Assembly: GCA_019636695.1 (NCBI GenBank)
Contig: JAHBXD010000002.1
Location: 558,001 to 622,000 of the forward strand
Length of the DNA stretch: 64,000 nt
Direction: 5' to 3'
Source: Phycisphaeraceae bacterium
GTDB taxonomy: Bacteria > Planctomycetota > Phycisphaerae > Phycisphaerales > UBA1924
In this document: positions 1 to 64,000 of the stretch, piece after piece
Position numbering within the stretch: the stretch's first letter is position 1
Layout: each line of letters begins with the position of its first letter
Translations under genes and position numbers: made by a program
The notes under the pieces: model-generated
Told to the model about the DNA's origin: nothing
The model's database searches: none
The model's input: only the letters and a program-made list of their open reading frames with translations

Positions 1-211
1 GCGCGGCATTGGCAAGAAACGCCAGCACCAGCAGCGCCACCGCCCACCCCGGCAAACCCCGAGGCCGCGGCCCGCTCGTCATCCGCCAGCCGATCAGCAC
101 CAGCGGGCCCGCCAGCACCAGCATCCCCCATTGCTCATCGGCCGCGCAATACAGCACAATCCCCAGCAACACGAGCCGGCACACCGTGACGGGCAGACGC
201 CGCGGGTTCAT
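1..211 (-). CDS. Partial membrane protein, possibly TgpA-like transglutaminase N-terminus
   Basis: The first 70 codons of a gene that runs off the left edge of the window. It begins with ATG overlapping the TGA of the DUF58 gene (ATGA), so the two are translationally coupled. The visible part starts MNPRRLPVTVC and contains three short hydrophobic stretches (about residues 9-22, 29-40 and 54-69), typical of the membrane head of a multi-spanning protein. DUF58 genes are commonly followed by a transglutaminase-core membrane protein (TgpA/DUF3488 type), and the hydrophobic N-terminus fits that, but no diagnostic motif is inside the window. Family assignment is therefore inference; the existence of the gene is well supported by the overlap and codon usage. 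Confidence 0.55.
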   Translation of the reverse strand, partial: MNPRRLPVTVCRLVLLGIVLYCAADEQWGMLVLAGPLVLIGWRMTSGPRPRGLPGWAVALLVLAFLANAA

Positions 212-1422
212 GACGACGCCTCCGCCTGCGCTTGCCATGTCTCCGGACGCGCTGCAGACAGGCGCATCGCGCCCTGCGGCAGAATATCACTATGAAAAGC
301 CCCCGCGCTCACGCCGATCACCGCGTGCCCGTGCACCGCACCGATGCCCCGGTCATCCACCGTGCGGCCGACATCCAGGAGCGCCAGGAGATCGAGCAGC
401 GGCCTGACCGCCGTCCGCGCCGGGCGCGGCGCGGCGATCACCCCTTGCGCCGGCGCCGCCAACCCCACGGCAAGGTCATCGCGTTCGGCCGCCAGACGCA
501 CCACCGACGCCGCGATCGAGATCGCCTGCTCTCTCAGGGCTTCGTCGTCTTCCGGCCGGACGTCGAGCACCACCCAGACCCTGCGCGGCCTCGGCGCTGC
601 ACGCTCGCGCACCAGCAGTTGCGACGAACGCGCCGAAGCGCGCCAGGCGATATCCCGCATGCTGTCGCCCGCGACATATTCGCGCACCCCGTAATACTCA
701 TCGCCCCCGCCCGTCAGTGCCGCCGTCTGTACGCCCGTCACGCCAGACCGCGACAACCGCGTGAACAGATCGCGCCGAATCGGCGCCGAAGCCGGGTGCA
801 CCACAAATTGCGCCGGCTGACTGAACTGCACGATTTTGCGAATGACTCCGAACGGGAAACGCGACTGCACGACAAATCGATCGAGCAGAAGCATCCCCCG
901 CTTGGCAGGCGCCGCCGATGCCTCGGCCACCACGCCCCCACCCGGAGGCACATGCGCAACCCACGCCACCGGCGCCGCGGCGAACACTTCTTCCGCCCGC
1001 CCGCGCCGCCCAGTTGGTTCCGACGTTCCGGCCCGCTCGGGCGTCTCATGGATCGTCAGGCAGAATGCCCCGAGCATGCGCCCCGTATGCCGGACGCGAT
1101 ACTGCACACGCAGCACGCTTCCGACCGCGGGTTGATCGACAATCACCCGATCAGCGCGTACCCCCAGGATCGCCGTTCCCCCGATCACCCCCGAAAGCAG
1201 CAACCCCGCAATCGCCGCCCCGAAGGCAAAGAACAGGAGGTTGTTCTGCGCATTGACCGCACCGAGCGCGATGATCACCGTTGTGCCGAGATAAAACCAC
1301 CCGATGAACCCGAACTGCTGCCGGCGACCCGTGCGCTGCGCGCCATGCTCCTGCATCGCGCGGGGCGCGCGTCTGCCCTTCTGTCGTTCATCGTGCGCCA
1401 CGCGGCCGCTCCGCTTGCCCAT
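208..1422 (-). CDS. DUF58 domain-containing membrane protein
   Basis: A 404-residue protein with two membrane segments near the N-terminus (about residues 38-56 and 61-88), a beta-rich middle and the DUF58 signature around residues 243-265 (YYGVREYVAGDSMRDIAW). DUF58 proteins have a von Willebrand A-like C-terminal domain and are usually encoded with a MoxR ATPase and transglutaminase-like proteins in cell-envelope or stress-related complexes; the precise role is unknown. The Arg-rich N-terminal 35 residues precede the first helix, in keeping with a cytoplasmic N-terminus. The gene starts at ATG and its stop overlaps the next start as ATGA. No MoxR gene is present upstream within the window: the neighbour there is scpB, 76 bp away. 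Confidence 0.9.
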   Translation of the reverse strand: MGKRSGRVAHDERQKGRRAPRAMQEHGAQRTGRRQQFGFIGWFYLGTTVIIALGAVNAQNNLLFFAFGAAIAGLLLSGVIGGTAILGVRADRVIVDQPAVGSVLRVQYRVRHTGRMLGAFCLTIHETPERAGTSEPTGRRGRAEEVFAAAPVAWVAHVPPGGGVVAEASAAPAKRGMLLLDRFVVQSRFPFGVIRKIVQFSQPAQFVVHPASAPIRRDLFTRLSRSGVTGVQTAALTGGGDEYYGVREYVAGDSMRDIAWRASARSSQLLVRERAAPRPRRVWVVLDVRPEDDEALREQAISIAASVVRLAAERDDLAVGLAAPAQGVIAAPRPARTAVRPLLDLLALLDVGRTVDDRGIGAVHGHAVIGVSAGAFHSDILPQGAMRLSAARPETWQAQAEASS

Positions 1423-1498
1423 GCGTCAAGAACCTTCCGGCAGACGCGCAGATTCCCCGCCGGAGAATTCGAGCGACCGCGCACCCCTCGTCCATTCG

Positions 1499-2176
1499 TC
1501 ACGGCGACGCCGAGAGTTCGTGCTCATTCGGAAGATCGTGCAGCGAGGCCAACCCGAACGCATCGAGAAACTGCCTGGTCGTCCCGTAGAGCATCGGCCT
1601 GCCCAACTCCTCCGCCCTGCCCACGATCGTCACCAGCCGACGCTCCATCAGCGTTTTGAGAACTTCGCCGCAGGCCACGCCGCGAATCGACTCGAGCTGC
1701 GCGCGGCCGATCGGCTGCCGATAGGCCACGATCGCCAGGGTCTCGAGCGCTGCCCGGCTCAGTTTCGTCGGCGCGCGCAGGGCCTGCATCGACGCCAGCA
1801 CCGGCGCATACGCCGGAAGCGTCATCATTCGATACCCCCCCGCGACCGACTCAATACGAAAACTGCGACCAGACCGCGCATACGCATCATTCAACGCGGC
1901 GACGGCGCCCTCGACTTCCGCGATCGCCGCGCGATCCGATCTCCCCGCGGGTTCTTCACCCGCGATCAGTCCCAGCGCCTGCGCAATGCGCCGTGACGCG
2001 ATGGGGCGATCGGAGGTCACCAGCAGCGCCTCGACCCCTCCGGTCAGGTCTACCCCTTCGGGCATCCCCTTCCGTGTCTCAAAGCGCGCCTCGGAAGCCT
2101 GTTCCGAGCAAGCAGATTCCTCAGGGGCCTGTTCGGTCGCCGTCATTGACGTGTGGGCAGTGCCATCCGTGTCCAT
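1499..2176 (-). CDS. scpB: Segregation and condensation protein B
   Basis: A 225-residue ScpB, the winged-helix subunit that binds the ScpA kleisin and SMC in the chromosome condensation complex. The family core runs from about residue 47 (GGVEALLVTSDRPIA) through two winged-helix domains; the well conserved segment LSRAALETLAIVAYRQPI and the following IRGVACGEVLKTLMERRLV are clearly visible, as is the GRPMLYGTT region near the C-terminus. The first 45 residues form an acidic, Glu/Ser-rich extension that most relatives lack. No scpA or smc is within the window, so the usual scpAB pairing cannot be checked here. The ATG start is preceded by a 100-bp gap to ribD. Confidence 0.95.
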   Translation of the reverse strand: MDTDGTAHTSMTATEQAPEESACSEQASEARFETRKGMPEGVDLTGGVEALLVTSDRPIASRRIAQALGLIAGEEPAGRSDRAAIAEVEGAVAALNDAYARSGRSFRIESVAGGYRMMTLPAYAPVLASMQALRAPTKLSRAALETLAIVAYRQPIGRAQLESIRGVACGEVLKTLMERRLVTIVGRAEELGRPMLYGTTRQFLDAFGLASLHDLPNEHELSASP

Positions 2177-2275
2177 GGAAAGATGCTACCCGACTCGAGG
2201 CCCTCGGGCCTTCACCATGGTCGAACCTCACGCTTGCTGCACCCGGTCGCAGACCATTTCGACCCTGGATTCCTT

Positions 2276-3442
2276 CTATCGGGCAACTGCGCTCGCAGCC
2301 GGCACTCCGCGGCTTTCCCGCAGCCTGATATACGTCAACTCAACGTCATCGCCGATTCGCTTCTGCCGAACCAGCCCGAACGACCGGCCGTCGGTCAGCC
2401 GCTCGGCCGTATGCCCCCCGATCGCGGGCCGCGCCAGCGCATCACCCAGCAGCATCGGTGCAACATACACCCGCAACTCGTCAGCCAGATCCGCCGCAAG
2501 AATCGCCCCCATCAACCCCGAGCCGGCCTCGATGAGCACGTTCGTCGCCTCGTAATGCGCGACCAGCGCTGCGAGCATCTTCTCCAGGTCGATCTGGTCG
2601 GCCCCCCGCCCCGGCACGCCCATCACGTCCACCCCCGCCGCTTCGAGCGCCTCCCGCCGCTCGAGCGCGATGTGGGCGACCGCCATGCCCTTGTCGCAGG
2701 CCACCGTCGTCGGCATCGCACGCGCGGTCTGCACGAGCGCGCTCGAAAGCGGCAGGTCTAACAGCGCATCAACCACCACCCGACGCGCGCTTCTTCGCAC
2801 CCGACGCACATCCCGCGCGGTCAGCATCGGATCATCCGCCATGACCGTCCCTATGCCCGTGATGATCGCATCCACCCGCGCCCGCAGCCGATGCACGCGC
2901 CGACGCGAACCCGCGTTGCTGATCCACTGGCTTTCACCCGTGCGCGTGGCGATGCGCCCGTCGATCGTCTGCGCCCACTTCACGATCACCCACGGCAGGC
3001 CCGTCTGCACGCGCTTCACAAACGGCGCTCCCACCCACCGCGCCCACGCGCTGGCATCAGACAACTCCGCCGCGACCCCGTGCGAACGCAGCACCTCCGC
3101 CCCGCCCCGGCCTTTCACATGCGGATCGGCCTGGGCATACACCACGCGCGCGATCCCCGCGCGCACGATCGCCTCGGTGCACGGCGGCTGTTTGCCCACC
3201 AGGCAACACGGCTCAAGCGTCGAATACAGCGTCGCGCCCCGAGCATCATGCCCCTGACGCTCGCACGACGCCAACGCCTCACGCTCGGCGTGCAAGCCCC
3301 CATACACACCGTGGTGCCCCACACCCAGCACAACCCCATCGCGCGCAACCACTGCCCCCACCATCGGGTTCGGCTCGACCACCCCAGACCCGCGAAGAGC
3401 ACACCTCGCGGCAAGGTCCAGCATCGCACGATCGACATCCAC
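2276..3442 (-). CDS. ribD: Bifunctional riboflavin biosynthesis deaminase/reductase RibD
   Basis: A 388-residue protein catalysing the second and third steps of riboflavin synthesis from GTP: deamination of the pyrimidine and NADPH-dependent reduction of the ribosyl chain. The N-terminal cytidine-deaminase-fold domain carries the zinc/catalytic motif HAERE (His51, Glu53) and the second motif with Cys79 and Cys88 (EPCCLVGKQPPC). The C-terminal reductase domain starts near residue 150 (PWVIVKWAQTIDGRIA) and contains the dihydrofolate-reductase-like segment TNVLIEAGSGLMGAIL. The His usually seen two residues after the first cysteine of the second motif is replaced here (PCCL rather than PCxH). 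The start appears to be GTG. No other rib genes adjoin it; the next gene on the strand upstream is the RNase HII relative. Confidence 0.93.
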   Translation of the reverse strand: MDVDRAMLDLAARCALRGSGVVEPNPMVGAVVARDGVVLGVGHHGVYGGLHAEREALASCERQGHDARGATLYSTLEPCCLVGKQPPCTEAIVRAGIARVVYAQADPHVKGRGGAEVLRSHGVAAELSDASAWARWVGAPFVKRVQTGLPWVIVKWAQTIDGRIATRTGESQWISNAGSRRRVHRLRARVDAIITGIGTVMADDPMLTARDVRRVRRSARRVVVDALLDLPLSSALVQTARAMPTTVACDKGMAVAHIALERREALEAAGVDVMGVPGRGADQIDLEKMLAALVAHYEATNVLIEAGSGLMGAILAADLADELRVYVAPMLLGDALARPAIGGHTAERLTDGRSFGLVRQKRIGDDVELTYIRLRESRGVPAASAVAR

Positions 3443-3492
3443 GCCCCGAGCGTAGCGACATTTTGCCCGCCGCCGCAGAGATCGGCCCGGAA

Positions 3493-4446
3493 CTATGCCA
3501 GGCGCGTCAGCGCCCGGCGTTCATCCGGGGTGAGTATCCCCGCAACGTCGCGCAGCCACCGCCCGGCATCCTGCCGATACCCCGCGGTGGGCTTCAGTTC
3601 GACGCACCGCGCACACCAATAGCGGTTGAATCGCAGCATCGCCAACTCGCGCACGAACTTCGCCGTCATCGACGCCAACGCCACCGGCAGATGATGCGAT
3701 TCGGCCTCGGGCAAAAACTGCACCACCACCCTGCCCGACTCATAGCGGCTCACCCGTGCCGTTTCCTCCAGCACGCGCACCTCGCCCCCCAACACCGAAG
3801 AAAGAAACCCCCCGTACGACACTCTCCCGCCTAGACGATCACCCACAATCCTGACCGGGGCTTCCCCGAGGCCAAGCGCGCCAAGCGACCGTACATGCTC
3901 CGCGAACGCTTCCAGCGCAACCTCGCCTTTGGAGTTCGTCCGACGAACCGTCTCGTTGAAACGACCCTCATCGACCACGCAACACCTCGCGGCGACCAGC
4001 GAAACCCCCGCCTCCGCCATGGCCCCGCTGAGCAAGTTGGCATCAATCGCCAACAGTTCGGGCGTGTTGGCCAGAGGTAGTCCGAGTCCACCCCCCCCAT
4101 ACCAGGGGTATTGGCCATACGACCCCCCTAGACGCTCGAGCAACTCGGCATCATCGCGGGGCATCCCTTGGCCCGTCAAGAGGCACGCCAACACGCCGCG
4201 TTCAAGATGCACCAGCGGCTGCCGTGCCGAGTTGGCCAGCTTGATCGCCTTGGAATCAGCCAGCGGAATTCGGCCGCGCGCGCCTTTGAGCGTCGGCGTG
4301 ACCACTCGCGCCAACATTTTCCAGAGATCAGGAGCAGGGTCGCCCTCGCGCCACCCTTCGACCCGCCACACGGTCATCGCCGAACAGAATGGCCCGAGCA
4401 GCGGCCCGTACCCCGCTTCGTCAATGCCCACGTAGATCAACGCCAT
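3493..4446 (-). CDS. rnhB: Divergent ribonuclease HII family protein
   Basis: A 317-residue relative of RNase HII, which nicks RNA-DNA hybrids and single ribonucleotides in DNA. The N-terminus reads GIDEAGYGPLLGPF (Asp9-Glu10), matching the RNase HII active-site strand, followed by DSK at residues 64-66. A later acidic residue in VRIVGDRLGG and the segment MTAKFVRELAML (counterpart of the ASIxAKVxRD helix) complete the fold. Two things are unusual: it is about 100 residues longer than a standard RNase HII, with insertions between the conserved blocks, and the GRG/GKG loop that reads the ribose 2-prime hydroxyl is GYG. It may therefore differ in substrate choice. It lies 50 bp upstream of ribD on the same strand. 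Confidence 0.8.
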   Translation of the reverse strand: MALIYVGIDEAGYGPLLGPFCSAMTVWRVEGWREGDPAPDLWKMLARVVTPTLKGARGRIPLADSKAIKLANSARQPLVHLERGVLACLLTGQGMPRDDAELLERLGGSYGQYPWYGGGGLGLPLANTPELLAIDANLLSGAMAEAGVSLVAARCCVVDEGRFNETVRRTNSKGEVALEAFAEHVRSLGALGLGEAPVRIVGDRLGGRVSYGGFLSSVLGGEVRVLEETARVSRYESGRVVVQFLPEAESHHLPVALASMTAKFVRELAMLRFNRYWCARCVELKPTAGYRQDAGRWLRDVAGILTPDERRALTRLA

Positions 4447-4497
4447 CGGGCCATGAGCCTATCCGAACCGACCGCCCGCCCCAAGCCCCGGCCTGTT

Positions 4498-4716
4498 TCA
4501 GTTCCCGCCGATCGCCCGATTGCTCATCGGCTCGCTCTGAGCCGGTGCGCGCGTCGGTCCGCTCGTCGTCTGCGACGTCGTGTCGCCGTCCTGCACAACG
4601 ATGCCCGGCCCCACCGGCCCCGGGCGTCGATCAGAACGCGAGAAATGCCAAGCCAGCACGCCCCCAGCCAGCGCGAGCGCCACCACCGCCACGACGATCT
4701 TCATCCGCTTGTCCAT
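4498..4716 (-). CDS. Small single-span membrane protein, unknown
   Basis: A 72-residue protein starting MDKRMKIVVAVVALALAGG with one hydrophobic helix (about residues 6-23) and a polar, Pro/Thr/Ser-rich tail. It is encoded between the tRNA-Leu gene and the RNase HII relative, on the same strand. The helix-plus-linker arrangement suggests an N-terminal membrane anchor with a short periplasmic or cell-surface tail. No family is recognised. The reading frame has the C-ending codon preference of its neighbours, which supports it as a real gene, but its small size leaves doubt. Confidence 0.5.
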   Translation of the reverse strand: MDKRMKIVVAVVALALAGGVLAWHFSRSDRRPGPVGPGIVVQDGDTTSQTTSGPTRAPAQSEPMSNRAIGGN

Positions 4717-4756
4717 ATTCGACCTTCGTCACGGAACCCGAGAAAACCCCAAAGAA

Positions 4757-4778
4757 AAGGCCCGCGAAATGCGGGCCG
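4757..4778 (-). terminator. Rho-independent terminator after tRNA-Leu
   Basis: On the minus strand a perfect 7-bp stem GGCCCGC/GCGGGCC with a 5-nt loop is followed by TTTTCTTT. It begins 4 nt after the tRNA 3-prime end and must terminate the tRNA transcript. Confidence 0.8.
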
Positions 4779-4780
4779 AA

Positions 4781-4866
4781 TGCGGACGAGAGGAGTCGAA
4801 CCTCCACGGGGTATTAATCCCACTAGGACCTGAACCTAGCGCGTCTGCCAGTTCCGCCACGTCCGC
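4781..4866 (-). tRNA. tRNA-Leu (anticodon CAG)
   Basis: An 86-nt class II tRNA. The acceptor stem GCGGACG pairs with CGTCCGC; the anticodon arm is CTAGG-TTCAGGT-CCTAG with anticodon CAG, reading CUG codons. A long variable arm (TGGGATTAATACCCC region) and a T arm with GGTTCGACTCC are present, and the D arm contains the expected AACTGGCAGAC. CCA is not encoded (discriminator A is followed by TTCGG). CUG is very frequent in the surrounding GC-rich genes. No sign that this tRNA has served as an integration site. Confidence 0.95.
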
Positions 4867-4954
4867 GGCGAGCAGAGAGTGTACGCCCCCACCTTGCGAA
4901 GTGGTCAACTTGGCCGCACCCCAAATTCCTCCCAATCGCGCGCACTTCCCCCCC

Positions 4955-4992
4955 AAAAAGGACGGCAGGCCCCGGGGGTTCCGAGGCCCGCC
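4955..4992 (-). terminator. Terminator downstream of RNase P RNA
   Basis: Minus-strand hairpin GGCGGGCCTCGG / CCGGGGCCTGCC (two G-U pairs) followed by GTCCTTTTTG. It starts directly after the P1 helix of the RNase P RNA, at the expected place for its terminator. Confidence 0.7.
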
Positions 4993-4998
4993 GGCGGT

Positions 4999-5449
4999 CG
5001 AACGCTGCGGGTAAGCCGAGTTCTGTCTCGCACGCCGGTTCGGACCCCGCCTTGACGGGGGCTCGGGGATCCGCCTGGCGTGCGATGGCGGCCATTTCTC
5101 TCGCCGCGCCGTTGCCGACGCGGTCCGGGTGCTTGCGCACCCGAGCACCCGACCCGCCCTCACGACCGCCGGACCAGCGGCGGGCTTTCGCCCGGAGGGC
5201 TGCTTGGGCTTGCACGGGGTGGGGTTTGCCTTGCCGCCCCTGTCACCAGGAACGCGGTGCGCTCTTACCGCACCATTTCACCCTTGCCTGTGCCCCGGCG
5301 AACCGAGGCCATCGGCGGTGTGCTTTCTGTTGCACTTTCCCTCGCCGAGGACCGCCCCCGACGGGTGGACGTTATCCACCACCCTGCCCTGCCGTGCTCG
5401 GACTTTCCTCGACGGGGAAAACCCCGGCGCGACCGCCGCACAGCGTTCG
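4999..5449 (-). ncRNA. rnpB: RNase P RNA (bacterial class A)
   Basis: The catalytic RNA that matures tRNA 5-prime ends. On the minus strand the conserved CR-I block GAGGAAAGTCCGAGC sits about 40 nt from the 5-prime end, the central block GGTGAAATGGTGCGGTAAG is followed by AGCGCACCG, and the 3-prime conserved ACAGAACTCGGCTTACC lies just before the end. The ends pair as P1 (CGAACGCTG...CGG with CCGCAGCGTTCG), which sets the approximate limits. Peripheral helices are long and GC-rich, making it about 450 nt, at the long end for this class. Exact 5-prime and 3-prime nucleotides are estimates from the P1 pairing. Confidence 0.93.
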
Positions 5450-5487
5450 TCAAGACAAGTGTACGAGCGCCGTCGTGCGTGTGTGCA

Positions 5488-5952
5488 TCAGCCGCTCGCT
5501 TCAGCCCGCCACTGCATCACCAGCCGATCCTCACCCGGGCCGAAGTAGTCGGCAATGGTCTGAACAGCCTCAAAACCCGCACCCTCGCAAACGCGGCGTG
5601 ACGCTTCGTTCACCGGCGACACTGTCGCGAGAATCCGCATGGCCCCCCGAGCGACAAGCCGCCTGATCAGTTCGCGGAGAATGCGATCTCCCAATCGTCG
5701 GCCCCGCCACCTCGGGTCAACGCCGTAGGCCAACACCCACCCTGTTGCCGGTTCGCCCGCACACAGGCCGCCGACCCCATACCCGGCCAGTTCACCCCCC
5801 TCGACCTCGGCCACCACGAGGTCAGGCCTGAGAAGGTCAAAATACTGCCGCAACACCGACACGGGGTAGGCATGGGAACCGAACACGGCGACCTCGAGCG
5901 CATGCAACGCCGCGAGATCGCCCTCAACCGCTGAACGAAGGTCCACGCGCAT
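5488..5952 (-). CDS. GNAT family N-acetyltransferase
   Basis: A 154-residue RimI-like acetyltransferase. The acetyl-CoA pyrophosphate-binding segment is visible as VDPRWRGRRLGDRILREL, preceded by the strand TGWVLAYGV and followed by ILATVSPVNEASRRVCEGAGF, the Asn/Ala helix typical of RimI-type enzymes. The start at MRVDLRSA is preferred because the GNAT fold begins there; an upstream in-frame extension of 17 codons has no clear ribosome site. The substrate is unknown. It ends 38 bp from the 5-prime end of the RNase P RNA gene, which is on the same strand downstream, and is divergent from naxE. Confidence 0.85.
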   Translation of the reverse strand: MRVDLRSAVEGDLAALHALEVAVFGSHAYPVSVLRQYFDLLRPDLVVAEVEGGELAGYGVGGLCAGEPATGWVLAYGVDPRWRGRRLGDRILRELIRRLVARGAMRILATVSPVNEASRRVCEGAGFEAVQTIADYFGPGEDRLVMQWRAEASG

Positions 5953-6010
5953 CGTTGATTGTTCCCCAGGCGCGGGAAGCCCGAGGGGGCCGTCCCGATA
6001 CACTCCCGAC

Positions 6011-6835
6011 GTGGACGATCAGCGCGAGAATCTCAAACCCGGTGAAGCGCCGAGCGAGGCGCTGGTTTTTACACGCCGTTCGCTCCGCGAAATCGACCGG
6101 CTCGCAGCCGAGCGCTACGGCCTGCCCACCCTGGTCTTGATGGAAAACGCCGGCCGCCACGTCGCCGACGTCGCCCGCGAACTGCTTTCCGCCCTCGAGC
6201 ACCCTCGCGTGCTCATCGCCGCCGGACCGGGCAACAACGGAGGCGATGGGCTTGTCGCGGCCCGGCACCTTGCCAACAGCGGCGCGAGGGTCGTCGTTGT
6301 CGTCGCTTCACCCGAAGGGTTCAAGGGCGATGCCTTGACCAACTTCCGGGTCGTTCGGGCCATGGGCCTGCCCATCGTCACCCCGGAGGAAGGCACTTGC
6401 CCGATCGCGGCGGGGTCGGCCCTTCTCGGCGGCCCTGATCTTGTGATCGACGCCCTGCTGGGCACGGGGCTTACGCGCGAAGTGACGGGTCTCCTGCGCA
6501 CCATAATCCGGGCAATTGATGAACTTCACCGCCAGGGTGTGGGGGTGCTGAGCATCGACGTGCCTTCAGGTCTTGACGCCGACAGCGGCCGGCCGCTTGG
6601 CGCCGCGATCACGGCCGATGTGACCGTCACGCTCGTCGGCCCGAAGGTTGGGTTCGGCACGCTCGATGCGCAGCCCTACGTCGGTGAAGTTGTCGTGGCC
6701 GACATCGGCATTCCCGCGGCATGCATCGCCGAACTCGGCGAACCGCCCCCGCCGGCGCCGGCAAGTGAATACGTCGATGATGTGGAGATCAAGCCTCCCG
6801 CGCGGCCGCCGCGTGCCGGGGGCCGCCGGGCGTAA
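6011..6835 (+). CDS. naxE: NAD(P)H-hydrate epimerase
   Basis: A 274-residue YjeF N-terminal-type enzyme that interconverts the R and S forms of hydrated NAD(P)H so that a dehydratase can repair them. Diagnostic segments are LMENAGRH (residues 43-50), the phosphate loop GPGNNGGDG (72-80), DALLGTGL and SIDVPSGLDAD. The first 20 residues and the Pro-rich tail after about residue 245 are lineage-specific extensions. The ADP/ATP-dependent dehydratase domain (NnrD), often fused, is absent here and must be encoded elsewhere. The start is GTG. It heads a tight plus-strand run with the bifunctional-nuclease gene 15 bp downstream. Confidence 0.92.
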   Translation: MDDQRENLKPGEAPSEALVFTRRSLREIDRLAAERYGLPTLVLMENAGRHVADVARELLSALEHPRVLIAAGPGNNGGDGLVAARHLANSGARVVVVVASPEGFKGDALTNFRVVRAMGLPIVTPEEGTCPIAAGSALLGGPDLVIDALLGTGLTREVTGLLRTIIRAIDELHRQGVGVLSIDVPSGLDADSGRPLGAAITADVTVTLVGPKVGFGTLDAQPYVGEVVVADIGIPAACIAELGEPPPPAPASEYVDDVEIKPPARPPRAGGRRA

Positions 6836-6850
6836 ATAGAGAGGGAAGGT

Positions 6851-7300
6851 ATGGCTGTTCGCATGGAACTTGCGCGCATTCTGATCAGGGAGTTGACCGA
6901 CTTCCAGTTGATCGAACTTCGGGAAGTCGTCGAATCGCCGGACGAAGCACCCGACGAACCATCATCGGCCCGAAGTTTCCCGATCGTGATCGGCCTTCCC
7001 GAAGCGCAGGCCATCGAACGGCGGCTCAAAGGGCTTTCGATCAAGCGGCCCCAGACGCACGACCTGCTCGCGAGCGTCATCACACACCTCGGGGGCACGC
7101 TCGTCTCCATCACCATCAACGATCTTTCTGAAGAGACGTTCTACGCCACGCTCGACATCCGCGCCGCCGACGGAGAACTGATCCACGTTGACAGCCGTCC
7201 GAGTGACGCCATCGCGCTGGGCATTGCCGGCGACGTCCCCATTTTCGTCGCCGAGCACGTGCTCGAACTTGCCTCGCGCGACCCCAGCGATCAGCCATGA
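6851..7300 (+). CDS. Bifunctional nuclease (DUF151) family protein
   Basis: A 149-residue BFN-domain protein. Family features are PIVIGLPEAQAIERRL (residues 38-54), RPQTHDLL followed by a small hydrophobic helix, then VSITINDLSEETFYATL and the closing DSRPSDAIALG. Members have been described as having DNase/RNase activity in plants and the fold is common in actinobacteria and planctomycetes, but the physiological role in bacteria is unsettled. It has a good ribosome site (AGGGAAGG) and its stop overlaps the truD start as ATGA, indicating coupled translation with the pseudouridine synthase. Confidence 0.9.
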   Translation: MAVRMELARILIRELTDFQLIELREVVESPDEAPDEPSSARSFPIVIGLPEAQAIERRLKGLSIKRPQTHDLLASVITHLGGTLVSITINDLSEETFYATLDIRAADGELIHVDSRPSDAIALGIAGDVPIFVAEHVLELASRDPSDQP

Positions 7301-8631
7301 CCGAATTCGCAGACGACCACCCGAGGGCCATCGACTCACGCTCTGATCCGAGTCGATACCTCACCGACGAGCAGCCCCCCATCGGCGGTCGCATCAAGCA
7401 GCGGCCCGAGGATTTCCTCGTCGAAGAAATCGCCGCGTACGAACCGTGCGGCGAAGGCGAGCACATCTATCTCTTCATCGAAAAGCGAAGCCTGTCAACC
7501 CTCGAACTTGTCGAACTTCTGGCACGTCACTTTCAGGTCTCGCCTCGTGCGATCGGCTATGCCGGGCTGAAAGACAAAGCCGCGGTGACGCGCCAGGTCG
7601 TCTCGGTACATGTTCCGGGGAAACGCATCGAAGATTTCCCCGAGATCAGAAACGACCGCATCGGCGTGCTTTGGGCCGACTATCACCGCAATAAACTCCG
7701 CATCGGGCATCTGAAGGGCAATCGCTTCAGCATCCGTGTTCGCGGCGTCCGCCCCACCGACGCCATGATCGCCCACCGCGTGCTGAACACGCTTCAGCGC
7801 GTCGGCGTGCCCAACCGTTTCGGCGAACAACGATTCGGGTTCCTCGAAAACAACCACCTCATCGGCAGGGCGCTCCTGCTCAACGACACGCGCGGCGCTG
7901 TCGATCTGTTGCTCGGCCCCGACCCGCTCCACCCCAACGACCAGCACGAATCGCGCGCGGCCTACGCCCGAGGTGATTTGCGCGACGCCTACGAACTCAT
8001 GCCGCGGTCGCTCCGCACCGAGCGCCAGGTACTCGCCAAACTCCTCGACGGAACCGACCCGGCCCGGGCGCTGCGTGCGGCGGGCAAAACCGTGCTCGGC
8101 TACTACCTCACTGCTTTCCAGTCGGCGGTCTTCAACCATGTGCTCGACGACCGCCTTAAAGACGGCACGCTCGGCGAACTTCTCCCCGGCGATGTCGCCC
8201 AGAAGCACGATAACCTCGCCTGCTTTGATGTCGATGCCGCCGTGCTTGCCGCTCCTGAAACAGCACAGCGCCTCGCGGCCTTCGACATCAGCCCCTCCGG
8301 CCCGATGTGGGGGCCGCAGATGAAGCGCGCCGCGGGGGATGTCGATGAACGCGAACGTGATGCGCTCGCCCGCGCCGGGCTTTCCCCAGAAGCGCTCTCG
8401 GCCTTCGACGCCGGCGGCGTTGCCTTTGAAGGCGCTCGTCGCCCCCTGCGCGTTCCCATCACCCACACCGATGTGGAAGGCGGCGTTGACGACTTCGGCC
8501 CGTTTGTCCGCTGCGCCTTCGAACTGCCGCGCGGCGCCTTCGCCACCGTCGTCATGCGTGAAATCATGAAACCTCGCCCCCAGGGCGTTCCCGCGGGAAC
8601 GGCGCACCCCGACCGCTCGCCATCATCCTGA
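7297..8631 (+). CDS. truD: tRNA pseudouridine synthase TruD
   Basis: A 444-residue TruD-family enzyme, which makes pseudouridine 13 in tRNA-Glu and related tRNAs. The catalytic motif GYAGLKDKAAVTRQ is present with Asp93 as the presumed nucleophile; upstream KQRPEDFLVEEI and downstream NRFGEQRFG are the two other hallmark blocks. The TRUD insertion domain lies between about residues 195 and 330. At 444 residues it is longer than the E. coli enzyme, mostly through an N-terminal extension of about 28 residues and a C-terminal tail. The start overlaps the preceding stop by 4 nt. Confidence 0.94.
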   Translation: MTEFADDHPRAIDSRSDPSRYLTDEQPPIGGRIKQRPEDFLVEEIAAYEPCGEGEHIYLFIEKRSLSTLELVELLARHFQVSPRAIGYAGLKDKAAVTRQVVSVHVPGKRIEDFPEIRNDRIGVLWADYHRNKLRIGHLKGNRFSIRVRGVRPTDAMIAHRVLNTLQRVGVPNRFGEQRFGFLENNHLIGRALLLNDTRGAVDLLLGPDPLHPNDQHESRAAYARGDLRDAYELMPRSLRTERQVLAKLLDGTDPARALRAAGKTVLGYYLTAFQSAVFNHVLDDRLKDGTLGELLPGDVAQKHDNLACFDVDAAVLAAPETAQRLAAFDISPSGPMWGPQMKRAAGDVDERERDALARAGLSPEALSAFDAGGVAFEGARRPLRVPITHTDVEGGVDDFGPFVRCAFELPRGAFATVVMREIMKPRPQGVPAGTAHPDRSPSS

Positions 8632-8647
8632 CGAAGGGCCACCCGGC

Positions 8648-9238
8648 ATGACCCCCGACGATCGCGCTGCCGTGCTCGCTTTCCTCGCCTCACGCCGATC
8701 GGCGTCGCTCAGCGCCCTCGGCCCGCCCGGCCCCGATGAACCGCAGATCGCCCGGCTCATGCAGATCGCCGCGCGCGTTCCCGACCACGGCGCGCTTACA
8801 CCGTGGCGCTTCGTGCTTGTGCAAGGTGCTGCACTCAAGCGCTTCGGCGACCTCGTCGTCAGCGCGATCCGGCTCGAACAACCCCACGCCTCGCACGACC
8901 TTCTCGACGAAGCCCGCCTGCGCGCCACCCAGGCCCCCCTCGCGGTCACCGCCGTCTTCTCGCCGCGCCCCCATGCCAAAATCCCCGAGTGGGAGCAACT
9001 CCTCTCCGCCGGCGCTGCCTGCATGAACCTGCTCTCCGCCGCCACCGCGATGGGGTTCGGCGCGGTCTGGCTGACCCCGCGATACACACGCTCACCGCTG
9101 ATGCACGACGCCTTCACACTCACGCACGATGAGCGCATCGTCGGCATCATCTTCATCGGTTCACACTCGACCCCACGCGAAGATCGCCCCCGTCCCGCCC
9201 TCGAAGCCGTCGTCACCCGCCTGGCATCCCTCGCTTGA
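8648..9238 (+). CDS. Nitroreductase family protein
   Basis: A 196-residue FMN-binding nitroreductase of the short YdjA type. The N-terminal helix SRRSASLSALGPPGPDE and the segment IAARVPDHGALTPWRFVLV form the FMN phosphate site, and the C-terminal AATAMGFGAVWLT is the second flavin-contacting block. Substrate cannot be predicted; such enzymes reduce quinones or nitro-compounds with NAD(P)H. It follows truD by 16 bp with a GAAGGG ribosome site, so it probably belongs to the naxE-BFN-truD transcript. It converges with rsmE. Confidence 0.88.
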   Translation: MTPDDRAAVLAFLASRRSASLSALGPPGPDEPQIARLMQIAARVPDHGALTPWRFVLVQGAALKRFGDLVVSAIRLEQPHASHDLLDEARLRATQAPLAVTAVFSPRPHAKIPEWEQLLSAGAACMNLLSAATAMGFGAVWLTPRYTRSPLMHDAFTLTHDERIVGIIFIGSHSTPREDRPRPALEAVVTRLASLA

Positions 9239-9345
9239 CGTGTGATGCCGATCCGATGCGCGAACCCAGTTCGTGCTGGGCCGACCGCTTCGCCGTTGCC
9301 TCCTTGCCTGCCGACGCGCATACCCACGCGACACGCAAACCAACC

Positions 9346-10071
9346 TTACCGCGCCCGGCGCTCATGGTCCAGAATCACCGCCGACGCCGCCAACGTCGCC
9401 GTCTCGATCCGCATCACATGCGGCCCAACTTTCACGATGCTCGCCCCAGCCTCACGCGCGCGAGCCAACTCCCCATCCGTAAAGTCGCCCACCGGGCCGA
9501 TCAACAGCCTGATCGCCTCCGCTCCTGTCGGCACATACGCCCCGCCGCTGACATGCCCGATCACGAGCGATGTGCCCTCGGGCGCTCGCAACGCCTCCTC
9601 AAAACCCACGCTCGTGCCGATCTCCATCGTCCACGCGCGCCCGCACTGCTTGCACGCCTCCGCGGCGTGTCGAACCAATCGCCCCATCTTCCCCGCGCGC
9701 GGATCGACCTCCGTCCGCGCACAACGCAAAGGATGCCACGCGGCAACCCCCACCTGGCTGAGTTGGTCGATCATCTCCTCGACGCGCGGGCCTTTGGGCG
9801 TCGAACCGAACACTTCAAGCCGAGGCCGGTCAGGCGCGATGCTGCGCCGCTCCATCACGCGCACCATCAACCGCCACCCATCCCGTTTCCCGATTTTCTC
9901 GGACCCTTCCACCCTGCCCCGGGCGATGATGCCCCGCCCGTCAAGCAACTCCAGGGTTTCCCCTTGCACGACCCGCTTCACGCGGAGAGCATGGTGTGCT
10001 TCTTCGCCCTCGATCGCGACAATCTCACCCGTTTCGGGGATATGCTCGGCGGCAATTCGATGCACGCTCAT
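9346..10071 (-). CDS. rsmE: 16S rRNA (uracil1498-N3)-methyltransferase
   Basis: A 241-residue SPOUT-fold methyltransferase of the RsmE family. The N-terminal PUA-like domain is seen in EGEEAHHALRVKRVVQGETL, and the knotted SAM-binding domain in RPRLEVFGSTPKGPRVEEMI, KCxxQCGR-type helix (EACKQCGRAW) and LLIGPVGDFTDGEL. The last motif is normally IGPEGGFT; here Glu-Gly are replaced by Val and Asp (GPVGDFT), a mild departure. ATG at MSVHRIAAEH is chosen over an in-frame TTG three codons upstream because family proteins begin there. It is divergent from the acidic membrane protein gene. Confidence 0.93.
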   Translation of the reverse strand: MSVHRIAAEHIPETGEIVAIEGEEAHHALRVKRVVQGETLELLDGRGIIARGRVEGSEKIGKRDGWRLMVRVMERRSIAPDRPRLEVFGSTPKGPRVEEMIDQLSQVGVAAWHPLRCARTEVDPRAGKMGRLVRHAAEACKQCGRAWTMEIGTSVGFEEALRAPEGTSLVIGHVSGGAYVPTGAEAIRLLIGPVGDFTDGELARAREAGASIVKVGPHVMRIETATLAASAVILDHERRAR

Positions 10072-10150
10072 GATCGGCAACGACCCCCATATTCCCCTGG
10101 GGCCTTGAGTGCGCCACCCGCGGGACCGATGATCTGGGTCTGGGAGCCTT

Positions 10151-11362
10151 ATGCCAGTAACCGGCGCCCAACGCGATCAGCATAGCGACGAGTTCTCGAA
10201 CCAGGTCGATCGCATGGCCGAGGAACTCAGGACGCCGCGCATCGATGCCCAGTCCGATCAGGCCGCGTCTCCTCAGCCTCACGATGAACAAGACCTGCTC
10301 GACGCCGTAGACGCCATGACCGCGCCTGTGCCAGGCTCCGATCCAGACCCCTCACCTTCCGCCGACAATGAAGAAGCCCTCGATGCCCAGATCGAGATGA
10401 TGCTTCAGACCGCCGAGCAGACCGCCGATGCTGGTTCTCCCCACCCCGAATCCGGGGAAGGAGAACCCCCCGTGCCCGCCGCCGACGAAGCCCTGACGCT
10501 TGAAAGTCTCAATGCTGAACTGGCCGAAGCTTCGGACGATCTCGAAGGACAGATCGAGTCGGTCGATGGGCATATTGAGCACGTCCGGCCGCACGACACA
10601 TTTGCGATTCCGAGCCACCTCGCCCCGCCCGACCTCCCCAAGGCCGACGACGACAACGCCTTGATCGACGATCCCGCGCTCCCGACGCCCCCACAGCCCG
10701 ATGCGTACATGGATCGCACTTCGCGCACAGAGATCGACGCCTACGTCGATCGCGCCTCACCCACCGTCGAAGACATCGCCATCGATCGCGCCCCACCCGC
10801 TGACGAAGCGCCCTCCGCTTCAAGCACGATCGGCTCTTCGTCGCATGATTCCCCTGCCGTCGCCACCACGATACAAACCGAACCGGCCCCGGAGGCTTCT
10901 TCCACTTCCGCCGCGCTCGATGACGCCCTTGCCGCACGCGCCGCCGAATCGCTGCGTGCGCCCCAACCCGCGCCGGTCGCGCCCGCGGCAGCCCCTCCCA
11001 ACACGCCCGCGCAGTCCGATGCCCCATCAGGCCAACCTGTGCCCGCGCACACCACCGCTGCGCCGCCCCGCGAGGTGTCGCGCACTCTCGGTGCACACAC
11101 TCGAACCTTGGGGCGTGTGTTCGCCCCGCTCGTCAAGCGCGCTGCGGCACTGGCATCGGCTCCGCTCGAGGGCCGGCCGCGAATCATCCGCGACTCGATC
11201 GGCTGGCTCGCGATCTGGACGGCGTTTCTTGCCGTCTGCACGCTGATGGCGACCCTGGTCTTCCGCCATCCAAAGACGCCGCAGGTCGAAACCGCGCCGA
11301 CGACGCTCGACGAGGCCGATCGCTCGAGCGGATGGCGAGTCGTCACCCCCGACAATCCCTGA
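10151..11362 (+). CDS. Acidic low-complexity protein with C-terminal membrane helix
   Basis: A 403-residue protein of unknown function. The first 330 residues are rich in Asp, Glu, Ala and Pro with little predicted order, containing loosely repeated DAYVDRASP-like segments (about residues 178-215). Near the C-terminus one strong hydrophobic helix (about residues 347-370, SIGWLAIWTAFLAVCTLMA) is followed by a short tail. The layout suggests a cytoplasmic disordered arm tethered to the membrane. The ATG follows a GGGAGCC ribosome site. No domain is recognised; codon use matches flanking chromosomal genes. Confidence 0.65.
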   Translation: MPVTGAQRDQHSDEFSNQVDRMAEELRTPRIDAQSDQAASPQPHDEQDLLDAVDAMTAPVPGSDPDPSPSADNEEALDAQIEMMLQTAEQTADAGSPHPESGEGEPPVPAADEALTLESLNAELAEASDDLEGQIESVDGHIEHVRPHDTFAIPSHLAPPDLPKADDDNALIDDPALPTPPQPDAYMDRTSRTEIDAYVDRASPTVEDIAIDRAPPADEAPSASSTIGSSSHDSPAVATTIQTEPAPEASSTSAALDDALAARAAESLRAPQPAPVAPAAAPPNTPAQSDAPSGQPVPAHTTAAPPREVSRTLGAHTRTLGRVFAPLVKRAAALASAPLEGRPRIIRDSIGWLAIWTAFLAVCTLMATLVFRHPKTPQVETAPTTLDEADRSSGWRVVTPDNP

Positions 11363-11460
11363 CCTTTCCGGTGCTTTCGCGCGGCCGCGCAAAAGGCTCG
11401 AACGCCCGCCCGAGACCATGGGGCATGCCGAGTCGCCGCGTGGCATACACACGCACGACA

Positions 11461-11976
11461 TCAGGCATCAAGATCAAGTCGATGCGCAGCGCATAAGGCG
11501 ATCGCCAGCGCATCGGCCATGTCGGGGGGTTTAGGCGCCTCGGCCAACCCGAAGACATCGCGCACAGCCGTCTGCACCTGCCGTTTGCCCGCGTGCCCAT
11601 GCCCGACCAGCGCGTTCTTCACCATGTTGGGCTTGAGTTCGACCAGCGTTGCCCCGGTCTGGTGCGCGGCCAGCATCAACACCCCGCGGGCATGGCCCAT
11701 CAAGATCGCCGTGGCAGGGTGCTTGTAATGCGCAAAAAGCGATTCAATCGCGATCACATCCGGCCGCAGCCGATCGAGTAGTTCCCGGAAATCCCGATCC
11801 AGTTCGGCCAGACGCTGCGGAATCGGCCCCCGCACCGCGCTGCCGCGCACGAGGCGAAACACACCCGCCTCGACCAGGCGCGGCGCATCGGCCCGGCCCT
11901 CGATGCACCCGTAGCCGGTGATCGTCAACCCCGGGTCGATGCCGAGAACCCGCCTCGATGCTCGTTCGACAGACAT
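11461..11976 (-). CDS. ruvC: Holliday junction resolvase RuvC
   Basis: A 171-residue endonuclease that resolves Holliday junctions with RuvAB. The four catalytic acids are visible: Asp14 in LGIDPGLTITGYG, Glu78 in IAIESLF, and Asp152/Asp155 in PPDMADALAIA. The HAxGV segment (GHARGVLMLAA) and the KRQVQTAV helix are also conserved. An alternative ATG lies two codons upstream (MCMSVERA). The gene follows the MlaD-type gene by about 10 bp on the same strand. ruvA and ruvB are not in the window. Confidence 0.94.
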   Translation of the reverse strand: MSVERASRRVLGIDPGLTITGYGCIEGRADAPRLVEAGVFRLVRGSAVRGPIPQRLAELDRDFRELLDRLRPDVIAIESLFAHYKHPATAILMGHARGVLMLAAHQTGATLVELKPNMVKNALVGHGHAGKRQVQTAVRDVFGLAEAPKPPDMADALAIALCAAHRLDLDA

Positions 11977-11986
11977 GCACATCGGC

Positions 11987-13294
11987 CTATCGCTGCCGCA
12001 TGAGGCGTTGCAGAAACTCGCGTTCGGCCTGCCGCGTCGATTCAAACCGGGCCTCCAACTCCGACTGCAATCGCTCGATCTCCTCCCGCGAGATCGGGCG
12101 CGCTGGGTCGGCCCGGTCCAGCGCGATCTGCAACGCCTCTCCCGCCGCGCGAAGATCACTCACCGAGACGGCATACGCCCGCGCGGCGTCATACACAAGC
12201 TGCGATTCAAGCTCCTTGGTTGTCGGCCGGATCAGCAACCGCCACGGCTGCGCGCGGATCTCCGTCGCCACAAGCTTGAGCTGCTCGCTCGTCAGGCGCA
12301 GATTAGCGAACGTCCGGCGAAGTGAAGGCGTCTGTTCATCCAGCAACTGCCTGATTTGCTCGATCAGTTCACCCGCCGCCGAGGCCCGCTGCTCAAACTG
12401 GCTCACCGCGCGCTGCGCTGCGGGCATCATCTCTCGCTGGAAATCAGCCGTCGCCGCCTCAACGTTCGTGACAATCCGCTCGATCCCCGGGCGCTGCTCG
12501 TCGATCGTCTCCTGCACGGTCGAGACAACCCGCCTCGCATCGTCGATGCCCGCCCGAACCTCATCCATCATCTCGCCCGCCTTCGCACCCGCCGGTCGCA
12601 ACCCCGAGGTCAGCGCGTTCAGATCGCCCAGCGACCGATCCACCCGGTCCGACCATTCCGGCGTTCGTGCGGCAAGGTCCGCGACCAGTCCGCGCACCTC
12701 GCGCAGGCTCTCCTGCGCATCGATCAGCGCATCGGTGACCAGCGGGTCGTATCGGTCAACCATGTCGTTGAAATGCGTCACGACATGGTCAATCGACGCG
12801 AGCACCCGCTGCACACGCTCTCGCTCGGCCGGGCCGAACCCCGCCTGCGCCAGAAACGCCGGCGGCGCCAGCGTGCCCGTGAGCACCCCCTCCGGGCGAA
12901 GCACCGAGGCCCCCGCCGAATGCCCCCCCGCATGCGGAATGTTGATCGTGCTCAGCGTGCCCAGCAGCGGCAGATCCAGATACGCCACCGCATCGTCATA
13001 CAGCGCCAGGTCCGCCCGAACCTTGATCCGCACGTCTACCCCGATCGGCCGATTCGATTCGTCCTTGGCGAACCCGATCGAGACCACCTTGCCCACCTCA
13101 AGCCCGCCGATGTTGACCTTCGAGCCGGGCTTCAGCCCCGTCGCCCCCTCACGCAGCTCAAATCGAACCACGTACGCCTTCGACGGCGTCAGCGACAGAT
13201 CGCTCAGCACGATACTGACCACCAGCGCCAGGCATATCGACGCCAGCAGAAACAGACCCGCGAGAATGTTGTTCCGCTTGTACGTTCGGGGCAT
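11987..13294 (-). CDS. MlaD/MCE family substrate-binding membrane protein
   Basis: A 435-residue protein with one N-terminal membrane helix (about residues 8-30) followed by the MCE domain. The MCE signature is visible as VVRFELREGATGLKPGSKVNIGG-type segment followed by VGKVVSIGF. Beyond residue 150 the protein is almost wholly alpha-helical with long coiled-coil stretches, consistent with the helical barrel/needle of MCE proteins. These hexamers carry phospholipids or other lipids between membranes and usually work with an MlaE permease and MlaF ATPase, neither of which is adjacent. The ATG at MPRTYKRNN puts the helix directly at the N-terminus. Confidence 0.85.
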   Translation of the reverse strand: MPRTYKRNNILAGLFLLASICLALVVSIVLSDLSLTPSKAYVVRFELREGATGLKPGSKVNIGGLEVGKVVSIGFAKDESNRPIGVDVRIKVRADLALYDDAVAYLDLPLLGTLSTINIPHAGGHSAGASVLRPEGVLTGTLAPPAFLAQAGFGPAERERVQRVLASIDHVVTHFNDMVDRYDPLVTDALIDAQESLREVRGLVADLAARTPEWSDRVDRSLGDLNALTSGLRPAGAKAGEMMDEVRAGIDDARRVVSTVQETIDEQRPGIERIVTNVEAATADFQREMMPAAQRAVSQFEQRASAAGELIEQIRQLLDEQTPSLRRTFANLRLTSEQLKLVATEIRAQPWRLLIRPTTKELESQLVYDAARAYAVSVSDLRAAGEALQIALDRADPARPISREEIERLQSELEARFESTRQAEREFLQRLMRQR

Positions 13295-13357
13295 AGGCCG
13301 ACCCTGGCCGCACACTGTACCCGACCCGGATCATGCACGCATCCTCGCCCGATGCGT

Positions 13358-14305
13358 TCACGCCAGGTCTACCAGCACGGCCAGGTGCTCATCATCCAGC
13401 GCAGCGCGAATCGCCTGCCGGACATCCGCGCCCCGGAATCGACGCGTCACCAGCGACGCCGTCTCCACCCCGCCCCCTGCCAGCGCCGCCACACCGTCGG
13501 CCAGGCGCCCCCCGCTCACCCCGATCACCGCCAGTTCGCGACGAATGATCGCCTCGATCGCCCCCGATGCCGAAGTGGCATCCTCCGGACTCCACGCCCG
13601 CAGCAACGCGATCTTCCCCAGCACCCGCACCAGCGCCGTCGCCGTCGCCAGCGAAGTCGCCTCGCCCGAGCACTCCACCACCACGTCCTGATCCTGCCTG
13701 CGCCCCACTTCATCCAGATGCCTGTGCTTGACACCCCACTTCTCGCACAACGAATAAAACCGCGCGCGTCGACCCAGGCATCGCACCGAGGCGTTCCTCG
13801 CTGACATCACCTGCGCCGCCAGCAACCCCAATGCGTTGTCGCCGAGCACCGTCACATACGGTTTGCCCTCAAGGTGCAACCGGGCCGCCGCATGCACCAC
13901 CCGCGCCACATCCCACGCAAATACCCCGGCGTCGTCATCAACCTGCGCAGGCAGCACCGCCAGCGCGCTCACCGGCGCATGCACCGCCTCGGCCGCACGC
14001 GCGCCTTCACTGACAACGTCCAGCCGTCGCGGCGAAAGACAATGATCCGGAATCCCGCCGCAGCACGAAGCACACCCCGCACACGGTGCGCACAGCGGCA
14101 TCGCCACGCGACGTCCGCGCCAGCACCGCTCGACGCCCTCGCCGATCGACTCAATCACCCCGACCGCACGAGGCACGACCGCCGAAGCCTCGCGCGCGCC
14201 CGGTCCGCGCCACATCAGCAGCCGCGTCGGGCGAATCACGGCCATCCCGCGACCCGCGCGCCGGTCAGGCGGAACTTCAGCGCCCGTGGACGCGTCTACA
14301 GACAT
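13358..14305 (-). CDS. Zinc-binding alcohol dehydrogenase-like (MDR) protein
   Basis: A 315-residue medium-chain dehydrogenase/reductase. The four-cysteine structural zinc lobe is clear (CAPCAGCASCCGGIPDHC), and the Rossmann domain begins at YVTVLGDNALGLLAAQV with DVVVECSGEATSL further on. The protein is shorter than typical members and the catalytic-zinc region (normally CGTD and GHE) is not recognisable near the N-terminus (PTRLLMWRGPGAREASAVVPRAVGVI-like region), so activity is uncertain. Start chosen at MSVDASTG; upstream in-frame codons extend it by 20 residues. Substrate unknown. Confidence 0.7.
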   Translation of the reverse strand: MSVDASTGAEVPPDRRAGRGMAVIRPTRLLMWRGPGAREASAVVPRAVGVIESIGEGVERCWRGRRVAMPLCAPCAGCASCCGGIPDHCLSPRRLDVVSEGARAAEAVHAPVSALAVLPAQVDDDAGVFAWDVARVVHAAARLHLEGKPYVTVLGDNALGLLAAQVMSARNASVRCLGRRARFYSLCEKWGVKHRHLDEVGRRQDQDVVVECSGEATSLATATALVRVLGKIALLRAWSPEDATSASGAIEAIIRRELAVIGVSGGRLADGVAALAGGGVETASLVTRRFRGADVRQAIRAALDDEHLAVLVDLA

Positions 14306-14388
14306 GGAACCTTTGGGCATCTCCGCTCCCCGGCACGCATCGCCGAGGAACACCATCGACCCCAAGCCACCCCCGCTTCACCCAGGCC

Positions 14389-15189
14389 CTAGCCCCCCGA
14401 AAGATCCCGCGCCATCCCTGACGGATTTGACGATTGTTCGTTCGGGGGCGGCGGCATAAACGGCAGAAACTCGAACCACAACTTGTCCCGGTGAAATACC
14501 GGATACACATACGCGCTCCGGGCCGCAAACGGGTCCGGCACGCTCCCGATCCACTCAAGCCATGCCCGCCGATCAAGCCCGAAATCCTGCCCCGTCAACG
14601 TCCGCAGCGACGCCAGCGCGCTGTGCGTCACCCGCAACTGACGCTCCCCCAGCGCCGAAATCAACTGCTGAAGCACCCGATGATCAGGATATTGCCCGAG
14701 TGCATGCGCCACCTCGGCCCGAACGTCCACTTCCTGCTCGTTCCCCCGCTGAAGCGACCACAGCAGCGATTCAATCACCGCCGGGTTATGCACCCGTTGC
14801 AATGCCCGCGCGGCCTCGATCCGCACAATCCGTTGCGGGTCGCGCAGGTTCGCCGCGATCATCGGCGCGTGCCGCGGCACCCCATGATTCCCGAGCGCGC
14901 GCGTCGCCGCTGCACGCACCGTCGGCGCGGGGTCGTTGATGTAGTCCTCATACATCATCACGTACGGGTCGCCCCCGCCGAAGGGCGCATTCGCCAGGAG
15001 CAGCGTCCCCTGCGCGCGAAGGTCCGGGTTTGATGACAACGCCCGCTCTGCCGCCTCGGTCGGCGTCGGCGGCGCCAGCGCCTGCGTCAGCGTCGCCGCA
15101 CCTTCACGAAACTCCAGCCCGCACCCCGTACCAAGCACGCCCGCACACGCGCTCAACCCTGCCGCAATCCACCGACCAGGCCGGTTCAT
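14389..15189 (-). CDS. HEAT-repeat lipoprotein
   Basis: A 266-residue predicted lipoprotein: the N-terminus has a signal peptide ending in a lipobox LGTGC (Cys23). The body contains HEAT/PBS-lyase-like repeats, for example PTVRAAATRALGNHG, RIVRIEAARALQRV and DVRAEVAHALGQYPD, which form an alpha-solenoid for protein contacts. The C-terminal 60 residues are aromatic-rich and end in a polar tail. It is coupled by an ATGA overlap to the upstream gene for a membrane-anchored Gln/Arg-rich protein, so the two probably act in the same envelope process, which is unknown. Confidence 0.7.
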   Translation of the reverse strand: MNRPGRWIAAGLSACAGVLGTGCGLEFREGAATLTQALAPPTPTEAAERALSSNPDLRAQGTLLLANAPFGGGDPYVMMYEDYINDPAPTVRAAATRALGNHGVPRHAPMIAANLRDPQRIVRIEAARALQRVHNPAVIESLLWSLQRGNEQEVDVRAEVAHALGQYPDHRVLQQLISALGERQLRVTHSALASLRTLTGQDFGLDRRAWLEWIGSVPDPFAARSAYVYPVFHRDKLWFEFLPFMPPPPNEQSSNPSGMARDLSGG

Positions 15190-16007
15190 GCGAAACGGTC
15201 CTCGACATGTCGCAGCGCCACCGGACGCCCCAGAACCTCTTGCATCACGATCGCCCGACGCCAGTCCTCCAGCGACAACTCTTCACCCAGCAGCACACCC
15301 GTGGCCCCGGCGCTCCGCTCGCCCGCACCCCCGTCGCCGAACACCGCCTTCTGAGGTAACGACCCCACCTGACGCCGCGTTGCCGTCCGCTCCGTCGGGG
15401 CATCCGCCACCAGCCGGCGCACACTCTCTTCTTCCATCACCGGCGCATCCGGCACCGCACGCGGCCGCGCCGCCGCCGGACGATTCGGCGCCTGTCGCGC
15501 GGGCGCCTGTCGCGTCTGCGTCTGTCGTTGAGGTGGTGCCGCTGGCCTTTGCGCTGCCCCACCCTGCCGCTGGGCCGGTTGACGCGACGAGGTCTGCCTT
15601 GCGCCACCCCCGGGCGGGGTTTGCCTCGGCGCGCTGCGCGTCTGCACACTCACGGGTGGAATCGGCGCCCGACCGCCAGTTGCCCCACCAGGAACCCCCG
15701 CGGCCGCCCCACCCGCACCCGCCTGACGAAGCCGCTCCTGCTGCCGACGACGCAGTTCCTGAAGTTGCGCCTGCCGCTGAGCCGCAAGCTGCGCCAGCGC
15801 TTCGCTCCGATCGCGCTGCGTGGCCGCCGCGTGCTCCACGTCCGGGTCGCGCCCAGTCCGCAAGGTCTCTTCCTGCCGCCGCTGACGCTCAAGATCCCGC
15901 AATCGCGACTGACGCTTCTCTTCGAGTTTCTTCCACAACCCGGCCAAGGCCGGACCCGCCACAAAGAGCAGCACGAGGATGATCTGGATGAGCGTCTGGC
16001 GATTCAC
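15186..16007 (-). CDS. Membrane-anchored Gln/Arg/Pro-rich protein
   Basis: A 273-residue protein of unknown function with a hydrophobic N-terminal helix (about residues 6-24), then a charged Arg/Gln coiled-coil segment (about 27-100), a Pro/Ala/Gln/Thr-rich low-complexity linker (about 100-190) and a short conserved-looking C-terminal block containing LEDWRRAIVMQEVLGRP. The C-terminal motif resembles the end of other planctomycete proteins of this layout but I cannot name a family. It overlaps the HEAT lipoprotein start by 4 nt (ATGA). Confidence 0.65.
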   Translation of the reverse strand: MNRQTLIQIILVLLFVAGPALAGLWKKLEEKRQSRLRDLERQRRQEETLRTGRDPDVEHAAATQRDRSEALAQLAAQRQAQLQELRRRQQERLRQAGAGGAAAGVPGGATGGRAPIPPVSVQTRSAPRQTPPGGGARQTSSRQPAQRQGGAAQRPAAPPQRQTQTRQAPARQAPNRPAAARPRAVPDAPVMEEESVRRLVADAPTERTATRRQVGSLPQKAVFGDGGAGERSAGATGVLLGEELSLEDWRRAIVMQEVLGRPVALRHVEDRFA

Positions 16008-16085
16008 AGCGCCCAGATGGTATCAGGCTTCCGCCCCGGCAACCCGGCGCACGGGCCGGGGCATCCCCCGGGGTCTCTGCCCTGC

Positions 16086-16871
16086 TCAGTTCGTCGGCCT
16101 CACCGGCACCGTCACCCGCGCCTCTCCGCCATCATGCGGAACCCTGATCTGCGCAAAACGCATCTTGAAAACCTCCTCAAGCATCGCCGGCGTCACGCTC
16201 TCGGCGATCGGCCCGAAAGCGCGCACCACGCCCGACTCATCGAGCACCAACCCATGCGTGCACCACCGCTCGGCAAGCCCGAAATCATGCAGCACCACCA
16301 CCACCGCCGACCCCGCCCTCGCTTCACCCTGAAGCACCGACATCGCCCGATGTGCGAAAAACGGATCCATCGCACTCGTCGGCTCATCCACGAGAATCAA
16401 CGACTTTCCTCCTGAAGCCCGCTGCGCCCGTGCCTGCACAAGCACCCGCGCCAGCGACACCCGCTGCTGCTGCCCGATGCTCAGCGTCGAAATCCGCGCG
16501 CTCGCGACCTCCTCAAGCGACAGGTCCGCAAGCACTTCGTCCACCAACCCAGGCAAGGCCAGGATCGACAACCCCCCCATCTCCACCACCTCGCGCACCG
16601 TAAACGCAAACGCCACGCCGCCCCGTTGTGCGGCATACGCCGACATCCGCGCTCGCGCACGAGGCGACAGGCTCCCCACCGGCGCCCCGTTCAACGCAAT
16701 CTCCCCCGAAGTCACCCCCACGCCACCCACCACCGCGCGAAGCAAAGTCGTCTTCCCCGACCCGTTCGGCCCGATCACCGCCAGCATCGCCCCACCCTCA
16801 AGCTCGAACGACACCCCGCGCAGCACTTCGCGCTTGCCGTACGCGACATGAACGCCCGAGCACTTCAGCAC
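16086..16871 (-). CDS. ABC transporter ATP-binding protein, FecE/HmuV-like
   Basis: A 261-residue ABC ATPase. Walker A is GPNGSGKTT (residues 34-42), the Q-loop follows at AAQRGG, the signature is LSIGQQQRV, Walker B is SLILVDEPTSAMD and the H-loop is VVVLHD. Overall length and the QQQRV signature are like the iron-siderophore and heme importers (FecE, BtuD, HmuV). No permease or binding-protein gene is next to it, so the substrate is unknown and its partners must be elsewhere. Confidence 0.85.
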   Translation of the reverse strand: MLKCSGVHVAYGKREVLRGVSFELEGGAMLAVIGPNGSGKTTLLRAVVGGVGVTSGEIALNGAPVGSLSPRARARMSAYAAQRGGVAFAFTVREVVEMGGLSILALPGLVDEVLADLSLEEVASARISTLSIGQQQRVSLARVLVQARAQRASGGKSLILVDEPTSAMDPFFAHRAMSVLQGEARAGSAVVVVLHDFGLAERWCTHGLVLDESGVVRAFGPIAESVTPAMLEEVFKMRFAQIRVPHDGGEARVTVPVRPTN

Positions 16872-17012
16872 ACCCTTGGCCCTTCCACCGCAATTCCCAG
16901 GCTCCCCTACCCTTGGCCCGGACGCCCTCGCACACTACCCTAGCCGACCGGCCGAGGCGGCACCGCCCTAGGGCCTTCCCCGGCACGCGGCACCCCGCCG
17001 CCAGGAGGTTCC

Positions 17013-17993
17013 ATGTCCGAATCGCACGTCGTGGCGGTCGCAGGCGCAAACGGTTTCGTCGGGCGGCACGTCGTCCGTGCCCTGCTCGATGGTGGATGCC
17101 GTGTCCGCGCCTTGGTGCGCTCGCTCGACAAAGCCGCCGCCGTCCTCCCCGTACACGAACACCTCGACCTCGAAACCGGCGAAGTCCTCGCCGCGGCCGA
17201 TCGCGACCGCCTCCTCCGCGGGTGTACCGCCTGCATCAACACCATCGGCATCATCCGCGAAGCCCCAGGCGGACAGACCTTCCGACGCGCCCATGTCCTC
17301 ACGACCCGCGGCCTCGTCGATACCTGCGAAGAACTCGGCGTCACACGCTTCATCCAAATCTCCGCCCTCGGCGTCAACGACGAAGGCGAATGCCCCTACC
17401 GTCGCAGCAAGTTCGAAGCCGAAACCAACCTCCGCCGAAGCAGCCTCCGCTGGACCATCCTCCGCCCTTCCATGATCCTCGGCCCCGGAAGCGGCTTTCT
17501 CGATATGGCTCGAGGCTGGGTCACCGGACGCGCCTTTCCCCACCTTTTTATCCCCTATTTCCAGCGCCACACCGGTGGCCCCCCCATCCCCGGCCTCGCT
17601 CGTCTCGAAGACCCCGTCCTCGCACCCGTCGCCGCCGATGATGTCGCCCGCGCAGTGCTTGAAGCCCTCCGCCGCCCCCAGGCCGTCGGCGAGGTCTACG
17701 ACCTCTGCGGCCCCGAACGCACCACCATGCCCGAAATCCTCCGCGTGCTGCAAAGGCATGTTCCCCTGGCCAAAAAGCGCCTTCGCCTTGTCGGCGCGCC
17801 CGACTCGGTCGCCGTCAAAGTCGCCCGTGCGGCCAAGGTGGTCGGCCTTCGGCACGCACTCCCTTTCGACGAAGGCATGGCGATCATGGCCGGGCAAGAC
17901 AGCGTCTGCCTGACACGCAAACTCGAAACACACCTCGGCTTCGCCCCCGCCCCCGTGCTCCCGCGCCTGCCCGATTTCGCCCGCGCAGGATAA
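17013..17993 (+). CDS. NAD(P)-binding atypical SDR, NDUFA9-like
   Basis: A 326-residue extended/atypical short-chain dehydrogenase-like protein. The Rossmann nucleotide motif is GANGFVGRHVVRALL (residues 11-25), followed by RALVRSLDKA and later VTRFIQISALGVN and RRSKFEAETNLRRSSLRWTILRPSMI, all characteristic of the complex I NDUFA9-type group. These proteins bind NADPH tightly and may have structural or quinone-related roles rather than classical dehydrogenase activity. An AGGAGG ribosome site lies 5 nt before the ATG. It stands alone between divergent and convergent neighbours. Confidence 0.85.
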   Translation: MSESHVVAVAGANGFVGRHVVRALLDGGCRVRALVRSLDKAAAVLPVHEHLDLETGEVLAAADRDRLLRGCTACINTIGIIREAPGGQTFRRAHVLTTRGLVDTCEELGVTRFIQISALGVNDEGECPYRRSKFEAETNLRRSSLRWTILRPSMILGPGSGFLDMARGWVTGRAFPHLFIPYFQRHTGGPPIPGLARLEDPVLAPVAADDVARAVLEALRRPQAVGEVYDLCGPERTTMPEILRVLQRHVPLAKKRLRLVGAPDSVAVKVARAAKVVGLRHALPFDEGMAIMAGQDSVCLTRKLETHLGFAPAPVLPRLPDFARAG

Positions 17994-18037
17994 ATCCCGC
18001 ACACGCCGTCAACCTCTGCCGATCGCTCCCGGAGCCT

Positions 18038-19297
18038 TCACGGCGAGGGCTGCGCCCACCCGCCCGGCACCAGCACGTGGGCCGAGGTCAGCGGCGGCGG
18101 GTTCTGCGCGATGTCCGACCGATACTCGACGTGCATATCGCCGGTCACCGTCATGTTCCCCCCCGCGAGCAGCACTCCCCGAAAATGCATGCTGCGCGTC
18201 ACGGTCAGGTCTCCGTGAACATACACAAATCCGTCGATGATGCTCGGATACGAGTCAGAGGTGTTGTTGTTGGTGACACCGTTATAAGGCACCCCGCTCG
18301 GGTTGAAGTTCACCTTGAGCGTCGATTCCCGCAGAAGGCTGGTCGAGTAATCAAAGTTCATTGACCCCAGCACAAGCAGCACCGGCTGGCCCGGCGACCG
18401 CGCTGTCATCAGCACTGAATTTTTAATCGAACTGCCCGACCCGGGATTCACCACGACCAGTGTGCCCACAATCCGCACATCCTGAATTGTGACATTTTGT
18501 CCGCCGCAGTCGATCACATACACCCCGTTCGCGTTGGCAGCCCCGAACGTGTTATGGCCGGGCGCAAGAATGCCTTTCTCCAGCCTTCGATTGCCCGGCA
18601 GGCTCACGCTCGTCGCTTGCGCGCGATAATGCTCGATCAGATCCTCCCCCGGAAAATTCGGCGCGATCCCCGTCACCACCCTGCCCCCATACGTTGATCC
18701 CAGGCATGCCGTCGTGGCGCCCGCATCCGCAGAAAGCGTCGCCGAAATCAACACCATCGTGTTCCCGGAGACCACCGGCGCATCAGCCGTAACCGTCACC
18801 CCGTTGATCGTCAACGTTCCTTGCGCCCCGATCGCCGCCGTCAGGGTGTTCATCGTCAAAGTCTTGGCTTCCAGCAACAGGTGCCTCGTCTGCACCCCCT
18901 TCCCCACCGTCGCCTCCGCCCGCACCAGCACATCCGTGTCCGGGTCGTCTTCGACCTTCCCCCCGTCGGGCGCAAGTGCCTCCACCATCACCCTCGCCCC
19001 CGCGACCGTGTGCATCACCGCATCCTTGTACGTCTCGCGAAAATCACCCTGCAATGCGACATGCGCGCTAAGTTCCAGCGCCGAAGCCGAAGCCAGGCGC
19101 GCCCGCGCCGCTTCCGCGCTCCACTCGGCGCTGCGCTTCATCGATGGCAGCGCATGCGCAGCGCCGATCGCGAGCGCCCCGATGATCGCCGTCGCCCCCA
19201 GCACCAGCACATACGCCGACCCACGCGCGCGCATTCGCCCTCTCGCGCAATGCCCCCCCGCCCCATCCCCCGCCTTCCTGCTCGCTGCCTTCCGCAT
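18038..19297 (-). CDS. Pilus/pseudopilus-associated protein (PilX-like N-terminus)
   Basis: A 419-residue protein, last of the pseudopilin operon. The N-terminus has a basic head then a hydrophobic helix (GSAYVLVLGATAIIGALAIG), resembling PilX/GspK-type minor pilus proteins. Residues about 60-180 continue as helix then mixed structure; residues 180-400 are rich in short beta strands with repeated VTG/LTVT-type segments (MHFRGVLLAGGNMTVTGDMHVEY), suggesting a beta-solenoid-like domain exposed on the fibre. The ATG at MRKAASRK is supported by GGGAGG 8 nt upstream and lies 4 nt after the preceding stop. Function as tip or adhesin protein is inference. Confidence 0.6.
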   Translation of the reverse strand: MRKAASRKAGDGAGGHCARGRMRARGSAYVLVLGATAIIGALAIGAAHALPSMKRSAEWSAEAARARLASASALELSAHVALQGDFRETYKDAVMHTVAGARVMVEALAPDGGKVEDDPDTDVLVRAEATVGKGVQTRHLLLEAKTLTMNTLTAAIGAQGTLTINGVTVTADAPVVSGNTMVLISATLSADAGATTACLGSTYGGRVVTGIAPNFPGEDLIEHYRAQATSVSLPGNRRLEKGILAPGHNTFGAANANGVYVIDCGGQNVTIQDVRIVGTLVVVNPGSGSSIKNSVLMTARSPGQPVLLVLGSMNFDYSTSLLRESTLKVNFNPSGVPYNGVTNNNTSDSYPSIIDGFVYVHGDLTVTRSMHFRGVLLAGGNMTVTGDMHVEYRSDIAQNPPPLTSAHVLVPGGWAQPSP

Positions 19298-19301
19298 CAA
19301 C

Positions 19302-19934
19302 CTACCTCCCCAGCAACCCGCCGACCACACCCCCGAGCAGATCAACCGTCCCATCCACCAACTCGCCCGCGCCACCCAGAAGCGAACCCACCAGCCCGCC
19401 GTCCACCGTCTGCACCACCACCGTCTGCGACGGAACCGGCCGCCCCGCATCCGCCGCACGCGAACGCACAAACTCCACGCTCGCCTGAGGCCGACCCCGA
19501 CGCACCACGCTCACCGTCACGCGCTTCAGCCCCGTATCGACCGCGCTCACATCCCCCTCCGCCGTCACATACGCCACCGACACCGACCGCGTCACCCCCG
19601 TCAACCCCGTCAGCACGGCCCCGTTCGGCCCCCGAGGCGGGCTTTCGCTCAACCCGTGGTAGTCGTCCACGTCGTTGAAACTCGTCCGCCCCGACACCAC
19701 CTCCGACGCCGAAGGCCCGAACACATCCGTCGAATCCGTCGGATCCGCGTAAAACTTCGACGCGATCTCCGCCGCGAGGTGCTGCGCCAGAAACTCGGCC
19801 TGCAACCGCTGCACCATCACCGTCCGCGATGCCGCGTGCGTCCCCACGATCCGCACCGCCCCCACCACCAAGGTGCCCACGAGCACCGTCGCGATCGCCG
19901 TCTCGATAATCGATAGCCCGCGGCGAACCATCAT
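19302..19934 (-). CDS. Minor pseudopilin (type II secretion/type IV pilus-like)
   Basis: A 210-residue protein with a class III prepilin signal: RRG followed by LSIIETAIATVLVGTLVV, where the Glu at mature position 5 is the usual determinant of pilin docking. The hydrophobic helix covers the next 20 residues. The C-terminal tail is Gly/Leu/Val-rich (GGLVGSLLGGAGELV...), an uncommon ending that could form a further membrane-associated segment. It starts with ATG overlapping the stop of the upstream pseudopilin gene. Confidence 0.75.
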   Translation of the reverse strand: MMVRRGLSIIETAIATVLVGTLVVGAVRIVGTHAASRTVMVQRLQAEFLAQHLAAEIASKFYADPTDSTDVFGPSASEVVSGRTSFNDVDDYHGLSESPPRGPNGAVLTGLTGVTRSVSVAYVTAEGDVSAVDTGLKRVTVSVVRRGRPQASVEFVRSRAADAGRPVPSQTVVVQTVDGGLVGSLLGGAGELVDGTVDLLGGVVGGLLGR

Positions 19935-20446
19935 GGCGCATACTCCGGCGCGTTCAGCAGGCGTGTCCCGTGATGCATCCAAGACGACTCACGCTGCACC
20001 TGCACCGATGCCCACGTCGCACGAACCCGCACAACCCCACCCCCGTTGTCCGCCGAATACGTCAGCCCGAACTGGCGCACCTGAGGCAGAATCGTCTCCG
20101 GCGCTCCGCCGTTGGTGATCCGCAGCAGCGGCTGCCCGGGCGACCCCGACCACAGATATGCCAACTCCTCTTCCATCCCGTTGTTCGTCCGATCGGGCAC
20201 GAAAAACCGCACCCCCGAAGGATGCGCAAGCGTGATCCGCGTCGCAAACTCCAGGTCCATCATCAACTCATCCAGCGCCTCGGCCGCCGCCAGCGAAGTG
20301 CCCGTCCGGTCGTTCGCCGAAGGCACGATCCGCGCGGTCACCATGATCGCCGCCCCCAGCCCGACGATGATCGCCCCCATCGCCGCAAGGCTCACGACCA
20401 CCTCGACCAACGTCAGACCTCGACGACTGCACGCACTTCTCGTCAT
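19931..20446 (-). CDS. Minor pseudopilin (GspJ/I-like)
   Basis: A 171-residue prepilin-like protein. The prepilin peptidase site is RRG before LTLVEVVVSLAAMGAIIVG, with Glu at mature position 5 and the following helix. The globular part contains MEEELAYLWSGSPGQPLLRI and a beta-rich end. It overlaps its upstream neighbour (the GspH-like gene stop) and downstream neighbour by 4 nt each, so the operon is translated as a coupled unit. Assignment as GspI- or GspJ-like rests on gene order only. Confidence 0.75.
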   Translation of the reverse strand: MTRSACSRRGLTLVEVVVSLAAMGAIIVGLGAAIMVTARIVPSANDRTGTSLAAAEALDELMMDLEFATRITLAHPSGVRFFVPDRTNNGMEEELAYLWSGSPGQPLLRITNGGAPETILPQVRQFGLTYSADNGGGVVRVRATWASVQVQRESSWMHHGTRLLNAPEYAP

Positions 20447-21006
20447 GGCAGCACCATCACCTGCTCGCCCTCCGCCGGAGGCACAATCGGGATCGCCTGC
20501 GGCGGAAGCTCCGTCATCACCCCCGTCGCGTCGATGCGAAATCCGCGCTGCCGACGCGCTGATTGCAGAATGATCGTCACCGGCGCATCCGCCCCGCCGC
20601 GCGCGTTGAACTCCACCGCGCTGTCGCCGTTGTCATCCACCACCGCAAGCCCGACGCGATACGGATTCCTCGAAAGGTCGACCCCGTACCCCGCGACCCC
20701 CGTGAGCGGATGAGGCACGTTCGCCATTCGATACGACACTCCGCCTTCATTGAAGCGCACACGCACCGTCGTGCTCCCCGTCCGCGCTGCCCGTCGCGCC
20801 ATCGCCATGTCGGCCGTCAGACGCTTCGCCGCCGCGTCAAGCCGTGCATTCTGCGTCGGACTTCCCAGCCGTGCGGCCGCCGCACCCCCCACGACCGCCA
20901 GGATCACCAGCACCAGCACCACTTCCACCAGCGAAAACGCCGACCGGCCCTCGGGGCGCCTGAATCGCTCCGAAGGCCGGCCGAAACTCGTGGGCAACAT
21001 GAGCAT
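20443..21006 (-). CDS. Minor pseudopilin (GspH/FimT-like)
   Basis: A 187-residue prepilin-like protein. After a 20-residue leader, GRS-AFSLVEVVLVLVILAVVGG forms the N-methylation/helix segment with Glu at position 5. The following region NARLDAAAKRLTADMAMARRAARTGSTTVRVRF is the hallmark of GspH/FimT proteins. Start chosen at MLMLPTSF, about 15 bp after the major pseudopilin stop; a second ATG lies two codons downstream. Confidence 0.8.
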   Translation of the reverse strand: MLMLPTSFGRPSERFRRPEGRSAFSLVEVVLVLVILAVVGGAAAARLGSPTQNARLDAAAKRLTADMAMARRAARTGSTTVRVRFNEGGVSYRMANVPHPLTGVAGYGVDLSRNPYRVGLAVVDDNGDSAVEFNARGGADAPVTIILQSARRQRGFRIDATGVMTELPPQAIPIVPPAEGEQVMVLP

Positions 21007-21021
21007 CGTGCTCAGCCGCAA

Positions 21022-21495
21022 TCAATAGGTGTTGTACTTCGTCCCCGAGGCATCCACGTCAGCGTCAGGCAGGTTCGCCTTGATCGTCCCCGACGCGGCG
21101 ATGTAGATCCATCCCACGCCAGCGCCGTCAGCCGCCGCGATCCCGCTCTTACCCCGATTCGTGCCGACCTTCAGCGCCGGAATGCTCCGGATGTACGGGC
21201 CGTAGATATACGCCCCCGTCTTCTCACCCGTAGGCGAAACCGTGCCGTTGATGTCCGTATACCCCGTCAATTGATCGACGATGTTCGCCACCGTCGGATA
21301 CACACCCTCGTGCTCGGTGTGATACAGATCGATCGCGGCGCGAAGCGTCGCAAGATCCGTGATCAACGCGGAATCCTTGGCGCCCTCGGCGCCGCGGCTC
21401 ATCCGCGGAATCGCGATCGCCCCGATGATCCCCAGAATCACAACGACGATGACAAGCTCAATCAGGCTGAATGCCTTGCGAGAACTGCTGTGCAT
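21022..21495 (-). CDS. Major pseudopilin, GspG-like
   Basis: A 157-residue protein with a short leader (MHSSSRKA), then FSLIELVIVVVILGIIGAIAIP, the best match in the operon to a prepilin N-terminus, followed by an alpha-helical spine with LRAAIDLYHTEHEGVYP as in GspG. It is first in the five-gene minus-strand operon, consistent with a major subunit; the four minor pseudopilin-like genes follow without gaps. No secretion ATPase, inner-membrane platform or secretin gene is close by, so the machinery must be encoded elsewhere. Confidence 0.85.
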   Translation of the reverse strand: MHSSSRKAFSLIELVIVVVILGIIGAIAIPRMSRGAEGAKDSALITDLATLRAAIDLYHTEHEGVYPTVANIVDQLTGYTDINGTVSPTGEKTGAYIYGPYIRSIPALKVGTNRGKSGIAAADGAGVGWIYIAASGTIKANLPDADVDASGTKYNTY

Positions 21496-21806
21496 GGCCT
21501 TCTCCGTGTCTTGGCCCGCGCGGGCGCTGGCGTGCGTGCGTGCGCCCTGACCGTGTACGGGCGACAGTCGTCCATCGACCGCCCACGCCAGCGACTTGAC
21601 GCCCGAACCAGCGCTTTGCACACGATCATGCCTCCCAACGCCCGAGAAGTCCGCACCACACCCGCCGACCTACCCTCCTTCGCATGCCGCGCGATCGCTG
21701 CACGCGCTCGCGCCGCTGACCGATGCACTCCCGAGGCGCTCTCGCGATCGCCGCACACATCACAACCCGTCGCGCACATTCTGCGCGATTCCCCCAGGAT
21801 CACCCC

Positions 21807-22814
21807 ATGCACCACTATGCCCGCCTCCTCGCCGCCGCCTCTGAAGCCGTCTCCCTCGCCGGAAGCGTCTGCCGACAGGTCCAGCAGTCGCTCGAGCAGG
21901 TCCGCGCCATCACCAAAGACGACAAAAGCCCCGTCACCGTCGCCGACCTCGCCTCGCAGGCCATCGTCGCCCGCATCCTTGCCGAGCGCCTCGGCAACTT
22001 CGAACTCGTCGGCGAAGAAGATTCCGGCTTCCTCCGCGACCCTGCCCACGCCCCCCACCTCGCAGCCACCGTCGAGGCCGTCCGCTGCGCATGGCCCGAT
22101 GCCACCGAGAGCGACGTCCTGAGCGCCATCGACAAAGGCCAGGGCAACCCCGCCCCTGCCGGCTTCTGGACACTCGACCCCGTCGATGGCACCAAGGGCT
22201 TCCTCCGAGGCCAGCAATACGCCGTCAGCCTCTGCTTCATCGAACGCGGCCAACCCACCGTCGGCGCACTCGGGTGCCCCAACCTCCCGCGCGACTTCGG
22301 AGCACCCCTCGACCTCGCCGACCCCCACGGCTGCCTCTACACCAGCATCCGAGGCCAGGGCGCCTTCGAGCGCGCCCTCGACAACCCCGGCGAAGCCCCA
22401 GTCCGCATCCGACGCCTCGACCACGACCCCGATCAACCCATCAGCGTCTGCGCTTCCGTTGAAAAAGAACATTCCAACGTCAGCGACACCGACCGCATCC
22501 TCCAGCATGTCGGCCGCGCCGGCGAACCCGCCCGCCTCGACAGCCAGGCCAAGTATGCCGTCGTCGCCCGAGGACAGGCCGATGCCTACCTCCGCCTTCC
22601 CACACGCAAAGACTACGTAGAAAAAATCTGGGACCACGCCGCAGGCGCGCTCATCGCCTCCGAAGCCGGAGCTTCGGTCACCGACATCTTCGGACGCGAC
22701 CTCGACTTCTCCCACGGTCGCGGCCTCAGCCGCAACAGCGGCGTCGTCTGCGCGGCCCCGCGCGTACACGCGCTCATGCTCCAGGCGATCGAACACCTCG
22801 GGATCGGCCGCTGA
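21807..22814 (+). CDS. 3'(2'),5'-bisphosphate nucleotidase (HAL2/CysQ family)
   Basis: A 335-residue member of the inositol-monophosphatase superfamily. The metal-binding motifs are GEEDSGF (Glu70, Glu71), LDPVDGTKGFL (Asp124, Asp127) and a C-terminal WDHAAGALI. TKGF after the second motif and the length match the HAL2-type enzymes that remove phosphate from PAP, the by-product of sulfotransferases. That would fit with the sulfotransferase gene at 58 kb, though the two are far apart. The start is the first ATG that gives the family N-terminus (MHHYARLL). Confidence 0.85.
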   Translation: MHHYARLLAAASEAVSLAGSVCRQVQQSLEQVRAITKDDKSPVTVADLASQAIVARILAERLGNFELVGEEDSGFLRDPAHAPHLAATVEAVRCAWPDATESDVLSAIDKGQGNPAPAGFWTLDPVDGTKGFLRGQQYAVSLCFIERGQPTVGALGCPNLPRDFGAPLDLADPHGCLYTSIRGQGAFERALDNPGEAPVRIRRLDHDPDQPISVCASVEKEHSNVSDTDRILQHVGRAGEPARLDSQAKYAVVARGQADAYLRLPTRKDYVEKIWDHAAGALIASEAGASVTDIFGRDLDFSHGRGLSRNSGVVCAAPRVHALMLQAIEHLGIGR

Positions 22815-23206
22815 CATTCCACGCCTTTCCCCTTCACCTGCCATCCTGTACAACGATGCCGCCCCGGGCATCGTCGTGCTTCACGCGCCGTTCACCCGAC
22901 GCACCCACAACTCCCCACTCATGGGCCTTCATGGCCCTCGCAACCCCGCCCATGCGGACGTAGAGGGGCAACGCAATGTAAGGGTTTTCAACTCGCATCT
23001 CTCGTGGGTACCTGTGGTTCCGAGCCGGTAATCGTGGTGATTGCGATATCCCGGATCTTGGGCATGGGGCTTGTTACCGAAACTCCAGCGTGATGCGCGC
23101 TCCGCGCAGCATCCTGGGGCTATCTGCTGTGTGTCGCATACATCCCATGGCCGACGGTTGTCGCCGGCAAAGGACCAACCGGAAAATCCAGACTGAGGAG
23201 TGGGTC
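22815..23206. other. Intergenic stretch before the Sel1-repeat gene
   Basis: About 390 bp with visibly lower GC than its surroundings. It contains one copy of a hairpin repeat (see 22852-22889), and a second imperfect hairpin GATGCGCG...CGCGCAGCATC at 23092-23113. No gene with convincing codon usage is seen. The promoter of the Sel1 gene must lie here. Confidence 0.4.
22852..22889. repeat. Hairpin repeat copy 1 (REP-like)
   Basis: An inverted repeat ACGATGCC/GGCATCGT encloses a C-rich loop; the right part, 22861-22889, is repeated exactly (29 nt) at 24275-24303. Both copies flank the Sel1 gene. The structure plus conserved right tail is like a REP-type palindromic element. Confidence 0.65.
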
Positions 23207-24223
23207 ATGCTGAACTCACGATCGTTATGTGCGTGGCTTGCAATTCCGCTCGTTGTTGTGTCATCAGGGCATGCGCTTGATGCGGCGCCAGGCGTGCAGC
23301 TCCCGGCCATCGCGGTATCTGAGAACACCGTGAGCAGGCAAGGCGCACTTGCATCGCAGCGCGCCAACGTCAAGGTGCAGAACGACTTCGAGGCCATCCG
23401 ACTCGCCGCCGAGAAGGGAAACGCCGAAGCCCAGAACTACCTCGGCTGGATGTACGAGTTCGGCCGCGGCGTCACGAAGAGCGACACCGAAGCCGTCAAG
23501 TGGTACCGGCTCGCCGCCGAGCAAGGCCATGCAAATGCCCAGAACAACCTCGGCTTTATGTATGCCAACGGTCGCGGCGTGATGAAGAACTACTCCGAGG
23601 CCGCCAAATGGTTCCTACTCGCAGCCGAGAAGAACGTAACAATCGCTCAATACAACCTCGCCTTGATGTACGCCGATGGCCGCGGCGTGATGAAGAACGA
23701 CTCCGAGGCCGTCAAGTGGTACCGGCGCGCCGCCGAAAAGAATCTTGCCGACGCTCAATACAACCTCGCCTTGATGTACATTGATGGCCGCGGCGTGACG
23801 AAGGACGACACAGAGGCCGCCATGTGGTTCCGGCGCGCTGCCGACCAGGGAAACGCCGATGCCCAGAACAACCTTGGCAGCATGCATGTCCAAGGCCGCG
23901 GCGTGGAGCAGAACTTCACCGAGGCAATGAAGTGGTACCGGCGCGCCGCCGACCAGAAGAACGCAGCCGCTCAATACAACATCGGTGGAATGTACGCCTG
24001 GGGACAAGGTGTGGAACAGAACTTCACCGAGGCTGTGAGGTGGTGGCGCCTCGCTGCACAGCAGCGACATCCCGGCTCCCAGTACAAACTCGGCGCCGCG
24101 TACGAAAATGGCCTCGGCGTACAGCAAGATTCCATTCTGGCACTCAGATGGTACCGGCTCGCCGCACGACAGGGACACGCGGATGCACAAGCAACGCTCC
24201 GCCAAATGGGAGAGTCATGGTGA
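23207..24223 (+). CDS. Secreted Sel1-repeat (SLR) protein
   Basis: A 338-residue protein with an N-terminal signal peptide (hydrophobic stretch LCAWLAIPLVVVSSG) followed by seven tandem Sel1-like repeats of 36 residues and a partial eighth. Each repeat matches AQxxLGxMYxxGRGVxxxxxEAxKWYRxAAExG. Sel1 solenoids mediate protein-protein contacts at the envelope or outside the cell; no enzymatic function is expected. Base composition is visibly lower in GC than flanking genes, and the gene is bracketed by two copies of a 29-nt repeat, suggesting transfer or local duplication. GAGGAG lies 6 nt before the ATG. Confidence 0.88.
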   Translation: MLNSRSLCAWLAIPLVVVSSGHALDAAPGVQLPAIAVSENTVSRQGALASQRANVKVQNDFEAIRLAAEKGNAEAQNYLGWMYEFGRGVTKSDTEAVKWYRLAAEQGHANAQNNLGFMYANGRGVMKNYSEAAKWFLLAAEKNVTIAQYNLALMYADGRGVMKNDSEAVKWYRRAAEKNLADAQYNLALMYIDGRGVTKDDTEAAMWFRRAADQGNADAQNNLGSMHVQGRGVEQNFTEAMKWYRRAADQKNAAAQYNIGGMYAWGQGVEQNFTEAVRWWRLAAQQRHPGSQYKLGAAYENGLGVQQDSILALRWYRLAARQGHADAQATLRQMGESW

Positions 24224-24260
24224 AGGAAAGTTGGTGCGTGCTCCGCAGCCCTCGCTGGCC

Positions 24261-24303
24261 ACGACGATCCCGCTGCCCCGGGCATCGTCGTGCTTCACGC
24301 GCC
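24261..24303. repeat. Hairpin repeat copy 2 (REP-like)
   Basis: ACGACGAT and ATCGTCGT form an 8-bp stem; 24275-24303 is identical to 22861-22889. It lies 50 bp after the Sel1 gene stop. Confidence 0.65.
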
Positions 24304-24358
24304 TGCACACACAGCCCCGCAACGATCCGAGGTTCCACTCAACAGACAACAAAAACCA

Positions 24359-24940
24359 CTACTCCCGCCCGAACCACCGCAGACGCCAATTCCCCGACTC
24401 CATCACCATGTCCATGAAGTTCCAGCGCATCCCCGGCACATTGCTCCCCAATGACACCCGCACGATGGGCCGCCCGTCCCGCGTGCGGTCGATCGTCCGC
24501 CAGTGCACCCCGGGCGTCTTCTCCCCGCTCGGCATCAGGTTGAAGAGCGCCACCACGTCCTCGCTCTGGCCGCGAAGCGTCCGAAACGCCTCCCGCGCAT
24601 CCAATCCGCGCGCCTGATACTCCCCCCGCGTGATCGAACTCAATACCTGCTCCGTGAACAACTCCTCATCACCGTCACGCAGCGTCGTATAAATATGAAT
24701 CATCAGGTGCCGCGCCGATCGCGCAACCAGCGTCCGCTGCCCGCCCGGCTGCTCGACAACCAGTTGGTCTTCAGGCACATACGTCGGGTCTGCCCCCTGC
24801 CACCCGCGCGATGTCTCCGGCGTTGCGCTCTTCACACCCGGCAAACCCGCCAGCGGGTGACGACGCGAAACCTCGCGCTCATACACGCACCCCGCGCACA
24901 CGCACGCCGCCGCAAGCCCGAGCACCGTTGCGCCTCGCAC
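24359..24940 (-). CDS. Predicted lipoprotein of unknown function
   Basis: A 193-residue protein with a lipoprotein signal peptide (hydrophobic stretch then VCAGC, Cys18). The mature part has a conserved-looking alpha/beta character (HLMIHIYTTLRDGDEELFTEQV, then LRGQSEDVVALFNLMPSG) and ends WNFMDMVMESGNWRLRWFGRE. No family recognised. The start is GTG, 4 nt after the nadB stop on the same strand, so it is probably cotranscribed with nadB. Confidence 0.65.
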   Translation of the reverse strand: MRGATVLGLAAACVCAGCVYEREVSRRHPLAGLPGVKSATPETSRGWQGADPTYVPEDQLVVEQPGGQRTLVARSARHLMIHIYTTLRDGDEELFTEQVLSSITRGEYQARGLDAREAFRTLRGQSEDVVALFNLMPSGEKTPGVHWRTIDRTRDGRPIVRVSLGSNVPGMRWNFMDMVMESGNWRLRWFGRE

Positions 24941-24944
24941 TGCC

Positions 24945-26618
24945 TCACCTCACGCTGCTCAAAACCGCTTCCGCTCGCGGCGTATCCATCCCGCGCTTCC
25001 ACCCGTCGTGCACGCGAAACTCCTCACGAGCCGCAGGAAAATCATCCCGCCAGTGACACCCTCGCGATTCTTCCCGCCACGCCGCCGAACGCGCGATCAG
25101 CGCCCCGGTCAGCAGCATGTTCTGAACCTCCCACCCCTCCGGCTCGTCAAAAATCTTGTCGAGCGTATACCGGCTCCAGAAATCAAACATGTCGCGCACG
25201 TCGTTCAACTTCGCCCCCGTCCGCTCGATCCCCACGTTCCGCCACATCGCCGAACGCAGGCTCGACCGCACGTCATCCAGGTCCAGCTCCCCGTGATCGC
25301 TCGTCGGGATATCACTGATCACCTTCGCCGGTGCGCTCCGCGTCGGCACGCCCCACGCATTCGATGCCCCGAGCATCTCCGCGCAGGCCTCGCCCGCCAT
25401 CGCCCCGGTCACCAGCCCCTCAAGCAGCGAATTGCTCGCCAGCCGGTTCGCCCCGTGCAATCCCGTGCACGCCGCTTCACCCGCCGCATACAACCCCGGC
25501 ACGTCGCTCCGCCCGAAGGCGTCCGTCCGCACCCCGCCGATCATGTAATGCGCCGCCGGATGCACCGGAATCAGATCCTTCGATCCATCCAGGTCAAACT
25601 GCGCAAGCGTCCTCGCAATCCCCGGAAAACGCCCCGCGAAATCCGTAACCCCGCGGCAGTCCAGCCACACATGTCGCCCCCCCTGCCGCGCAATCCGCTG
25701 CACGATCGCCCTCGACACAATGTCGCGCGGCGCAAGATCGCCCAGTTCGTGAACCTCCGGCATGAAGCGATGATGCGAAGCATCCAGCAGCACCGCCCCC
25801 TCACCCCGAATCGCCTCCGTAATCAACGCCCGATGCGCCCCGGGAAGATACAGCGTCGTCGGATGAAACTGCATGAACGCCATGTCCGACAGCGTCGCCC
25901 CGGCCCGATACGCCATCGCCTGGCCGTCCGCCGTCGCCTCGGGCGGGTTCGTCGTCTCGCGATACAACACCCCCGCACCGCCCGTCGCCACGATCGTCGC
26001 CTTCGCCCACACGATCTGCAACCCATACCGCGGATGATGCGTGATCGCCCCCATCACCGGCGACCCCGACTCACGCGAAGGCGTCAGAAGGTCTAGCGCA
26101 AAACACCCCTCAAACACCCGCACGTTCGCCGTAGAGACCATCCGCGCGTGCAGACACTCCGAAATCGCACGACCCGTCGCATCGCCGTCCCGATGCACGA
26201 TCCGGCTCTCGCTGTGCCCGCCCTCACGACCGCGCGCAATCGTGCCATCCGCCTCGCGATCAACCCGAAGACCCCACGAAAGCAACTCCTCCAGCGCCGA
26301 AGGGCCACCCTCCACCACCCGACGAACAATCCCGTCATCACATAACCCCGCACCCGCCGCGTGCGTGTCCGCAATGTGCGAGGCAAACGAGTCCGACTCC
26401 CCCAGCACCACCGCCACACCGCCCTGCGCCCACGCCGTGTTCGTGTTCCGAAGCGCCCCCTTCGCCAGCACGATCACCTCACCATGCCCCGAAGCCGCGA
26501 TCGCCGCACGCATCCCCGCAACCCCGCTCCCGATCACCAGCGTGTCGGTGAAGATCTGCGGCAGCAGCGACGACCGAAACGGAATGAGATACCGACGCTC
26601 CTCAAGCAGCGGGTCCAT
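24945..26618 (-). CDS. nadB: L-aspartate oxidase
   Basis: A 557-residue FAD flavoprotein that oxidises L-aspartate to iminoaspartate, the first step of de novo NAD synthesis. The FAD-binding motif is VIGSGVAGMRAAIAA (about residues 28-42); other family blocks are NTAWAQGGVAVV, HRDGDATGR, TTNPPEATADGQAMAYRAGA, MQFHPTTLY, HYMIGGVRTD and AAGEAACTGLHGANRLASNS. Length and the HYMIGGVRTD block distinguish it from succinate dehydrogenase flavoproteins. nadA and nadC are not next to it. ATG start at MDPLLEERR. Confidence 0.93.
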   Translation of the reverse strand: MDPLLEERRYLIPFRSSLLPQIFTDTLVIGSGVAGMRAAIAASGHGEVIVLAKGALRNTNTAWAQGGVAVVLGESDSFASHIADTHAAGAGLCDDGIVRRVVEGGPSALEELLSWGLRVDREADGTIARGREGGHSESRIVHRDGDATGRAISECLHARMVSTANVRVFEGCFALDLLTPSRESGSPVMGAITHHPRYGLQIVWAKATIVATGGAGVLYRETTNPPEATADGQAMAYRAGATLSDMAFMQFHPTTLYLPGAHRALITEAIRGEGAVLLDASHHRFMPEVHELGDLAPRDIVSRAIVQRIARQGGRHVWLDCRGVTDFAGRFPGIARTLAQFDLDGSKDLIPVHPAAHYMIGGVRTDAFGRSDVPGLYAAGEAACTGLHGANRLASNSLLEGLVTGAMAGEACAEMLGASNAWGVPTRSAPAKVISDIPTSDHGELDLDDVRSSLRSAMWRNVGIERTGAKLNDVRDMFDFWSRYTLDKIFDEPEGWEVQNMLLTGALIARSAAWREESRGCHWRDDFPAAREEFRVHDGWKRGMDTPRAEAVLSSVR

Positions 26619-26717
26619 GTCACCCTGAGTGTAGACGGACTACCTCACGAGCCTGCCGTCTCAAACACGCACACCCCGCCCGCCCCTGCTTCCTTCCCCT
26701 ACCATCACGCACCATCT

Positions 26718-27308
26718 ATGGATCGCCCCCCCGACAAACCCCCCGCCGAAAGCCGCGCCCCACAGGTCGCCAAGGCCCTCTACAACTTCCAGAAATTCAT
26801 CGTCCAACGCGCCTGGGCCATCATCCTCCTCCTCGTCCTCTCCCAGATCGGCGGCCTCCTCGCGAAACACCTCTGGAGTCCCGATCGCGAACGCCTCGGC
26901 CGCGAACTCACCCACTACGCCCTCATCCTCCTCGGGCTCATCCTCTTCTGGATCTGGCCGAAACGCATCCGCTTCATGCGACGCGTCGTCGCGCTGCTCA
27001 TCACCTGCGGCAGCATCGTCGTCGCCGTCTGCCTGCTCCTCGGCGCGATCTCCGAAGGCTGGACATTCCGCGACGCCTGGCGCGGCCAGTCAACCTACAT
27101 CCTCGCCGAACTCGGCCGACGCTGGGTTATCTCCGGCCTCGCCCTCGGCCTGCTCATGGGCCTCGGCCTGCTCGTTCGCGCCCGCATCCTCGCGCGCAGA
27201 AAAGCACGCCGCGAGGGAACTTCGGCGCCGCCCAAGCCTCAACCTTCACCACAACCTCAGCCGCCCGCGCAAACGCCCGAGCGCCCTACCGAGCCGAAAT
27301 CACCCTGA
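26718..27308 (+). CDS. Multi-span membrane protein, unknown
   Basis: A 196-residue protein with about four hydrophobic helices (residues 31-52, 70-85, 92-115 and 142-158) between a short polar N-terminus and a Pro/Gln-rich C-terminal tail (PKPQPSPQPQPPAQTPERP). No family is recognised. It is divergent from nadB and convergent with the DinB-family gene. Confidence 0.65.
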   Translation: MDRPPDKPPAESRAPQVAKALYNFQKFIVQRAWAIILLLVLSQIGGLLAKHLWSPDRERLGRELTHYALILLGLILFWIWPKRIRFMRRVVALLITCGSIVVAVCLLLGAISEGWTFRDAWRGQSTYILAELGRRWVISGLALGLLMGLGLLVRARILARRKARREGTSAPPKPQPSPQPQPPAQTPERPTEPKSP

Positions 27309-27329
27309 TCCCCCCGCCCCGCGACCATC

Positions 27330-27953
27330 TCACGACTTGCACCCGCACGCAGGCCCGCACCCACCCCTTGGGCGCTCTTCTTCGCACGCCGGCCCGAGCA
27401 GCCGCTCGACCTTCGCGTTCAGATACCACGCGTGCCGCTCAAGGTGATACGTCGTCGTCTCGATCATCTGCCGAAGGCTCATCTCCCCCGCCGCCGAGTG
27501 CATCACCTTCCGCGACCACTGCGCCGGCGTCAGATGGCTCAGCAGATCACCCATCCACGTCCGCAGCGTATAGACCACCGCCACAAATCCGCCGATCGGC
27601 GGCGTGCCGAGCGCATACATCCCCGCGTCGATGAAAGCGTTCTCGTCCCACGCCTCCACCACCGGACGCTCCTCGCCAATCGCTTTCCGCACCCGAAACG
27701 TGTACGCAATCTCCGCATCCGCCAGGTGCCCGAGCAACACGCGTATCGGCCACTGCCCGACCCCCGCATCCGGCAGCCACGCCATGTCCAAATGCTCGTC
27801 CGTCAGGCTGAAGACACGCCTGTCGAAATTCTCAACCCCCCACCGATACCGCCCGATCAGGTCCTGCGCGCTCAGGCGAGACAACTCGTCCAGCAACTGC
27901 TCGCGCGTCGGGGGTGTCGGCATCACACTCGGACGCAACGCGGTCTGCGACAT
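27330..27953 (-). CDS. DinB family protein
   Basis: A 207-residue four-helix-bundle protein of the DinB/YfiT superfamily. Typical features are WGVENFDRRVFSLTDEHLD, GQWPIRVLLGHLADAEIAY (first His of the metal triad) and TTTYHLERHAWYLNAKVE (second and third His). Such proteins bind a divalent metal and are thiol-dependent transferases or of unknown role. The tail is Cys-rich (CEEERPRGGCGPACGCKS), which could add a metal site. AAGGAG lies 7 nt before the ATG. Longer upstream frames are rejected because they run antisense through the next gene. Confidence 0.85.
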   Translation of the reverse strand: MSQTALRPSVMPTPPTREQLLDELSRLSAQDLIGRYRWGVENFDRRVFSLTDEHLDMAWLPDAGVGQWPIRVLLGHLADAEIAYTFRVRKAIGEERPVVEAWDENAFIDAGMYALGTPPIGGFVAVVYTLRTWMGDLLSHLTPAQWSRKVMHSAAGEMSLRQMIETTTYHLERHAWYLNAKVERLLGPACEEERPRGGCGPACGCKS

Positions 27954-28019
27954 GGCGGCTCCTTCCGGCTCCTCCGATTGTTGGCGCACCGACCCCCGCC
28001 CGCCGGATACATTCACACC

Positions 28020-28670
28020 ATGCCCATCGATCCCGCCTTCCTCGATCTCCTCTCCGAGCGCACCGGCGAACTCGCCTTCGACATCAACCCCGAAACCCTC
28101 CCCCAAGGCGCATTCATCCCCTACACCCACGCCGCCGGACCAGGCCTCACCCTCGTCGGACGTCGCCGCCTCCGCAAACTCCTCCGCGGGCTTCCCCCCG
28201 ACCAATCCCTCGACTGGTTCGACCTCTACTCCACCTACGACGGACTCAACTTCTTCGCCATCCTCCCCCCCAACCCCATGATCACCGGCCTCACGATCCT
28301 CCCGCACACGACATGGCGCGCTGCCACCAAAATGCTCAAAAACTTCCCTGCCTTCCAAGGCAACTCCCCCGCTCGCGGCCCCTGGACCGTCTTCGCCATC
28401 AGCGGGCGCCTTCCAAGGCTCCTCATCCTCTACCAAGGCCAAGACCAACCCCGCGGCCCCCGCAACGGGTACATCTACACCATCACCCCCGATCGCCCGG
28501 ACCCCCACCAGCATCCCACCCTTGCGCATGGCATCGGCGACATGCTCACCCAGTTCGCGGAAGACCCCCTCCTCTTCCTCGAAAAACTCGAGTTCGACAT
28601 TCCCCTTCCTACGCCCGACGGCGACACGCACCCCCACGCGCCCATCGCCACACGGCCCCTGTCGCGCTGA
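28020..28670 (+). CDS. Conserved-looking hypothetical protein
   Basis: A 216-residue soluble protein of unknown function, starting MPIDPAFLDLLSERTGELA. No membrane segments. Aromatic-rich strand segments such as DWFDLYSTYDGLNFFAILPPN and PWTVFAISGRLPRLLILYQG suggest an alpha/beta fold. I cannot place it in a family. It is divergent from the DinB-family gene, 66 bp away. Confidence 0.6.
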   Translation: MPIDPAFLDLLSERTGELAFDINPETLPQGAFIPYTHAAGPGLTLVGRRRLRKLLRGLPPDQSLDWFDLYSTYDGLNFFAILPPNPMITGLTILPHTTWRAATKMLKNFPAFQGNSPARGPWTVFAISGRLPRLLILYQGQDQPRGPRNGYIYTITPDRPDPHQHPTLAHGIGDMLTQFAEDPLLFLEKLEFDIPLPTPDGDTHPHAPIATRPLSR

Positions 28671-28702
28671 AACACCTCTTCACGCTACCCGCACAAACAT
28701 CA

Positions 28703-29215
28703 CTACTTGCTCGGCACACGCGCCCGCTTCGCCACCCAGTCGGGCACTCCCGGAAGCACCGTGAACGACACCGGCCCGTTCGGCGTGATCCCCCACGCAT
28801 GCAACACGAAAATGTCGCTCCCGTCCAGCGGGTCCAGCAGCGAATAATCAAAAAACGGCACGCGATCACTCTCGATCCGCACAAGGTCATCCTTGTCGAT
28901 CGTCCACCCCCCCTCGAACGGAATCACCACCTGCTGACCCGGTCGAACCATGATCGCGCTCCGCGATCCCTTCGTCACCAGCGCCACAGGCCACTGACGC
29001 TGCTCACCGCTCGAACTGATCACGATCGCCGTGTACGTCCCCGGAGGAACCCACGCCTCAAACGGCGCTTGGTTCGCACGACGACGCAGAAACTCCGGAT
29101 GGCTCGACGGCTGTCCCTGCCCGAATGCCAACGCACCTCCCACCACCGCTACACCCAGGCACAACACTCCCGCCGCGCGCACGCGGCGGACTCCACCACT
29201 TCCAGTGCTCTTCAT
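28703..29215 (-). CDS. Secreted protein of unknown function
   Basis: A 170-residue protein with a signal peptide (hydrophobic AAGVLCLGVAVVGGALAFG, cleavage near the following Gln). The mature protein is beta-rich (WVPPGTYTAIVISSSGEQRQW, MVRPGQQVVIPFEGGWTI) and may be a small immunoglobulin-like or carboxypeptidase-regulatory-like domain, but no family is recognised. ATG chosen at MKSTGSGG because this gives a normal signal peptide. Confidence 0.65.
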   Translation of the reverse strand: MKSTGSGGVRRVRAAGVLCLGVAVVGGALAFGQGQPSSHPEFLRRRANQAPFEAWVPPGTYTAIVISSSGEQRQWPVALVTKGSRSAIMVRPGQQVVIPFEGGWTIDKDDLVRIESDRVPFFDYSLLDPLDGSDIFVLHAWGITPNGPVSFTVLPGVPDWVAKRARVPSK

Positions 29216-29345
29216 AATCCGGACTCCTTGCAACCCCCCCCGGGGCCAAGGCTCAACCCACGCGCACACCCGGCGCCGGGAGGCTCCGCATCATCCTACC
29301 GCCCCGAACCCCCACCCTGCTGACACGCCCGCGCCCGGCCCAGCC

Positions 29346-29624
29346 CTACGCGCGACCCCGAAACTGGTTGATCAGCCCGCACTCCGGGCACATCGAGCCG
29401 TGCACTCCCGTCCGAACGCTCGAAAGGTCATGCCCGCACCCAAGGCACGAGGTTCCCGTCGCACGACTCCCGATGTTGTGCAGCATCACCGCGGCGGTCG
29501 CAAACACCACCCCGATCACCGGCAACGCCGGCAACGCCAGCCACGAAATCAGGCCCGCCGCCGTGATCGCAAGCCCGATCACGAACGCCAACGCGCGAAG
29601 ACGAAGTTTGTGATACCAGGTCAA
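29346..29624 (-). CDS. Two-helix membrane protein with zinc ribbon
   Basis: A 92-residue protein with two membrane helices (about residues 10-30 and 33-50) followed by a four-cysteine zinc-ribbon, CLGC...CPEC. The N-terminal signal region plus C-terminal ribbon is common among small planctomycete membrane proteins of unknown role. The start appears to be TTG, with AGGAG 8 nt upstream. It is the last clearly chromosomal gene before the phage-like cluster. Confidence 0.6.
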   Translation of the reverse strand: MTWYHKLRLRALAFVIGLAITAAGLISWLALPALPVIGVVFATAAVMLHNIGSRATGTSCLGCGHDLSSVRTGVHGSMCPECGLINQFRGRA

Positions 29625-29739
29625 GCCGAACGCTCCTGCTGCTTCTTTATCGACGCACCCGCGCCGCCTGAAACAGATTCGTAGGCTCGCTCATCGCCGG
29701 ATGCGAACAAAGGCCCGAAATCCGGCATTCACCCCATAT

Positions 29740-30150
29740 TCACCCCTCGTCAGGCTCTTCAACTGACGCAAACGGTGCATGAAACCGGCGAAACACCGCC
29801 GTATACGCCAGCGTGTGCTCACGCCCGCGATCCGTGCGATCACCCTCGATGAACCGGATGAACGACATCTCCGCAAACGTCCGACCGTGATGATCCACAA
29901 ACTCACCCGGGGTCGGCGGATGCACCAGTTGCCCCACAATCTCATCACGCAGCGCCCACAACCCCGCCTCGCTCGACGCCGCCAGCCGACCCGTCACCCG
30001 CACTTCCGGTTCTCCCAGCCCCAGCGGAATCGACCCCGGCCCGAAGCCGCCCACGGCCACTTCAGACAGAATCACCTGCCCCTGCGATCCCACCGAAACC
30101 CTGTGCGGCCCCGAGTTGAACAACCCCAACGACTTGTACGACGTCGCCAT
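29740..30150 (-). CDS. Phage-like protein, probable tail/connector component
   Basis: A 136-residue protein with no signal or membrane segment. It begins MATSYKSLGLFNSGPHRV and contains LGEPEVRVTGRLAASSEAGLW, a segment with the feel of small tail-terminator or tail-tube-associated proteins. Its identification as a virion protein rests on position, third after the capsid gene on the same strand. GAGGGG is 3-8 nt before the ATG. It is followed by 115 bp without a gene. Confidence 0.5.
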   Translation of the reverse strand: MATSYKSLGLFNSGPHRVSVGSQGQVILSEVAVGGFGPGSIPLGLGEPEVRVTGRLAASSEAGLWALRDEIVGQLVHPPTPGEFVDHHGRTFAEMSFIRFIEGDRTDRGREHTLAYTAVFRRFHAPFASVEEPDEG

Positions 30151-30166
30151 GCTCCCCTCCTCGCCC

Positions 30167-30568
30167 TCACCCCGTCACCACCAGCGGGTCGGCCGCGCCA
30201 TCGGGCGATACGGCCAGAAACACCAGGTGCTCAACCGCCCCCGAAGTGCGCCCGACCTGGTACGTCACCCGCTCCACCACCGCCGTCGCCGAACACCGCC
30301 GCCGAAGACCGTCAGAGGCGTTCGGCCCGACATGCCACGTCAACAGCGCTTGCATGCCCGGACGCGGCGTGTGCAGCGCATCCCGCGCGAGCGTCCGCGC
30401 CAGCCTGATCGTCGTGCGCACTTCGGGCACGTCGGCATAGGTCGGGTGCGCGCCATGATCTGTCCACTCGGCGATGGTCCGCTCCGGTGTGCGCTCGACG
30501 GCGATCGAATGCACGTTCGTCAGTTCCAGTTCGCCGAAGGTCACCCGCTCAGGATTGACCACAAGCAT
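30167..30568 (-). CDS. Phage-like protein, probable tail-tube or stopper
   Basis: A 133-residue protein, mainly beta with one helix (EVRTTIRLARTLARDAL). It starts MLVVNPERVTFGELELTNVHSIAVERTPE; the pattern of a short N-terminal hairpin then a strand containing VERTPE is like tail-tube-fold proteins, but the assignment is weak. AAGGAGG lies 5 nt before the chosen ATG; an upstream ATG overlaps the preceding stop as ATGA and would add five residues. Confidence 0.5.
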   Translation of the reverse strand: MLVVNPERVTFGELELTNVHSIAVERTPERTIAEWTDHGAHPTYADVPEVRTTIRLARTLARDALHTPRPGMQALLTWHVGPNASDGLRRRCSATAVVERVTYQVGRTSGAVEHLVFLAVSPDGAADPLVVTG

Positions 30569-30579
30569 CGTCGCCTCCT

Positions 30580-31185
30580 TCATGCGCGAACCAGCACCCC
30601 GGCGCCCGCGCGCCTGGTCGCCTCCGGCTTGCCGTCGCCGTCAAGATCAAGATGCACCTCAGCCCGCGCGCGCAGCATGCCGTACCGCGACCGGTAATAC
30701 CCGAGTCGCGCTTCGCCCGGTGAACCCGGGGGCGACAACGCCGCCGCCGCCCCGTGAATCAGCAGGAGCGCGCCGACGGCGATCAATTCATCCAGATCAC
30801 CCGGATTCGTGACACCAGACATGTCCGAGAGTCCGAACAACCCGAGCACCTGTTTTTTTGCCAGCCCCAACTGCGGCCCGAACGTCGTCACTCCTACGGC
30901 CAGGCCCGTCCCCGAGGCGGGCGGGTGGGGCGGGTCGGTTGCATCGCTCCGCACGAGCGAGATGACCGCCTCGGTCGGCGATTCGATCGACACGATCTCG
31001 CAATACGTTGTCTGCACCACGATGACACACCCGGGCGAAACACCCGAAAAGGTCAACCCGGCCGTCGTCAGCGTCAGCAGCGCGCCGGTCAGCGACGCCT
31101 CACCCACCAGCAGGCGCTGACCGAGCCAAAGCACGTCTCGAAACAGCGTCGGCTCCAGCACAAGAAGATCACGATCAGCAGGCAT
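30580..31185 (-). CDS. Phage-like protein downstream of the capsid gene, probable head-tail connector
   Basis: A 201-residue protein starting MPADRDLLVLEPTLFRDVLW. It contains a beta-rich middle (LTFSGVSPGCVIVVQTTYCEIVSIES, split here by description) and a helical C-terminal half ending in RAEVHLDLDGDGKPEATRR, in which DLDGDGKPE looks like a calcium-binding loop. Position directly after the capsid gene is where head completion or connector proteins are encoded. GGAGG is 6 nt before this ATG. The frame stays open far upstream through an 8-nt tandem repeat, but that part is not protein-like. Confidence 0.5.
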   Translation of the reverse strand: MPADRDLLVLEPTLFRDVLWLGQRLLVGEASLTGALLTLTTAGLTFSGVSPGCVIVVQTTYCEIVSIESPTEAVISLVRSDATDPPHPPASGTGLAVGVTTFGPQLGLAKKQVLGLFGLSDMSGVTNPGDLDELIAVGALLLIHGAAAALSPPGSPGEARLGYYRSRYGMLRARAEVHLDLDGDGKPEATRRAGAGVLVRA

Positions 31186-31300
31186 CTTCATCCTCCAGAC
31201 TGCACGGCACGGGCCGGAAAGCCCGGGCAGGGGCCGCCGCCCCTTGACCCGGACACGCACGCGGGAGTCCCCCGATCCCCGCGAATGGAACACACTTCGT

Positions 31301-31364
31301 CTCTCCGTCTCTCCGTCTCTCCGTCTCTCCGTCTCTCCGTCTCTCCGTCTCTCCGTCTCTCCGT
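31301..31364. repeat. 8-nt microsatellite, eight perfect copies
   Basis: The unit CTCTCCGT is repeated exactly eight times (64 nt) between the capsid stop and the next gene. On the transcribed strand the unit reads ACGGAGAG, a purine-rich run containing GGAG. The unit length is not a multiple of three. Such tracts change length readily by slipped-strand mispairing. Confidence 0.95.
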
Positions 31365-31382
31365 CTCTTCTCCCCCCCCCAA

Positions 31383-32389
31383 TCACACCGCAAGACCGGT
31401 CAGACGCGCGTGGGCGTTTTCGTTGCGGCATTCCACCGTGTATTCCCCCACGATCTGCCCGCGCACCGCGTCACCCGTCGAGGCCAGCGGCTTGAACTGG
31501 AACGACCGCCCCTGCAAAGGCAGCACCTCGATCCGCGATGAATCCAGCAGCAGCATCGCATCCGGCGGCACCCAGCGCGACAGAATGATCGAGCACACGC
31601 CGAAATCGCTCTCGTACACGCTCACCAAGTCGCGCACGCGGTCATCGTCGGGGGCGTACGACCGCGACGAACTCACGAAGGCGTTGATCCGACGCTTCTG
31701 CGCACCGCCGACCACGATCGTGTCGATCCGCGCGTTCGATTGCTCCCACACCGCCCGCAGGGCCGCGTTCAGCACCGCCTCGTTCAGTTCGTTGTTGCCC
31801 GCCCCGCCCCCGGGCGGAATCGGCCCGGTGTTCGGCGTAAAACGGTTCGTGCTGATCGTGTGCATCAGCCCGTGCATCGTGCGGCGGACGGTCGCCGACC
31901 CCTCGGGCGTGGCGGCCGGGGCGATGCCGTTGATGACGCAGTTCTCAAGATCTCGCAGCAGTTCGCGCAGACGCTCCTGCTTCTGATAATCCAATTCGTC
32001 GCGCACGCCGTAGCCCGGCACGCTCTGCATGCTGCCGCTCACCTCGACCGACGCCGTCAGAATCTGGGTGAAATTGCGCTTCCGCGCCCGGTTGGTGAAA
32101 CGCACCGCCGGCGCATCGGCCCCTTCGAGCGCGGCATTGCCCAGAATATGCAGCACCATGTTGTTCGCCAGGGCGAAGGGTGTCGACCCGCCGTAGGCGC
32201 GGACCACCGTCAGCACGTTGCCCGCGACGTTGGTCACCAACATCACCTCGGTCGAGGTTCCCGGGCGCACGAGGTCGCCGATGCGGAAGTGCCCGCCGTT
32301 GGCGACCGTGATGCTCGTTGCCGCCAGAGGACCGGGGGTGAACACCGTCTGGTTCACCTGGTCGGTGTTGGGCAAAAGCGTGTCCTCGA
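31383..32389 (-). pseudogene. SU10/DUF5309 major capsid protein, C-terminal part (interrupted)
   Basis: The last 334 codons of the major capsid gene. Reading starts in the shared core (GAG GAC ACG CTT TTG) as ED-TLLPNTDQVNQTVFTPGPL and continues through NGGHFRIGDLVRPGTSTEVMLV, QILTASVEVSGSMQ and a typical SU10-fold C-terminus with YTVECRNENAHARLTGL. The motif after the junction matches the position after HEW-xx-D in DUF5309 proteins. Upstream of the core the frame runs into element DNA and ends at a TAG at 32451-32453, so this part has no start of its own. Joined to 42902-43068 it gives an uninterrupted 389-residue protein. Confidence 0.88.
32382..32389. other. Left attachment junction (att core)
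   Basis: GTCCTCGA marks the left boundary between capsid DNA and the element; the bases TCGA (32386-32389) are shared with the right junction GTCTTCGA. To the left lies capsid coding sequence, to the right the true 3-prime end of the recombinase gene. Confidence 0.85.
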
Positions 32390-32454
32390 AGCTTCCCCGT
32401 CTGAACGCGATCCAGTTCCGCTGGCTTGGCGGCCAGATCGAGGAAGCGGTCTAA
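32390..32454 (+). other. Detached 3' end of the serine recombinase gene
   Basis: Twenty-one codons plus TAA reading KLPRLNAIQFRWLGGQIEEAV. They are in the same frame relative to the TCGA core as the recombinase at 41150-42904, so in the circular form the protein ends here, giving 606 residues. In the integrated state these codons are separated from the gene body by the whole element. Confidence 0.8.
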
Positions 32455-32639
32455 CGTCGGCGCGTTTTCCCGACGGCGTTTGGCGCTCCCGCCAGACGCG
32501 ATTCCAGGCGGCGACGCTGGCAACAGGCGGCCCAAGAAGCCGCGCGTCCGCGACCACCGGGGCCTCCGCGAGTTCCTGTTCCGCTGAGGCACCGCAGGCG
32601 TCGTTGATGCCGTCCATCGTAATGGGCAGCGACACTCTG

Positions 32640-32954
32640 CTATCCAGCAGCGATCGCCGCGCTTGTTCCCACGGCAAGAAGGAATGTACCTACTCCGCTG
32701 AGCGACAAATACAAGCGTCGGTTCAGTCGCTCATGCGGCGTATCTCCACCCCAAGTCGCGATCTCCTCGTGCATCTCCGCCAGTATGGACCAGAGCAGCA
32801 GAAACCCGCCCGGAATCTGCGCCCACTGCACTGGGCGCGCGGGCACATATTGAACGAGGACAATCCCGACGACAACGCCGAATGCAATCGTGAGCCCGGC
32901 AAACATGCCGCATCTGCCGTACCTGCGCAAAACCCTCCTTGTCTCGTCCGACAT
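32640..32954 (-). CDS. Three-helix membrane protein, cargo gene
   Basis: A 104-residue protein with hydrophobic segments at about residues 16-35 (GMFAGLTIAFGVVVGIVLV), 46-60 and 83-103, and a polar loop HEEIATWGGDTPHERLNRR between the last two. No family recognised. It follows the HEPN gene by 37 bp on the same strand and is the closest cargo gene to the left element end, so it is likely the third gene of the protease-HEPN transcript. A membrane effector or anchor role is inference. Confidence 0.6.
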   Translation of the reverse strand: MSDETRRVLRRYGRCGMFAGLTIAFGVVVGIVLVQYVPARPVQWAQIPGGFLLLWSILAEMHEEIATWGGDTPHERLNRRLYLSLSGVGTFLLAVGTSAAIAAG

Positions 32955-32991
32955 CGGCTATCTCCGAGCGCTGAGCTGATTCTCGCGACAG

Positions 32992-33711
32992 CTACTTTAC
33001 AACAGGGAATTCGGGTCCAAAGCATCCGGCCCGATCGAACACTTCTCGAACCAGTGCTGTTAGGTCCTTGATGATACTCTCGCAAAAGCAATGCTCGATC
33101 ACAACGGCTCCGACATCATCGGGGTCGACCATGTTATCAGTTGTGCTGAGCAGGCGGACACCAGCATCGCGCTGTAGTAGTTGACGCAGATTCGGTTCTT
33201 CGGCTGGATCATCCTTCGGCACGCCATGACGGTGCACAAGGCAATGCCTCAACTCGCGCAGCTCGTCCACTTGCTTCCAGCGGTGGTCATCCCACCATAC
33301 CAAGCCTGCGCTCGTCCACGTCTTCTGGAACTCAGCTACAAGTGTCTTGGCGTGCTTTCCTGAAAGCGAGCAGTTGCAAGAACGGCGAGATGCGATTTCG
33401 CGGGCAATTCGCGTCAGATTCGACTCGATCAGTGTGAAGCATAGCACCACGATCGCATACCGCAGAAGCCGTGAGAATGTGACGCCATATTGCCAATCAC
33501 ATTGGTCGATCTCGGCCCAATGCTCCGACAGGATTCCCTGGACTTCCTGCTCACTCGAGTTGGGTGGAACGCTCACGCCTCTGCTGGCGATCTCGCTCCG
33601 CAAAGTGTGATGCCCTTCCTGCAACTGCGCTTCGCTGTAGTGGTGGAAGTCCCTGAGCGCGCGGAACTGCCCCATCACATGGGCGCGGACGAAGTCCCAG
33701 TTAATGTGCAC
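32992..33711 (-). CDS. HEPN-domain protein (candidate ribonuclease)
   Basis: A 239-residue helical protein with the sequence VDELRELRHCLVHRHGV near residue 155, which matches the HEPN Rx4-6H catalytic motif (Arg155, His160, followed by Arg161). HEPN domains with this motif are RNases in toxin, CRISPR and abortive-infection systems, though some are catalytically silent. Residues 85-105 form a hydrophobic helix (FSRLLRYAIVVLCFTLIE) that could pack in the bundle. The start is GTG overlapping the stop of the upstream protease gene (TAGTG), so the two are translationally coupled. A short TTG-initiated extension is possible but less likely. Confidence 0.7.
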   Translation of the reverse strand: MHINWDFVRAHVMGQFRALRDFHHYSEAQLQEGHHTLRSEIASRGVSVPPNSSEQEVQGILSEHWAEIDQCDWQYGVTFSRLLRYAIVVLCFTLIESNLTRIAREIASRRSCNCSLSGKHAKTLVAEFQKTWTSAGLVWWDDHRWKQVDELRELRHCLVHRHGVPKDDPAEEPNLRQLLQRDAGVRLLSTTDNMVDPDDVGAVVIEHCFCESIIKDLTALVREVFDRAGCFGPEFPVVK

Positions 33712-35540
33712 TACTTCGCCCCTTGGAGCAAGAACACCGCCGTAGGTGTATCGGACCAAGTGATTCTGTACAGGGGCTCAAGGGGAGCCAGCCGCTGAAT
33801 CCCCTTGATGGGCTTCACTTGCTTTGTTCCCTTCGACGGCTTTGGCTTCGTTGGAATCGCCAGTCGCCGAGCCGTAGCTCCCACGATTCCGCCACGGTGA
33901 TCATGCAGCGCACCGTCAACAAACCATCCGAGATGAGCGCCGGTGAAGCCATAGACGCTCTTGCCATCGAGGTATGCAACGGGCTTTCCCGACCACAGGT
34001 AGATCGTTAGGTCATCAGACACGCCGATGTAGGCGCTTGCGACGCCGCCTCTGTCGAAGATGTTGAGGTCGTCCTCTTCAAGTCTCTTAACAAAGATGCT
34101 GTTGGCCACCCCCTCGACAAACATCTTGTAGGCACCCTGCGTCTTAACGATCATGACTTTCGGCCGGTACGCATAGTGGTAGGTGTAGGAGTAGCTCACC
34201 TGCTGCCAGACTTGCCCATTGTCAAGTGCGAACAGCGTATCGCCATCCCAGCCTTCGAACTCGCTAATGATGTGCGATTCAATCAGATCGGGACCATCGC
34301 CGGCCGGGGCGATCTTTGCTGCGGCCTCGGCCAGTTGTGTCTCCAGCCTTTTCAGTTCTGCGTCCGCGTTTTCGAGCGACGATGGATTGGTGTCTCTGGC
34401 CGTCGCTGTCCGAGCACGATCGGCATCATCCTTCCGTTCCGGCAGCCTGGGACTCGGCTGGGCAGCGCTTCGCTCGTCAACAGGCTCGTCAGGGTTTACG
34501 ATGTCGAAGTACAGGATGCGAAACTCGACTCGGTTCTTCGGAGTGCGTGGCGGAACATTTCGGACAGGCGTGTTCAGCTTTTCCGTACTTTCGTGCACTG
34601 ACCCCGTGGCACGTCGAGCCAGCCCTGCTGGCACCACATCGTTGAATGTAACTACAGCAACATCTAAGGGCGATCCCTTGTCGTCATAGAACACGACAAG
34701 ACAGACAATACTCTTCACTGGGTCGCGAAGTTTGTTGCGGAAGGAAAGCGAAAAAGCGCCTGTACCTGAATGGCTGTCCCACGTGAGAGTGCCACCTTCA
34801 ACCCCTTCGGTGCTTCTCCCGCCCATCTCATCGAGGATCGACTTCTCCTTCTTCGCCCTCCTCGCTTTGGCCGCAGTCGGCAAATCCACGGGAGCCTTGA
34901 TGGCCGGGATCAGCGCTGAGAGGTATGCGCTCGGGATGGCGAAGTTGAGGTTCTGCCCTCCCTTGAATGTCGCTACAGCTAGGCCGATCACTTCCCCCTT
35001 GCTGTTGAGCACGGGACCGCCGCTGCTGCCGGGCGAGACCGGAGCGGTGATTTGGAGAAGCGAGTCGTCGCCGACCTTGCGGACGCTGCTGACGATCCCG
35101 GCTGAGAAAGTGCCCTCAAGGCCGCGTGGGTTACCGACCGCATAGATCGTGTCACCTGCGGCCACACCCTCGCTGTCGCCGATGATCAGGGCATCGGCTT
35201 TGAGACCGTCGACGGACAATAGCACCAGGTCGCGTGCGTGGTCAGACGCCACAATTCCCCGGATGTCGTTCTTGGTCTTGTCATCGGTGAGCTTCGCGTA
35301 GCCACGCGCTGCGCCTTCGATCACATGCATGTTGGTGGCGACGATGCCCTCGCGCACGACGAACCCACTGCCCATCGCAAGCGGCTGGCCGTTGGCGTCC
35401 TCCATCACGAGGAGCACCACCGATGGCGATACCCGCTTGGCGATCTCGCGCGGGGTGTCAGGTACCGCCGACGCTGAGACCAAACTGGCTAGGCACGCTG
35501 CCGCAACGGCGCGCCCTAGGGACCACAATGGCGTGCTCAT
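33711..35540 (-). CDS. Exported HtrA-like trypsin-fold serine protease with extra domains
   Basis: A 609-residue protein. Residues 1-25 are a signal peptide (LGRAVAAACLASLVSASA). The trypsin-like domain covers about residues 33-225: the triad is His in ATNMHVIEG, Asp in HARDLVLLSV and Ser in SPGSSGGPVLN, as in HtrA/DegP, but there is no PDZ domain. A second beta domain around residues 270-360 (SIVCLVVFYDDKGSPLDVAV, RVEFRILYFDIV) resembles FxLYD. A charged coiled-coil (LKRLETQLAEAAAKIA) then leads to a C-terminal beta-rich domain of about 190 residues with no recognised family. ATG chosen for its AGGGAGA ribosome site and signal peptide. It shares an operon with the HEPN gene and has lower GC than the host. 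Confidence 0.85.
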   Translation of the reverse strand: MSTPLWSLGRAVAAACLASLVSASAVPDTPREIAKRVSPSVVLLVMEDANGQPLAMGSGFVVREGIVATNMHVIEGAARGYAKLTDDKTKNDIRGIVASDHARDLVLLSVDGLKADALIIGDSEGVAAGDTIYAVGNPRGLEGTFSAGIVSSVRKVGDDSLLQITAPVSPGSSGGPVLNSKGEVIGLAVATFKGGQNLNFAIPSAYLSALIPAIKAPVDLPTAAKARRAKKEKSILDEMGGRSTEGVEGGTLTWDSHSGTGAFSLSFRNKLRDPVKSIVCLVVFYDDKGSPLDVAVVTFNDVVPAGLARRATGSVHESTEKLNTPVRNVPPRTPKNRVEFRILYFDIVNPDEPVDERSAAQPSPRLPERKDDADRARTATARDTNPSSLENADAELKRLETQLAEAAAKIAPAGDGPDLIESHIISEFEGWDGDTLFALDNGQVWQQVSYSYTYHYAYRPKVMIVKTQGAYKMFVEGVANSIFVKRLEEDDLNIFDRGGVASAYIGVSDDLTIYLWSGKPVAYLDGKSVYGFTGAHLGWFVDGALHDHRGGIVGATARRLAIPTKPKPSKGTKQVKPIKGIQRLAPLEPLYRITWSDTPTAVFLLQGAK

Positions 35541-36205
35541 GGGTCTCCCTTTCAATGTGCAGGACACGGCTACCTCGTCAGCCGGATGGGGAACGAATCA
35601 CGAACGACGCGATTATAGCAATGGCCACGATGCTGCGAGGGACAACGGCAAGGGGCAGCGATATCCACGGCAGGCAGGTAGCGCTGGCTGTCGCCGTCAT
35701 CTCTGCGGCAGGTACGTCTGTCAGAGTGATTCTCTGTCCGGACGAGATCTGATCGCAGTTTGATTCAGGTCGCCACGCCGCCATGAGCCGCGATGTCCAC
35801 CCGTGGCCCGATCTGCCGCTGTCGTCGGCGAATCTCCGTTTTTGCGCGCAACTCTCGACCTCGAGCGCGTAGATATCTAGTAGGGGACCATTTGGTCGCC
35901 GGCTCCCGGACTTCCGGGCTCGTGCGACAAAACGCGGCCTCCGGCAGATATAGAGGTCATGGAAGAGATTTTCACACTTTTCCGGACAACCGCCCCTTCC
36001 ACGGCATAGGAGAAGTATAGGGGCACATCACATGAGCAGGTCCATCGGTGGACCAATCTGCATGAACTTCCGACTCCTTCCCGGATTGGCCCTATCTCGT
36101 GTCGGTACCGGTGAAGGCAGCATGTTTCCGTTTGACCGCGGCGTAGCGGGCAGGCGGACGAATTGAGCGCCACGAGGGCGCAGAACCCGCAGCAAGGAGG
36201 CTGAC
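35541..36205. other. Divergent intergenic region of the element
   Basis: About 665 bp between the minus-strand cargo operon and the plus-strand capsid operon. It contains the extended -10 promoter for the protease gene and, close to the right end, AAGGAGG before the 36206 gene. Several short open frames occur but none has convincing composition. GC is lower than in flanking host DNA. It is the natural place for regulatory sites controlling both operons. Confidence 0.5.
35612..35620 (-). promoter_or_regulatory. Extended -10 promoter of the protease operon
   Basis: On the minus strand TGCTATAAT is a perfect TGnTATAAT extended -10 box. It lies about 72 bp upstream of the protease ATG, predicting a start near 35605. 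No good -35 at 17 bp spacing is seen, which extended -10 promoters do not need. Confidence 0.55.
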
Positions 36206-36607
36206 ATGACGGTGTCACCATTCATCATGACGCGCGAGCAGTACGAAGGCCGCTGCCGCGATCAGTTGAAACAGGCCTATTCCGGCGATTCTGCCAGCGC
36301 GGAGGCAGATTTCCATCGCCTGTACCCCAAGAGCACCGAGGGTGCGGCTCAGGAACTGCGCGAGCGTGGCCTCGCTGCCTATGCAGAGAACATGTCGCAC
36401 TATGCGCACAATCTCGGCATCGCCCTGCGCATGATTGGGCGCAACATCGTCTGGTACCGCGAAGACATCGATGCAATTGCGGAGTACCTGGAGCACATCA
36501 ACCGGTGGACGCATGGAGCGAAGTGGCGGCGCGCCCGCGCCATGACGGTTGAGGACGAATTGCAGATCGAGACGATTCTGGCGGAGCGGAAGGCGGCGAG
36601 CCAATGA
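36206..36607 (+). CDS. Small protein preceding the element capsid gene, unknown
   Basis: A 133-residue soluble helical protein beginning MTVSPFIMTREQYEGRCRDQ. Helical segments such as AAQELRERGLAAYAENMSHYAHNLGIALRMI dominate and no membrane segment or known motif is visible. A strong AAGGAGG site lies 4 nt before ATG. Its stop overlaps the start of the protease/capsid fusion gene (ATGA), so it is produced together with the capsid protein and may be a head-assembly or packaging helper; that is inference from position. Confidence 0.7.
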   Translation: MTVSPFIMTREQYEGRCRDQLKQAYSGDSASAEADFHRLYPKSTEGAAQELRERGLAAYAENMSHYAHNLGIALRMIGRNIVWYREDIDAIAEYLEHINRWTHGAKWRRARAMTVEDELQIETILAERKAASQ

Positions 36608-38490
36608 CCACTGCCGTCGAGAACATCCTCCTCGCAGCGACTGAAGTCGCCATCGAAGCGTCTGACGGTGGTGCGAAGCGACCGCAAATCAGCATAATCG
36701 CATACTCCGGTGGCGTGATGCGCGTGCCCGGTTGGGGCGATGTGGCGCTCGACCTCGATGGCTTGGATGCCGCGGGACAGATTCCGTTGCTGGCGGACCA
36801 CGACGCCCGTGTCGGCGGCGTGGTGGGCCACGGCGAGGCGGCGGTACGGGACGGTCGGCTGATAGTGGCAGGCGTCATGTCGGGTGCTGGTCCCGCTGCA
36901 CAGCAGATCGTTGAGATGTCAAAGGGCGGCTTCGCGTTTCAGGCGTCGGTTGGCGTCGAACCAGCGGAACACGAACCGGTTCGCGCCGGCGAGCCGGCGG
37001 AAGTCAATGGCCGCACGCTCGTCTCGCAGCGCGGGTTCACGCTCGTGCGGCGCGGCAGATTGAGAGAAGTCAGCATCACGCCGCTTGGCGCGGACGCAGG
37101 AACGTCCGTAGCCATCGCGGCATCACGAACCAAGGAGCGGATTCAGATGAACACGGAAGTTCAGAACATCGACGAGGCAGCGATTCGCGCGAGGGAACGC
37201 GATCGCCTCAAACAGATCGAAGCAGTTTGCGCTGCACCGAACGGCGGATGGGGCGCAGCGAGTTCGCGCGTGGAGGAACTGAAGGCATCTGCCATTGCTG
37301 GCGAGATCACGCCGCAGGACCTCTCCGCGCAGCTGCTCAACATCCTGCGCGAGTCGCGGCCCAAGGTCGCCTCGCCCTGGCAGCCGCAACCGGTCGGCGG
37401 CGTGGCGACACTCGAAGCAGCGCTGCTGTCGCGGCTCGGGCTCACAGCGCTCGGCGAGAAGACGCTCGGAGCTGTGGCGATGGAGCATGGCGAGCGCTTC
37501 AAGGCGACACACGCGCTCGACATCTGCCGCGCGGCTCTCATGCTCGACGGCCAAGATGTGCCGCACGGCCGCGAGGAGATGGTGCGCGCCGCATTGTCCA
37601 CCTACTCGCTTCCGACGGCGCTGGGGAACCTCGCCAACAAGCTGCTGCTCGACGCATACGAGGAATCTCCCGCGACATGGCGCGCCTTCTGCTCGGTGCG
37701 GTCCGTGGCGGACTTCAAGCCGAACACTGCGATTCGGCCATCGTTCACCGGCCAATTGGAGCAGCTTGCACCAGGCGGCGAGATCAAGCATGGGCAGGTG
37801 AGCGAGTGGTACACACAGTTCCAAATCGACACGTTCGCCAAGATGCTCAGCGTCGATCGCCGCGACATCGTGAACGATGACCTCGGCGTGTTCGAGGATG
37901 CGTCTCGCGCGTACGGGCGCATGGCAATGCGGCGTCTGAGCGATCTGGTGTACCAGGTGTTGCTGGCGAACGAAGGCGGGTTCTTCAGCGCGGCGAACAA
38001 CAACCTGATCATCGGTGCCGACGCCGCGCTTGGAATCGACTCGCTTGCCAAGGCGATCGCGTTCATGCTCACTCAGCGCGATGACGAAGGCAATGATCTC
38101 GACATTCGCCCCAAGACGCTGCTCGTGCCACCAGAGCTTCAACCGGCGGCGAAGGCCGTGCTGGAGAGCGAGTTCATTCAGCAGATCGCCGAGAAACAGC
38201 CGACCGGCAACAGCATGCGCCGAGTGGTCTCTCCTGAGGTCGAGCCGCGCCTGAGCAACAGCCTCAAATTCGGCGCTGCGGCGAGCACCAAGCACTGGTA
38301 CCTCTTCGCCAGTCCGAGCAACGTCCCGATGGTGGTCGGCTTCCTCAATGGCAAGCAGACGACGACCGTCGAGTTCTTCGGCTTGGACCAGCAGGTGAAC
38401 CGCTTGGCCGTGAGCTGGCGGGTGTATCACGATTTCGGTGCTGCGTTCGTCGACCCGCGCGCCGCGGTGCGGTCCAAGGGCGAAGCGTAA
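36604..38490 (+). CDS. Prohead protease / major capsid protein fusion
   Basis: A 628-residue fusion. Residues 25-170 match a prohead serine protease: LLADHDARVGGVVGH holds the probable His66, and GGFAFQASVGVEP the probable Ser115, with a following strand REVSITPLG. Residues 185-270 are a charged helical linker resembling a scaffold/delta domain. Residues 275-620 match an HK97-fold capsid subunit of the Mu gpT-like type (YSLPTALGNLANKLLLDAYEE, FKPNTAIRPSF, VDRRDIVNDDLGVFEDASRAYGRMA, PKTLLVPPELQPAAKAVLES, and a C-terminal YHDFGAAFVDPRAA). The fusion would self-process during head maturation. An internal ATG with its own SD at 37147 may yield capsid protein alone. It overlaps the upstream gene by 4 nt. 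Confidence 0.88.
   Translation: MTTAVENILLAATEVAIEASDGGAKRPQISIIAYSGGVMRVPGWGDVALDLDGLDAAGQIPLLADHDARVGGVVGHGEAAVRDGRLIVAGVMSGAGPAAQQIVEMSKGGFAFQASVGVEPAEHEPVRAGEPAEVNGRTLVSQRGFTLVRRGRLREVSITPLGADAGTSVAIAASRTKERIQMNTEVQNIDEAAIRARERDRLKQIEAVCAAPNGGWGAASSRVEELKASAIAGEITPQDLSAQLLNILRESRPKVASPWQPQPVGGVATLEAALLSRLGLTALGEKTLGAVAMEHGERFKATHALDICRAALMLDGQDVPHGREEMVRAALSTYSLPTALGNLANKLLLDAYEESPATWRAFCSVRSVADFKPNTAIRPSFTGQLEQLAPGGEIKHGQVSEWYTQFQIDTFAKMLSVDRRDIVNDDLGVFEDASRAYGRMAMRRLSDLVYQVLLANEGGFFSAANNNLIIGADAALGIDSLAKAIAFMLTQRDDEGNDLDIRPKTLLVPPELQPAAKAVLESEFIQQIAEKQPTGNSMRRVVSPEVEPRLSNSLKFGAAASTKHWYLFASPSNVPMVVGFLNGKQTTTVEFFGLDQQVNRLAVSWRVYHDFGAAFVDPRAAVRSKGEA
37132..37149 (+). promoter_or_regulatory. 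Internal ribosome site and start in the fusion gene
   Basis: AAGGAG at 37132-37137 precedes an in-frame ATG (37147) by 9 nt, at the boundary between protease and linker/capsid parts (codon 182). Translation from here would give a 447-residue scaffold-plus-capsid protein without protease. Confidence 0.4.
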
Positions 38491-38609
38491 CACGGTGCGG
38501 AGCGGCGGGCTGGCGTTCGTCGTCCTGCGCTGGCCCGCCGCCCGCTTTCGAGGAATGTGAAGTGCGCCAAGCCGCATGGAGTGCGGCTGCGCGATGACTA
38601 CGGAGGCAG

Positions 38610-38795
38610 ATGGCCACGGACACGGTCGAAATGGACGCGATGGATCGCGTCGGGAGCATCCGGATGCACATCGCCTTCGCTGAACCGACGGCGGACAGCG
38701 AAACGCGATGGGCATCGCGCGTCGATGCGCTCGCGGCCTGGCTGGCCGCGGAATGGGACCGCGAACAAGCCGATCGCGCGCGGGAGCGGCAATGA
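38610..38795 (+). CDS. Small protein, unknown, upstream of RepA-like ATPase
   Basis: A 61-residue, acidic, probably helical protein (MATDTVEMDAMDRVGSIRM...) with GGAGG 4 nt before ATG. Its TGA overlaps the ATG of the next gene (ATGA), which strongly supports both starts. Possible roles include a small regulator or partner of the ATPase; no family is recognised. Confidence 0.6.
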   Translation: MATDTVEMDAMDRVGSIRMHIAFAEPTADSETRWASRVDALAAWLAAEWDREQADRARERQ

Positions 38796-40384
38796 CTCAT
38801 GGTGAAGCGCAATCCTGGATCGTCGACGTGCACGGCGAGCGCTTCGCCCGGTGGTATGACGACGGTCCGCCAGCATGGCCACTCAGTGATCAGGAGCGGA
38901 GCGAAGTTGAAAGTGCGTACCGATCCGTGTTCGTCACCGCTGCACGAGCAATCGCCAAATGGACTCGTCCCGACGTGGATGCTGTTGAGGATGCGTGGCG
39001 CGCGCGGATCAAAGCACGCGACGCCGCATCCATCCACGTTCCATCAGCCGACTACTTTGGCGTCGTCGATGCCGAGAAGCGATCTGAATTCACCGGCCAC
39101 CAGTTCGTCTATCGCCTCGGCCACGCAACGGAGGCGGCGCGCTGTCGCGGCCATCATCAAGCGCTCGCCAGCGCCGCAGATGATTGGCAATGGCTCAGCG
39201 AGCGCGGCGTCCCGGCAGAGCGCATCGCGGCATCCATCGCGCCGGCGTGGCTCAAACAGGTCGAATCATGGAGCCGCGCACCGATCGAGCCGCAACGCAT
39301 CACTGTCCCGCCGAGGCTTGCTGAGGCCATGAGCAACACAGAGCCAGCCTCCTTCCTGAGCGTCGACGATCTCGTCACGGCGCACCCTGATCTGCGCCCG
39401 CCCGTCATCCACGGCCTGCTCAGAGAGGGCGAAACGATGAACGTCATTGCACCGCCAAAGACAGGGAAATCGTGGCTCGTCCTCGACCTAGCGATCGCCG
39501 TCGCCACTGGCCGACCCTGGCTTGGTCGGTTTGAAACGAATCGCGGCGATGTTTTACTCATCGACAATGAGCTCCACCCTGAAACGACCGCGAACCGCAT
39601 TCCGAAGGTTGCGCGCGCGCGAGACGTACCGTTCGATCAGATTGCGCGGACGTTTTACGTGGCCAACCTTCGTGGCGGGCTGCAGGACCTCGTTTCGCTC
39701 GGGCCATACTTTGATTCGCTCCAGCCCGGACGCTTCCGCGTCATTGTGCTGGACGCCTGGTACCGGTTCATGCCGGCTGACACCGACGAGAATGACAACG
39801 GCACGATGGCGTCGCTTTACAACCGCCTCGATCACCATGCATCGCGGCTTGGCTGCTGCTTCGTGCTGATCCATCACGCGACGAAGGGCAGCCAAGCGGC
39901 GAAATCCATAACGGATGTGGGTGCCGGCGCTGGCGCACAGAGCCGCGCCACCGACACACACCTTGTTCTGCGTCAGCATGAGGAAGACGATGTGATCGTG
40001 CTCGACGCGGCGGTGCGATCGTGGCCGCCAATCGATCCGGTGTGCCTGCGCCACTGTTTCCCCGTCTGGAATGTTGATGAATCGCTCGATTCGGCGTCGT
40101 TGCGGCGGGAGCATTCACGGCGGAGAACACATGTAGAGAAGCCGGTGAAGGCCAAACCCGAGCCGTGGACGCCGGGGCGCTTCGTGAGGACGTTCGTGAC
40201 TGGCACCCCTCAGCTGCGCGATGAAATCCTGCTTGCCGCCGAAGACGACGTCTCCAACGCGAAGGCGAAGCAGCTTCTCAAGGTCGCCGAGTCGCAGGGA
40301 TTGGTCCACCGCTGGCAACGCGACTACAGCGACCGGGTGCGCTTCTCGACCGAGCCACCGCCCATCACAGAGGTGGGGCCGTGA
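38792..40384 (+). CDS. RepA-like AAA family ATPase (replication/helicase type)
   Basis: A 530-residue protein. The N-terminal 185 residues are helical and charged. From about residue 186 comes a RecA/RepA-fold ATPase (AAA_25 type): Walker A is APPKTGKSW (about 220-228, Ala in place of the first Gly), Walker B is RVIVLDAWYRF (about 325-335), and the sensor segment CCFVLIHHATKG follows. The C-terminal 110 residues carry a basic linker and a winged-helix-like end (LRDEILLAAEDDVSNAKAKQLLKVAESQGLV). Related proteins in phages, plasmids and satellites load or act as replicative helicases. Directly downstream is a hairpin-rich tract that could be its origin. Start is set by the ATGA overlap. Confidence 0.85.
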   Translation: MTHGEAQSWIVDVHGERFARWYDDGPPAWPLSDQERSEVESAYRSVFVTAARAIAKWTRPDVDAVEDAWRARIKARDAASIHVPSADYFGVVDAEKRSEFTGHQFVYRLGHATEAARCRGHHQALASAADDWQWLSERGVPAERIAASIAPAWLKQVESWSRAPIEPQRITVPPRLAEAMSNTEPASFLSVDDLVTAHPDLRPPVIHGLLREGETMNVIAPPKTGKSWLVLDLAIAVATGRPWLGRFETNRGDVLLIDNELHPETTANRIPKVARARDVPFDQIARTFYVANLRGGLQDLVSLGPYFDSLQPGRFRVIVLDAWYRFMPADTDENDNGTMASLYNRLDHHASRLGCCFVLIHHATKGSQAAKSITDVGAGAGAQSRATDTHLVLRQHEEDDVIVLDAAVRSWPPIDPVCLRHCFPVWNVDESLDSASLRREHSRRRTHVEKPVKAKPEPWTPGRFVRTFVTGTPQLRDEILLAAEDDVSNAKAKQLLKVAESQGLVHRWQRDYSDRVRFSTEPPPITEVGP

Positions 40385-40471
40385 GGGGGGAGGGGGTATG
40401 CGCGCTCCCCCCGTACCCCCCAGTGCCGCCGAGGCGGCCTGGGGGCGGGGACGGGCGCGTACACCGCCCCC
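40385..40471. other. Hairpin-rich GC tract, candidate origin or packaging site
   Basis: Three inverted repeats in 87 bp right after the RepA-like gene: GGGGGGAG/CTCCCCCC (40385-40412), GCCGCC-GA-GGCGGC (40425-40438) and GGGGGCGG/CCGCCCCC (40441-40471). There is no T-run, so they are not ordinary terminators. The position after a replication gene is typical for an origin. Confidence 0.4.
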
Positions 40472-40587
40472 TCCCGCCACCGGACGCCTCGTAGGTACTT
40501 GGCGGCGAGCGGCCCGCCGGCTAGGCCCGCGGGAACAGCCACGGGTATAGACAGACTTTCTTTTGCCTGTCCGGATTTTGAGGCCGA

Positions 40588-40613
40588 GAGAAAACGCCGG
40601 CACATGGCCGGCG
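40588..40613 (-). terminator. Rho-independent terminator after the HARE-HTH gene
   Basis: Minus-strand hairpin CGCCGGC-CATGT-GCCGGCG followed by TTTTCTC, 25 bp after the stop of the 40638 gene. Confidence 0.75.
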
Positions 40614-40637
40614 TGGCGAGGAGATGCGCAGGTGAAA

Positions 40638-40946
40638 TCAACCGTTGGCGGCAAACATCCCGCGCTCGACCTTCTTGAAGCGGGCATCCTTTTTCTTCGC
40701 CGCGATCTCCCGGATGATGGCGGCGTAGACGGTGGCATGCGGCGTCTTGCCGCCGCTGCTCCAGTAGCCCTTGGCGATGGCGGTGTCGACGATCTCCTTG
40801 CACCGCATCGGCTTGCCGGCGTCTGTCAACACCTTGGCCGCCGCGTCGAGACCGCTCATGCGGCCGTTGGCCGCCGCCTTCGACGGCTTCGCCTTCCGTG
40901 CGCCCTTCGCCTTCGCGTTCGCCTTCTTCGTGTTTCGCTTCGACAT
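40638..40946 (-). CDS. HARE-HTH (HB1/ASXL) domain protein
   Basis: A 102-residue protein: a Lys/Ala-rich basic tail (residues 1-28, [20 protein letters not shown]) followed by the winged HARE-HTH domain (about 30-100) with the characteristic [31 protein letters not shown] and [23 protein letters not shown] domains bind DNA and are found in RNA polymerase delta, restriction endonucleases and chromatin factors. Basic-tail versions are frequent in planctomycete elements. It is divergent from the recombinase gene (about 200 bp between starts), which makes it a candidate regulator of integration/excision. Confidence 0.85.
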
Positions 40947-41149
40947 GGTCTGTCTCCTGCTACGATGTTCATCTTCGCCCAGGCACGCGCCCGGCGCGGC
41001 TCGTCATGCGAGCGCCCAGTCAGTTACCTCAACGGGCGGGTGAATCAAGGCCGCCCGGCAGTTGCCCACAATCGCCCCGAAACAGCGCTTGAGGCGTTCG
41101 CCACGTTGAGGGAGGGTGTCGGGCGGCCCAGTTGGCCAGAAAGGAAACG
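40947..41149. promoter_or_regulatory. Divergent promoter region between HARE-HTH and recombinase genes
   Basis: A 203-bp gap with genes pointing away on both sides. GCAGGAGACAG precedes the HARE-HTH start and AAGGAA precedes the recombinase start. No clear -10/-35 pair could be picked with confidence. Confidence 0.4.
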
Positions 41150-43096
41150 ATGATCATGAGACAGAACGGAACGGCAGCGGTGGGTTACGCCCGTCGCTCA
41201 ACGGACATGCAGGAACGGTCGATTCCCGACCAGCAGGAGTATGTGGAGCGCTGGGCGCGGCAGAATGGGTACCGCGTCATCCGCTGGTACGTTGATGATG
41301 CGATCAGCGGGACCAGCGCGAAGGGGCGAGCGCAGTTCGAGCGCTTGATGCACGATGCGGAGAACGGCCGCGACTTCGAAGCGGTGCTCTGCTACGACAT
41401 GTCGCGGTTCAGTCGCGGCGGTACCAACGAGACCGGCTACTACCTGCACCGCTTGAGCATGGCCGGCGTGCAGGCGCTGTTTTGCGCCGACGGCATTCCC
41501 GATGGTGAAGAAGGCGAACTGCTTCAGGGCGTCAAGTCGTGGCAGGCGAGGCAGTACAGCGTGAAGCTGTCCCGCGACTGCATTCGCGGCCAGCATTCAA
41601 CGGTTACCGTGCGACGAAGCGGCATGGGCGGCCGGGCTCCATACGGCTACGACCGCCAGTACGTTTCCGCCGAGGGCAAAGTGATTCGAACCGTGCGCAC
41701 GTTGCCCGATGGTCGGCGGCAGGAGTTCGGCCCCGACGGGAAGCACGTTCGCTTCATCGACGCCTGCCAGCCCATGGGCCGGAAGATGAAGTCTGACATC
41801 GTGCGGCTCGTGCCTGGCGATCCGCAGCAGGTGAAGGCGGTGCGCATGATGTTCGACTTGTGCGCGAAGGGATACGGATTCCGCTCGATCGTCATCGCTT
41901 TGAACGATCGCGGCATTTCGGGGCCGATGCGTTCTCGCTGGAACCAGATGGCGGTCAAGACCATCCTGCAGAACCCGTGCTACTACGGCGCGCTCGTTTG
42001 GAATCGCCGCACGTTCGGGAAGATTCATGGCGTGTCGCCAGATGGCACCGCTCGAACGAAGCGCCCAGGCGAAAGCACTCGCAACCCGCGGGACCGGTGG
42101 ATCATCATTGAGGACGTGCACGAGCCGCTCGTCTCGCGTGCCACATTCGACGCAGCGCAGGAGGCGATGGCGAAGCGACGAAATGCAGGTGGGTTGGCGC
42201 GTCCGACGCAGCGATACCTGCTGTCGGGCCTCCTGAAATGCACGAACTGCGGCTACAACTTCTGGGGCTGCATCGTGAAGAACGGCAGCGACGTGGGCGT
42301 GCGTTACTACGTCGATGCCGGATACCGCGCGCAGGGTATCAAGGTGTGCCGTTCAACCAGCATCTCCGTGGATGCGCTCGACTCGTGGGTTCTGACGCGC
42401 GTGCGCGAGTTGCTCCCCGCGGACGCCAAGGGGCGGGAGGCGGCGGTCAAGCAGTTCGTGAAGGCGATGTCTCAACGGCGCACCAGCGGTGCCGATTCGA
42501 GATCGCGCGATGACGAACTCGCGTCGGTAACCAAACGCATCAAGGCCCTGGCGGCGCTGCTCGCGGATGAGGACGTGTCGGACATCAAAGAACTCCGCGA
42601 CGAACTGGTCGCGCTGAAACGCCGACGAACCATGCTTGAAGCCGAGGCTGCGAAGGATGCGGAGGACAAGATTGGCCGCGTCGACATGGCCGACCTCCGA
42701 ACATGGGCCGAGGCCAAGTTGAATGAGTTGACGAACACCATTGGCAACGGCGGTACAATGCATGAGATGCGGCAGGTGGTTCACGCTCTAGTGGACCGCA
42801 TTGATATCGACCCGCACGCGAAGAGGGGTGTGTTGTATTTGCCCGCCGACGCGCAGGCCCTTCTCGAAGCAGCCGCCACCAGTCGAGTAAGAGTTCCGTC
42901 TTCGATCCACTCGTGCACCGTGCCCATCGCGGCCCGCTTGGGGTCGCCGAGGTGGTCGAGCAGAGGGGTCTCGTGCGGCGAGACGATGGAGACGAGATCA
43001 GCGACATCCTCGATCAGTTCAGGAAGCGTCGCGCCCGCGGAGTACGTGGCTTTTCCGGTAAACGGCATGTATCAATCTCCAGAAGTTCGAAGGTGA
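41150..43096 (+). CDS. Large serine recombinase (integrase), C-terminus replaced on integration
   Basis: In the integrated state the frame gives 648 residues. The resolvase domain (1-145) has the catalytic serine in VGYARRSTDMQERSIPDQQ, then DAISGTSAKGRAQFERLM and YDMSRFSRGG. The recombinase domain (about 170-310) contains GGRAPYGYDR and GYGFRSIVIALNDRGI; the zinc ribbon is CTNCGYNFWGC...C (about 365-395), followed by a coiled-coil (about 445-545). The last 63 residues are read through the right junction into antisense capsid DNA. In the circular form it would end 21 residues after the core, at 606 residues. ATG at MIMRQNGTA has AAGGAA 3-9 nt upstream. Confidence 0.92.
   Translation: MIMRQNGTAAVGYARRSTDMQERSIPDQQEYVERWARQNGYRVIRWYVDDAISGTSAKGRAQFERLMHDAENGRDFEAVLCYDMSRFSRGGTNETGYYLHRLSMAGVQALFCADGIPDGEEGELLQGVKSWQARQYSVKLSRDCIRGQHSTVTVRRSGMGGRAPYGYDRQYVSAEGKVIRTVRTLPDGRRQEFGPDGKHVRFIDACQPMGRKMKSDIVRLVPGDPQQVKAVRMMFDLCAKGYGFRSIVIALNDRGISGPMRSRWNQMAVKTILQNPCYYGALVWNRRTFGKIHGVSPDGTARTKRPGESTRNPRDRWIIIEDVHEPLVSRATFDAAQEAMAKRRNAGGLARPTQRYLLSGLLKCTNCGYNFWGCIVKNGSDVGVRYYVDAGYRAQGIKVCRSTSISVDALDSWVLTRVRELLPADAKGREAAVKQFVKAMSQRRTSGADSRSRDDELASVTKRIKALAALLADEDVSDIKELRDELVALKRRRTMLEAEAAKDAEDKIGRVDMADLRTWAEAKLNELTNTIGNGGTMHEMRQVVHALVDRIDIDPHAKRGVLYLPADAQALLEAAATSRVRVPSSIHSCTVPIAARLGSPRWSSRGVSCGETMETRSATSSISSGSVAPAEYVAFPVNGMYQSPEVRR
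42898..42905. other. Right attachment junction (att core)
   Basis: GTCTTCGA marks the right boundary between recombinase coding sequence of the element and the N-terminal part of the capsid gene. TCGA (42902-42905) is shared with 32386-32389; the only difference in the 8-nt window is T versus C at position four. Confidence 0.85.
42902..43068 (-). pseudogene. SU10/DUF5309 major capsid protein, N-terminal part (interrupted)
   Basis: The first 55 codons of the capsid gene, ATG start with GGAG upstream. The sequence MPFTGKATYSAGATLPELIE, then VSIVSPHETPLLDHLGDPKR and GTVHEWI, is the characteristic N-terminus of SU10-type major capsid proteins (SPxETP and HEW blocks). After the core the frame continues into the antisense of the recombinase gene (about 40 meaningless residues) and stops at 42781. 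So no functional capsid protein can be made from this locus while the element is integrated. Confidence 0.9.
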
Positions 43097-43182
43097 CCGC
43101 CCGGAACACCCCGGGCGAGCGCGCCCCCGGCGAACACGATCGCCGCGGGCTAAGGGCCGCCGTGTCGGCGGCCCGCGGTTTC

Positions 43183-43668
43183 TCAAGCGCCGCGCCGGGC
43201 ACGCAGATACCGAAGCAGGATGCGTCGATCGCCGCTGGCGCGGGCCTGCTCGCGCAGATGATCGACGCCGTCGCCCGAACGGAAGAACGGCAGACTGGTC
43301 GCACCCGGCATGGACGCAAAGAGCGCCGGCGAACGCTCGCGCAGTTCGGCGACGGCGACCGCCGGAGGCGCATCGGCCAGCGCCTGTTCAACATGCCCGA
43401 GCGCTTCGGCGAGGTCGATCGCATCGGCCTGGTGGAGCAGAATCGCCGCATCAAGCCTGCGCTGCGCGCGGTCGAGTTCAGCGCGGGTTGCCTCGCGCTC
43501 GTTCTCGGCGAGAGCAAGCGCCGCGCGTGCTTCGGCGAGGCGGCGCTCGAGTTCGAGCACCTCGGCGCGGCACGTGTGATCGGACGGCGCGGGACGAATC
43601 GGCGTATCGGGCGTATCCGGGGAAATTTCGCCTCCGTCGGGCGCACCATCGGGTGGAAGTTCGGGCAT
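43183..43668 (-). CDS. Scaffold-like phage head protein
   Basis: A 161-residue protein with a Pro/Asp-rich N-terminus (about 1-30), then a long coiled-coil (about 35-105, VLELERRLAEARAALALAENEREATRAELDRA region) and a C-terminal segment ending in a basic stretch LLRYLRARRGA. A coiled-coil protein with a basic tail between portal and capsid genes is the usual layout of a scaffolding protein. AAGGAG is 7 nt before the ATG. It starts 57 bp after the portal stop. Confidence 0.65.
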   Translation of the reverse strand: MPELPPDGAPDGGEISPDTPDTPIRPAPSDHTCRAEVLELERRLAEARAALALAENEREATRAELDRAQRRLDAAILLHQADAIDLAEALGHVEQALADAPPAVAVAELRERSPALFASMPGATSLPFFRSGDGVDHLREQARASGDRRILLRYLRARRGA

Positions 43669-43724
43669 GGGGTTGCTCCTTGTCGGGTGGATGTGTTGCG
43701 AACCGGTCGCCTCGCGCGAGGCGA

Positions 43725-45194
43725 TCAATCAAGCGCGGTGGATTGCGGATCGACGCCGAGTTCGGCGAGCACCTGTTCATCGGGGACGCCGGCGTCGAGC
43801 CGCGCGCGGGCGGCCTGGGCCATGTCGCGCGGGTCGAGCGGAATCGGGTCGGGCCATTCGATGCGGATGCGTCGATCGTCGGGACGCGTGCGGAGGATGC
43901 CCGCGGCGTCGAGGGCTTCGAGCATGAGTCGGCTGAGTTCCTGAATGCCGCGGCCGTAGTTCAGCCGTTTGCGCTGGGTGCGTGTGATCAGGCCCATGAG
44001 CGTGACGCGGAGGGCGTTTGCGCTGGTGAGGTTGCCGATCTTGGCGCGAACGACGCCTGCGGCGAGGGGCGGAACGCCGCTGATCTTGTCGAGCGCTTCG
44101 CGGATTTCGAGGATGTGCGCGGATTCGCCGGGACTGTCGGCGTCGGCGCCGAAGGCCTGGATGCTGGCTTCGGGATTGTCGGTCAGCCAGATCTGGCCGG
44201 GGCCGACGGGGAAGCGGTCGAAGCCTTCGATGCCCTTGGCGAGATACATCTTGAAACTCTGGAGCGTGACGCGATTTGCGCGGTCGGAGAGGCGTGTGTT
44301 GAGTTCATCCTGAAGCGGGATGAGCGGTTCGACTTCGCCGAGACCTTCGTAGCGGAAGGGCTGAGCGATGTTCTGGATGTGCACGACGGGCACAGCGCGG
44401 GAGAGATAGCGCGTGCGTGTCCGTCGGACGAGGCGATCGTCGTGATAGAGGCTCAAGGCTCCGGGTGAGAAGATCTCGGTGACGCGGACGAAGTGATCGC
44501 CCTCGCGTTTGTGGCGAGAGCGGTCGTCGTCGGGATGCACTCGTCTTGCTGCGCGCACGGCGTAGGCGGCGAAGGCGCGGTAGTCGTGCGGATCGAGGGC
44601 GGGGATGCCGCGGGTCGGCTCGATGATTTCGACTCGAAGCGCGCGGAGGGCGCGATCGAGCGCGTCGGATGCGGAAGGGTGTGCCGCGGCGAGGGCAAGG
44701 GCGGGTTCATCGATTCGGAGGAGGAGATCGACATATCCGTAGACATGACCGAGGAGGGCGACATCCTGGAGGAGGGTGATGCCGCCGGAGGCATCCCAGG
44801 CGCGTTCGAGGGCGTGGTTGATGGTTTCTCGGAGGTCGGGATCATCGGCGGCGGAGCGGAGCCTGACGGCACGGCCGAACATGAAGTCGATCATGGCGTG
44901 GATGCGCCAGGCGATGTCATTTTCGACGACGATTTCGCGCGGCGGGCGTCGATCGTCGAGCGACGGTTCGGCGCGACCGTGTGTGAAGCGTGCGGGGAGG
45001 CCGGCTTCCTGGGCGAGTCGATACCACCTGCCGGCGGGGTGAAGGCCCCCCGGCGAGCCGACCGGCTCGAGCGCATTGCGGTAATAGTTCCAGAGTCGCT
45101 CGAGGCGAGGGCGTGTGTGCCTCTCGTGCTCATCTATGAGTCGCCGGAACGATTGGTCTGGCGCGTGGTTGCCTGCGTCGAGCCGGTGCGGCAT
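43725..45194 (-). CDS. Phage portal protein, SPP1 gp6-like
   Basis: A 489-residue portal protein, the dodecameric ring through which DNA enters the head. Diagnostic segments are RPPREIVVENDIAWRIHAMIDFMFG near residue 85, ALLGHVYGYVDLLLRI, VHIQNIAQPFRYEGLGEVEPLIPLQDELNTRLSDRANR (long clip/stem helix, quoted here only for its key QDELNTRLSD), and the helix SAHILEIREALDKISGVPPLAAG. Length matches the SPP1/gp6 group. It is first in the virion cluster, with no terminase upstream. Start at ATG with AGGAAGGA upstream. Confidence 0.85.
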   Translation of the reverse strand: MPHRLDAGNHAPDQSFRRLIDEHERHTRPRLERLWNYYRNALEPVGSPGGLHPAGRWYRLAQEAGLPARFTHGRAEPSLDDRRPPREIVVENDIAWRIHAMIDFMFGRAVRLRSAADDPDLRETINHALERAWDASGGITLLQDVALLGHVYGYVDLLLRIDEPALALAAAHPSASDALDRALRALRVEIIEPTRGIPALDPHDYRAFAAYAVRAARRVHPDDDRSRHKREGDHFVRVTEIFSPGALSLYHDDRLVRRTRTRYLSRAVPVVHIQNIAQPFRYEGLGEVEPLIPLQDELNTRLSDRANRVTLQSFKMYLAKGIEGFDRFPVGPGQIWLTDNPEASIQAFGADADSPGESAHILEIREALDKISGVPPLAAGVVRAKIGNLTSANALRVTLMGLITRTQRKRLNYGRGIQELSRLMLEALDAAGILRTRPDDRRIRIEWPDPIPLDPRDMAQAARARLDAGVPDEQVLAELGVDPQSTALD

Positions 45195-45519
45195 GTCGCC
45201 GGTCCTTCCTGAAGTTCGCCGGGAGACGATTGCCCCCGGTCGTTCAAGAGTGGGTGCGGTCGTGCGCGTTTGCGCGCGCGCAGGCGGCGCGCCGAGGGCA
45301 GAGCGCGGGGCGCAAGTGCTTCGTGGAACTATGGCAACGATTTTTTTGTATTTTTCAGCGGGGAGGCCCGTTCAGAAGCCCCAGCGCGCGCGCAAAAGCG
45401 GATTTTGGTGTGAAGGGCGCTCGGACGCCGCGTGGAGATGCACTCTCAAGGCGGGAGAAGGGCGACGGCGGGCGAGGGGGTCACACGGCAGGGGCTGGGT
45501 TGAAGGGGGATTTGGTGAA

Positions 45520-45557
45520 AAAAGCCTCGCATCGGTGAGGCGCCGACGCGAGGCCTT
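45520..45557 (-). terminator. Strong Rho-independent terminator
   Basis: Minus-strand GCCTCGCGTCGG / CCGATGCGAGGC (12 bp, one G-U pair, 7-nt loop) followed by TTTTTTC. It points towards the portal gene, about 330 bp upstream of it. Confidence 0.85.
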
Positions 45558-45700
45558 CGCAGGGGATGCCACGACCGGTGCAGCGGGATAGGTTTGCACC
45601 GGACACACTGAACGTGCCAAACAGGGCCGACGCGGGCAAGCCAGCCCCGCCGCATCTGGGCGAGGGGGGTAGGGCTATGACGCGTGTGCGGCTGGTGCAT
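45525..45700 (-). ncRNA. Candidate small RNA or attenuated leader
   Basis: The minus strand between coaD and the terminator can form CCGGTGCA...TGCACCGG (45577-45604) and ends in a strong terminator. No coding sequence is visible. SRP RNA, tmRNA and 6S hallmarks were looked for and not found. It may be an unannotated small RNA, or a leader that ends early upstream of the virion genes. Confidence 0.3.
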
Positions 45701-45716
45701 CGCGGTAGACTTGGCC

Positions 45717-46274
45717 ATGAGCAAGCGGCACCTGGCGGTCTTTCCCGGGTCGTTCGACCCGATCACGTTCGGGCATCTGGATGTGATCGCACGGGGGCGT
45801 CGTCTTTTTGATGAACTCGTGGTGGCCGTGGGGCATAACCCGGCGAAGGACGCGCTCTTCACGCCCGAAGAGCGTGTGGAGATGACGCGCGTGCTGACGG
45901 CGGAGCTTGCGGCGAAGGAACCGGATGAAGCGCGGGTCGAGGTGCGGAGTTTCGGCGGCCTGACCGTGGACTTTGCGCAGAGTGTGGGGGCGACAGCGCT
46001 TCTGCGCGGGGTTCGGAATCTTTCTGACCTTCAGTACGAGGTGCAGCAGGCCGTGACGAACCGCGAGGTGGCGGGCCTGGAGACGGCCTTCGTAGTTGCG
46101 GGGCAGAGTTTTGCGTATACGAGTTCGAGTCTGATTCGCCAGATCGCGGCACTCGGGCGTGACCTGAACGTGCTGCGGGCGATGGTGCCCGAGATCGTGA
46201 TCGAGATGCTTCGGAAGAAGAAGGCGGAAGGTCACCCGATGCTGGTGAGCCTGGAGCGCAGCGGGGAAGAGTGA
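45717..46274 (+). CDS. coaD: Phosphopantetheine adenylyltransferase
   Basis: A 185-residue CoaD, which transfers AMP to 4'-phosphopantetheine in the fourth step of coenzyme A synthesis. Motifs: PGSFDPITFGHLDVI (nucleotidyltransferase TxGH), ALFTPEERVEM, LLRGVRNLSDLQYE, and YTSSSLIRQIA (ISSS-like motif). ATG at MSKRHLAV is the family start. About 25 residues longer than the E. coli protein through the C-terminus. It is divergent from the virion cluster and converges with miaB. Confidence 0.94.
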   Translation: MSKRHLAVFPGSFDPITFGHLDVIARGRRLFDELVVAVGHNPAKDALFTPEERVEMTRVLTAELAAKEPDEARVEVRSFGGLTVDFAQSVGATALLRGVRNLSDLQYEVQQAVTNREVAGLETAFVVAGQSFAYTSSSLIRQIAALGRDLNVLRAMVPEIVIEMLRKKKAEGHPMLVSLERSGEE

Positions 46275-46305
46275 GGGATGCCCCGACGGCTTGAAAGGCG
46301 AAGGG

Positions 46306-47973
46306 TTATCCGCGAGTGAGGTCGGTGGGGGCCAGTTCGCCGTGGAGGCTGAGGCGGTCGGCCTGGGTGATGCGTACGGGAACGATGCGTCCGATCCAGG
46401 GGGCGGGGTCGTCCGGGGCGTTGAAGAAGACGATGTTGTCGCCTTCGGTGCGGCCACTGAGTTGCACGGGGCCTTCGTCGGCCGGGGCGGTGGCGCAGGC
46501 GGCCTCGGCGTGGGGGTCGAGTGACCTGCCGCCGACGGTGATGGCGACAGCGCCGCCGGTTTTTCGGATCTGTCCGTGGGAGAGGCCCTGACGTTTGAGG
46601 GTTTTGCGGCTGACGCCTTCGACGAAGACTTCGAAGGTTTCGCCGATGAGTTCTCGGCTGATGTCATCGCTGATGCGCGTCTGGATGGCGAGGAGGTGGT
46701 TGTTTCGTCGCCGCTTGTCGGCCTCGGAGACATCGTCGGGGAGTCGGTCGAAGGCGACGGTGCCGGGGCGAGGTGAATATTTGAAGATGAAGCAGCTTTT
46801 GAAGCGGGCGTTCTCGAGGAGCGCGGCGGTGGCGTTGAAGTCGTCCTCGGTTTCGCCGGGGAACCCGACGATGACGTCGGCGGAGATCATGAGGGGCCGG
46901 CCGAGGTCGGGCTGGTGGAGGGCCGCGCGAGCGCGGCCCAAGAATTCGAGGTATTCGCCGACGGTGTAGCCGCGGTTCATGGCCTTGAGGATGCGATCGG
47001 AGCCGCTTTGCACGGGGACGTGGAGGTAGCGGCAGAGCCTTGGGCACTGGCGCATGACGTCGAGGATGTCATCGCCGAAGTCGCGGGGATAACTGGTGAC
47101 GAAGCGGATGCGCTGGAGTGCGGGCACTTCTTCGTGGATTCGGAAGAGCAGGTCGGCGAAGGTGGTGACGCGGTGCCCTTGGAAGGGATCGCGTCTGTGT
47201 CCGCCGGCGTAACTTCGGCCTTTCTGCGGCTGAACGACGCCGCCGACGGCGACGGCCGCGTCGTGCTCGAAGCGGTAGTGGTTGACGGTTTGCCCGAGGA
47301 GGGTGACTTCGAGGACGCCGGCGTCGGCGAGGCGTTTGCACTCGTCGATGATGTGCTCGGGTGGGCGGTGGATCTCGGCGCCGCGGGTGAAGGGGACGAC
47401 GCAGTAGGTGCAGAACTTGTTGCAGCCGCGGGTGATGCGGACATAGGCCGAGCCGTTGTGGTCGGTCGGGGAGATGGCGCGAGAGAGATCGAGCAGTTCG
47501 AGATCGTCTTGAGCGGCGGCGAGGGTGGCGCTGCGGCGTGAGGTCGAGCCTTGCAGGGCGGCCTGCCGCGCGGAGCGTTGGTGTTCGCCCGCTTGGGCGA
47601 GGGCGATGCGCGTGCGCAGGGCGTTATCGAGGAGGGTGGGGAGTTTGTCGAGTTCGCCGGGGCCGCAGAGGAGATCGACGACGGGCATGCGACGGATGAG
47701 GTCGAGGCCGTCGCGTTCGGCGAGGCATCCGAGGACGCCGACGACGAGGTGGGGTCGATCGTGCTTGGCATGCTTGAGTTCGCCGAGTCGGGACCAGACT
47801 TTCTGCTCGGCTTGTTCTCGGACGGAGCAGGTGTTGTAGAGGACGACGTCGGCGGCGTCGGGGTCTTGGGTGAAGGCGTAGCCGAGTCGGCGCAGGGCGC
47901 CATGAACGAGCTGCGAATCGAGTTCGTTCATCTGGCAGCCGAAGGTTTCGAGATAGACGGCGGGGTTGGTCAT
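46306..47973 (-). CDS. miaB: tRNA-2-methylthio-N6-dimethylallyladenosine synthase MiaB
   Basis: A 555-residue radical SAM methylthiotransferase acting on A37 of tRNAs. The N-terminal cluster cysteines are Cys13 (FGCQMNELDS), Cys49 (NTCSVREQAEQKVWS) and Cys83 (GVLGCLAER); the radical-SAM cysteines are Cys184, Cys188 and Cys191 (CNKFCTYCVVP). The C-terminal TRAM domain holds the tRNA. It is about 90 residues longer than usual because of insertions at about 120-165 (between the two cluster domains) and 245-275 (QKGRSYAGGHRRD region). Because CSVREQAEQKVWS is typical of MiaB rather than RimO or MtaB, the assignment is firm. Confidence 0.93.
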   Translation of the reverse strand: MTNPAVYLETFGCQMNELDSQLVHGALRRLGYAFTQDPDAADVVLYNTCSVREQAEQKVWSRLGELKHAKHDRPHLVVGVLGCLAERDGLDLIRRMPVVDLLCGPGELDKLPTLLDNALRTRIALAQAGEHQRSARQAALQGSTSRRSATLAAAQDDLELLDLSRAISPTDHNGSAYVRITRGCNKFCTYCVVPFTRGAEIHRPPEHIIDECKRLADAGVLEVTLLGQTVNHYRFEHDAAVAVGGVVQPQKGRSYAGGHRRDPFQGHRVTTFADLLFRIHEEVPALQRIRFVTSYPRDFGDDILDVMRQCPRLCRYLHVPVQSGSDRILKAMNRGYTVGEYLEFLGRARAALHQPDLGRPLMISADVIVGFPGETEDDFNATAALLENARFKSCFIFKYSPRPGTVAFDRLPDDVSEADKRRRNNHLLAIQTRISDDISRELIGETFEVFVEGVSRKTLKRQGLSHGQIRKTGGAVAITVGGRSLDPHAEAACATAPADEGPVQLSGRTEGDNIVFFNAPDDPAPWIGRIVPVRITQADRLSLHGELAPTDLTRG

Positions 47974-48068
47974 GCCTGGGGTGACTTTAGGGGGGAAGGT
48001 GGCGGCGAAAGCGGGCCGGGGTGTCTGCGGCGGCGGGGTGCGCGGGGTGACCGGTACACTTCGGGCGG

Positions 48069-49715
48069 ATGCGTCTGCCGATTCCGCGGGATATTTCGCT
48101 GGCGAACAAGTGCCTGCTGCTGTTCGGGGGCGCGGTGGTGCTGATCGTGCTGGCGGCGTTTACGGCGCCGTGGCTTCGGATGAACGCGCTGGTGGCGGAG
48201 CGTCAGGAGGAACTGGCGCGGCGGCTGGTGGATGTGTGGCAGCGTCAGGATGCGCTTGCGCGGGCGAGCGGGTTGACGCCGATTCCGGATGAGCAGGGGC
48301 GGACGGAGTATGCGGGGGTTCGGGCGCGGTATATCGCGCTTGAGGAAGCCGAGGCGCTGGCGGAGAACGATGCGTTTCTGCGTTCGGCGCTGCGGCAGTT
48401 TTCGCGAGATCCGCGGGCGGTGGACGTGGTTTCGTCCTCTTGGGACGGGGCTTTTCGGGTGTATCGGTATGCGCGGGCGATGCGTGAGACGGTGGAAGGG
48501 CAGGGCGCGCACCTTTCGGGGCTGGTGCTGCACGAGCAGCGGAGCGACGACACGGCGGTGCTGCTGGTGGTGAACACGGTGTATCTGCTGAGCGCGGGCA
48601 CGGTGGTGCTGGCGCTGGCGCTCTTGGTGTTTTATCTGATCACGCACAAGATCATTCTGGGGCCGGTGCGCGCGCTGAAGGAGACGGCCGAGCGCGTGCA
48701 ACAGGGGGATCTGCGGATCAGATCGGAGATCAGGACGGGGGACGAGTTTGAGCAACTGGCCGAGACGTTCAACCGGATGCTCGAGCACCTGAGTTCGGCG
48801 CAGGAGCAGCAGAAAGCGGTGAACCGCGCGCTGGACCTGGAATTGGCCAAACTGGCGCAGGCGAATACGGACCTGTATGAAGCGAACAAGCTGAAGGCCG
48901 AGTTCCTGGCGAACGTGAGCCATGAACTGCGGACGCCGCTGAACTCGATCGTGGGGTTCGGGGAACTGCTGCAGGAGATTGCGGCGGCGGACAAGCAGCG
49001 CGACGGCGAGAGCGCAGCGCTGACCAAGCGCGAGCGGTATATCACGAACATCGTGAGGGCATCGCGCGATCTTCTGGGGCTGATCGAGACGCTGCTGGAG
49101 ATGGCCAAGATCGAGGCGGGGCGTGTCGAGGTGCATTTTGATTCGGTGCATGTGCGCGAGTCGATCGAGGGGCTGGCGGCGCTGATTCATCCGCAGGCGC
49201 AGGAGAAGGGCGCGGAGGTGGTGATCGAGGCCGCGGAAGGGCTGCCCCGGCTGCGGACGGACGCGAAAAGATTTCAGCAGATCGTTTTCAATTTTCTCAG
49301 CAACGCGGTGAAGTTCATCGAGCCGGTAAGCCGGACAGGGCGCCCCGGGCGGATCACCATTCGGGCGGAGGTGCTGCGGGGGCGTTCGGACGGGCCGTTT
49401 GACACGATGCGGGTGAGCGTGAGCGACACGGGGCCGGGGATCGCGGCCGAACATCGTGAGCGGATTTTCGAGAAGTTTTACCAGGTGAACGCGGGGCACA
49501 ACAAGGTGCAGCAGGGAACGGGCCTCGGGCTTGCCATCTGCCGCGAACTTGCGCACCTGCTCGGCGGGGAGATTCAACTGGTGAGCGAACTGGGGCGCGG
49601 GTCGATGTTCAGCGTGATTCTGCCGCTTGAGCCTTCGGCGGAACTTGAGCGAACGATTGCATCGCGTGCCGGCGGGCTTGGGAAGCGCGAGGCCCCTGCG
49701 GCATTGAACGAGTAG
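48069..49715 (+). CDS. Membrane sensor histidine kinase
   Basis: A 548-residue orphan kinase. Two membrane helices (about 14-34 and 163-190) enclose a periplasmic domain of 125 residues; a HAMP domain follows (about 192-245), then a coiled-coil linker. The HisKA dimerisation helix contains His285 in NVSHELRTPLNSIVGF, with an extra charged loop (AAADKQRDGESAALTK) between its helices. The HATPase domain has N-box FNFLSNAVKF, G1 DTGPGIA and G2 GTGLGLAI. No response regulator gene is adjacent. The stimulus is unknown. Confidence 0.9.
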   Translation: MRLPIPRDISLANKCLLLFGGAVVLIVLAAFTAPWLRMNALVAERQEELARRLVDVWQRQDALARASGLTPIPDEQGRTEYAGVRARYIALEEAEALAENDAFLRSALRQFSRDPRAVDVVSSSWDGAFRVYRYARAMRETVEGQGAHLSGLVLHEQRSDDTAVLLVVNTVYLLSAGTVVLALALLVFYLITHKIILGPVRALKETAERVQQGDLRIRSEIRTGDEFEQLAETFNRMLEHLSSAQEQQKAVNRALDLELAKLAQANTDLYEANKLKAEFLANVSHELRTPLNSIVGFGELLQEIAAADKQRDGESAALTKRERYITNIVRASRDLLGLIETLLEMAKIEAGRVEVHFDSVHVRESIEGLAALIHPQAQEKGAEVVIEAAEGLPRLRTDAKRFQQIVFNFLSNAVKFIEPVSRTGRPGRITIRAEVLRGRSDGPFDTMRVSVSDTGPGIAAEHRERIFEKFYQVNAGHNKVQQGTGLGLAICRELAHLLGGEIQLVSELGRGSMFSVILPLEPSAELERTIASRAGGLGKREAPAALNE

Positions 49716-49837
49716 CGCCTTGTGCGGCATTACGCACACATCGAGCGGCAGAGCCGACGGACGGGCGGCAGACACGCAACAGGCGGCACGCGCGGCACGC
49801 GAGTGTGCAACCGTGCTCTGGTGCGTGCGGAGAAAAC

Positions 49838-52498
49838 TCAGGGGCGCGAGGCGAGTTCGTCGCGTCGAACGACTACGGAGACCTCGGGCGGATGGTGCGG
49901 GGGGCGTGGCGCCTCGGGAGGAGGGAGTGCGGGGTAGCGTTTGCGGGCGTATCGCTTGTAGAGGCCCGTGGCCTTGAGGCGTGCAATGAGGCGGAAAGCG
50001 CGGCTCGCGCGGATGTGCTCGAGCCGCTGCGCGGGCGTGAGCACGAGCGCCTGGCGGCGCCAGTCGCGGCCCCAACGCACGCGCGCCAAGAGTGCATAAA
50101 CGGGGTTGGCCTTGAGGGCGGTGAAGACGCGCCAGGCACGCGAGTTTTCAATGCGGGCGAGTTCGTCGAGCACGGGGTCGTGCGCAGGACGGTGCACGCC
50201 GTTGACGCGGGCGCGGGCCGCGACCTGTGGGCGGGCGGGCGGTCTGTTCAGGCGTGATGGGGGTTGGGCTTTGGGGGGAGTTCGCCGCGGAGGGTTTGCC
50301 TCGGCAGCGGGCCGCGCGGCGAGGGCTTCGCGGAGGCGGCGATTTTCGGCCCACATGCGGTCGGCGACGCGGGCGAGGCGCTGCGACTCGATGGCTCGGT
50401 CGAGCAGTTCGGCGGCGAATGAGGGGGCGATCACCGGTCGAGGATGCTCGCGGTGGAGGTCGATGGCGCCGCGGAGGAGCGCATCCATGCGATCGCCCAT
50501 GCGTGAGAGGGAGAAGTGCCGGGTAATACGTTCGCGTGCGGCGGCGGCCATGGCTTGTCTGCGCGGGGCGTCGGTGATGAGCGCCTGGAGCGCTTTGGCA
50601 TAGGCCGGTGGTTCGTCTTGGGATTCGCGCCCCGGGGTGGCCTTGGGGAGGAGGATGCCGGTATCGGGGGTGACCAGTTCGGCCTGGCCGCCGACCTGCG
50701 CCCCGACGACGACAACACCCGCGGCCATGGCCTCGTAGATGACGAGGGCGATGCCCTCCCAGCGACTCGGAAGGAAGAAGATGTCGGCGGCGGCCATGAG
50801 TTCGCGCATGCGATCGGAGGGGACTTCACCGAGCATGAGCACGCGGTCGGTGGCGTGTTCGGCGGCGAGGGCTTTCTCGAGCGCTGGGCGGAGTTCTCCG
50901 TCTCCGGCGACGATTGCGCGGAAGGAAGTGCGCGAAGTCTCTCGGGCGAGGCGGCCGATGGTCGCGGCGAAGACCTCGGGCTGCTTCTGCGCGCAGATAC
51001 GACCGGCATAGAGGATCACGGGCTGATCGGCAGGGATGCCGAGTTCTTCACGGACGCGGCGGCGAAGGTCAGGATCGGGCTTCCAGACCTGGGGATCGAC
51101 GTTGATGGTGCAGACTTCGATGCGATCGGGGTCAGCGCCGCGCGAGGCCATCCACGATTTGAGATGCTCGGAGGCGGTGATGTTGAGTTCGAGCAGGGGC
51201 TGCGCGCCAGCGCCCGAGCGGGGGTGGCCGCCGGATTTCCAGTATTCCTCCTCCATGTGGTTGTAGTCGATGAAGGCGGGTTCCGGGCACCACGCTCGCA
51301 ATGCGGGGAGCCACTCGTAGGCGGCTTCGGAGTTGCTGAGCATGACCACATCGGGCCGGCGCGACTCGATCAGGCCGCGGAGCATGGCGGGCATGTCGTT
51401 GTGGGGCACGAGCACTGGCAGCACGAAGATGTCGGGGGTGTGGCGGGCGAAGGCGGGCATCCAGCCGTTGGCGTCGCCGGTGGTGGTGGCGATGGTGATC
51501 TGCCAGCCGCGGGCGGTGAGTTGCTCGACAAGATCGAGGTTGAACTTGTCGGCGCCGCCCATGCGCATCCACGGAAGAACCATCAGCAGGCGAGGCCGGT
51601 CTTTGGCGAGGGGATTGCCAACGGGTGACTCGCGCCGGGCTGGCGCAAGCGGCGCAGCGAGCGCGGGAGGAGAAACCTTGGGCCAGCGCCCCTTGAGCAC
51701 GCGGACGTAGCGGTCGCGCATGCGCTCACGAAAAGCCTTCTGGCGTTCGTCGCCGTCCCAGTCGTGCCAGACGTCGTCATGCCGCTCGCGCCGGCGATAC
51801 CAGTCGAGGTATTCGGGGATTGCATCGCCCCAGAAGCCCGCGGCGGCGCACTTGAGCCAGAATTCCCAGTCTTCCATGCCGTGACGGATGGACTCGTCAT
51901 ACCCGCCGACGGCGAGGAACACCTCGCGTCGGAGCATGGTGGTGATGGTGGCGCAGTTGTGATCGAGGAATCGCTCGCCCGCACGGAAGGTCTTGTCCCA
52001 GAGGTGCTGCTTGGCGCCGAAGGCGACGGAATAGCCCTTGACGAACGCACAGGCGGGATGGGTTTCAAGGAACCAGAGTCCCTTTTCGAGCGTGGTCGGC
52101 TCGATCAGGTCATCGGAATCGAGCAGGAAGACATAGGGCGCGCGGGCGGCGCGAACCCCGGCGTTGCGGGCAGCGCCGGGGCCGCGGTTGGCTTCGAGAT
52201 CGATGACGCGGATCCGCGGATCGCGCTGCCCGCCTCGACAGGCCTCGAGCAGGGCGAGCGATTCCGGGCGGGTCGACGCGTCGTTGATGATGATCCATTC
52301 GATCGCCTGGAGCGACTGGCCGAGCACACACGCCGCGGTTTCGAGGAACTCATCGCCGTCGTCATGGAAGGGCGTGATGACCGAGACGAGCGGCGCCTCG
52401 GCAGCGGCCCGTGGACCCTCGGCCGGGGCATAGCCGAACTTGGGCCTTCGCGGATCGGCCGGAGTGCAGGTGAAGTCGGGTTGACGTGGATCGATCAT
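49838..52498 (-). CDS. Two-domain glycosyltransferase (GT2 + GT4)
   Basis: An 886-residue fusion. Residues about 36-270 are a GT2 domain: VSVITPFHDDGDEFLE, WIIINDAST, NRGPGAARNAG and the DxD-type LLDSDDLIEP. Residues about 300-700 are a GT4 (GT-B) domain: MVLPWMRMGGADKFNLDL, ILYAGRICAQKQPEVFA, FLPSRWEGIALVIYEAMAAG. The last 170 residues are basic, Pro/Arg-rich. Two catalytic domains in one chain suggest that it adds two successive sugars in surface polysaccharide synthesis. Its start overlaps the stop of the methyltransferase/coiled-coil gene by 1 nt (TGATG), so it is last in the export operon. Confidence 0.88.
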   Translation of the reverse strand: MIDPRQPDFTCTPADPRRPKFGYAPAEGPRAAAEAPLVSVITPFHDDGDEFLETAACVLGQSLQAIEWIIINDASTRPESLALLEACRGGQRDPRIRVIDLEANRGPGAARNAGVRAARAPYVFLLDSDDLIEPTTLEKGLWFLETHPACAFVKGYSVAFGAKQHLWDKTFRAGERFLDHNCATITTMLRREVFLAVGGYDESIRHGMEDWEFWLKCAAAGFWGDAIPEYLDWYRRRERHDDVWHDWDGDERQKAFRERMRDRYVRVLKGRWPKVSPPALAAPLAPARRESPVGNPLAKDRPRLLMVLPWMRMGGADKFNLDLVEQLTARGWQITIATTTGDANGWMPAFARHTPDIFVLPVLVPHNDMPAMLRGLIESRRPDVVMLSNSEAAYEWLPALRAWCPEPAFIDYNHMEEEYWKSGGHPRSGAGAQPLLELNITASEHLKSWMASRGADPDRIEVCTINVDPQVWKPDPDLRRRVREELGIPADQPVILYAGRICAQKQPEVFAATIGRLARETSRTSFRAIVAGDGELRPALEKALAAEHATDRVLMLGEVPSDRMRELMAAADIFFLPSRWEGIALVIYEAMAAGVVVVGAQVGGQAELVTPDTGILLPKATPGRESQDEPPAYAKALQALITDAPRRQAMAAAARERITRHFSLSRMGDRMDALLRGAIDLHREHPRPVIAPSFAAELLDRAIESQRLARVADRMWAENRRLREALAARPAAEANPPRRTPPKAQPPSRLNRPPARPQVAARARVNGVHRPAHDPVLDELARIENSRAWRVFTALKANPVYALLARVRWGRDWRRQALVLTPAQRLEHIRASRAFRLIARLKATGLYKRYARKRYPALPPPEAPRPPHHPPEVSVVVRRDELASRP

Positions 52499-55400
52499 CA
52501 GCGACGCGGCGCGCGGCGCCCCCTCTTCTTCGGATCGGCTGGCTGGTGCTGCCCCCCCTTCGGGGCACTCCGCGGGCGACCGCGCAGGGCTTCGAGCCGA
52601 GCGAGTGATCGCCTGAGTGAGGCGATGATAGCCCCACGTTCGGCCGCACGGGCGCGGGCGGACTCGGCAGCGGCGGCGAGTTGTTCTTTCGCGAGCAGCA
52701 GTTCATACGCCCAGAGCCGAAGCGCCTGCCCATCGCGATTGCGCCGATCGAGGAGCAACTGCATCTGCGAAACGCGCTGGGTGAGCGACTCGATCTCGGC
52801 GCGGGCGCGCTGGGCGGCCTGATCCTGTCGGGCGATGGTCTGGCGTGCCTGGTCGAGCTGCGCTTGCAGGTTGCCGCGAGCAATATCGTGCTGCTCAACC
52901 TGCTTCTGCAGCCAATTCCGTGCTTCATTGAGGCGGGCGACGTGCTCGCGCAAGTTCTCGACGGTCTGCGTCAGGTGCTGGTTGGCAGCTTCGAGCCTGG
53001 CGCGGGCGTGCTCTTTACACTCGACCTGTTGCTGAAGCCATGCGCGCGCTTCTCCGAGGCGGGCGACGTGCTCGCGCAAGTTCTCGACGGTCTGCGTCAG
53101 GTGCTGGTTGGCGGCTTCGAGCCTGGCGCGGGCTTCGGCCTGGGCCTTGAGTTGGGCACTCAGCCACTCTCGCGCCTGATTGAGCGCGGCTTCACGATCT
53201 CGCCACGCGGCACTCCGGGCCTCGAAGCGTGCGGCGGCGGCGCTGGATTCGGCGAGGCGCGCGCGGAGGGCTTCGACCTGACCGTGAAACGCCGTGAGCC
53301 GCTCGTCTTTCTGCTCGACCGCCCTGCGTAACTGATCGCGCTGGCCCGAGAGCCATTCGCGGCTGGCGCGAAGTTTGTCAATCCATTGCTGCAGCCGCTC
53401 GATGGTGCGCCCACGCTCCTGCGAGAGCGTGCGGAACCGGCCTCGCTCGCGATCGAGCCAGTCGCGCGTGTCTTCGAGGCGGGCGATCCATCGACGATGG
53501 TCGCTCAGGGTGCGCTGGAGCGTCCATGTCCAGGCCTGGCCGGGGCGGCGGTCCCAGTCATCGAGCCAGAGCAGCCCGAAAGCGCATCGCGAGGCGGCAT
53601 CGACCAGCAGGCCGACATCGGGCAACCCGAAGGGCATGGGGCGCTCGGGGCTGCCCCAGATGTTGAGCCAGTCGGCGTGGAGCACGCGGTGCAGTTCGCG
53701 GAGGCTGCGCTCCCAGATGGCGCGAGCCTGGGCGCGGTCGCCCGTGTTGGCGGCGATCAACCCGGCATAAAACCCCGCATCGACTGTCTTGCTCGCCAGG
53801 AGCGGGCTGAAGACCAGGACATCCATCTCCGCGCAGCACAGAAACGCCTCGCGGGCGTCACGGAGTCGACCGCGGGCCATGTGCATCTGGCCGATGACAT
53901 ACTGGTTGCTGATCTTCCAACGCTGCGCGTGCGGGGTCGATTCGGCCTCGGCCACAAACCGCGCCAACCTTGCGAGCAGATCGTCGGCCGCGGCAGGATC
54001 GACCTCATCCTGTTCGAGCAGGCGATACGCGAGCACGCAGAGCGCTGCGCCCTGGTCAGCGCTTCCGGGACGGGCGGTCTCGAGCACGTTCGCAGCGATG
54101 CGCGCCACCAGCCCGCGGTTCGGGCTGCGCATGCCCATCGAGATCATGGTGCGCAGCAGCCAGGGGTTATCGTGGTCGCGGGCATAGTTGCCGACGTGGA
54201 ACTCAGGATCGTCGCTGTAGTCGGGGAAACTGCGCTCGACATAGCCCTCGGCCGAGGCCCCAACCACGTCGGATGTGAATACGCGCAGAGAAAAATCGGC
54301 GTCGTCGGTCGCGGTGCCGGCATCGACCTGCCGCAACGACCGGGAAACGGCGTTGCCCGAAGGCCCTTGGGCGCTGCCGAAACGCTGCGCGAAGGCGCGC
54401 TCGAGCGTGAACCCTGCAAAAGCCTCGTCGCTCGGCGCTCCGGGCGCGCCCAAGATCAACCGGCCTCCGGGCACCAGCACGCGCTGCGCCAAGTCCACTG
54501 CTGAGCGGGCGTCCGTCTCCATGGCCAGCAGCACCCCCGCCGCACGCCGGCCGAGGGTCGCGGGGTCGTGGGCGGTGAACTCGAGCGGCAGGCCGAGCGC
54601 GCCGAAGCGCTCGCGGGCGATGTCGGCAGCGCGTGCATCGGCACACACCGCGATGACGCGAGAAGCGCTGGTTTGCGCGGCGAGCACCGCGGCGGCAGCG
54701 CCCGACCGGGCGTTGAGATCAACGACGACATCGCCCGGACGCACAAACCACGCCGCACGGGTGGCGCGGGCAAGCTCAGCCTCGGCGCATCGGCCGGTGG
54801 TGGTGAGCATGTCATGCGTGAAACCTTCGGGCCGAGGGAGTTTCTGCATGACGAGGGTGATCTGCCAACCCTCGTCATCGAGTTGCTCAAAGCCGACGAC
54901 CTTCTGGCTGAGCAGGTGCCGGCTGAACCCGGCTTCAAAGAAGCGTGCTTCCCACCAGTCGCGATCGCGGACGGTCAGGTGCCATGTGCGATCTCGATCG
55001 GGGGTGACGGCAAGCCTGACGAACGCCGCGCGCCTGGCGACGCGGGCGAGTTCGGCCAGCGCGAGCGGGACATCGGCCTCGGAAACGTGCTCGAGAACAT
55101 CGGTCGAAATGACGGTGTCGAACGACTGATCGGCAAAGGGCAGCGCGAGGATCGACCCGTTGCTGAAGCGCCCCGGAGCGAGCATCCGGGCGCGCTCGAC
55201 CGGGGCGCGTGCGACATCGACGCCGTGGGCATCGACCCCCTTACGCAGAAGTGTGCGAACCAGCAGCCCCATGCCGCACCCGACATCGAGCACGCGCCCC
55301 CCGCCGCAGGAAGAAAGAATCTGCTCGGCGATGGGTTCGGGGTCGGCGAAACTGTGCGAACCCCAACGGTCGGGGCGCGACCAATAGTCGTCGTAGAGCG

Positions 55401-55500
55401 ATTGATAATCGACTGGTTGGGCGCGTGCGGCGTCTTTCGCCAAGGCGGCATGAGCGCCAGTCGAGTCGCGGCCGTCAGGATGGATCGTTGTCGCGGACAC
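52498..55500 (-). CDS. Methyltransferase with long C-terminal coiled coil (WbdD-like layout)
   Basis: About 1000 residues. The N-terminal domain is a SAM methyltransferase with VLDVGCGMGLLVRTLL, SFDTVISTDVLEHV as motif II and an adjacent second, degenerate Rossmann-like domain (PGDVVVDLNARSGAAAAVLAA). A helical middle part (about 430-620, TPR-like) follows, then a coiled coil of over 300 residues, which contains a near-perfect 38-residue tandem duplication. A methyltransferase joined to a coiled coil next to an ABC exporter resembles WbdD, the O-antigen chain terminator and length ruler, though the kinase domain of WbdD is not recognised. The start is GTG, overlapping the upstream ABC gene end by 26 nt. 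Confidence 0.8.
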   Translation of the reverse strand: MSATTIHPDGRDSTGAHAALAKDAARAQPVDYQSLYDDYWSRPDRWGSHSFADPEPIAEQILSSCGGGRVLDVGCGMGLLVRTLLRKGVDAHGVDVARAPVERARMLAPGRFSNGSILALPFADQSFDTVISTDVLEHVSEADVPLALAELARVARRAAFVRLAVTPDRDRTWHLTVRDRDWWEARFFEAGFSRHLLSQKVVGFEQLDDEGWQITLVMQKLPRPEGFTHDMLTTTGRCAEAELARATRAAWFVRPGDVVVDLNARSGAAAAVLAAQTSASRVIAVCADARAADIARERFGALGLPLEFTAHDPATLGRRAAGVLLAMETDARSAVDLAQRVLVPGGRLILGAPGAPSDEAFAGFTLERAFAQRFGSAQGPSGNAVSRSLRQVDAGTATDDADFSLRVFTSDVVGASAEGYVERSFPDYSDDPEFHVGNYARDHDNPWLLRTMISMGMRSPNRGLVARIAANVLETARPGSADQGAALCVLAYRLLEQDEVDPAAADDLLARLARFVAEAESTPHAQRWKISNQYVIGQMHMARGRLRDAREAFLCCAEMDVLVFSPLLASKTVDAGFYAGLIAANTGDRAQARAIWERSLRELHRVLHADWLNIWGSPERPMPFGLPDVGLLVDAASRCAFGLLWLDDWDRRPGQAWTWTLQRTLSDHRRWIARLEDTRDWLDRERGRFRTLSQERGRTIERLQQWIDKLRASREWLSGQRDQLRRAVEQKDERLTAFHGQVEALRARLAESSAAAARFEARSAAWRDREAALNQAREWLSAQLKAQAEARARLEAANQHLTQTVENLREHVARLGEARAWLQQQVECKEHARARLEAANQHLTQTVENLREHVARLNEARNWLQKQVEQHDIARGNLQAQLDQARQTIARQDQAAQRARAEIESLTQRVSQMQLLLDRRNRDGQALRLWAYELLLAKEQLAAAAESARARAAERGAIIASLRRSLARLEALRGRPRSAPKGGQHQPADPKKRGRRAPRR
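52930..53160. repeat. Tandem duplication inside the coiled-coil coding region
   Basis: Two adjacent copies of about 114 bp encode ARLEAANQHLTQTVENL then REHVARL followed by G/N-EAR-A/N-WLQ. The copies are nearly identical at DNA level (for example GCGCAAGTTCTCGACGGTCT in both at about 52949 and 53078), pointing to a recent in-frame duplication. Confidence 0.8.
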
Positions 55501-56920
55501 GTGCGTGCATCTGCATGTCGGTAACGCCGCCGAAGTAATACTCTTTCTTCGGCACGGCAACGGTGAAGAACGCGGCTTCGTCGCGCCAGTGGAGCATGCG
55601 CTCGGCCGAGTAATCGGGCGCAGCCTCTTCGGCGATCAGGGCCTGAACCTCGTAAAACCCGCCGCCGAGGCGGCACGGGCACGAAAACTCGACGGTGATG
55701 CGCTGGCCTGCCTCAAATGTGCGCTCCCAGAAGATGTCGGCATCGTCCGGGGCTTCGGGGCGTCCGGCCCAGACGGAGATATCCTGGTTGAGGGTGCCCC
55801 AGGAATACATCTTGACGCCTTCCTTATTGCGGATGCGCACGCCGATGTTGAGGTGCGTCAGCGTTTTGCGGATGATCGCGCTCACGCGGATGATCATCGG
55901 TTCACCGGGAAGGAACTGGCCGCAGCGTTCACCGTCGCCGTCGAGCACTTCGACACGCTCGATGCAGGCATCCAGATCGCCGAACGACTTGTCGGTGATG
56001 TCGGCCGCGGCGCTGACAGGCGGTCGATCGGGCAGCGCGGCCTTCTGGAACTGGGCCGTGCGCGCATCGGCCCAGGCTTTCTCCTCGGCGTGGAGCAGGC
56101 GGCGATATTCGAGCAGCACATCGGCGGGCTTGCCCACGGCGCGGGCGCGACCCTGATGCAGCAGCAGGCACCGGGTGGTCAGCGTGCGGACCGCCTCTTC
56201 AGAATGCGAGACGAACAGAAGGGTCACGCCCTGATCGCGCAGCGCCGCAAGGCGCTGCTTGCAGCGCTTCTGGAAGAGGTTGTCGCCGACGGAGAGCGCC
56301 TCGTCGATGATCAGCACCTCAGGCTCGATCTGCACCTGCACGGCGAAGGCGACGCGCATCTTCATGCCGCTGGAATAGGTTTTCAGGGGCTGATCCATGA
56401 ATGCGCCGATGTCGGCGAACGCGGCGATCGCGTCGAAACGCTGATCGACCTGCTCGCGCGTCAACCCGAGAATCGCCCCGTAGAGATAGGCATTTTCTCG
56501 CCCCGTGAAATCGGGGTTGAACCCGCTGCCCAGTTCGAGCAGCGCCGCCACACGCCCGCACACCGTCACGCTGCCGGTCGTCGGCGTCAGCACGCCCGCG
56601 ATCAACTGCATCAGCGTGCTCTTGCCGCTGCCGTTTCGCCCCACGATGCCGATGGCCTCGCCCCGGCGAACCATGAGATCCAGGCCCTGGAGCGCCCAGA
56701 ACTCTCGATAGAGCTTGCGGCGGCGGACAAACGCCTGCCTGAGCCGATCGGCCGGCCTCGTGTAGATGTGATAGCACTTGCCCAAGTCGCGGGCCTCGAT
56801 CACCACGTCGTGGTCGAGCGCTGGCTCCGCCGGCGCGGGGGCAGCGGGCGCTTGCGCAGCAGGAAGGCCACCCGCTTCGGGCAGCGTGGTCAGGCGGGAG
56901 ATGTCGTGCACTGCGCTCAT
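55475..56920 (-). CDS. Polysaccharide ABC transporter ATP-binding protein with sugar-binding tail (Wzt-like)
   Basis: A 481-residue protein. Residues about 35-270 are an ABC ATPase: Walker A GRNGSGKSTLM, signature YSSGMKMRVAFA, Walker B VLIIDEALSVGDNLFQKRC, H-loop LFVSHSEEAV. Residues about 310-480 are a beta-sandwich like the Wzt C-terminal domain (HLNIGVRIRNKEGVKMY-type strand, FWERTFEAGQRITVEF, GGGFYEVQALIAEE), which binds the modified chain end before export. With the permease, methyltransferase and glycosyltransferase genes around it, this is the export ATPase of an ABC-dependent O-antigen or similar surface glycan. Confidence 0.9.
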   Translation of the reverse strand: MSAVHDISRLTTLPEAGGLPAAQAPAAPAPAEPALDHDVVIEARDLGKCYHIYTRPADRLRQAFVRRRKLYREFWALQGLDLMVRRGEAIGIVGRNGSGKSTLMQLIAGVLTPTTGSVTVCGRVAALLELGSGFNPDFTGRENAYLYGAILGLTREQVDQRFDAIAAFADIGAFMDQPLKTYSSGMKMRVAFAVQVQIEPEVLIIDEALSVGDNLFQKRCKQRLAALRDQGVTLLFVSHSEEAVRTLTTRCLLLHQGRARAVGKPADVLLEYRRLLHAEEKAWADARTAQFQKAALPDRPPVSAAADITDKSFGDLDACIERVEVLDGDGERCGQFLPGEPMIIRVSAIIRKTLTHLNIGVRIRNKEGVKMYSWGTLNQDISVWAGRPEAPDDADIFWERTFEAGQRITVEFSCPCRLGGGFYEVQALIAEEAAPDYSAERMLHWRDEAAFFTVAVPKKEYYFGGVTDMQMHARVRDNDPS

Positions 56921-57033
56921 GGGTGCCTGGGGGTCGTGGGGCCTGCCGCGAGAATGCCCCGAGAATTCGATCGTTGCTGGTGTCGCCGTACTCCTTCGGC
57001 CGTCGCGATCGTGCGGCGGCGATGGTCATTTCG

Positions 57034-57912
57034 TTACAACACGTCCGCAAAGCCGCGCCGGGCCTTCATGAAAAGGGCGTAGCCCACCGGCGCGAGCACC
57101 AGCCCGATGCCGATCCACAGGATGAGCATGTCCCACCGGGGGGGCTGGTTCCAGAGGAGCGTGCGGCGGGCGCCATCAACCACGACGGTCAGGGGGTTGA
57201 TGTAGAGCCACTCGCGATATGCCTCGGGCACGCGTTCGAGCGGATAGAGCACCGGGGTGATGAAAAACAGCACCCGCTGCACCACCACGGCAACCAGTTG
57301 CTGGATGTCGCGCAGATAGACGCCCAAGGCCGCGAGAATCCACCCTACGCCCAGCCCCAGCAGCACGACGGGAACGAGCACCAGCGGGAACAGGAGGGCA
57401 TAGACCCCCATGCCGCCGCCGAGCACCAGGTGGGCGACGATGACCAGCAACAGCCCCGCGCCGGAATAGATAATTGCCGAAAACATCGACGTAAGCGGCA
57501 GAATCTCAAGCGGGAAGACGATCTTCTTGACGAAGTTAGGCTTGTGCACCACCAGCCCCGGCGCGCGGGCCAGCGGCTCTGAGAACATCTGAAAGACCAT
57601 CATGCCCGCAAAGAGCGTCGTGGCATAGACGAGCACGCTGCCGGAGTGCGCCTGGTCGAAGCGTACACGCAGGATTGTGCTGAACACGAGCGTATACACC
57701 GTCAGCAGCAGCAGGGGCGTCAGCACGGCCCACAGCACGCCCAGGTGCGAGCCGCGGTTGCGCATCTGGATCTCGCGCACCGTGAACTGGCGGATCAGGT
57801 CGCGCCGGCCCCAGAGGTTGCGCACCATCGCCGCCGGATCGAGCAGTTCCGACCATCGCGCGGGATGCGGCGTGTGCACCCTTCCCATCATGTGCGCGGG
57901 CAACCGGGTCAT
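57034..57912 (-). CDS. Polysaccharide ABC transporter permease (Wzm/TagG-like)
   Basis: A 292-residue ABC-2 type permease with six hydrophobic helices. The cytoplasmic N-terminal coupling helix FTVREIQMRNRGSHLGVLW, then helices around TPLLLLTVYTLVFSTIL, LFAGMMVFQMFSE, the re-entrant VRDIQQ-like YLRDIQQLVAVVVQRVLFFITPVLYP and WLYINPLTVVVDGAR are typical. It partners with the Wzt-like ATPase encoded 113 bp downstream. Confidence 0.9.
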   Translation of the reverse strand: MTRLPAHMMGRVHTPHPARWSELLDPAAMVRNLWGRRDLIRQFTVREIQMRNRGSHLGVLWAVLTPLLLLTVYTLVFSTILRVRFDQAHSGSVLVYATTLFAGMMVFQMFSEPLARAPGLVVHKPNFVKKIVFPLEILPLTSMFSAIIYSGAGLLLVIVAHLVLGGGMGVYALLFPLVLVPVVLLGLGVGWILAALGVYLRDIQQLVAVVVQRVLFFITPVLYPLERVPEAYREWLYINPLTVVVDGARRTLLWNQPPRWDMLILWIGIGLVLAPVGYALFMKARRGFADVL

Positions 57913-57933
57913 GCCTGCTCCGTCAAGGACCGC

Positions 57934-58968
57934 TTACGCCGTGGCGTGGGCGGGGGGGTGCTGCGTCCATGCGTCGTCGCGTTCATAGCCGAGTTCGACC
58001 AGTTCGCGACCGGCGACCTCTTTGAAGATCCGCACGTCGTCGGCCGTGAAATAGTTGCGCCAATCGCCCGAGATGCCCTTGCGGCTGGGGTGCGTCGGGT
58101 CGTCCTGGCCGGGCTTGCGACCGCCGGCCTGTTTCTCAAAAGTGTTGCGGTCGATGCAGTCCTGCACGAGCTTCTCGCCCGTCGAAACACCCAGAAAGGC
58201 AAAGACATCCTTGACCTTCCACGGGTCGGCCAGCAGGTCTTCATACCGCACTTCGAGATAGTTCTCGCCGAAGAGTTCCCTGGCCCGCGCCCCGCCCCGG
58301 ATCGACTCGACCCACGTCCCCGCGAGCGTGCGGATGGCCCCTTCACTCAGCAGCGGCTGCGGCTCGCACTTCTTCTCGACAAAATAGCCGTAGGCCCGCT
58401 GGGCGGCGGCCCGAGCCTCATCGCCCGCGCCTGCGAAACCGAAGTCCTTGTAACGGAATTTGAGGAACATGTCGCTCACCACCACGTCGCGCCCGTCGCG
58501 CACCATGTGGATGAACTTCGCTTCCGGAAAAAGCCGGTGGAGCAGCTCGCTCTTGGTGCAGAAAAAGGTCGTCGTCTTGTCGCCGATGACCTTGAGATTC
58601 GAGAGCTTCTTCCACGGCGTTCGTGCGGCGGCCTCGCGCATCAGCGCTTCCATCATGGCGCGCGTTGCGATCGTCCAGGCGTCCTCCACCGGAATCTCGC
58701 GCAACCACCCCCCCTGCGCCGCCGGCAGTTCCGCCCACTTGTGGAAGACCTCGTCATCGAGCCACTGCTCGATAGAGCACCCGTGCTCGTTGAGAAACCA
58801 CCCTTCGTTACGGATCATCACCTCAGGATGGCTGTTGAGCATCGTCGTCAGCCACGTTGTCCCGCTTCGGCGATTTGCCCCGAAGAAAAAGAAACCGGGC
58901 TTGCGAACATTCTGGGCCTTGTCGAGAAGCGACGCGTGGCTCGTTGGAGCCGCTGGTGCAACGGTCAT
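57934..58968 (-). CDS. Sulfotransferase family protein
   Basis: A 344-residue PAPS-dependent sulfotransferase. The 5'-phosphosulfate loop is FFFGANRRSGTTWLTTML (about residues 27-44) and the 3'-phosphate-binding segment is FIHMVRDGRDVVVSDMFLKF. A C-terminal conserved stretch VRYEDLLADPWKVKDVFAFLG follows. The location, 21 bp upstream of the export permease, suggests that it sulfates the exported glycan or a glycan precursor. The PAP by-product could be removed by the HAL2/CysQ-type enzyme at 21.8 kb. Confidence 0.88.
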   Translation of the reverse strand: MTVAPAAPTSHASLLDKAQNVRKPGFFFFGANRRSGTTWLTTMLNSHPEVMIRNEGWFLNEHGCSIEQWLDDEVFHKWAELPAAQGGWLREIPVEDAWTIATRAMMEALMREAAARTPWKKLSNLKVIGDKTTTFFCTKSELLHRLFPEAKFIHMVRDGRDVVVSDMFLKFRYKDFGFAGAGDEARAAAQRAYGYFVEKKCEPQPLLSEGAIRTLAGTWVESIRGGARARELFGENYLEVRYEDLLADPWKVKDVFAFLGVSTGEKLVQDCIDRNTFEKQAGGRKPGQDDPTHPSRKGISGDWRNYFTADDVRIFKEVAGRELVELGYERDDAWTQHPPAHATA

Positions 58969-59103
58969 AGGGCCTCACTCTGGGTCTCGCAGGGCCTGGA
59001 GGGGCACGCCCGCGCTCTTGCCGGACGGTCGTTCCGCCCGTTTGGTTCACCCGAACGCAATAGTAGGTTCGCCCGTCGCCTTCCGGCCAGCGCACGGGCG
59101 GCG

Positions 59104-60597
59104 TCAGTTCGCCAACCCCCCCGCCACCGCCGCCAGAAGTCGCGCCCCGAACCCCGTCGGCCCTGCCACGGCAAACGGACCAGCCGGCGCGGCCACCTCG
59201 TGTACGCCGGCGATATCCAGGTGCGCCCACGGAACCCCCGGTGTCACAAAGTAACTCAGGAACGCCGCACCCTGGATCGGATGCGCCTCGCGGTTCGGGT
59301 TGCTGTTCAGAATGTCCGCGATCGGGCTTTTCATCATTTCCCGGTACTCGTCGTGGTGGGGCAAGCGCCACACCCGTTCACCGGTCGTCGTCGCGGCCTT
59401 CTCGATCGCCCCGCGCAGGGCGTTGTCGTCACACCACATGCCGGCATACACCTTGCCGAGCGCCACCACCACGCCCCCGGTGAGCGTCGCGATGTCGATG
59501 ATCGCCGCGGGATTCTCCTTCTCACAGGCCCAGCAGAGAGCGTCGGCCAGCACCAGTCTTCCTTCGGCGTCGGTGTTGGTCACTTCGACCGTCACCCCGT
59601 TGCGGAAGGTCAGGATGTCATCGGGCCGATAGGCCTCGTCGCTGACCGCGTTCTCCGCGCACGCCAAGAGCGCCACGACCGGCCGATCGGGCTTGATCGC
59701 CGTAGCGATCACGCGCATCGCGCCGAGCACAGCGCACCCGCCGTCCTTGTCGCGCTTCATCCCCTTCATGCCGTTGTTGACCTTCAGGCTCAACCCGCCC
59801 GAGTCGTAGGTCATCGTCTTCCCGATCAGCACCAGCGGCCGGGCGTCCTTGCTCGCTTTCGCCGGGCGATACTCCATGCGCACCATGCACGGCGCGTTCT
59901 CGCTCGCCTTGCCGACGTTGATCAACCCGGCGAAACGCTCCTTCTCCAGTTCCGCCCCTTCGAATACCCGCACCTTCATCCCGAGATCACGCCCGAGCTT
60001 CTTCGCCCGATCCGCGATCCACGCCGGCGTGCAGATATTCGGCGGCGTGTTGCTCACCGTCCGCGCCTCGTTGGCCCCCGCCGCCGACAGCAGCCCCACT
60101 TCCATCCCGCCCTCAAAATCCTTGTCCTCACTCCGAAGTCGCAGAGGTAAAACCTCTTTCTTCGTTGTGGCGCTCCCCCGAAACTCCTCGCTCATCCACG
60201 ATGCCAGCCCCACCCCCTCGGCAAAGGACGACCCGGCTTCGCGCGCTTTCACCCTGGCCGCACGCATCGCACCGGCAAAATCCACCATGCACGCGGTTTC
60301 TTTGATTGCGCTCAGCCGTTTGGCCACGCTCGAACCGATCAGCCGCAGCCGACCGACTTCAAACCCCTTCTTCTCGCCAAGACCCGCCACGATCACCCGC
60401 TCAAAAGCCCCCTTCGACGGAAACGCCTCGACCAGCGCCCCTGCTTCGCCTGTCGCCTCGCCGCGATGGAGCGCCGCGGCGATCGCTCCATCCGCATCAT
60501 GCTCCCGACCGGCCTTGTCAAGCCCCTCGCCCTTGAACACCCCCACTACGAGCACCTTGCAGGCGCCACGACCGCCGACCATGACCGATGCGAACAT
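59104..60597 (-). CDS. pepA: Leucyl aminopeptidase (M17)
   Basis: A 497-residue cytosolic aminopeptidase of the M17 family with two metal ions. The C-terminal catalytic domain shows VLIGKTMTYDSGGLSLK (Lys and Asp ligands), MKRDKDGGCAVLGAM, and NTDAEGRLVLADALCWA, the M17 signature. The N-terminal domain (about 1-165) is alpha/beta as usual. A further block WRLPHHDEYREMMKSPIADILN and PWAHLDIAG are conserved. It stands alone between the sulfotransferase gene and a repeat-containing gap. Confidence 0.94.
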   Translation of the reverse strand: MFASVMVGGRGACKVLVVGVFKGEGLDKAGREHDADGAIAAALHRGEATGEAGALVEAFPSKGAFERVIVAGLGEKKGFEVGRLRLIGSSVAKRLSAIKETACMVDFAGAMRAARVKAREAGSSFAEGVGLASWMSEEFRGSATTKKEVLPLRLRSEDKDFEGGMEVGLLSAAGANEARTVSNTPPNICTPAWIADRAKKLGRDLGMKVRVFEGAELEKERFAGLINVGKASENAPCMVRMEYRPAKASKDARPLVLIGKTMTYDSGGLSLKVNNGMKGMKRDKDGGCAVLGAMRVIATAIKPDRPVVALLACAENAVSDEAYRPDDILTFRNGVTVEVTNTDAEGRLVLADALCWACEKENPAAIIDIATLTGGVVVALGKVYAGMWCDDNALRGAIEKAATTTGERVWRLPHHDEYREMMKSPIADILNSNPNREAHPIQGAAFLSYFVTPGVPWAHLDIAGVHEVAAPAGPFAVAGPTGFGARLLAAVAGGLAN

Positions 60598-60642
60598 GCC
60601 GAACTCCTTCGAGCGGAATTGCCGAGGGCGAGTCTAGCCCGC

Positions 60643-60698
60643 ACCCGGGCCGAGGCACCCGGGCCGAGGCACCCGGGCCGAGGCACCCGGGCCGAGGC
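60643..60698. repeat. 14-nt tandem repeat, four copies
   Basis: ACCCGGGCCGAGGC is repeated four times without change, with a further partial copy. It lies 46 bp upstream of pepA and 180 bp upstream of the ECF sigma gene. Each unit contains the palindrome CCCGGG. Confidence 0.95.
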
Positions 60699-60878
60699 AC
60701 CCTGCCCCGACCCGAATCCAGCCCCATCTCACGCCCCCCGCCGACCCTGCTCTCCCCGTCCGAGAAGTTCCGGCCCTCCCATCCATCCTGCCTACCGACA
60801 AACCGCTACCCTTTCTGCGTCACTGAGGAATACCCGCTCGCGTGCGCGGGTTTCCGACCCTGGACCAAGGATGTCCGC

Positions 60879-61481
60879 ATGGAACGCCCGGAGTTCGAGC
60901 AACTGGCGCTCGAACATCTCGATTCGGTGTTCCGCATGGCGCTCCACCTCGCCCGGAACCAGACCGAGGCCGAGGACATTGTTCAGGAGGTGTTCGCACG
61001 GGCTTTCAGGCCCACGTCGATTCAAGGCTTTCAACCGGGCGAAGACCCCCCCACGGCCATGCGCGCCTGGCTCTTCACCATCACCCACAACGTCTTTCTC
61101 ACACGTCTCAAGCAGGCTTCCCGACGCGCAACCCCTGTCGCCGACTTCTTCGACGCTACCGACAACCAACCGCCCCCCGACGAACCGCCCCCCCTCTACG
61201 ACGGCCAGACCCTCGACTGGGAGCAGGTCGACAGCCGAATCAAGACCGCCATCGACGACCTCAAGCCCGAGTTCCGTGAAGTTCTCCTCATGTGGGCCGT
61301 GGAAGGCCTCAAATACCGCGAGATCGCGGCGATCCTCGATGTTCCCATCGGCACCATCATGTCCCGCCTGCACCGCGCGAGAAAAATCCTGACTGATCAC
61401 CTGTTGCAAGACCCCCAGACCGCCGACGATCTCGGATTGCGACGCCTCGGAAACCCTGACCCCGAACACCTCACCCGATGA
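60879..61481 (+). CDS. ECF-type RNA polymerase sigma factor
   Basis: A 200-residue sigma-70 family protein with only regions 2 and 4. Region 2: HLDSVFRMALHLARNQTEAEDIVQEVFARAF. Region 4 with helix-turn-helix: REVLLMWAVEGLKYREIAAIL, then PIGTIMSRLHRARKIL. The start at MERPEFEQ is preferred; a longer in-frame reading passes through the 14-nt repeat and is not protein-like. The stop overlaps the start of the putative anti-sigma gene (ATGA), so the pair is made together. Confidence 0.92.
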   Translation: MERPEFEQLALEHLDSVFRMALHLARNQTEAEDIVQEVFARAFRPTSIQGFQPGEDPPTAMRAWLFTITHNVFLTRLKQASRRATPVADFFDATDNQPPPDEPPPLYDGQTLDWEQVDSRIKTAIDDLKPEFREVLLMWAVEGLKYREIAAILDVPIGTIMSRLHRARKILTDHLLQDPQTADDLGLRRLGNPDPEHLTR

Positions 61482-62368
61482 ACGACCAGTCCACCAACTC
61501 CAACGAACTTCCCCTCACCGGCGGGGCCTTCCTTCGCGCTGCCGCGGACGGCGAGCTTTCGCCCGCCGAGCAGGCACGCCTCGAAGCCCACCTTGCCGCC
61601 AACCCCGCTGACAAGGCTCGCATCTCTTTTGAAACCGGCCTTCGGTCGTGCTGCTGCCGCGTGATGTCGTCCGCCAAGTGCCCCGATGCCCTGCGCAATC
61701 GCATCCTCGACCAGATCACATCGACCGATACCGTTTCACCCCCCGCCACACGCGCACGTTCGTTCTGGGCCACCCACGGCACGCGCCGCTGGCTCGGGGC
61801 AATCGCCGCGGCGGTGGTGCTTTTCGTCGGTGTGGCCTTCGTGATGAACCTGACGCGCTACGGCGCCAATGTGCCCAGCCAGGCCCAGTTCGCGCAGGTG
61901 GTCTCCTATGTCGCCAAAGAACATCGCGAGTGCGACATCAACCCCGATCGTGTCCGCAAGTTCACCATCGCCTCGATCGAAGACGCTCCCGGCGCCCTGG
62001 CGAGCATCGTCGGCTCCGAACCCACGGTGCCCAACCTCGAAGCCGCCGGCATGGTCTTCAAGGGCGCCGGCCGGTGCCGCGTACCCGACGGCGGCCAGAG
62101 CGCCCACCTGCGTTTTGAGATGCCCGACCCCGACGGCGGGCCGCCTCAGCGCCTCAGCCTGTTCATCCAGCAGCGCACCGCGCTCACGCCCGACCTTGAT
62201 GAAAACGTCGCCTACCTCCTGACCGACAAAGACGGGGTCTCCTACGGCTCGGTCGTCTATGCCTGGCGCAAAGGCGATGTGCTCTACTACCTCGTCGCCA
62301 AGAAACTCTCGGCGTGCAACAAGTTCCGCGATGCCGTCGGCATCCCCAAGACTGTCGCGGCACGGTAA
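61478..62368 (+). CDS. Putative membrane anti-sigma factor
   Basis: A 296-residue protein coupled to the ECF gene. Residues 1-75 resemble a zinc-finger-type anti-sigma domain (AEQARLEAHLAANPADKARI with the later Cys cluster RSCCCRVMSSAKCPDALR). One membrane helix follows (about 104-124, WLGAIAAAVVLFVGVAFVMN), then a 170-residue extracytoplasmic domain with cysteines (HRECDIN, GAGRCRV, SACNKF). The cysteines might sense redox state or bind metal; that is inference. Position and layout make it the probable cognate anti-sigma. Confidence 0.78.
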   Translation: MNDQSTNSNELPLTGGAFLRAAADGELSPAEQARLEAHLAANPADKARISFETGLRSCCCRVMSSAKCPDALRNRILDQITSTDTVSPPATRARSFWATHGTRRWLGAIAAAVVLFVGVAFVMNLTRYGANVPSQAQFAQVVSYVAKEHRECDINPDRVRKFTIASIEDAPGALASIVGSEPTVPNLEAAGMVFKGAGRCRVPDGGQSAHLRFEMPDPDGGPPQRLSLFIQQRTALTPDLDENVAYLLTDKDGVSYGSVVYAWRKGDVLYYLVAKKLSACNKFRDAVGIPKTVAAR

Positions 62369-62457
62369 AGCCCCTGACGCCCGGCGCACATCTCGAATCG
62401 CGGCGTGCCGCCGGCTCTGCGGCGCAACTCGTGCGGAATCCCATGCCGCACAAGGCC

Positions 62458-63918
62458 CTAAGCCCCGCGCATCGCCACAATCAGCATCATCAGGATCGAG
62501 TTATGGATCGCGTGCATCGTGATCGATGCCACCAGGCTTCCGCGCCACTCACGCATCCAGGCAAACGCGAAGCCGAGCACGATCAGCGGCGGCGTAAACA
62601 GCGGTCCATACCCATGCATGAAGGCAAAAAGCACCGCCGTCAGCCCCGCGCACAACGGCCACGCCAGTCGCGAACGCACGTGACGATACAACGCCCCCCG
62701 AAACACCAGCTCCTCGCAGATCGGCGCCCACACCATGGCCAGGCTTGCAAATACCACCACGCTCAGCATGCCGCCGCTGCTCACCTGCTCAACCACAGGA
62801 TTGTGCGGGCGCGGCCCCCCCTCGGCATCGCTCAGCAACATCACCAGCACCACCACCACGACAAACGACAACAGCAGCGCCGGCAGCGTCGCCAGATAGC
62901 CCACCACGCCGCAGCCGATCTCTTTGAGCACCCCAGCGCCCCGCGTCAACCCCAGATCCTGCCGCGTCTGCGACCAGGTCGACCCGCGCACCAGCGGCCA
63001 CGCCGCCACGCCCAGCAGCCCCCATTGCAGACACGCCTTGACCGCCAGTTGCCCCTCTTTGCCCAGGGGCAGACGACTCACCAGGAAATCACCCAGAATC
63101 GACACCACTAAGAACGCGCCGAGAAAGAGCGCAAACATCTCCAGATACACGCTCCCCCCCGGCGCGGGTGCTTCGAATCGTCGCGGCATCTGCCCCGCCG
63201 ACGCCCGCACCGACAGCGTGATCAGCAGCGTCAGCCCCACCAACGCAAGCCCGCCGACTCCGGTCAGCACCGACAGAAACACCACCACCACCCGGCGCCC
63301 CTCGCGCACAATCGCCAGTCGATCGGCATCCCCCTCGCCCGCATCCCAGCGGATCGCCAACTCGCCGAACCATCCGTGCCGCGCAAGTAACCCCTCACGC
63401 TCTTCCCCCCGAATCGCCCTGCTCCCCTCGGCATACACCCGGCGCAGCGCCTCGACATCACCCAGCAACTCCTGCTCGATCGACCCTTCCTCCGCCTCGG
63501 CGCGCAACTGCTCTTCGATCTGCTCCAGCCTCGCCAACGCAGACTCCGGGCCGAACACCTCGCCGCGCACGATCGCGGCACGTATCTGCTCTTCCGGAGT
63601 TTTGGCCTCGTTGCCCGGGTCGCCCAACTGGGCCGCGACCTCACGCCCCCACCACTCCGACACGGCCACCTGCACCTTGCTCGATAACTCGATCGCCGAA
63701 CCCGCCGCGGGGGTCAGCCTCCGCTCACCGGCCTCTGTTGGTGGCGCGGTCGAGGCCCCCTTCGAAGCCAAGGCCTGAAGCCCGGCCACGATTGAGAAGA
63801 TCAGCACTGTCACCAGGAACGCCAGCGTGCGGGCGCCGGGGCTACCCGGATCAGGCCGCCGCTCGGGATGAAAAACCTCGTCGGCATCGTCGGTCACGGG
63901 GAGAGCGTGCGGATCCAT
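62458..63918 (-). CDS. CPBP (Abi) family intramembrane metalloprotease
   Basis: A 486-residue protein. After a first membrane helix (about 29-48) comes a 170-residue helical extracytoplasmic or cytoplasmic domain rich in Glu/Arg; the C-terminal half has about seven helices with CPBP motifs EELVFRGALYRHV (Glu-Glu-xxx-Arg), VLFAFMHGYG (His) and SITMHAIHNSIL (His/Asn). CPBP proteases are related to Rce1 and act on membrane proteins or bacteriocins. The large soluble N-terminal domain is unusual. It converges with the anti-sigma gene. The last 80 bp of the window upstream of it hold no visible gene. Confidence 0.85.
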   Translation of the reverse strand: MDPHALPVTDDADEVFHPERRPDPGSPGARTLAFLVTVLIFSIVAGLQALASKGASTAPPTEAGERRLTPAAGSAIELSSKVQVAVSEWWGREVAAQLGDPGNEAKTPEEQIRAAIVRGEVFGPESALARLEQIEEQLRAEAEEGSIEQELLGDVEALRRVYAEGSRAIRGEEREGLLARHGWFGELAIRWDAGEGDADRLAIVREGRRVVVVFLSVLTGVGGLALVGLTLLITLSVRASAGQMPRRFEAPAPGGSVYLEMFALFLGAFLVVSILGDFLVSRLPLGKEGQLAVKACLQWGLLGVAAWPLVRGSTWSQTRQDLGLTRGAGVLKEIGCGVVGYLATLPALLLSFVVVVVLVMLLSDAEGGPRPHNPVVEQVSSGGMLSVVVFASLAMVWAPICEELVFRGALYRHVRSRLAWPLCAGLTAVLFAFMHGYGPLFTPPLIVLGFAFAWMREWRGSLVASITMHAIHNSILMMLIVAMRGA

Positions 63919-64000
63919 GCCCAGATCATCGACGCATCGCGGCCCGGTCGCAAACCCGTGGGCAACTTCCAGAGAATCCCCGACCTCTTGACCCCACCCG

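What the first reader, a model, noticed from the sequence alone, without database searches (positions are those of the whole stretch)
31383..43068. A 10.5-kb serine-recombinase element is inserted inside a phage major capsid gene
The SU10/DUF5309 capsid gene is cut after codon 55. The left part resumes in the same reading frame after a shared TCGA core (32386-32389 vs 42902-42905). Joining 43068-42902 to 32385-31383 gives one open frame of 389 residues passing through HEWIED-TLLPNTDQ, as expected for the family. This gives the exact insertion site, attL/attR and attB. Large serine recombinases integrating into a virion gene of another element is uncommon; known cases of gene-splitting excision (comK, nifD, sigK) suggest that excision could restore capsid synthesis on a signal.
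Basis: partly seen in the sequence, partly recalled or inferred. Interest (0 to 1): 0.95.

Follow-up and report, generated by a model that had tools for sequence, protein, structure and literature searches.

The report
Satellite splitting a domesticated capsid gene
In this planctomycete genome a 10.5-kb mobile element sits inside one codon of a phage-type capsid gene that most relatives with the gene keep whole, and related elements break the same codon in 14 other genomes; it likely moves with a serine recombinase whose own gene would be completed only when the element circularises, and its departure would restore the capsid gene.

Summary
An SU10-type capsid gene is split in frame by a 10.5-kb element with a large serine recombinase (LSR), an AAA/primase-like protein, its own capsid-protease fusion and variable cargo. 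The insertion recurs: 15 genomes, this one included, are broken at that codon (one rearranged). Five of the integrases are 93-97% identical although their hosts' capsids are only 60-80% identical. The attP predicted for that sister branch is assembled in a congener with a whole capsid gene. The LSR frame runs through attP: its last ~22 codons lie at the element's far end, with F.W kept in 16 of 16 ends, so integration exchanges the integrase tail. Public LSR proteins form clades fused to capsid antisense, tail-tube or methylase sequence. The target belongs to a head-tail cluster (capsid in 106 of 150 genomes) that co-occurs with a terminase and tracks rpoB: likely domesticated and GTA-like, unproven. 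Closest precedent: helper-embedded PICIs (tyrosine integrases). Excision of this copy, particles, helper and any signal are untested. Verdict: real, recurrent, new variant of a known kind.

The parts
32385..42900 (.). the integrated element (10,516 bp, counting the 2-bp core once)
   Evidence: break at the same codon in relatives; order LSR-HARE-AAA-capsid/protease-cargo shared with other elements
42898..43068 (-). capsid gene, 5' part, codons 1-57; codon 57 (GAC) carries the core
   Evidence: PF17236; aligns to residues 1-60 of the whole G001 capsid; no stop
31383..32384 (-). capsid gene, 3' part, codons 57-389 and stop
   Evidence: PF17236 E 4e-73; residues 56-389 of the G001 capsid
42899..42900 (.). 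crossover dinucleotide (TC on +, GA in capsid orientation) at the LSR-side junction
   Evidence: comparison of junctions; register agrees with the attP in G001:C69
32383..32384 (.). crossover dinucleotide at the far junction
42879..42898 (.). attP half-arm at the LSR end (ccagtcgagtaagagttccg)
   Evidence: sits where the other elements have the arm GCGCTCGTNTCCCGTCTGAC
32385..32405 (.). attP half-arm at the far end (rc TTCAGACGGGGAAGCTTCGAG)
   Evidence: sits where the other elements have GTCAGACGGGTAAGCAGTGTG
41150..42900 (+). large serine recombinase (Resolvase, Recombinase, Zn ribbon), element-encoded body; start chosen at an ATG of the ORF 41132-43096
   Evidence: Pfam, phrog_95 integrase E 1.6e-90
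42901..43096 (+). antisense-capsid tail that the integrated LSR frame acquires (65 aa counted from the core codon)
   Evidence: ORF 41132-43096; tail read
32385..32454 (+). native LSR C-terminus (SSKLPRLNAIQFRWLGGQIEEAV, stop), which would be joined to the LSR only in the circle
   Evidence: F and W kept in 16 of 16 element ends; the sister-branch tail is read through attP in L297; protein P0009 ends with such a tail
40638..40946 (-). small basic HARE-HTH protein beside the LSR; candidate directionality factor or regulator (inferred)
   Evidence: PF05066; in 8 further elements with that stretch sequenced plus L154; same strand as the LSR in L149-L153, L078, L087 and L124, opposite strand here and in L154
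38708..40384 (+). AAA_25 protein, primase/helicase-like (predicted replication)
   Evidence: PF13481, phrog_2597 DNA primase E 1e-37
36604..38490 (+). prohead protease-major capsid fusion carried by the element
   Evidence: phrog_4523 E 1e-71; NF045541 at 276.5 bits, below its cut-off of 525
36206..36607 (+). 133-aa protein upstream of the capsid fusion
   Evidence: no Pfam or PHROG match; 32-44% matches in 6 of 25 related loci, none in the capsid-inserted elements
33711..35567 (-). cargo: trypsin-like peptidase with 4-fold beta flower domain
   Evidence: PF13365, PF21784; PADLOC RT-Protease_XI match limited to the protease part, E 2e-18
32992..33759 (-). cargo: 255-aa protein, unknown
   Evidence: no match
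32640..32954 (-). cargo: 104-aa protein, unknown
   Evidence: no Pfam match
43725..45194 (-). host cluster: portal protein
   Evidence: PF05133 E 3.5e-15, phrog_104
43183..43728 (-). host cluster: 181-aa protein between portal and capsid (scaffold-like by position only)
   Evidence: no family match; relatives in the same place in L153 and L156, and of the G001 counterpart in 56 loci
30580..31431 (-). host cluster: 283-aa ORF, head-tail joining by position only
   Evidence: relatives in the same place; no family match
30167..30583 (-). host cluster: predicted tail tube / tail terminator fold
   Evidence: AF2 pLDDT 91.7; Foldseek PDB best E 2.3e-4, TM 0.55, rmsd 5.9
29740..30150 (-). host cluster: predicted distal tail / baseplate hub fold

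Best explanation
A 10.5-kb element with a large serine recombinase splits a conserved SU10-type capsid gene at codon 57, and it likely enters and leaves by recombination at a GA dinucleotide there, which would restore the capsid frame. SHOWN: the same codon is broken in 15 genomes; the integrase body ends at the core and a conserved continuation of its frame (~22 codons) lies at the far end of the element; an attP of a sister branch, with the predicted register, is assembled in a congener. INFERRED: in the circle the full-length integrase (native tail) recombines attP with the capsid attB; integration then replaces that tail by residues read from the antisense strand of the capsid gene, so the integrated enzyme differs from the one that integrated, which may bias or lock direction. 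No terminase, portal or tail gene was seen in the element, but it carries a capsid-protease fusion and a primase-like protein, so it is likely a satellite of tailed phages of the capsid-protease-fusion type, with an R-M or other defence gene as passenger. The host cluster (portal, capsid, tail-like proteins, separate terminase) is likely a domesticated, GTA-like particle system. While the element sits there no whole capsid can be made, which would spare the element from particle-producing lysis and from being replaced by imported DNA.
For: Same break: 10 of the 106 genomes with a PF17236 match (of 150) and 11 of 80 kept named loci, 6 of them genomes already counted. Mobility: five integrases 93-97% identical in pairs, their hosts' capsid parts 60-80%, one host in another GTDB family; pS 0.18-0.35 for the LSR against 0.40-0.50 for the capsid, LSR pN 0.014-0.042. 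attP: 1 of 400 order genomes at up to 3 mismatches, reversed-pattern control 0, with the LSR frame reading through it. Tail: F12 and W14 16 of 16, G18 14 of 16; differences by codon position 0.47/0.41/0.60 inside, 0.69/0.70/0.71 beyond; protein P0009 ends with such a tail. Targets: 27 of 120 listed LSR proteins have capsid-antisense tails; 26 of them plus the window lie in one clade of 29 rows, support 91. Content; R-M cargo. Host cluster: capsid 106 of 150, terminase 118 of 150; both 101, capsid only 5, terminase only 17, neither 27, Fisher p 1.5e-13; Mantel against rpoB r 0.61 (29 genomes) and 0.67 (22); capsid dN/dS 0.04-0.33 in six intact pairs.
Against: No empty site or attP in this genome; exact attP pattern 0 in viral contigs. 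The G001 attP contig could be a tandem junction, belongs to another branch than the window's, and G001 has LSR-end junctions at two non-capsid sites. The wider family is not confined to this site: of 20 further stretches with a related capsid fusion only L194 shows a capsid piece. Some copies decay: L151 has a broken capsid-protease gene and L154 is rearranged; the capsid part of L087 has one stop. Tails of L149 and L157 show no stop within 40 codons. Purifying selection seen on split capsids may mostly predate insertion. No helper was demonstrated. GTA: no particle evidence; genes flanking the cluster in G001 found relatives in at most 5 of the other loci held, so its place is not fixed; capsid or terminase is undetected in some genomes, and three terminase matches (G114, G123, G129) are weak.
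Confidence: 0.7

Rival explanations
1. Helper-embedded satellite proper: the interrupted cluster is itself the helper. Excision on induction turns on the capsid gene late, and the element is packaged by the cluster's own terminase and portal.
For: Direct analogy with HE-PICIs, where the capsid gene is the commonest site (PMC10111431). A sister element sits in the tail-tube gene of a phage that has its own capsid-protease gene.
Against: The element's capsid belongs to another family (capsid-protease fusion) than the SU10 capsid it interrupts. No integration or replication gene was found beside the target cluster among the ORFs scanned, and its terminase lies on another contig here.
Confidence: 0.2
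2. Plain gene inactivation: the site is a conserved DNA sequence, nothing is restored, and the capsid cluster decays after insertion.
For: Rearranged or damaged copies exist (L154, L151); a stop in the capsid part of L087; G023 keeps only the capsid C-terminal end.
Against: The first 57 codons are open in all 10 split genomes and the rest is open in the 9 that are not rearranged; LSR under strong selection; an attP form exists.
Confidence: 0.2
3. Developmentally programmed excision as in skin/sigK or SPbeta/spsM: the cell needs the capsid at one stage and excises the element on cue.
For: Same enzyme class and in-frame restoration; spsM, kamA and sigK precedents (PMC6957869).
Against: Only 10 of 106 genomes carry the insertion, so it is no fixed part of a programme; no regulatory link seen.
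Confidence: 0.06
4. Assembly chimera or mis-binning produced the split gene.
For: Some MAGs do seem to hold foreign pieces: the capsid end of contig G112:C204 matches that of G115.
Against: The window's contig is 684,669 bp with both junctions inside; the split is also in the single-contig genomes G036 and G115.
Confidence: 0.01

Closest known systems
Helper-embedded PICIs (HE-PICI; PMC10111431: abstract, passages and section 19 read)
   Same: A satellite with primase and often a capsid gene, integrated inside a phage late gene, most often the capsid gene; one integrase clade repeatedly targeting late genes
   Different: [quoted passage not shown] here a serine recombinase, opposite orientation, planctomycetes, a conserved capsid gene that looks non-prophage, and an integrase frame whose end lies beyond attP
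Gene-splitting LSR elements SPbeta (spsM), phi3T (kamA), skin (sigK) (PMC6957869: passages read)
   Same: LSR, splitting of a gene, restoration on excision
   Different: Their targets are cellular genes reconstituted during sporulation; here the target is a virion-type gene, the element is satellite-sized and recurs across genera
Integration-dependent immunity of mycobacteriophage BPs (PMC4557955: start of abstract in a search listing; that attP lies inside the repressor gene is recalled)
   Same: attP lies inside a phage coding gene, so integration changes that protein
   Different: There it is the repressor gene; here it is the integrase's own 3' end
SSV-type archaeal integrases (recalled; PMC4158269 seen only as a listing)
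   Same: The integrase gene is divided by integration
   Different: Tyrosine recombinase cut into two large parts; here a serine recombinase exchanging only a short C-terminal tail
MGE insertion into competence genes, e.g. comYC, comEC (PMC12637031: passages read)
   Same: An element disables a host DNA-exchange route that could cure it
   Different: Here the disabled gene would belong to a GTA-like particle system (inferred), not to transformation
Gene transfer agents (e.g. RcGTA; recalled, and search listings)
   Same: Conserved phage-derived head-tail genes without integration or replication genes beside them, terminase present
   Different: No particle, packaging or transfer evidence; SU10-type capsid; terminase at a separate place

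Membership tests
Large serine recombinase (LSR) element | Resolvase + Recombinase + zinc-ribbon domains | tested here: met
   three Pfam models over their cut-offs
Large serine recombinase (LSR) element | 2-bp core between inverted half-sites, no long repeat at the ends | tested here: met
   GA core, arms GTCAGACGGG / CCCGTCTGAC in the sister branch; attP assembled in G001; arms of the window copy less symmetric
Large serine recombinase (LSR) element | Recombination of attP and attB by the enzyme | not testable with these tools
   needs an assay
Helper-embedded PICI | Integrated inside a phage late gene | tested here: met
   capsid gene; sister element in a tail-tube gene
Helper-embedded PICI | Tyrosine integrase of the HE-PICI clade | tested here: not met
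   serine recombinase; the paper states tyrosine integrases only
Helper-embedded PICI | AlpA gene beside the integrase | tested here: inconclusive
   the small neighbour is HARE-HTH; no targeted AlpA search made
Helper-embedded PICI | Element and late gene co-oriented | tested here: not met
   LSR is + and the capsid gene is -
Phage satellite in general | Integrase and replication gene, no complete virion or packaging set | tested here: met
   8 element ORFs scanned with Pfam, 4 of them with PHROGs: no terminase, portal or tail match
Phage satellite in general | Mobilised by a helper phage | not testable with these tools
   candidate helper type in own genome, L226/L227, untested
Gene transfer agent (host cluster) | Conserved, largely vertical inheritance across a clade | tested here: met
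   106 of 150; Mantel r 0.61 against rpoB, p 1e-4, 29 genomes taken mostly from the best capsid matches
Gene transfer agent (host cluster) | Head, terminase and tail genes kept in the lineage | tested here: met
   portal, capsid, tail-like folds, terminase co-occurrence
Gene transfer agent (host cluster) | Particles that package random host DNA and transfer it | not testable with these tools
   needs culture

The most novel reading that the evidence does not exclude
A lineage of satellites is specialised in switching off an order-wide gene transfer agent of Phycisphaerales: it inserts in one codon of the GTA capsid gene, brings its own capsid and a restriction or other defence system, and is governed by a serine integrase whose C-terminus is written by the junction itself (native in the circle, capsid-antisense when integrated), a built-in direction switch.
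Probability: 0.33. Interest if true: 0.95.

Novelty: new variant of a known kind. Interest (0 to 1): 0.86.

Why it matters
It would be a serine-integrase counterpart of helper-embedded satellites, aimed at a capsid gene that much of a bacterial order has kept, and so a testable case of conflict between mobile elements and a GTA-like system. It also offers a family of integrases with one conserved target codon and a natural tail swap at attP, useful for studying how LSR direction is controlled.

Tried and rejected
TCGA as core: rejected by the junctions of other elements. Exact attP pattern in viral contigs: none. attP of this element in its own genome: none. An early reading of contig G112:C204 (L194) as an excised form was dropped: its capsid end matches that of G115, so it is likely mis-binned. 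dN/dS for L078/L087 first came out at 1.17 through a threading error and is 0.22 after correction. mis-set the frame of some tails; only searches are used. A regex missed the P0009 tail, which is plain in its listing and was caught; the methylase regex missed look-alikes (P0081, P0105, P0108). The genome tally of 150 includes G000; the script counted 149 plus a phantom, corrected. Partial capsid matches (G023, G045, G077, G105, G147) were dropped from the count of split genomes. Paper searches for a Phycisphaerales GTA or capsid cluster, for GTA conflict, for serine-recombinase satellites in capsid genes and for integrases split by attP listed no description of this system, as far as titles, abstract starts and the passages I opened show; most listed papers were not read, and subscription papers are mostly not held, so this is no proof of absence.
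Full report
1. What is there. The window is G000:C2:558001-622000 of a 3.1-Mb assembly; 78 of the 80 named loci with a relative of its capsid gene are titled Phycisphaerales or other Planctomycetota, the other two Leptolyngbya and Cyanobacteria. PF17236 (SU10_MCP) hits twice, model 11-52 at w42886-43038 and 47-292 at w31389-32387, both on the minus strand. Against the whole 389-residue capsid of the same-genus genome G001 the two pieces are residues 1-60 and 56-389, without stops. The pieces add up to 57 + 332 = 389 codons.

2. The exact junction. In most other interrupted genomes the N side reads GAGGA then TGCGCTCGTNTCCCGTCTGAC, and the C side reads GTCAGACGGGTAAGCAGTGTGGA then the capsid (L150, L152 and L154 vary by a few bases). 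The dyad formed by the two element arms is centred on GA, the first two bases of Asp-57, which both sides and the intact genes share. The window fits this register: arms w32385-32405 and w42879-42898, core w32383-32384 and w42899-42900.

3. It recurs. Of 150 genomes (G000 included), 106 have a PF17236 match; 10 of these (G000, G003, G005, G018, G036, G057, G069, G086, G101, G115) are broken at this codon. G005, G057 and G069 have the two parts on different contigs; G101 has its N part ending there but is rearranged by an inversion. Partial matches (G023, G045, G077, G105, G147) were not counted, which leaves 91 with one continuous match, one of them (G100) with a TAG inside. Together 15 genomes; for the 5 added ones only the C side was seen. 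In one search, 98 rows were intact, some genomes appearing twice.

4. The elements are mobile. Integrases of L149, L151, L152, L153 and L160 are 93-97% identical in pairs, while the capsids of those hosts are 60-80% identical; L152 is from another GTDB family (for L160 the capsid row is L159). Synonymous differences are 0.18-0.35 for the LSR and 0.40-0.50 for the capsid, and LSR pN is 0.014-0.042, so the integrase is under strong selection and likely arrived after the hosts parted. The window's copy is a separate branch (63-65% to the others); its nearest public protein is P0012, 96%, which also has a capsid-antisense tail. The wider family is not confined to this site: of 20 further stretches holding a related capsid fusion only L194 shows a capsid piece.

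5. Gene content. Order from the capsid N side: LSR, HARE-HTH protein, AAA_25/primase-like protein, capsid-protease fusion, variable zone. Eight element ORFs were scanned with Pfam and four of them with PHROGs; no terminase, portal or tail gene was found. In seven of eight other elements scanned, the variable zone holds DNA methyltransferase genes, with restriction enzymes in L150 and L151: type I methylase-specificity fusion (L149), SacI-like enzyme plus methylase (L150), type II methylase plus enzyme (L151), methylases (L152, L153, L087, L124); the one L154 ORF scanned had no match. In the window it holds a trypsin-like/beta-flower protein and two unknown proteins. This is the layout of a phage satellite with a defence passenger (inference).

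6. The integrase gene is completed across attP. In the circle the LSR frame would run over the core into the far end of the element. That far end encodes a tail with F at position 12 and W at 14 in 16 of 16 ends examined and G at 18 in 14 of 16; the third codon position varies most within codons 8-21 (0.47/0.41/0.60) and no such pattern is seen further on (0.69/0.70/0.71). The 16 ends are related and not independent; in L149 and L157 no stop follows within 40 codons. F12 to G18 lie outside the 44-bp dyad, so binding of the integrase to DNA alone is an unlikely cause. In the integrated state the frame instead reads 18-84 residues of capsid antisense (10 loci). Two natural sequences show the joined form: contig G001:C69, found with the attP pattern predicted for the sister branch (1 of 400 order genomes, one mismatch, reversed-pattern control 0), where the frame reads VRRDTSA-SKLLTRLKPRAFKWGTDGVQSA-stop; and protein P0009. 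G001 has a whole capsid gene. The contig may come from a circle or from a tandem array; either needs a formed attP. G001 also carries two LSR-end junctions outside the capsid gene; one flank, GCGCACGGGTGGCTCGGCGA, resembles the capsid attB.

7. A clade that targets late genes. Of 180 LSR relatives that passed the cut among the 7,995 candidates scored, 120 were listed. By my regexes 27 of the 120 carry the capsid-antisense tail, 7 are fused to a tail-tube C-terminus, 13 to a methylase C-terminus, 1 has the native tail, 22 end in a KGEA-like motif of unknown meaning and 50 are unclassified. In a quick ML tree of 118 of these plus the window (two short rows dropped) the capsid-type rows fall in one clade of 29 rows (support 91) that also holds P0009 and one unclassified row; the tail-tube rows fall in one clade of 8 (support 100, one unclassified), the methylase rows in one of 25 (support 100, 12 unclassified). 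The tail-tube case is seen in DNA: in IMG/VR contig L144 the tail-tube gene is split into residues 1-80 and 73-143 around a relative element (capsid fusion 74%, LSR 51%), inside a phage with its own capsid-protease gene; that element's far end also encodes an F.W tail.

8. The target cluster. Portal, a small protein, capsid, a 283-aa ORF, a tail-tube-like and a distal-tail-like protein lie between a CTP_transf_like gene (coaD by recall) and cellular-looking genes, with no integrase or replication gene among the neighbours scanned. A terminase large subunit (phrog_2) lies on another contig here and is found in 118 of 150 genomes, three of the matches weak. Capsid and terminase together: 101; capsid only 5; terminase only 17; neither 27 (odds ratio 32, p 1.5e-13, not corrected for shared ancestry; tables, test). 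Distances follow rpoB: capsid r 0.61 (29 genomes), terminase r 0.67 (22), each p 1e-4 (genomes taken mostly from the best capsid matches). Capsid dN/dS is 0.04-0.33 in six intact pairs, 0.22-0.34 in three split pairs and 0.16-0.31 in three mixed pairs; since insertions look recent this does not prove selection after insertion, and the capsid part of L087 has one stop. Against a fixed locus: flanking genes of the G001 cluster found relatives in at most 5 of the other loci held, while cluster genes found many. The capsid is undetected in 44 of 150. GTA-like is the best reading, not a proven one.

9. Mechanism and likelihood. I hold it very likely (about 0.9) that an LSR element integrates at this codon with the GA core, likely (0.75) that the integrase tail swap is real biology, likely (0.65) that the element is a satellite, and somewhat more likely than not (0.55) that the cluster is a GTA-like system whose production the element blocks. 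Regulated excision of this copy is open.

10. Known and new. Satellites inside prophage capsid genes are known as HE-PICIs, with tyrosine integrases; LSR elements that split genes are known; integration-dependent change of a phage protein is known for repressors (listing; details recalled). What I did not find in print, in the searches named in Tried and rejected, is the combination: serine integrase, conserved capsid gene of a planctomycete order, and the integrase's own end beyond attP.

Noticed in passing
G000:C1:293739-295232 and upstream (L177:9737-14297): The separate terminase gene follows a 291-aa gene, an ABC/AAA ATPase and a sigma-70 region-4 protein, with a divergent HTH + Peptidase_S24 repressor: a possible control locus of the particle system.
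   Followed up: partly
G000:C1, L226:14086-17554 and L227:702-5489: A second phage-like cluster in the same genome with portal, capsid-protease fusion (40% to the element's over 391 residues), tail tube and tape measure; a candidate helper type.
   Followed up: partly
public proteins P0071, P0086, P0091, P0099 and others: A clade of related serine recombinases is fused at the C-terminus to the end of a DNA methylase (PF01555 in several), suggesting a further split target gene.
   Followed up: no
public proteins ending in KGEA-like motifs (22 of 120): Many related LSRs share a C-terminal HGDxRGxxKxKGEA-like motif whose meaning (native tail or another target) is unknown.
   Followed up: no
L228:4060-4126, L229:287-357 (G001): LSR-end junctions at two non-capsid sites; one flank resembles the capsid attB, so the enzyme may use pseudo-sites.
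   Followed up: partly
L154 (G101): The capsid cluster is broken by an inversion next to the element and a second LSR end lies downstream.
   Followed up: no
window 31300-31370: A run of TCTCCGTC-like tandem units just before the capsid stop in + coordinates, in the 5' part of the 283-aa ORF.
   Followed up: no
L194 (G112:C204): An element contig ending at the att core on one side, with a capsid end like that of G115 on the other; likely mis-binned in this MAG.
   Followed up: partly
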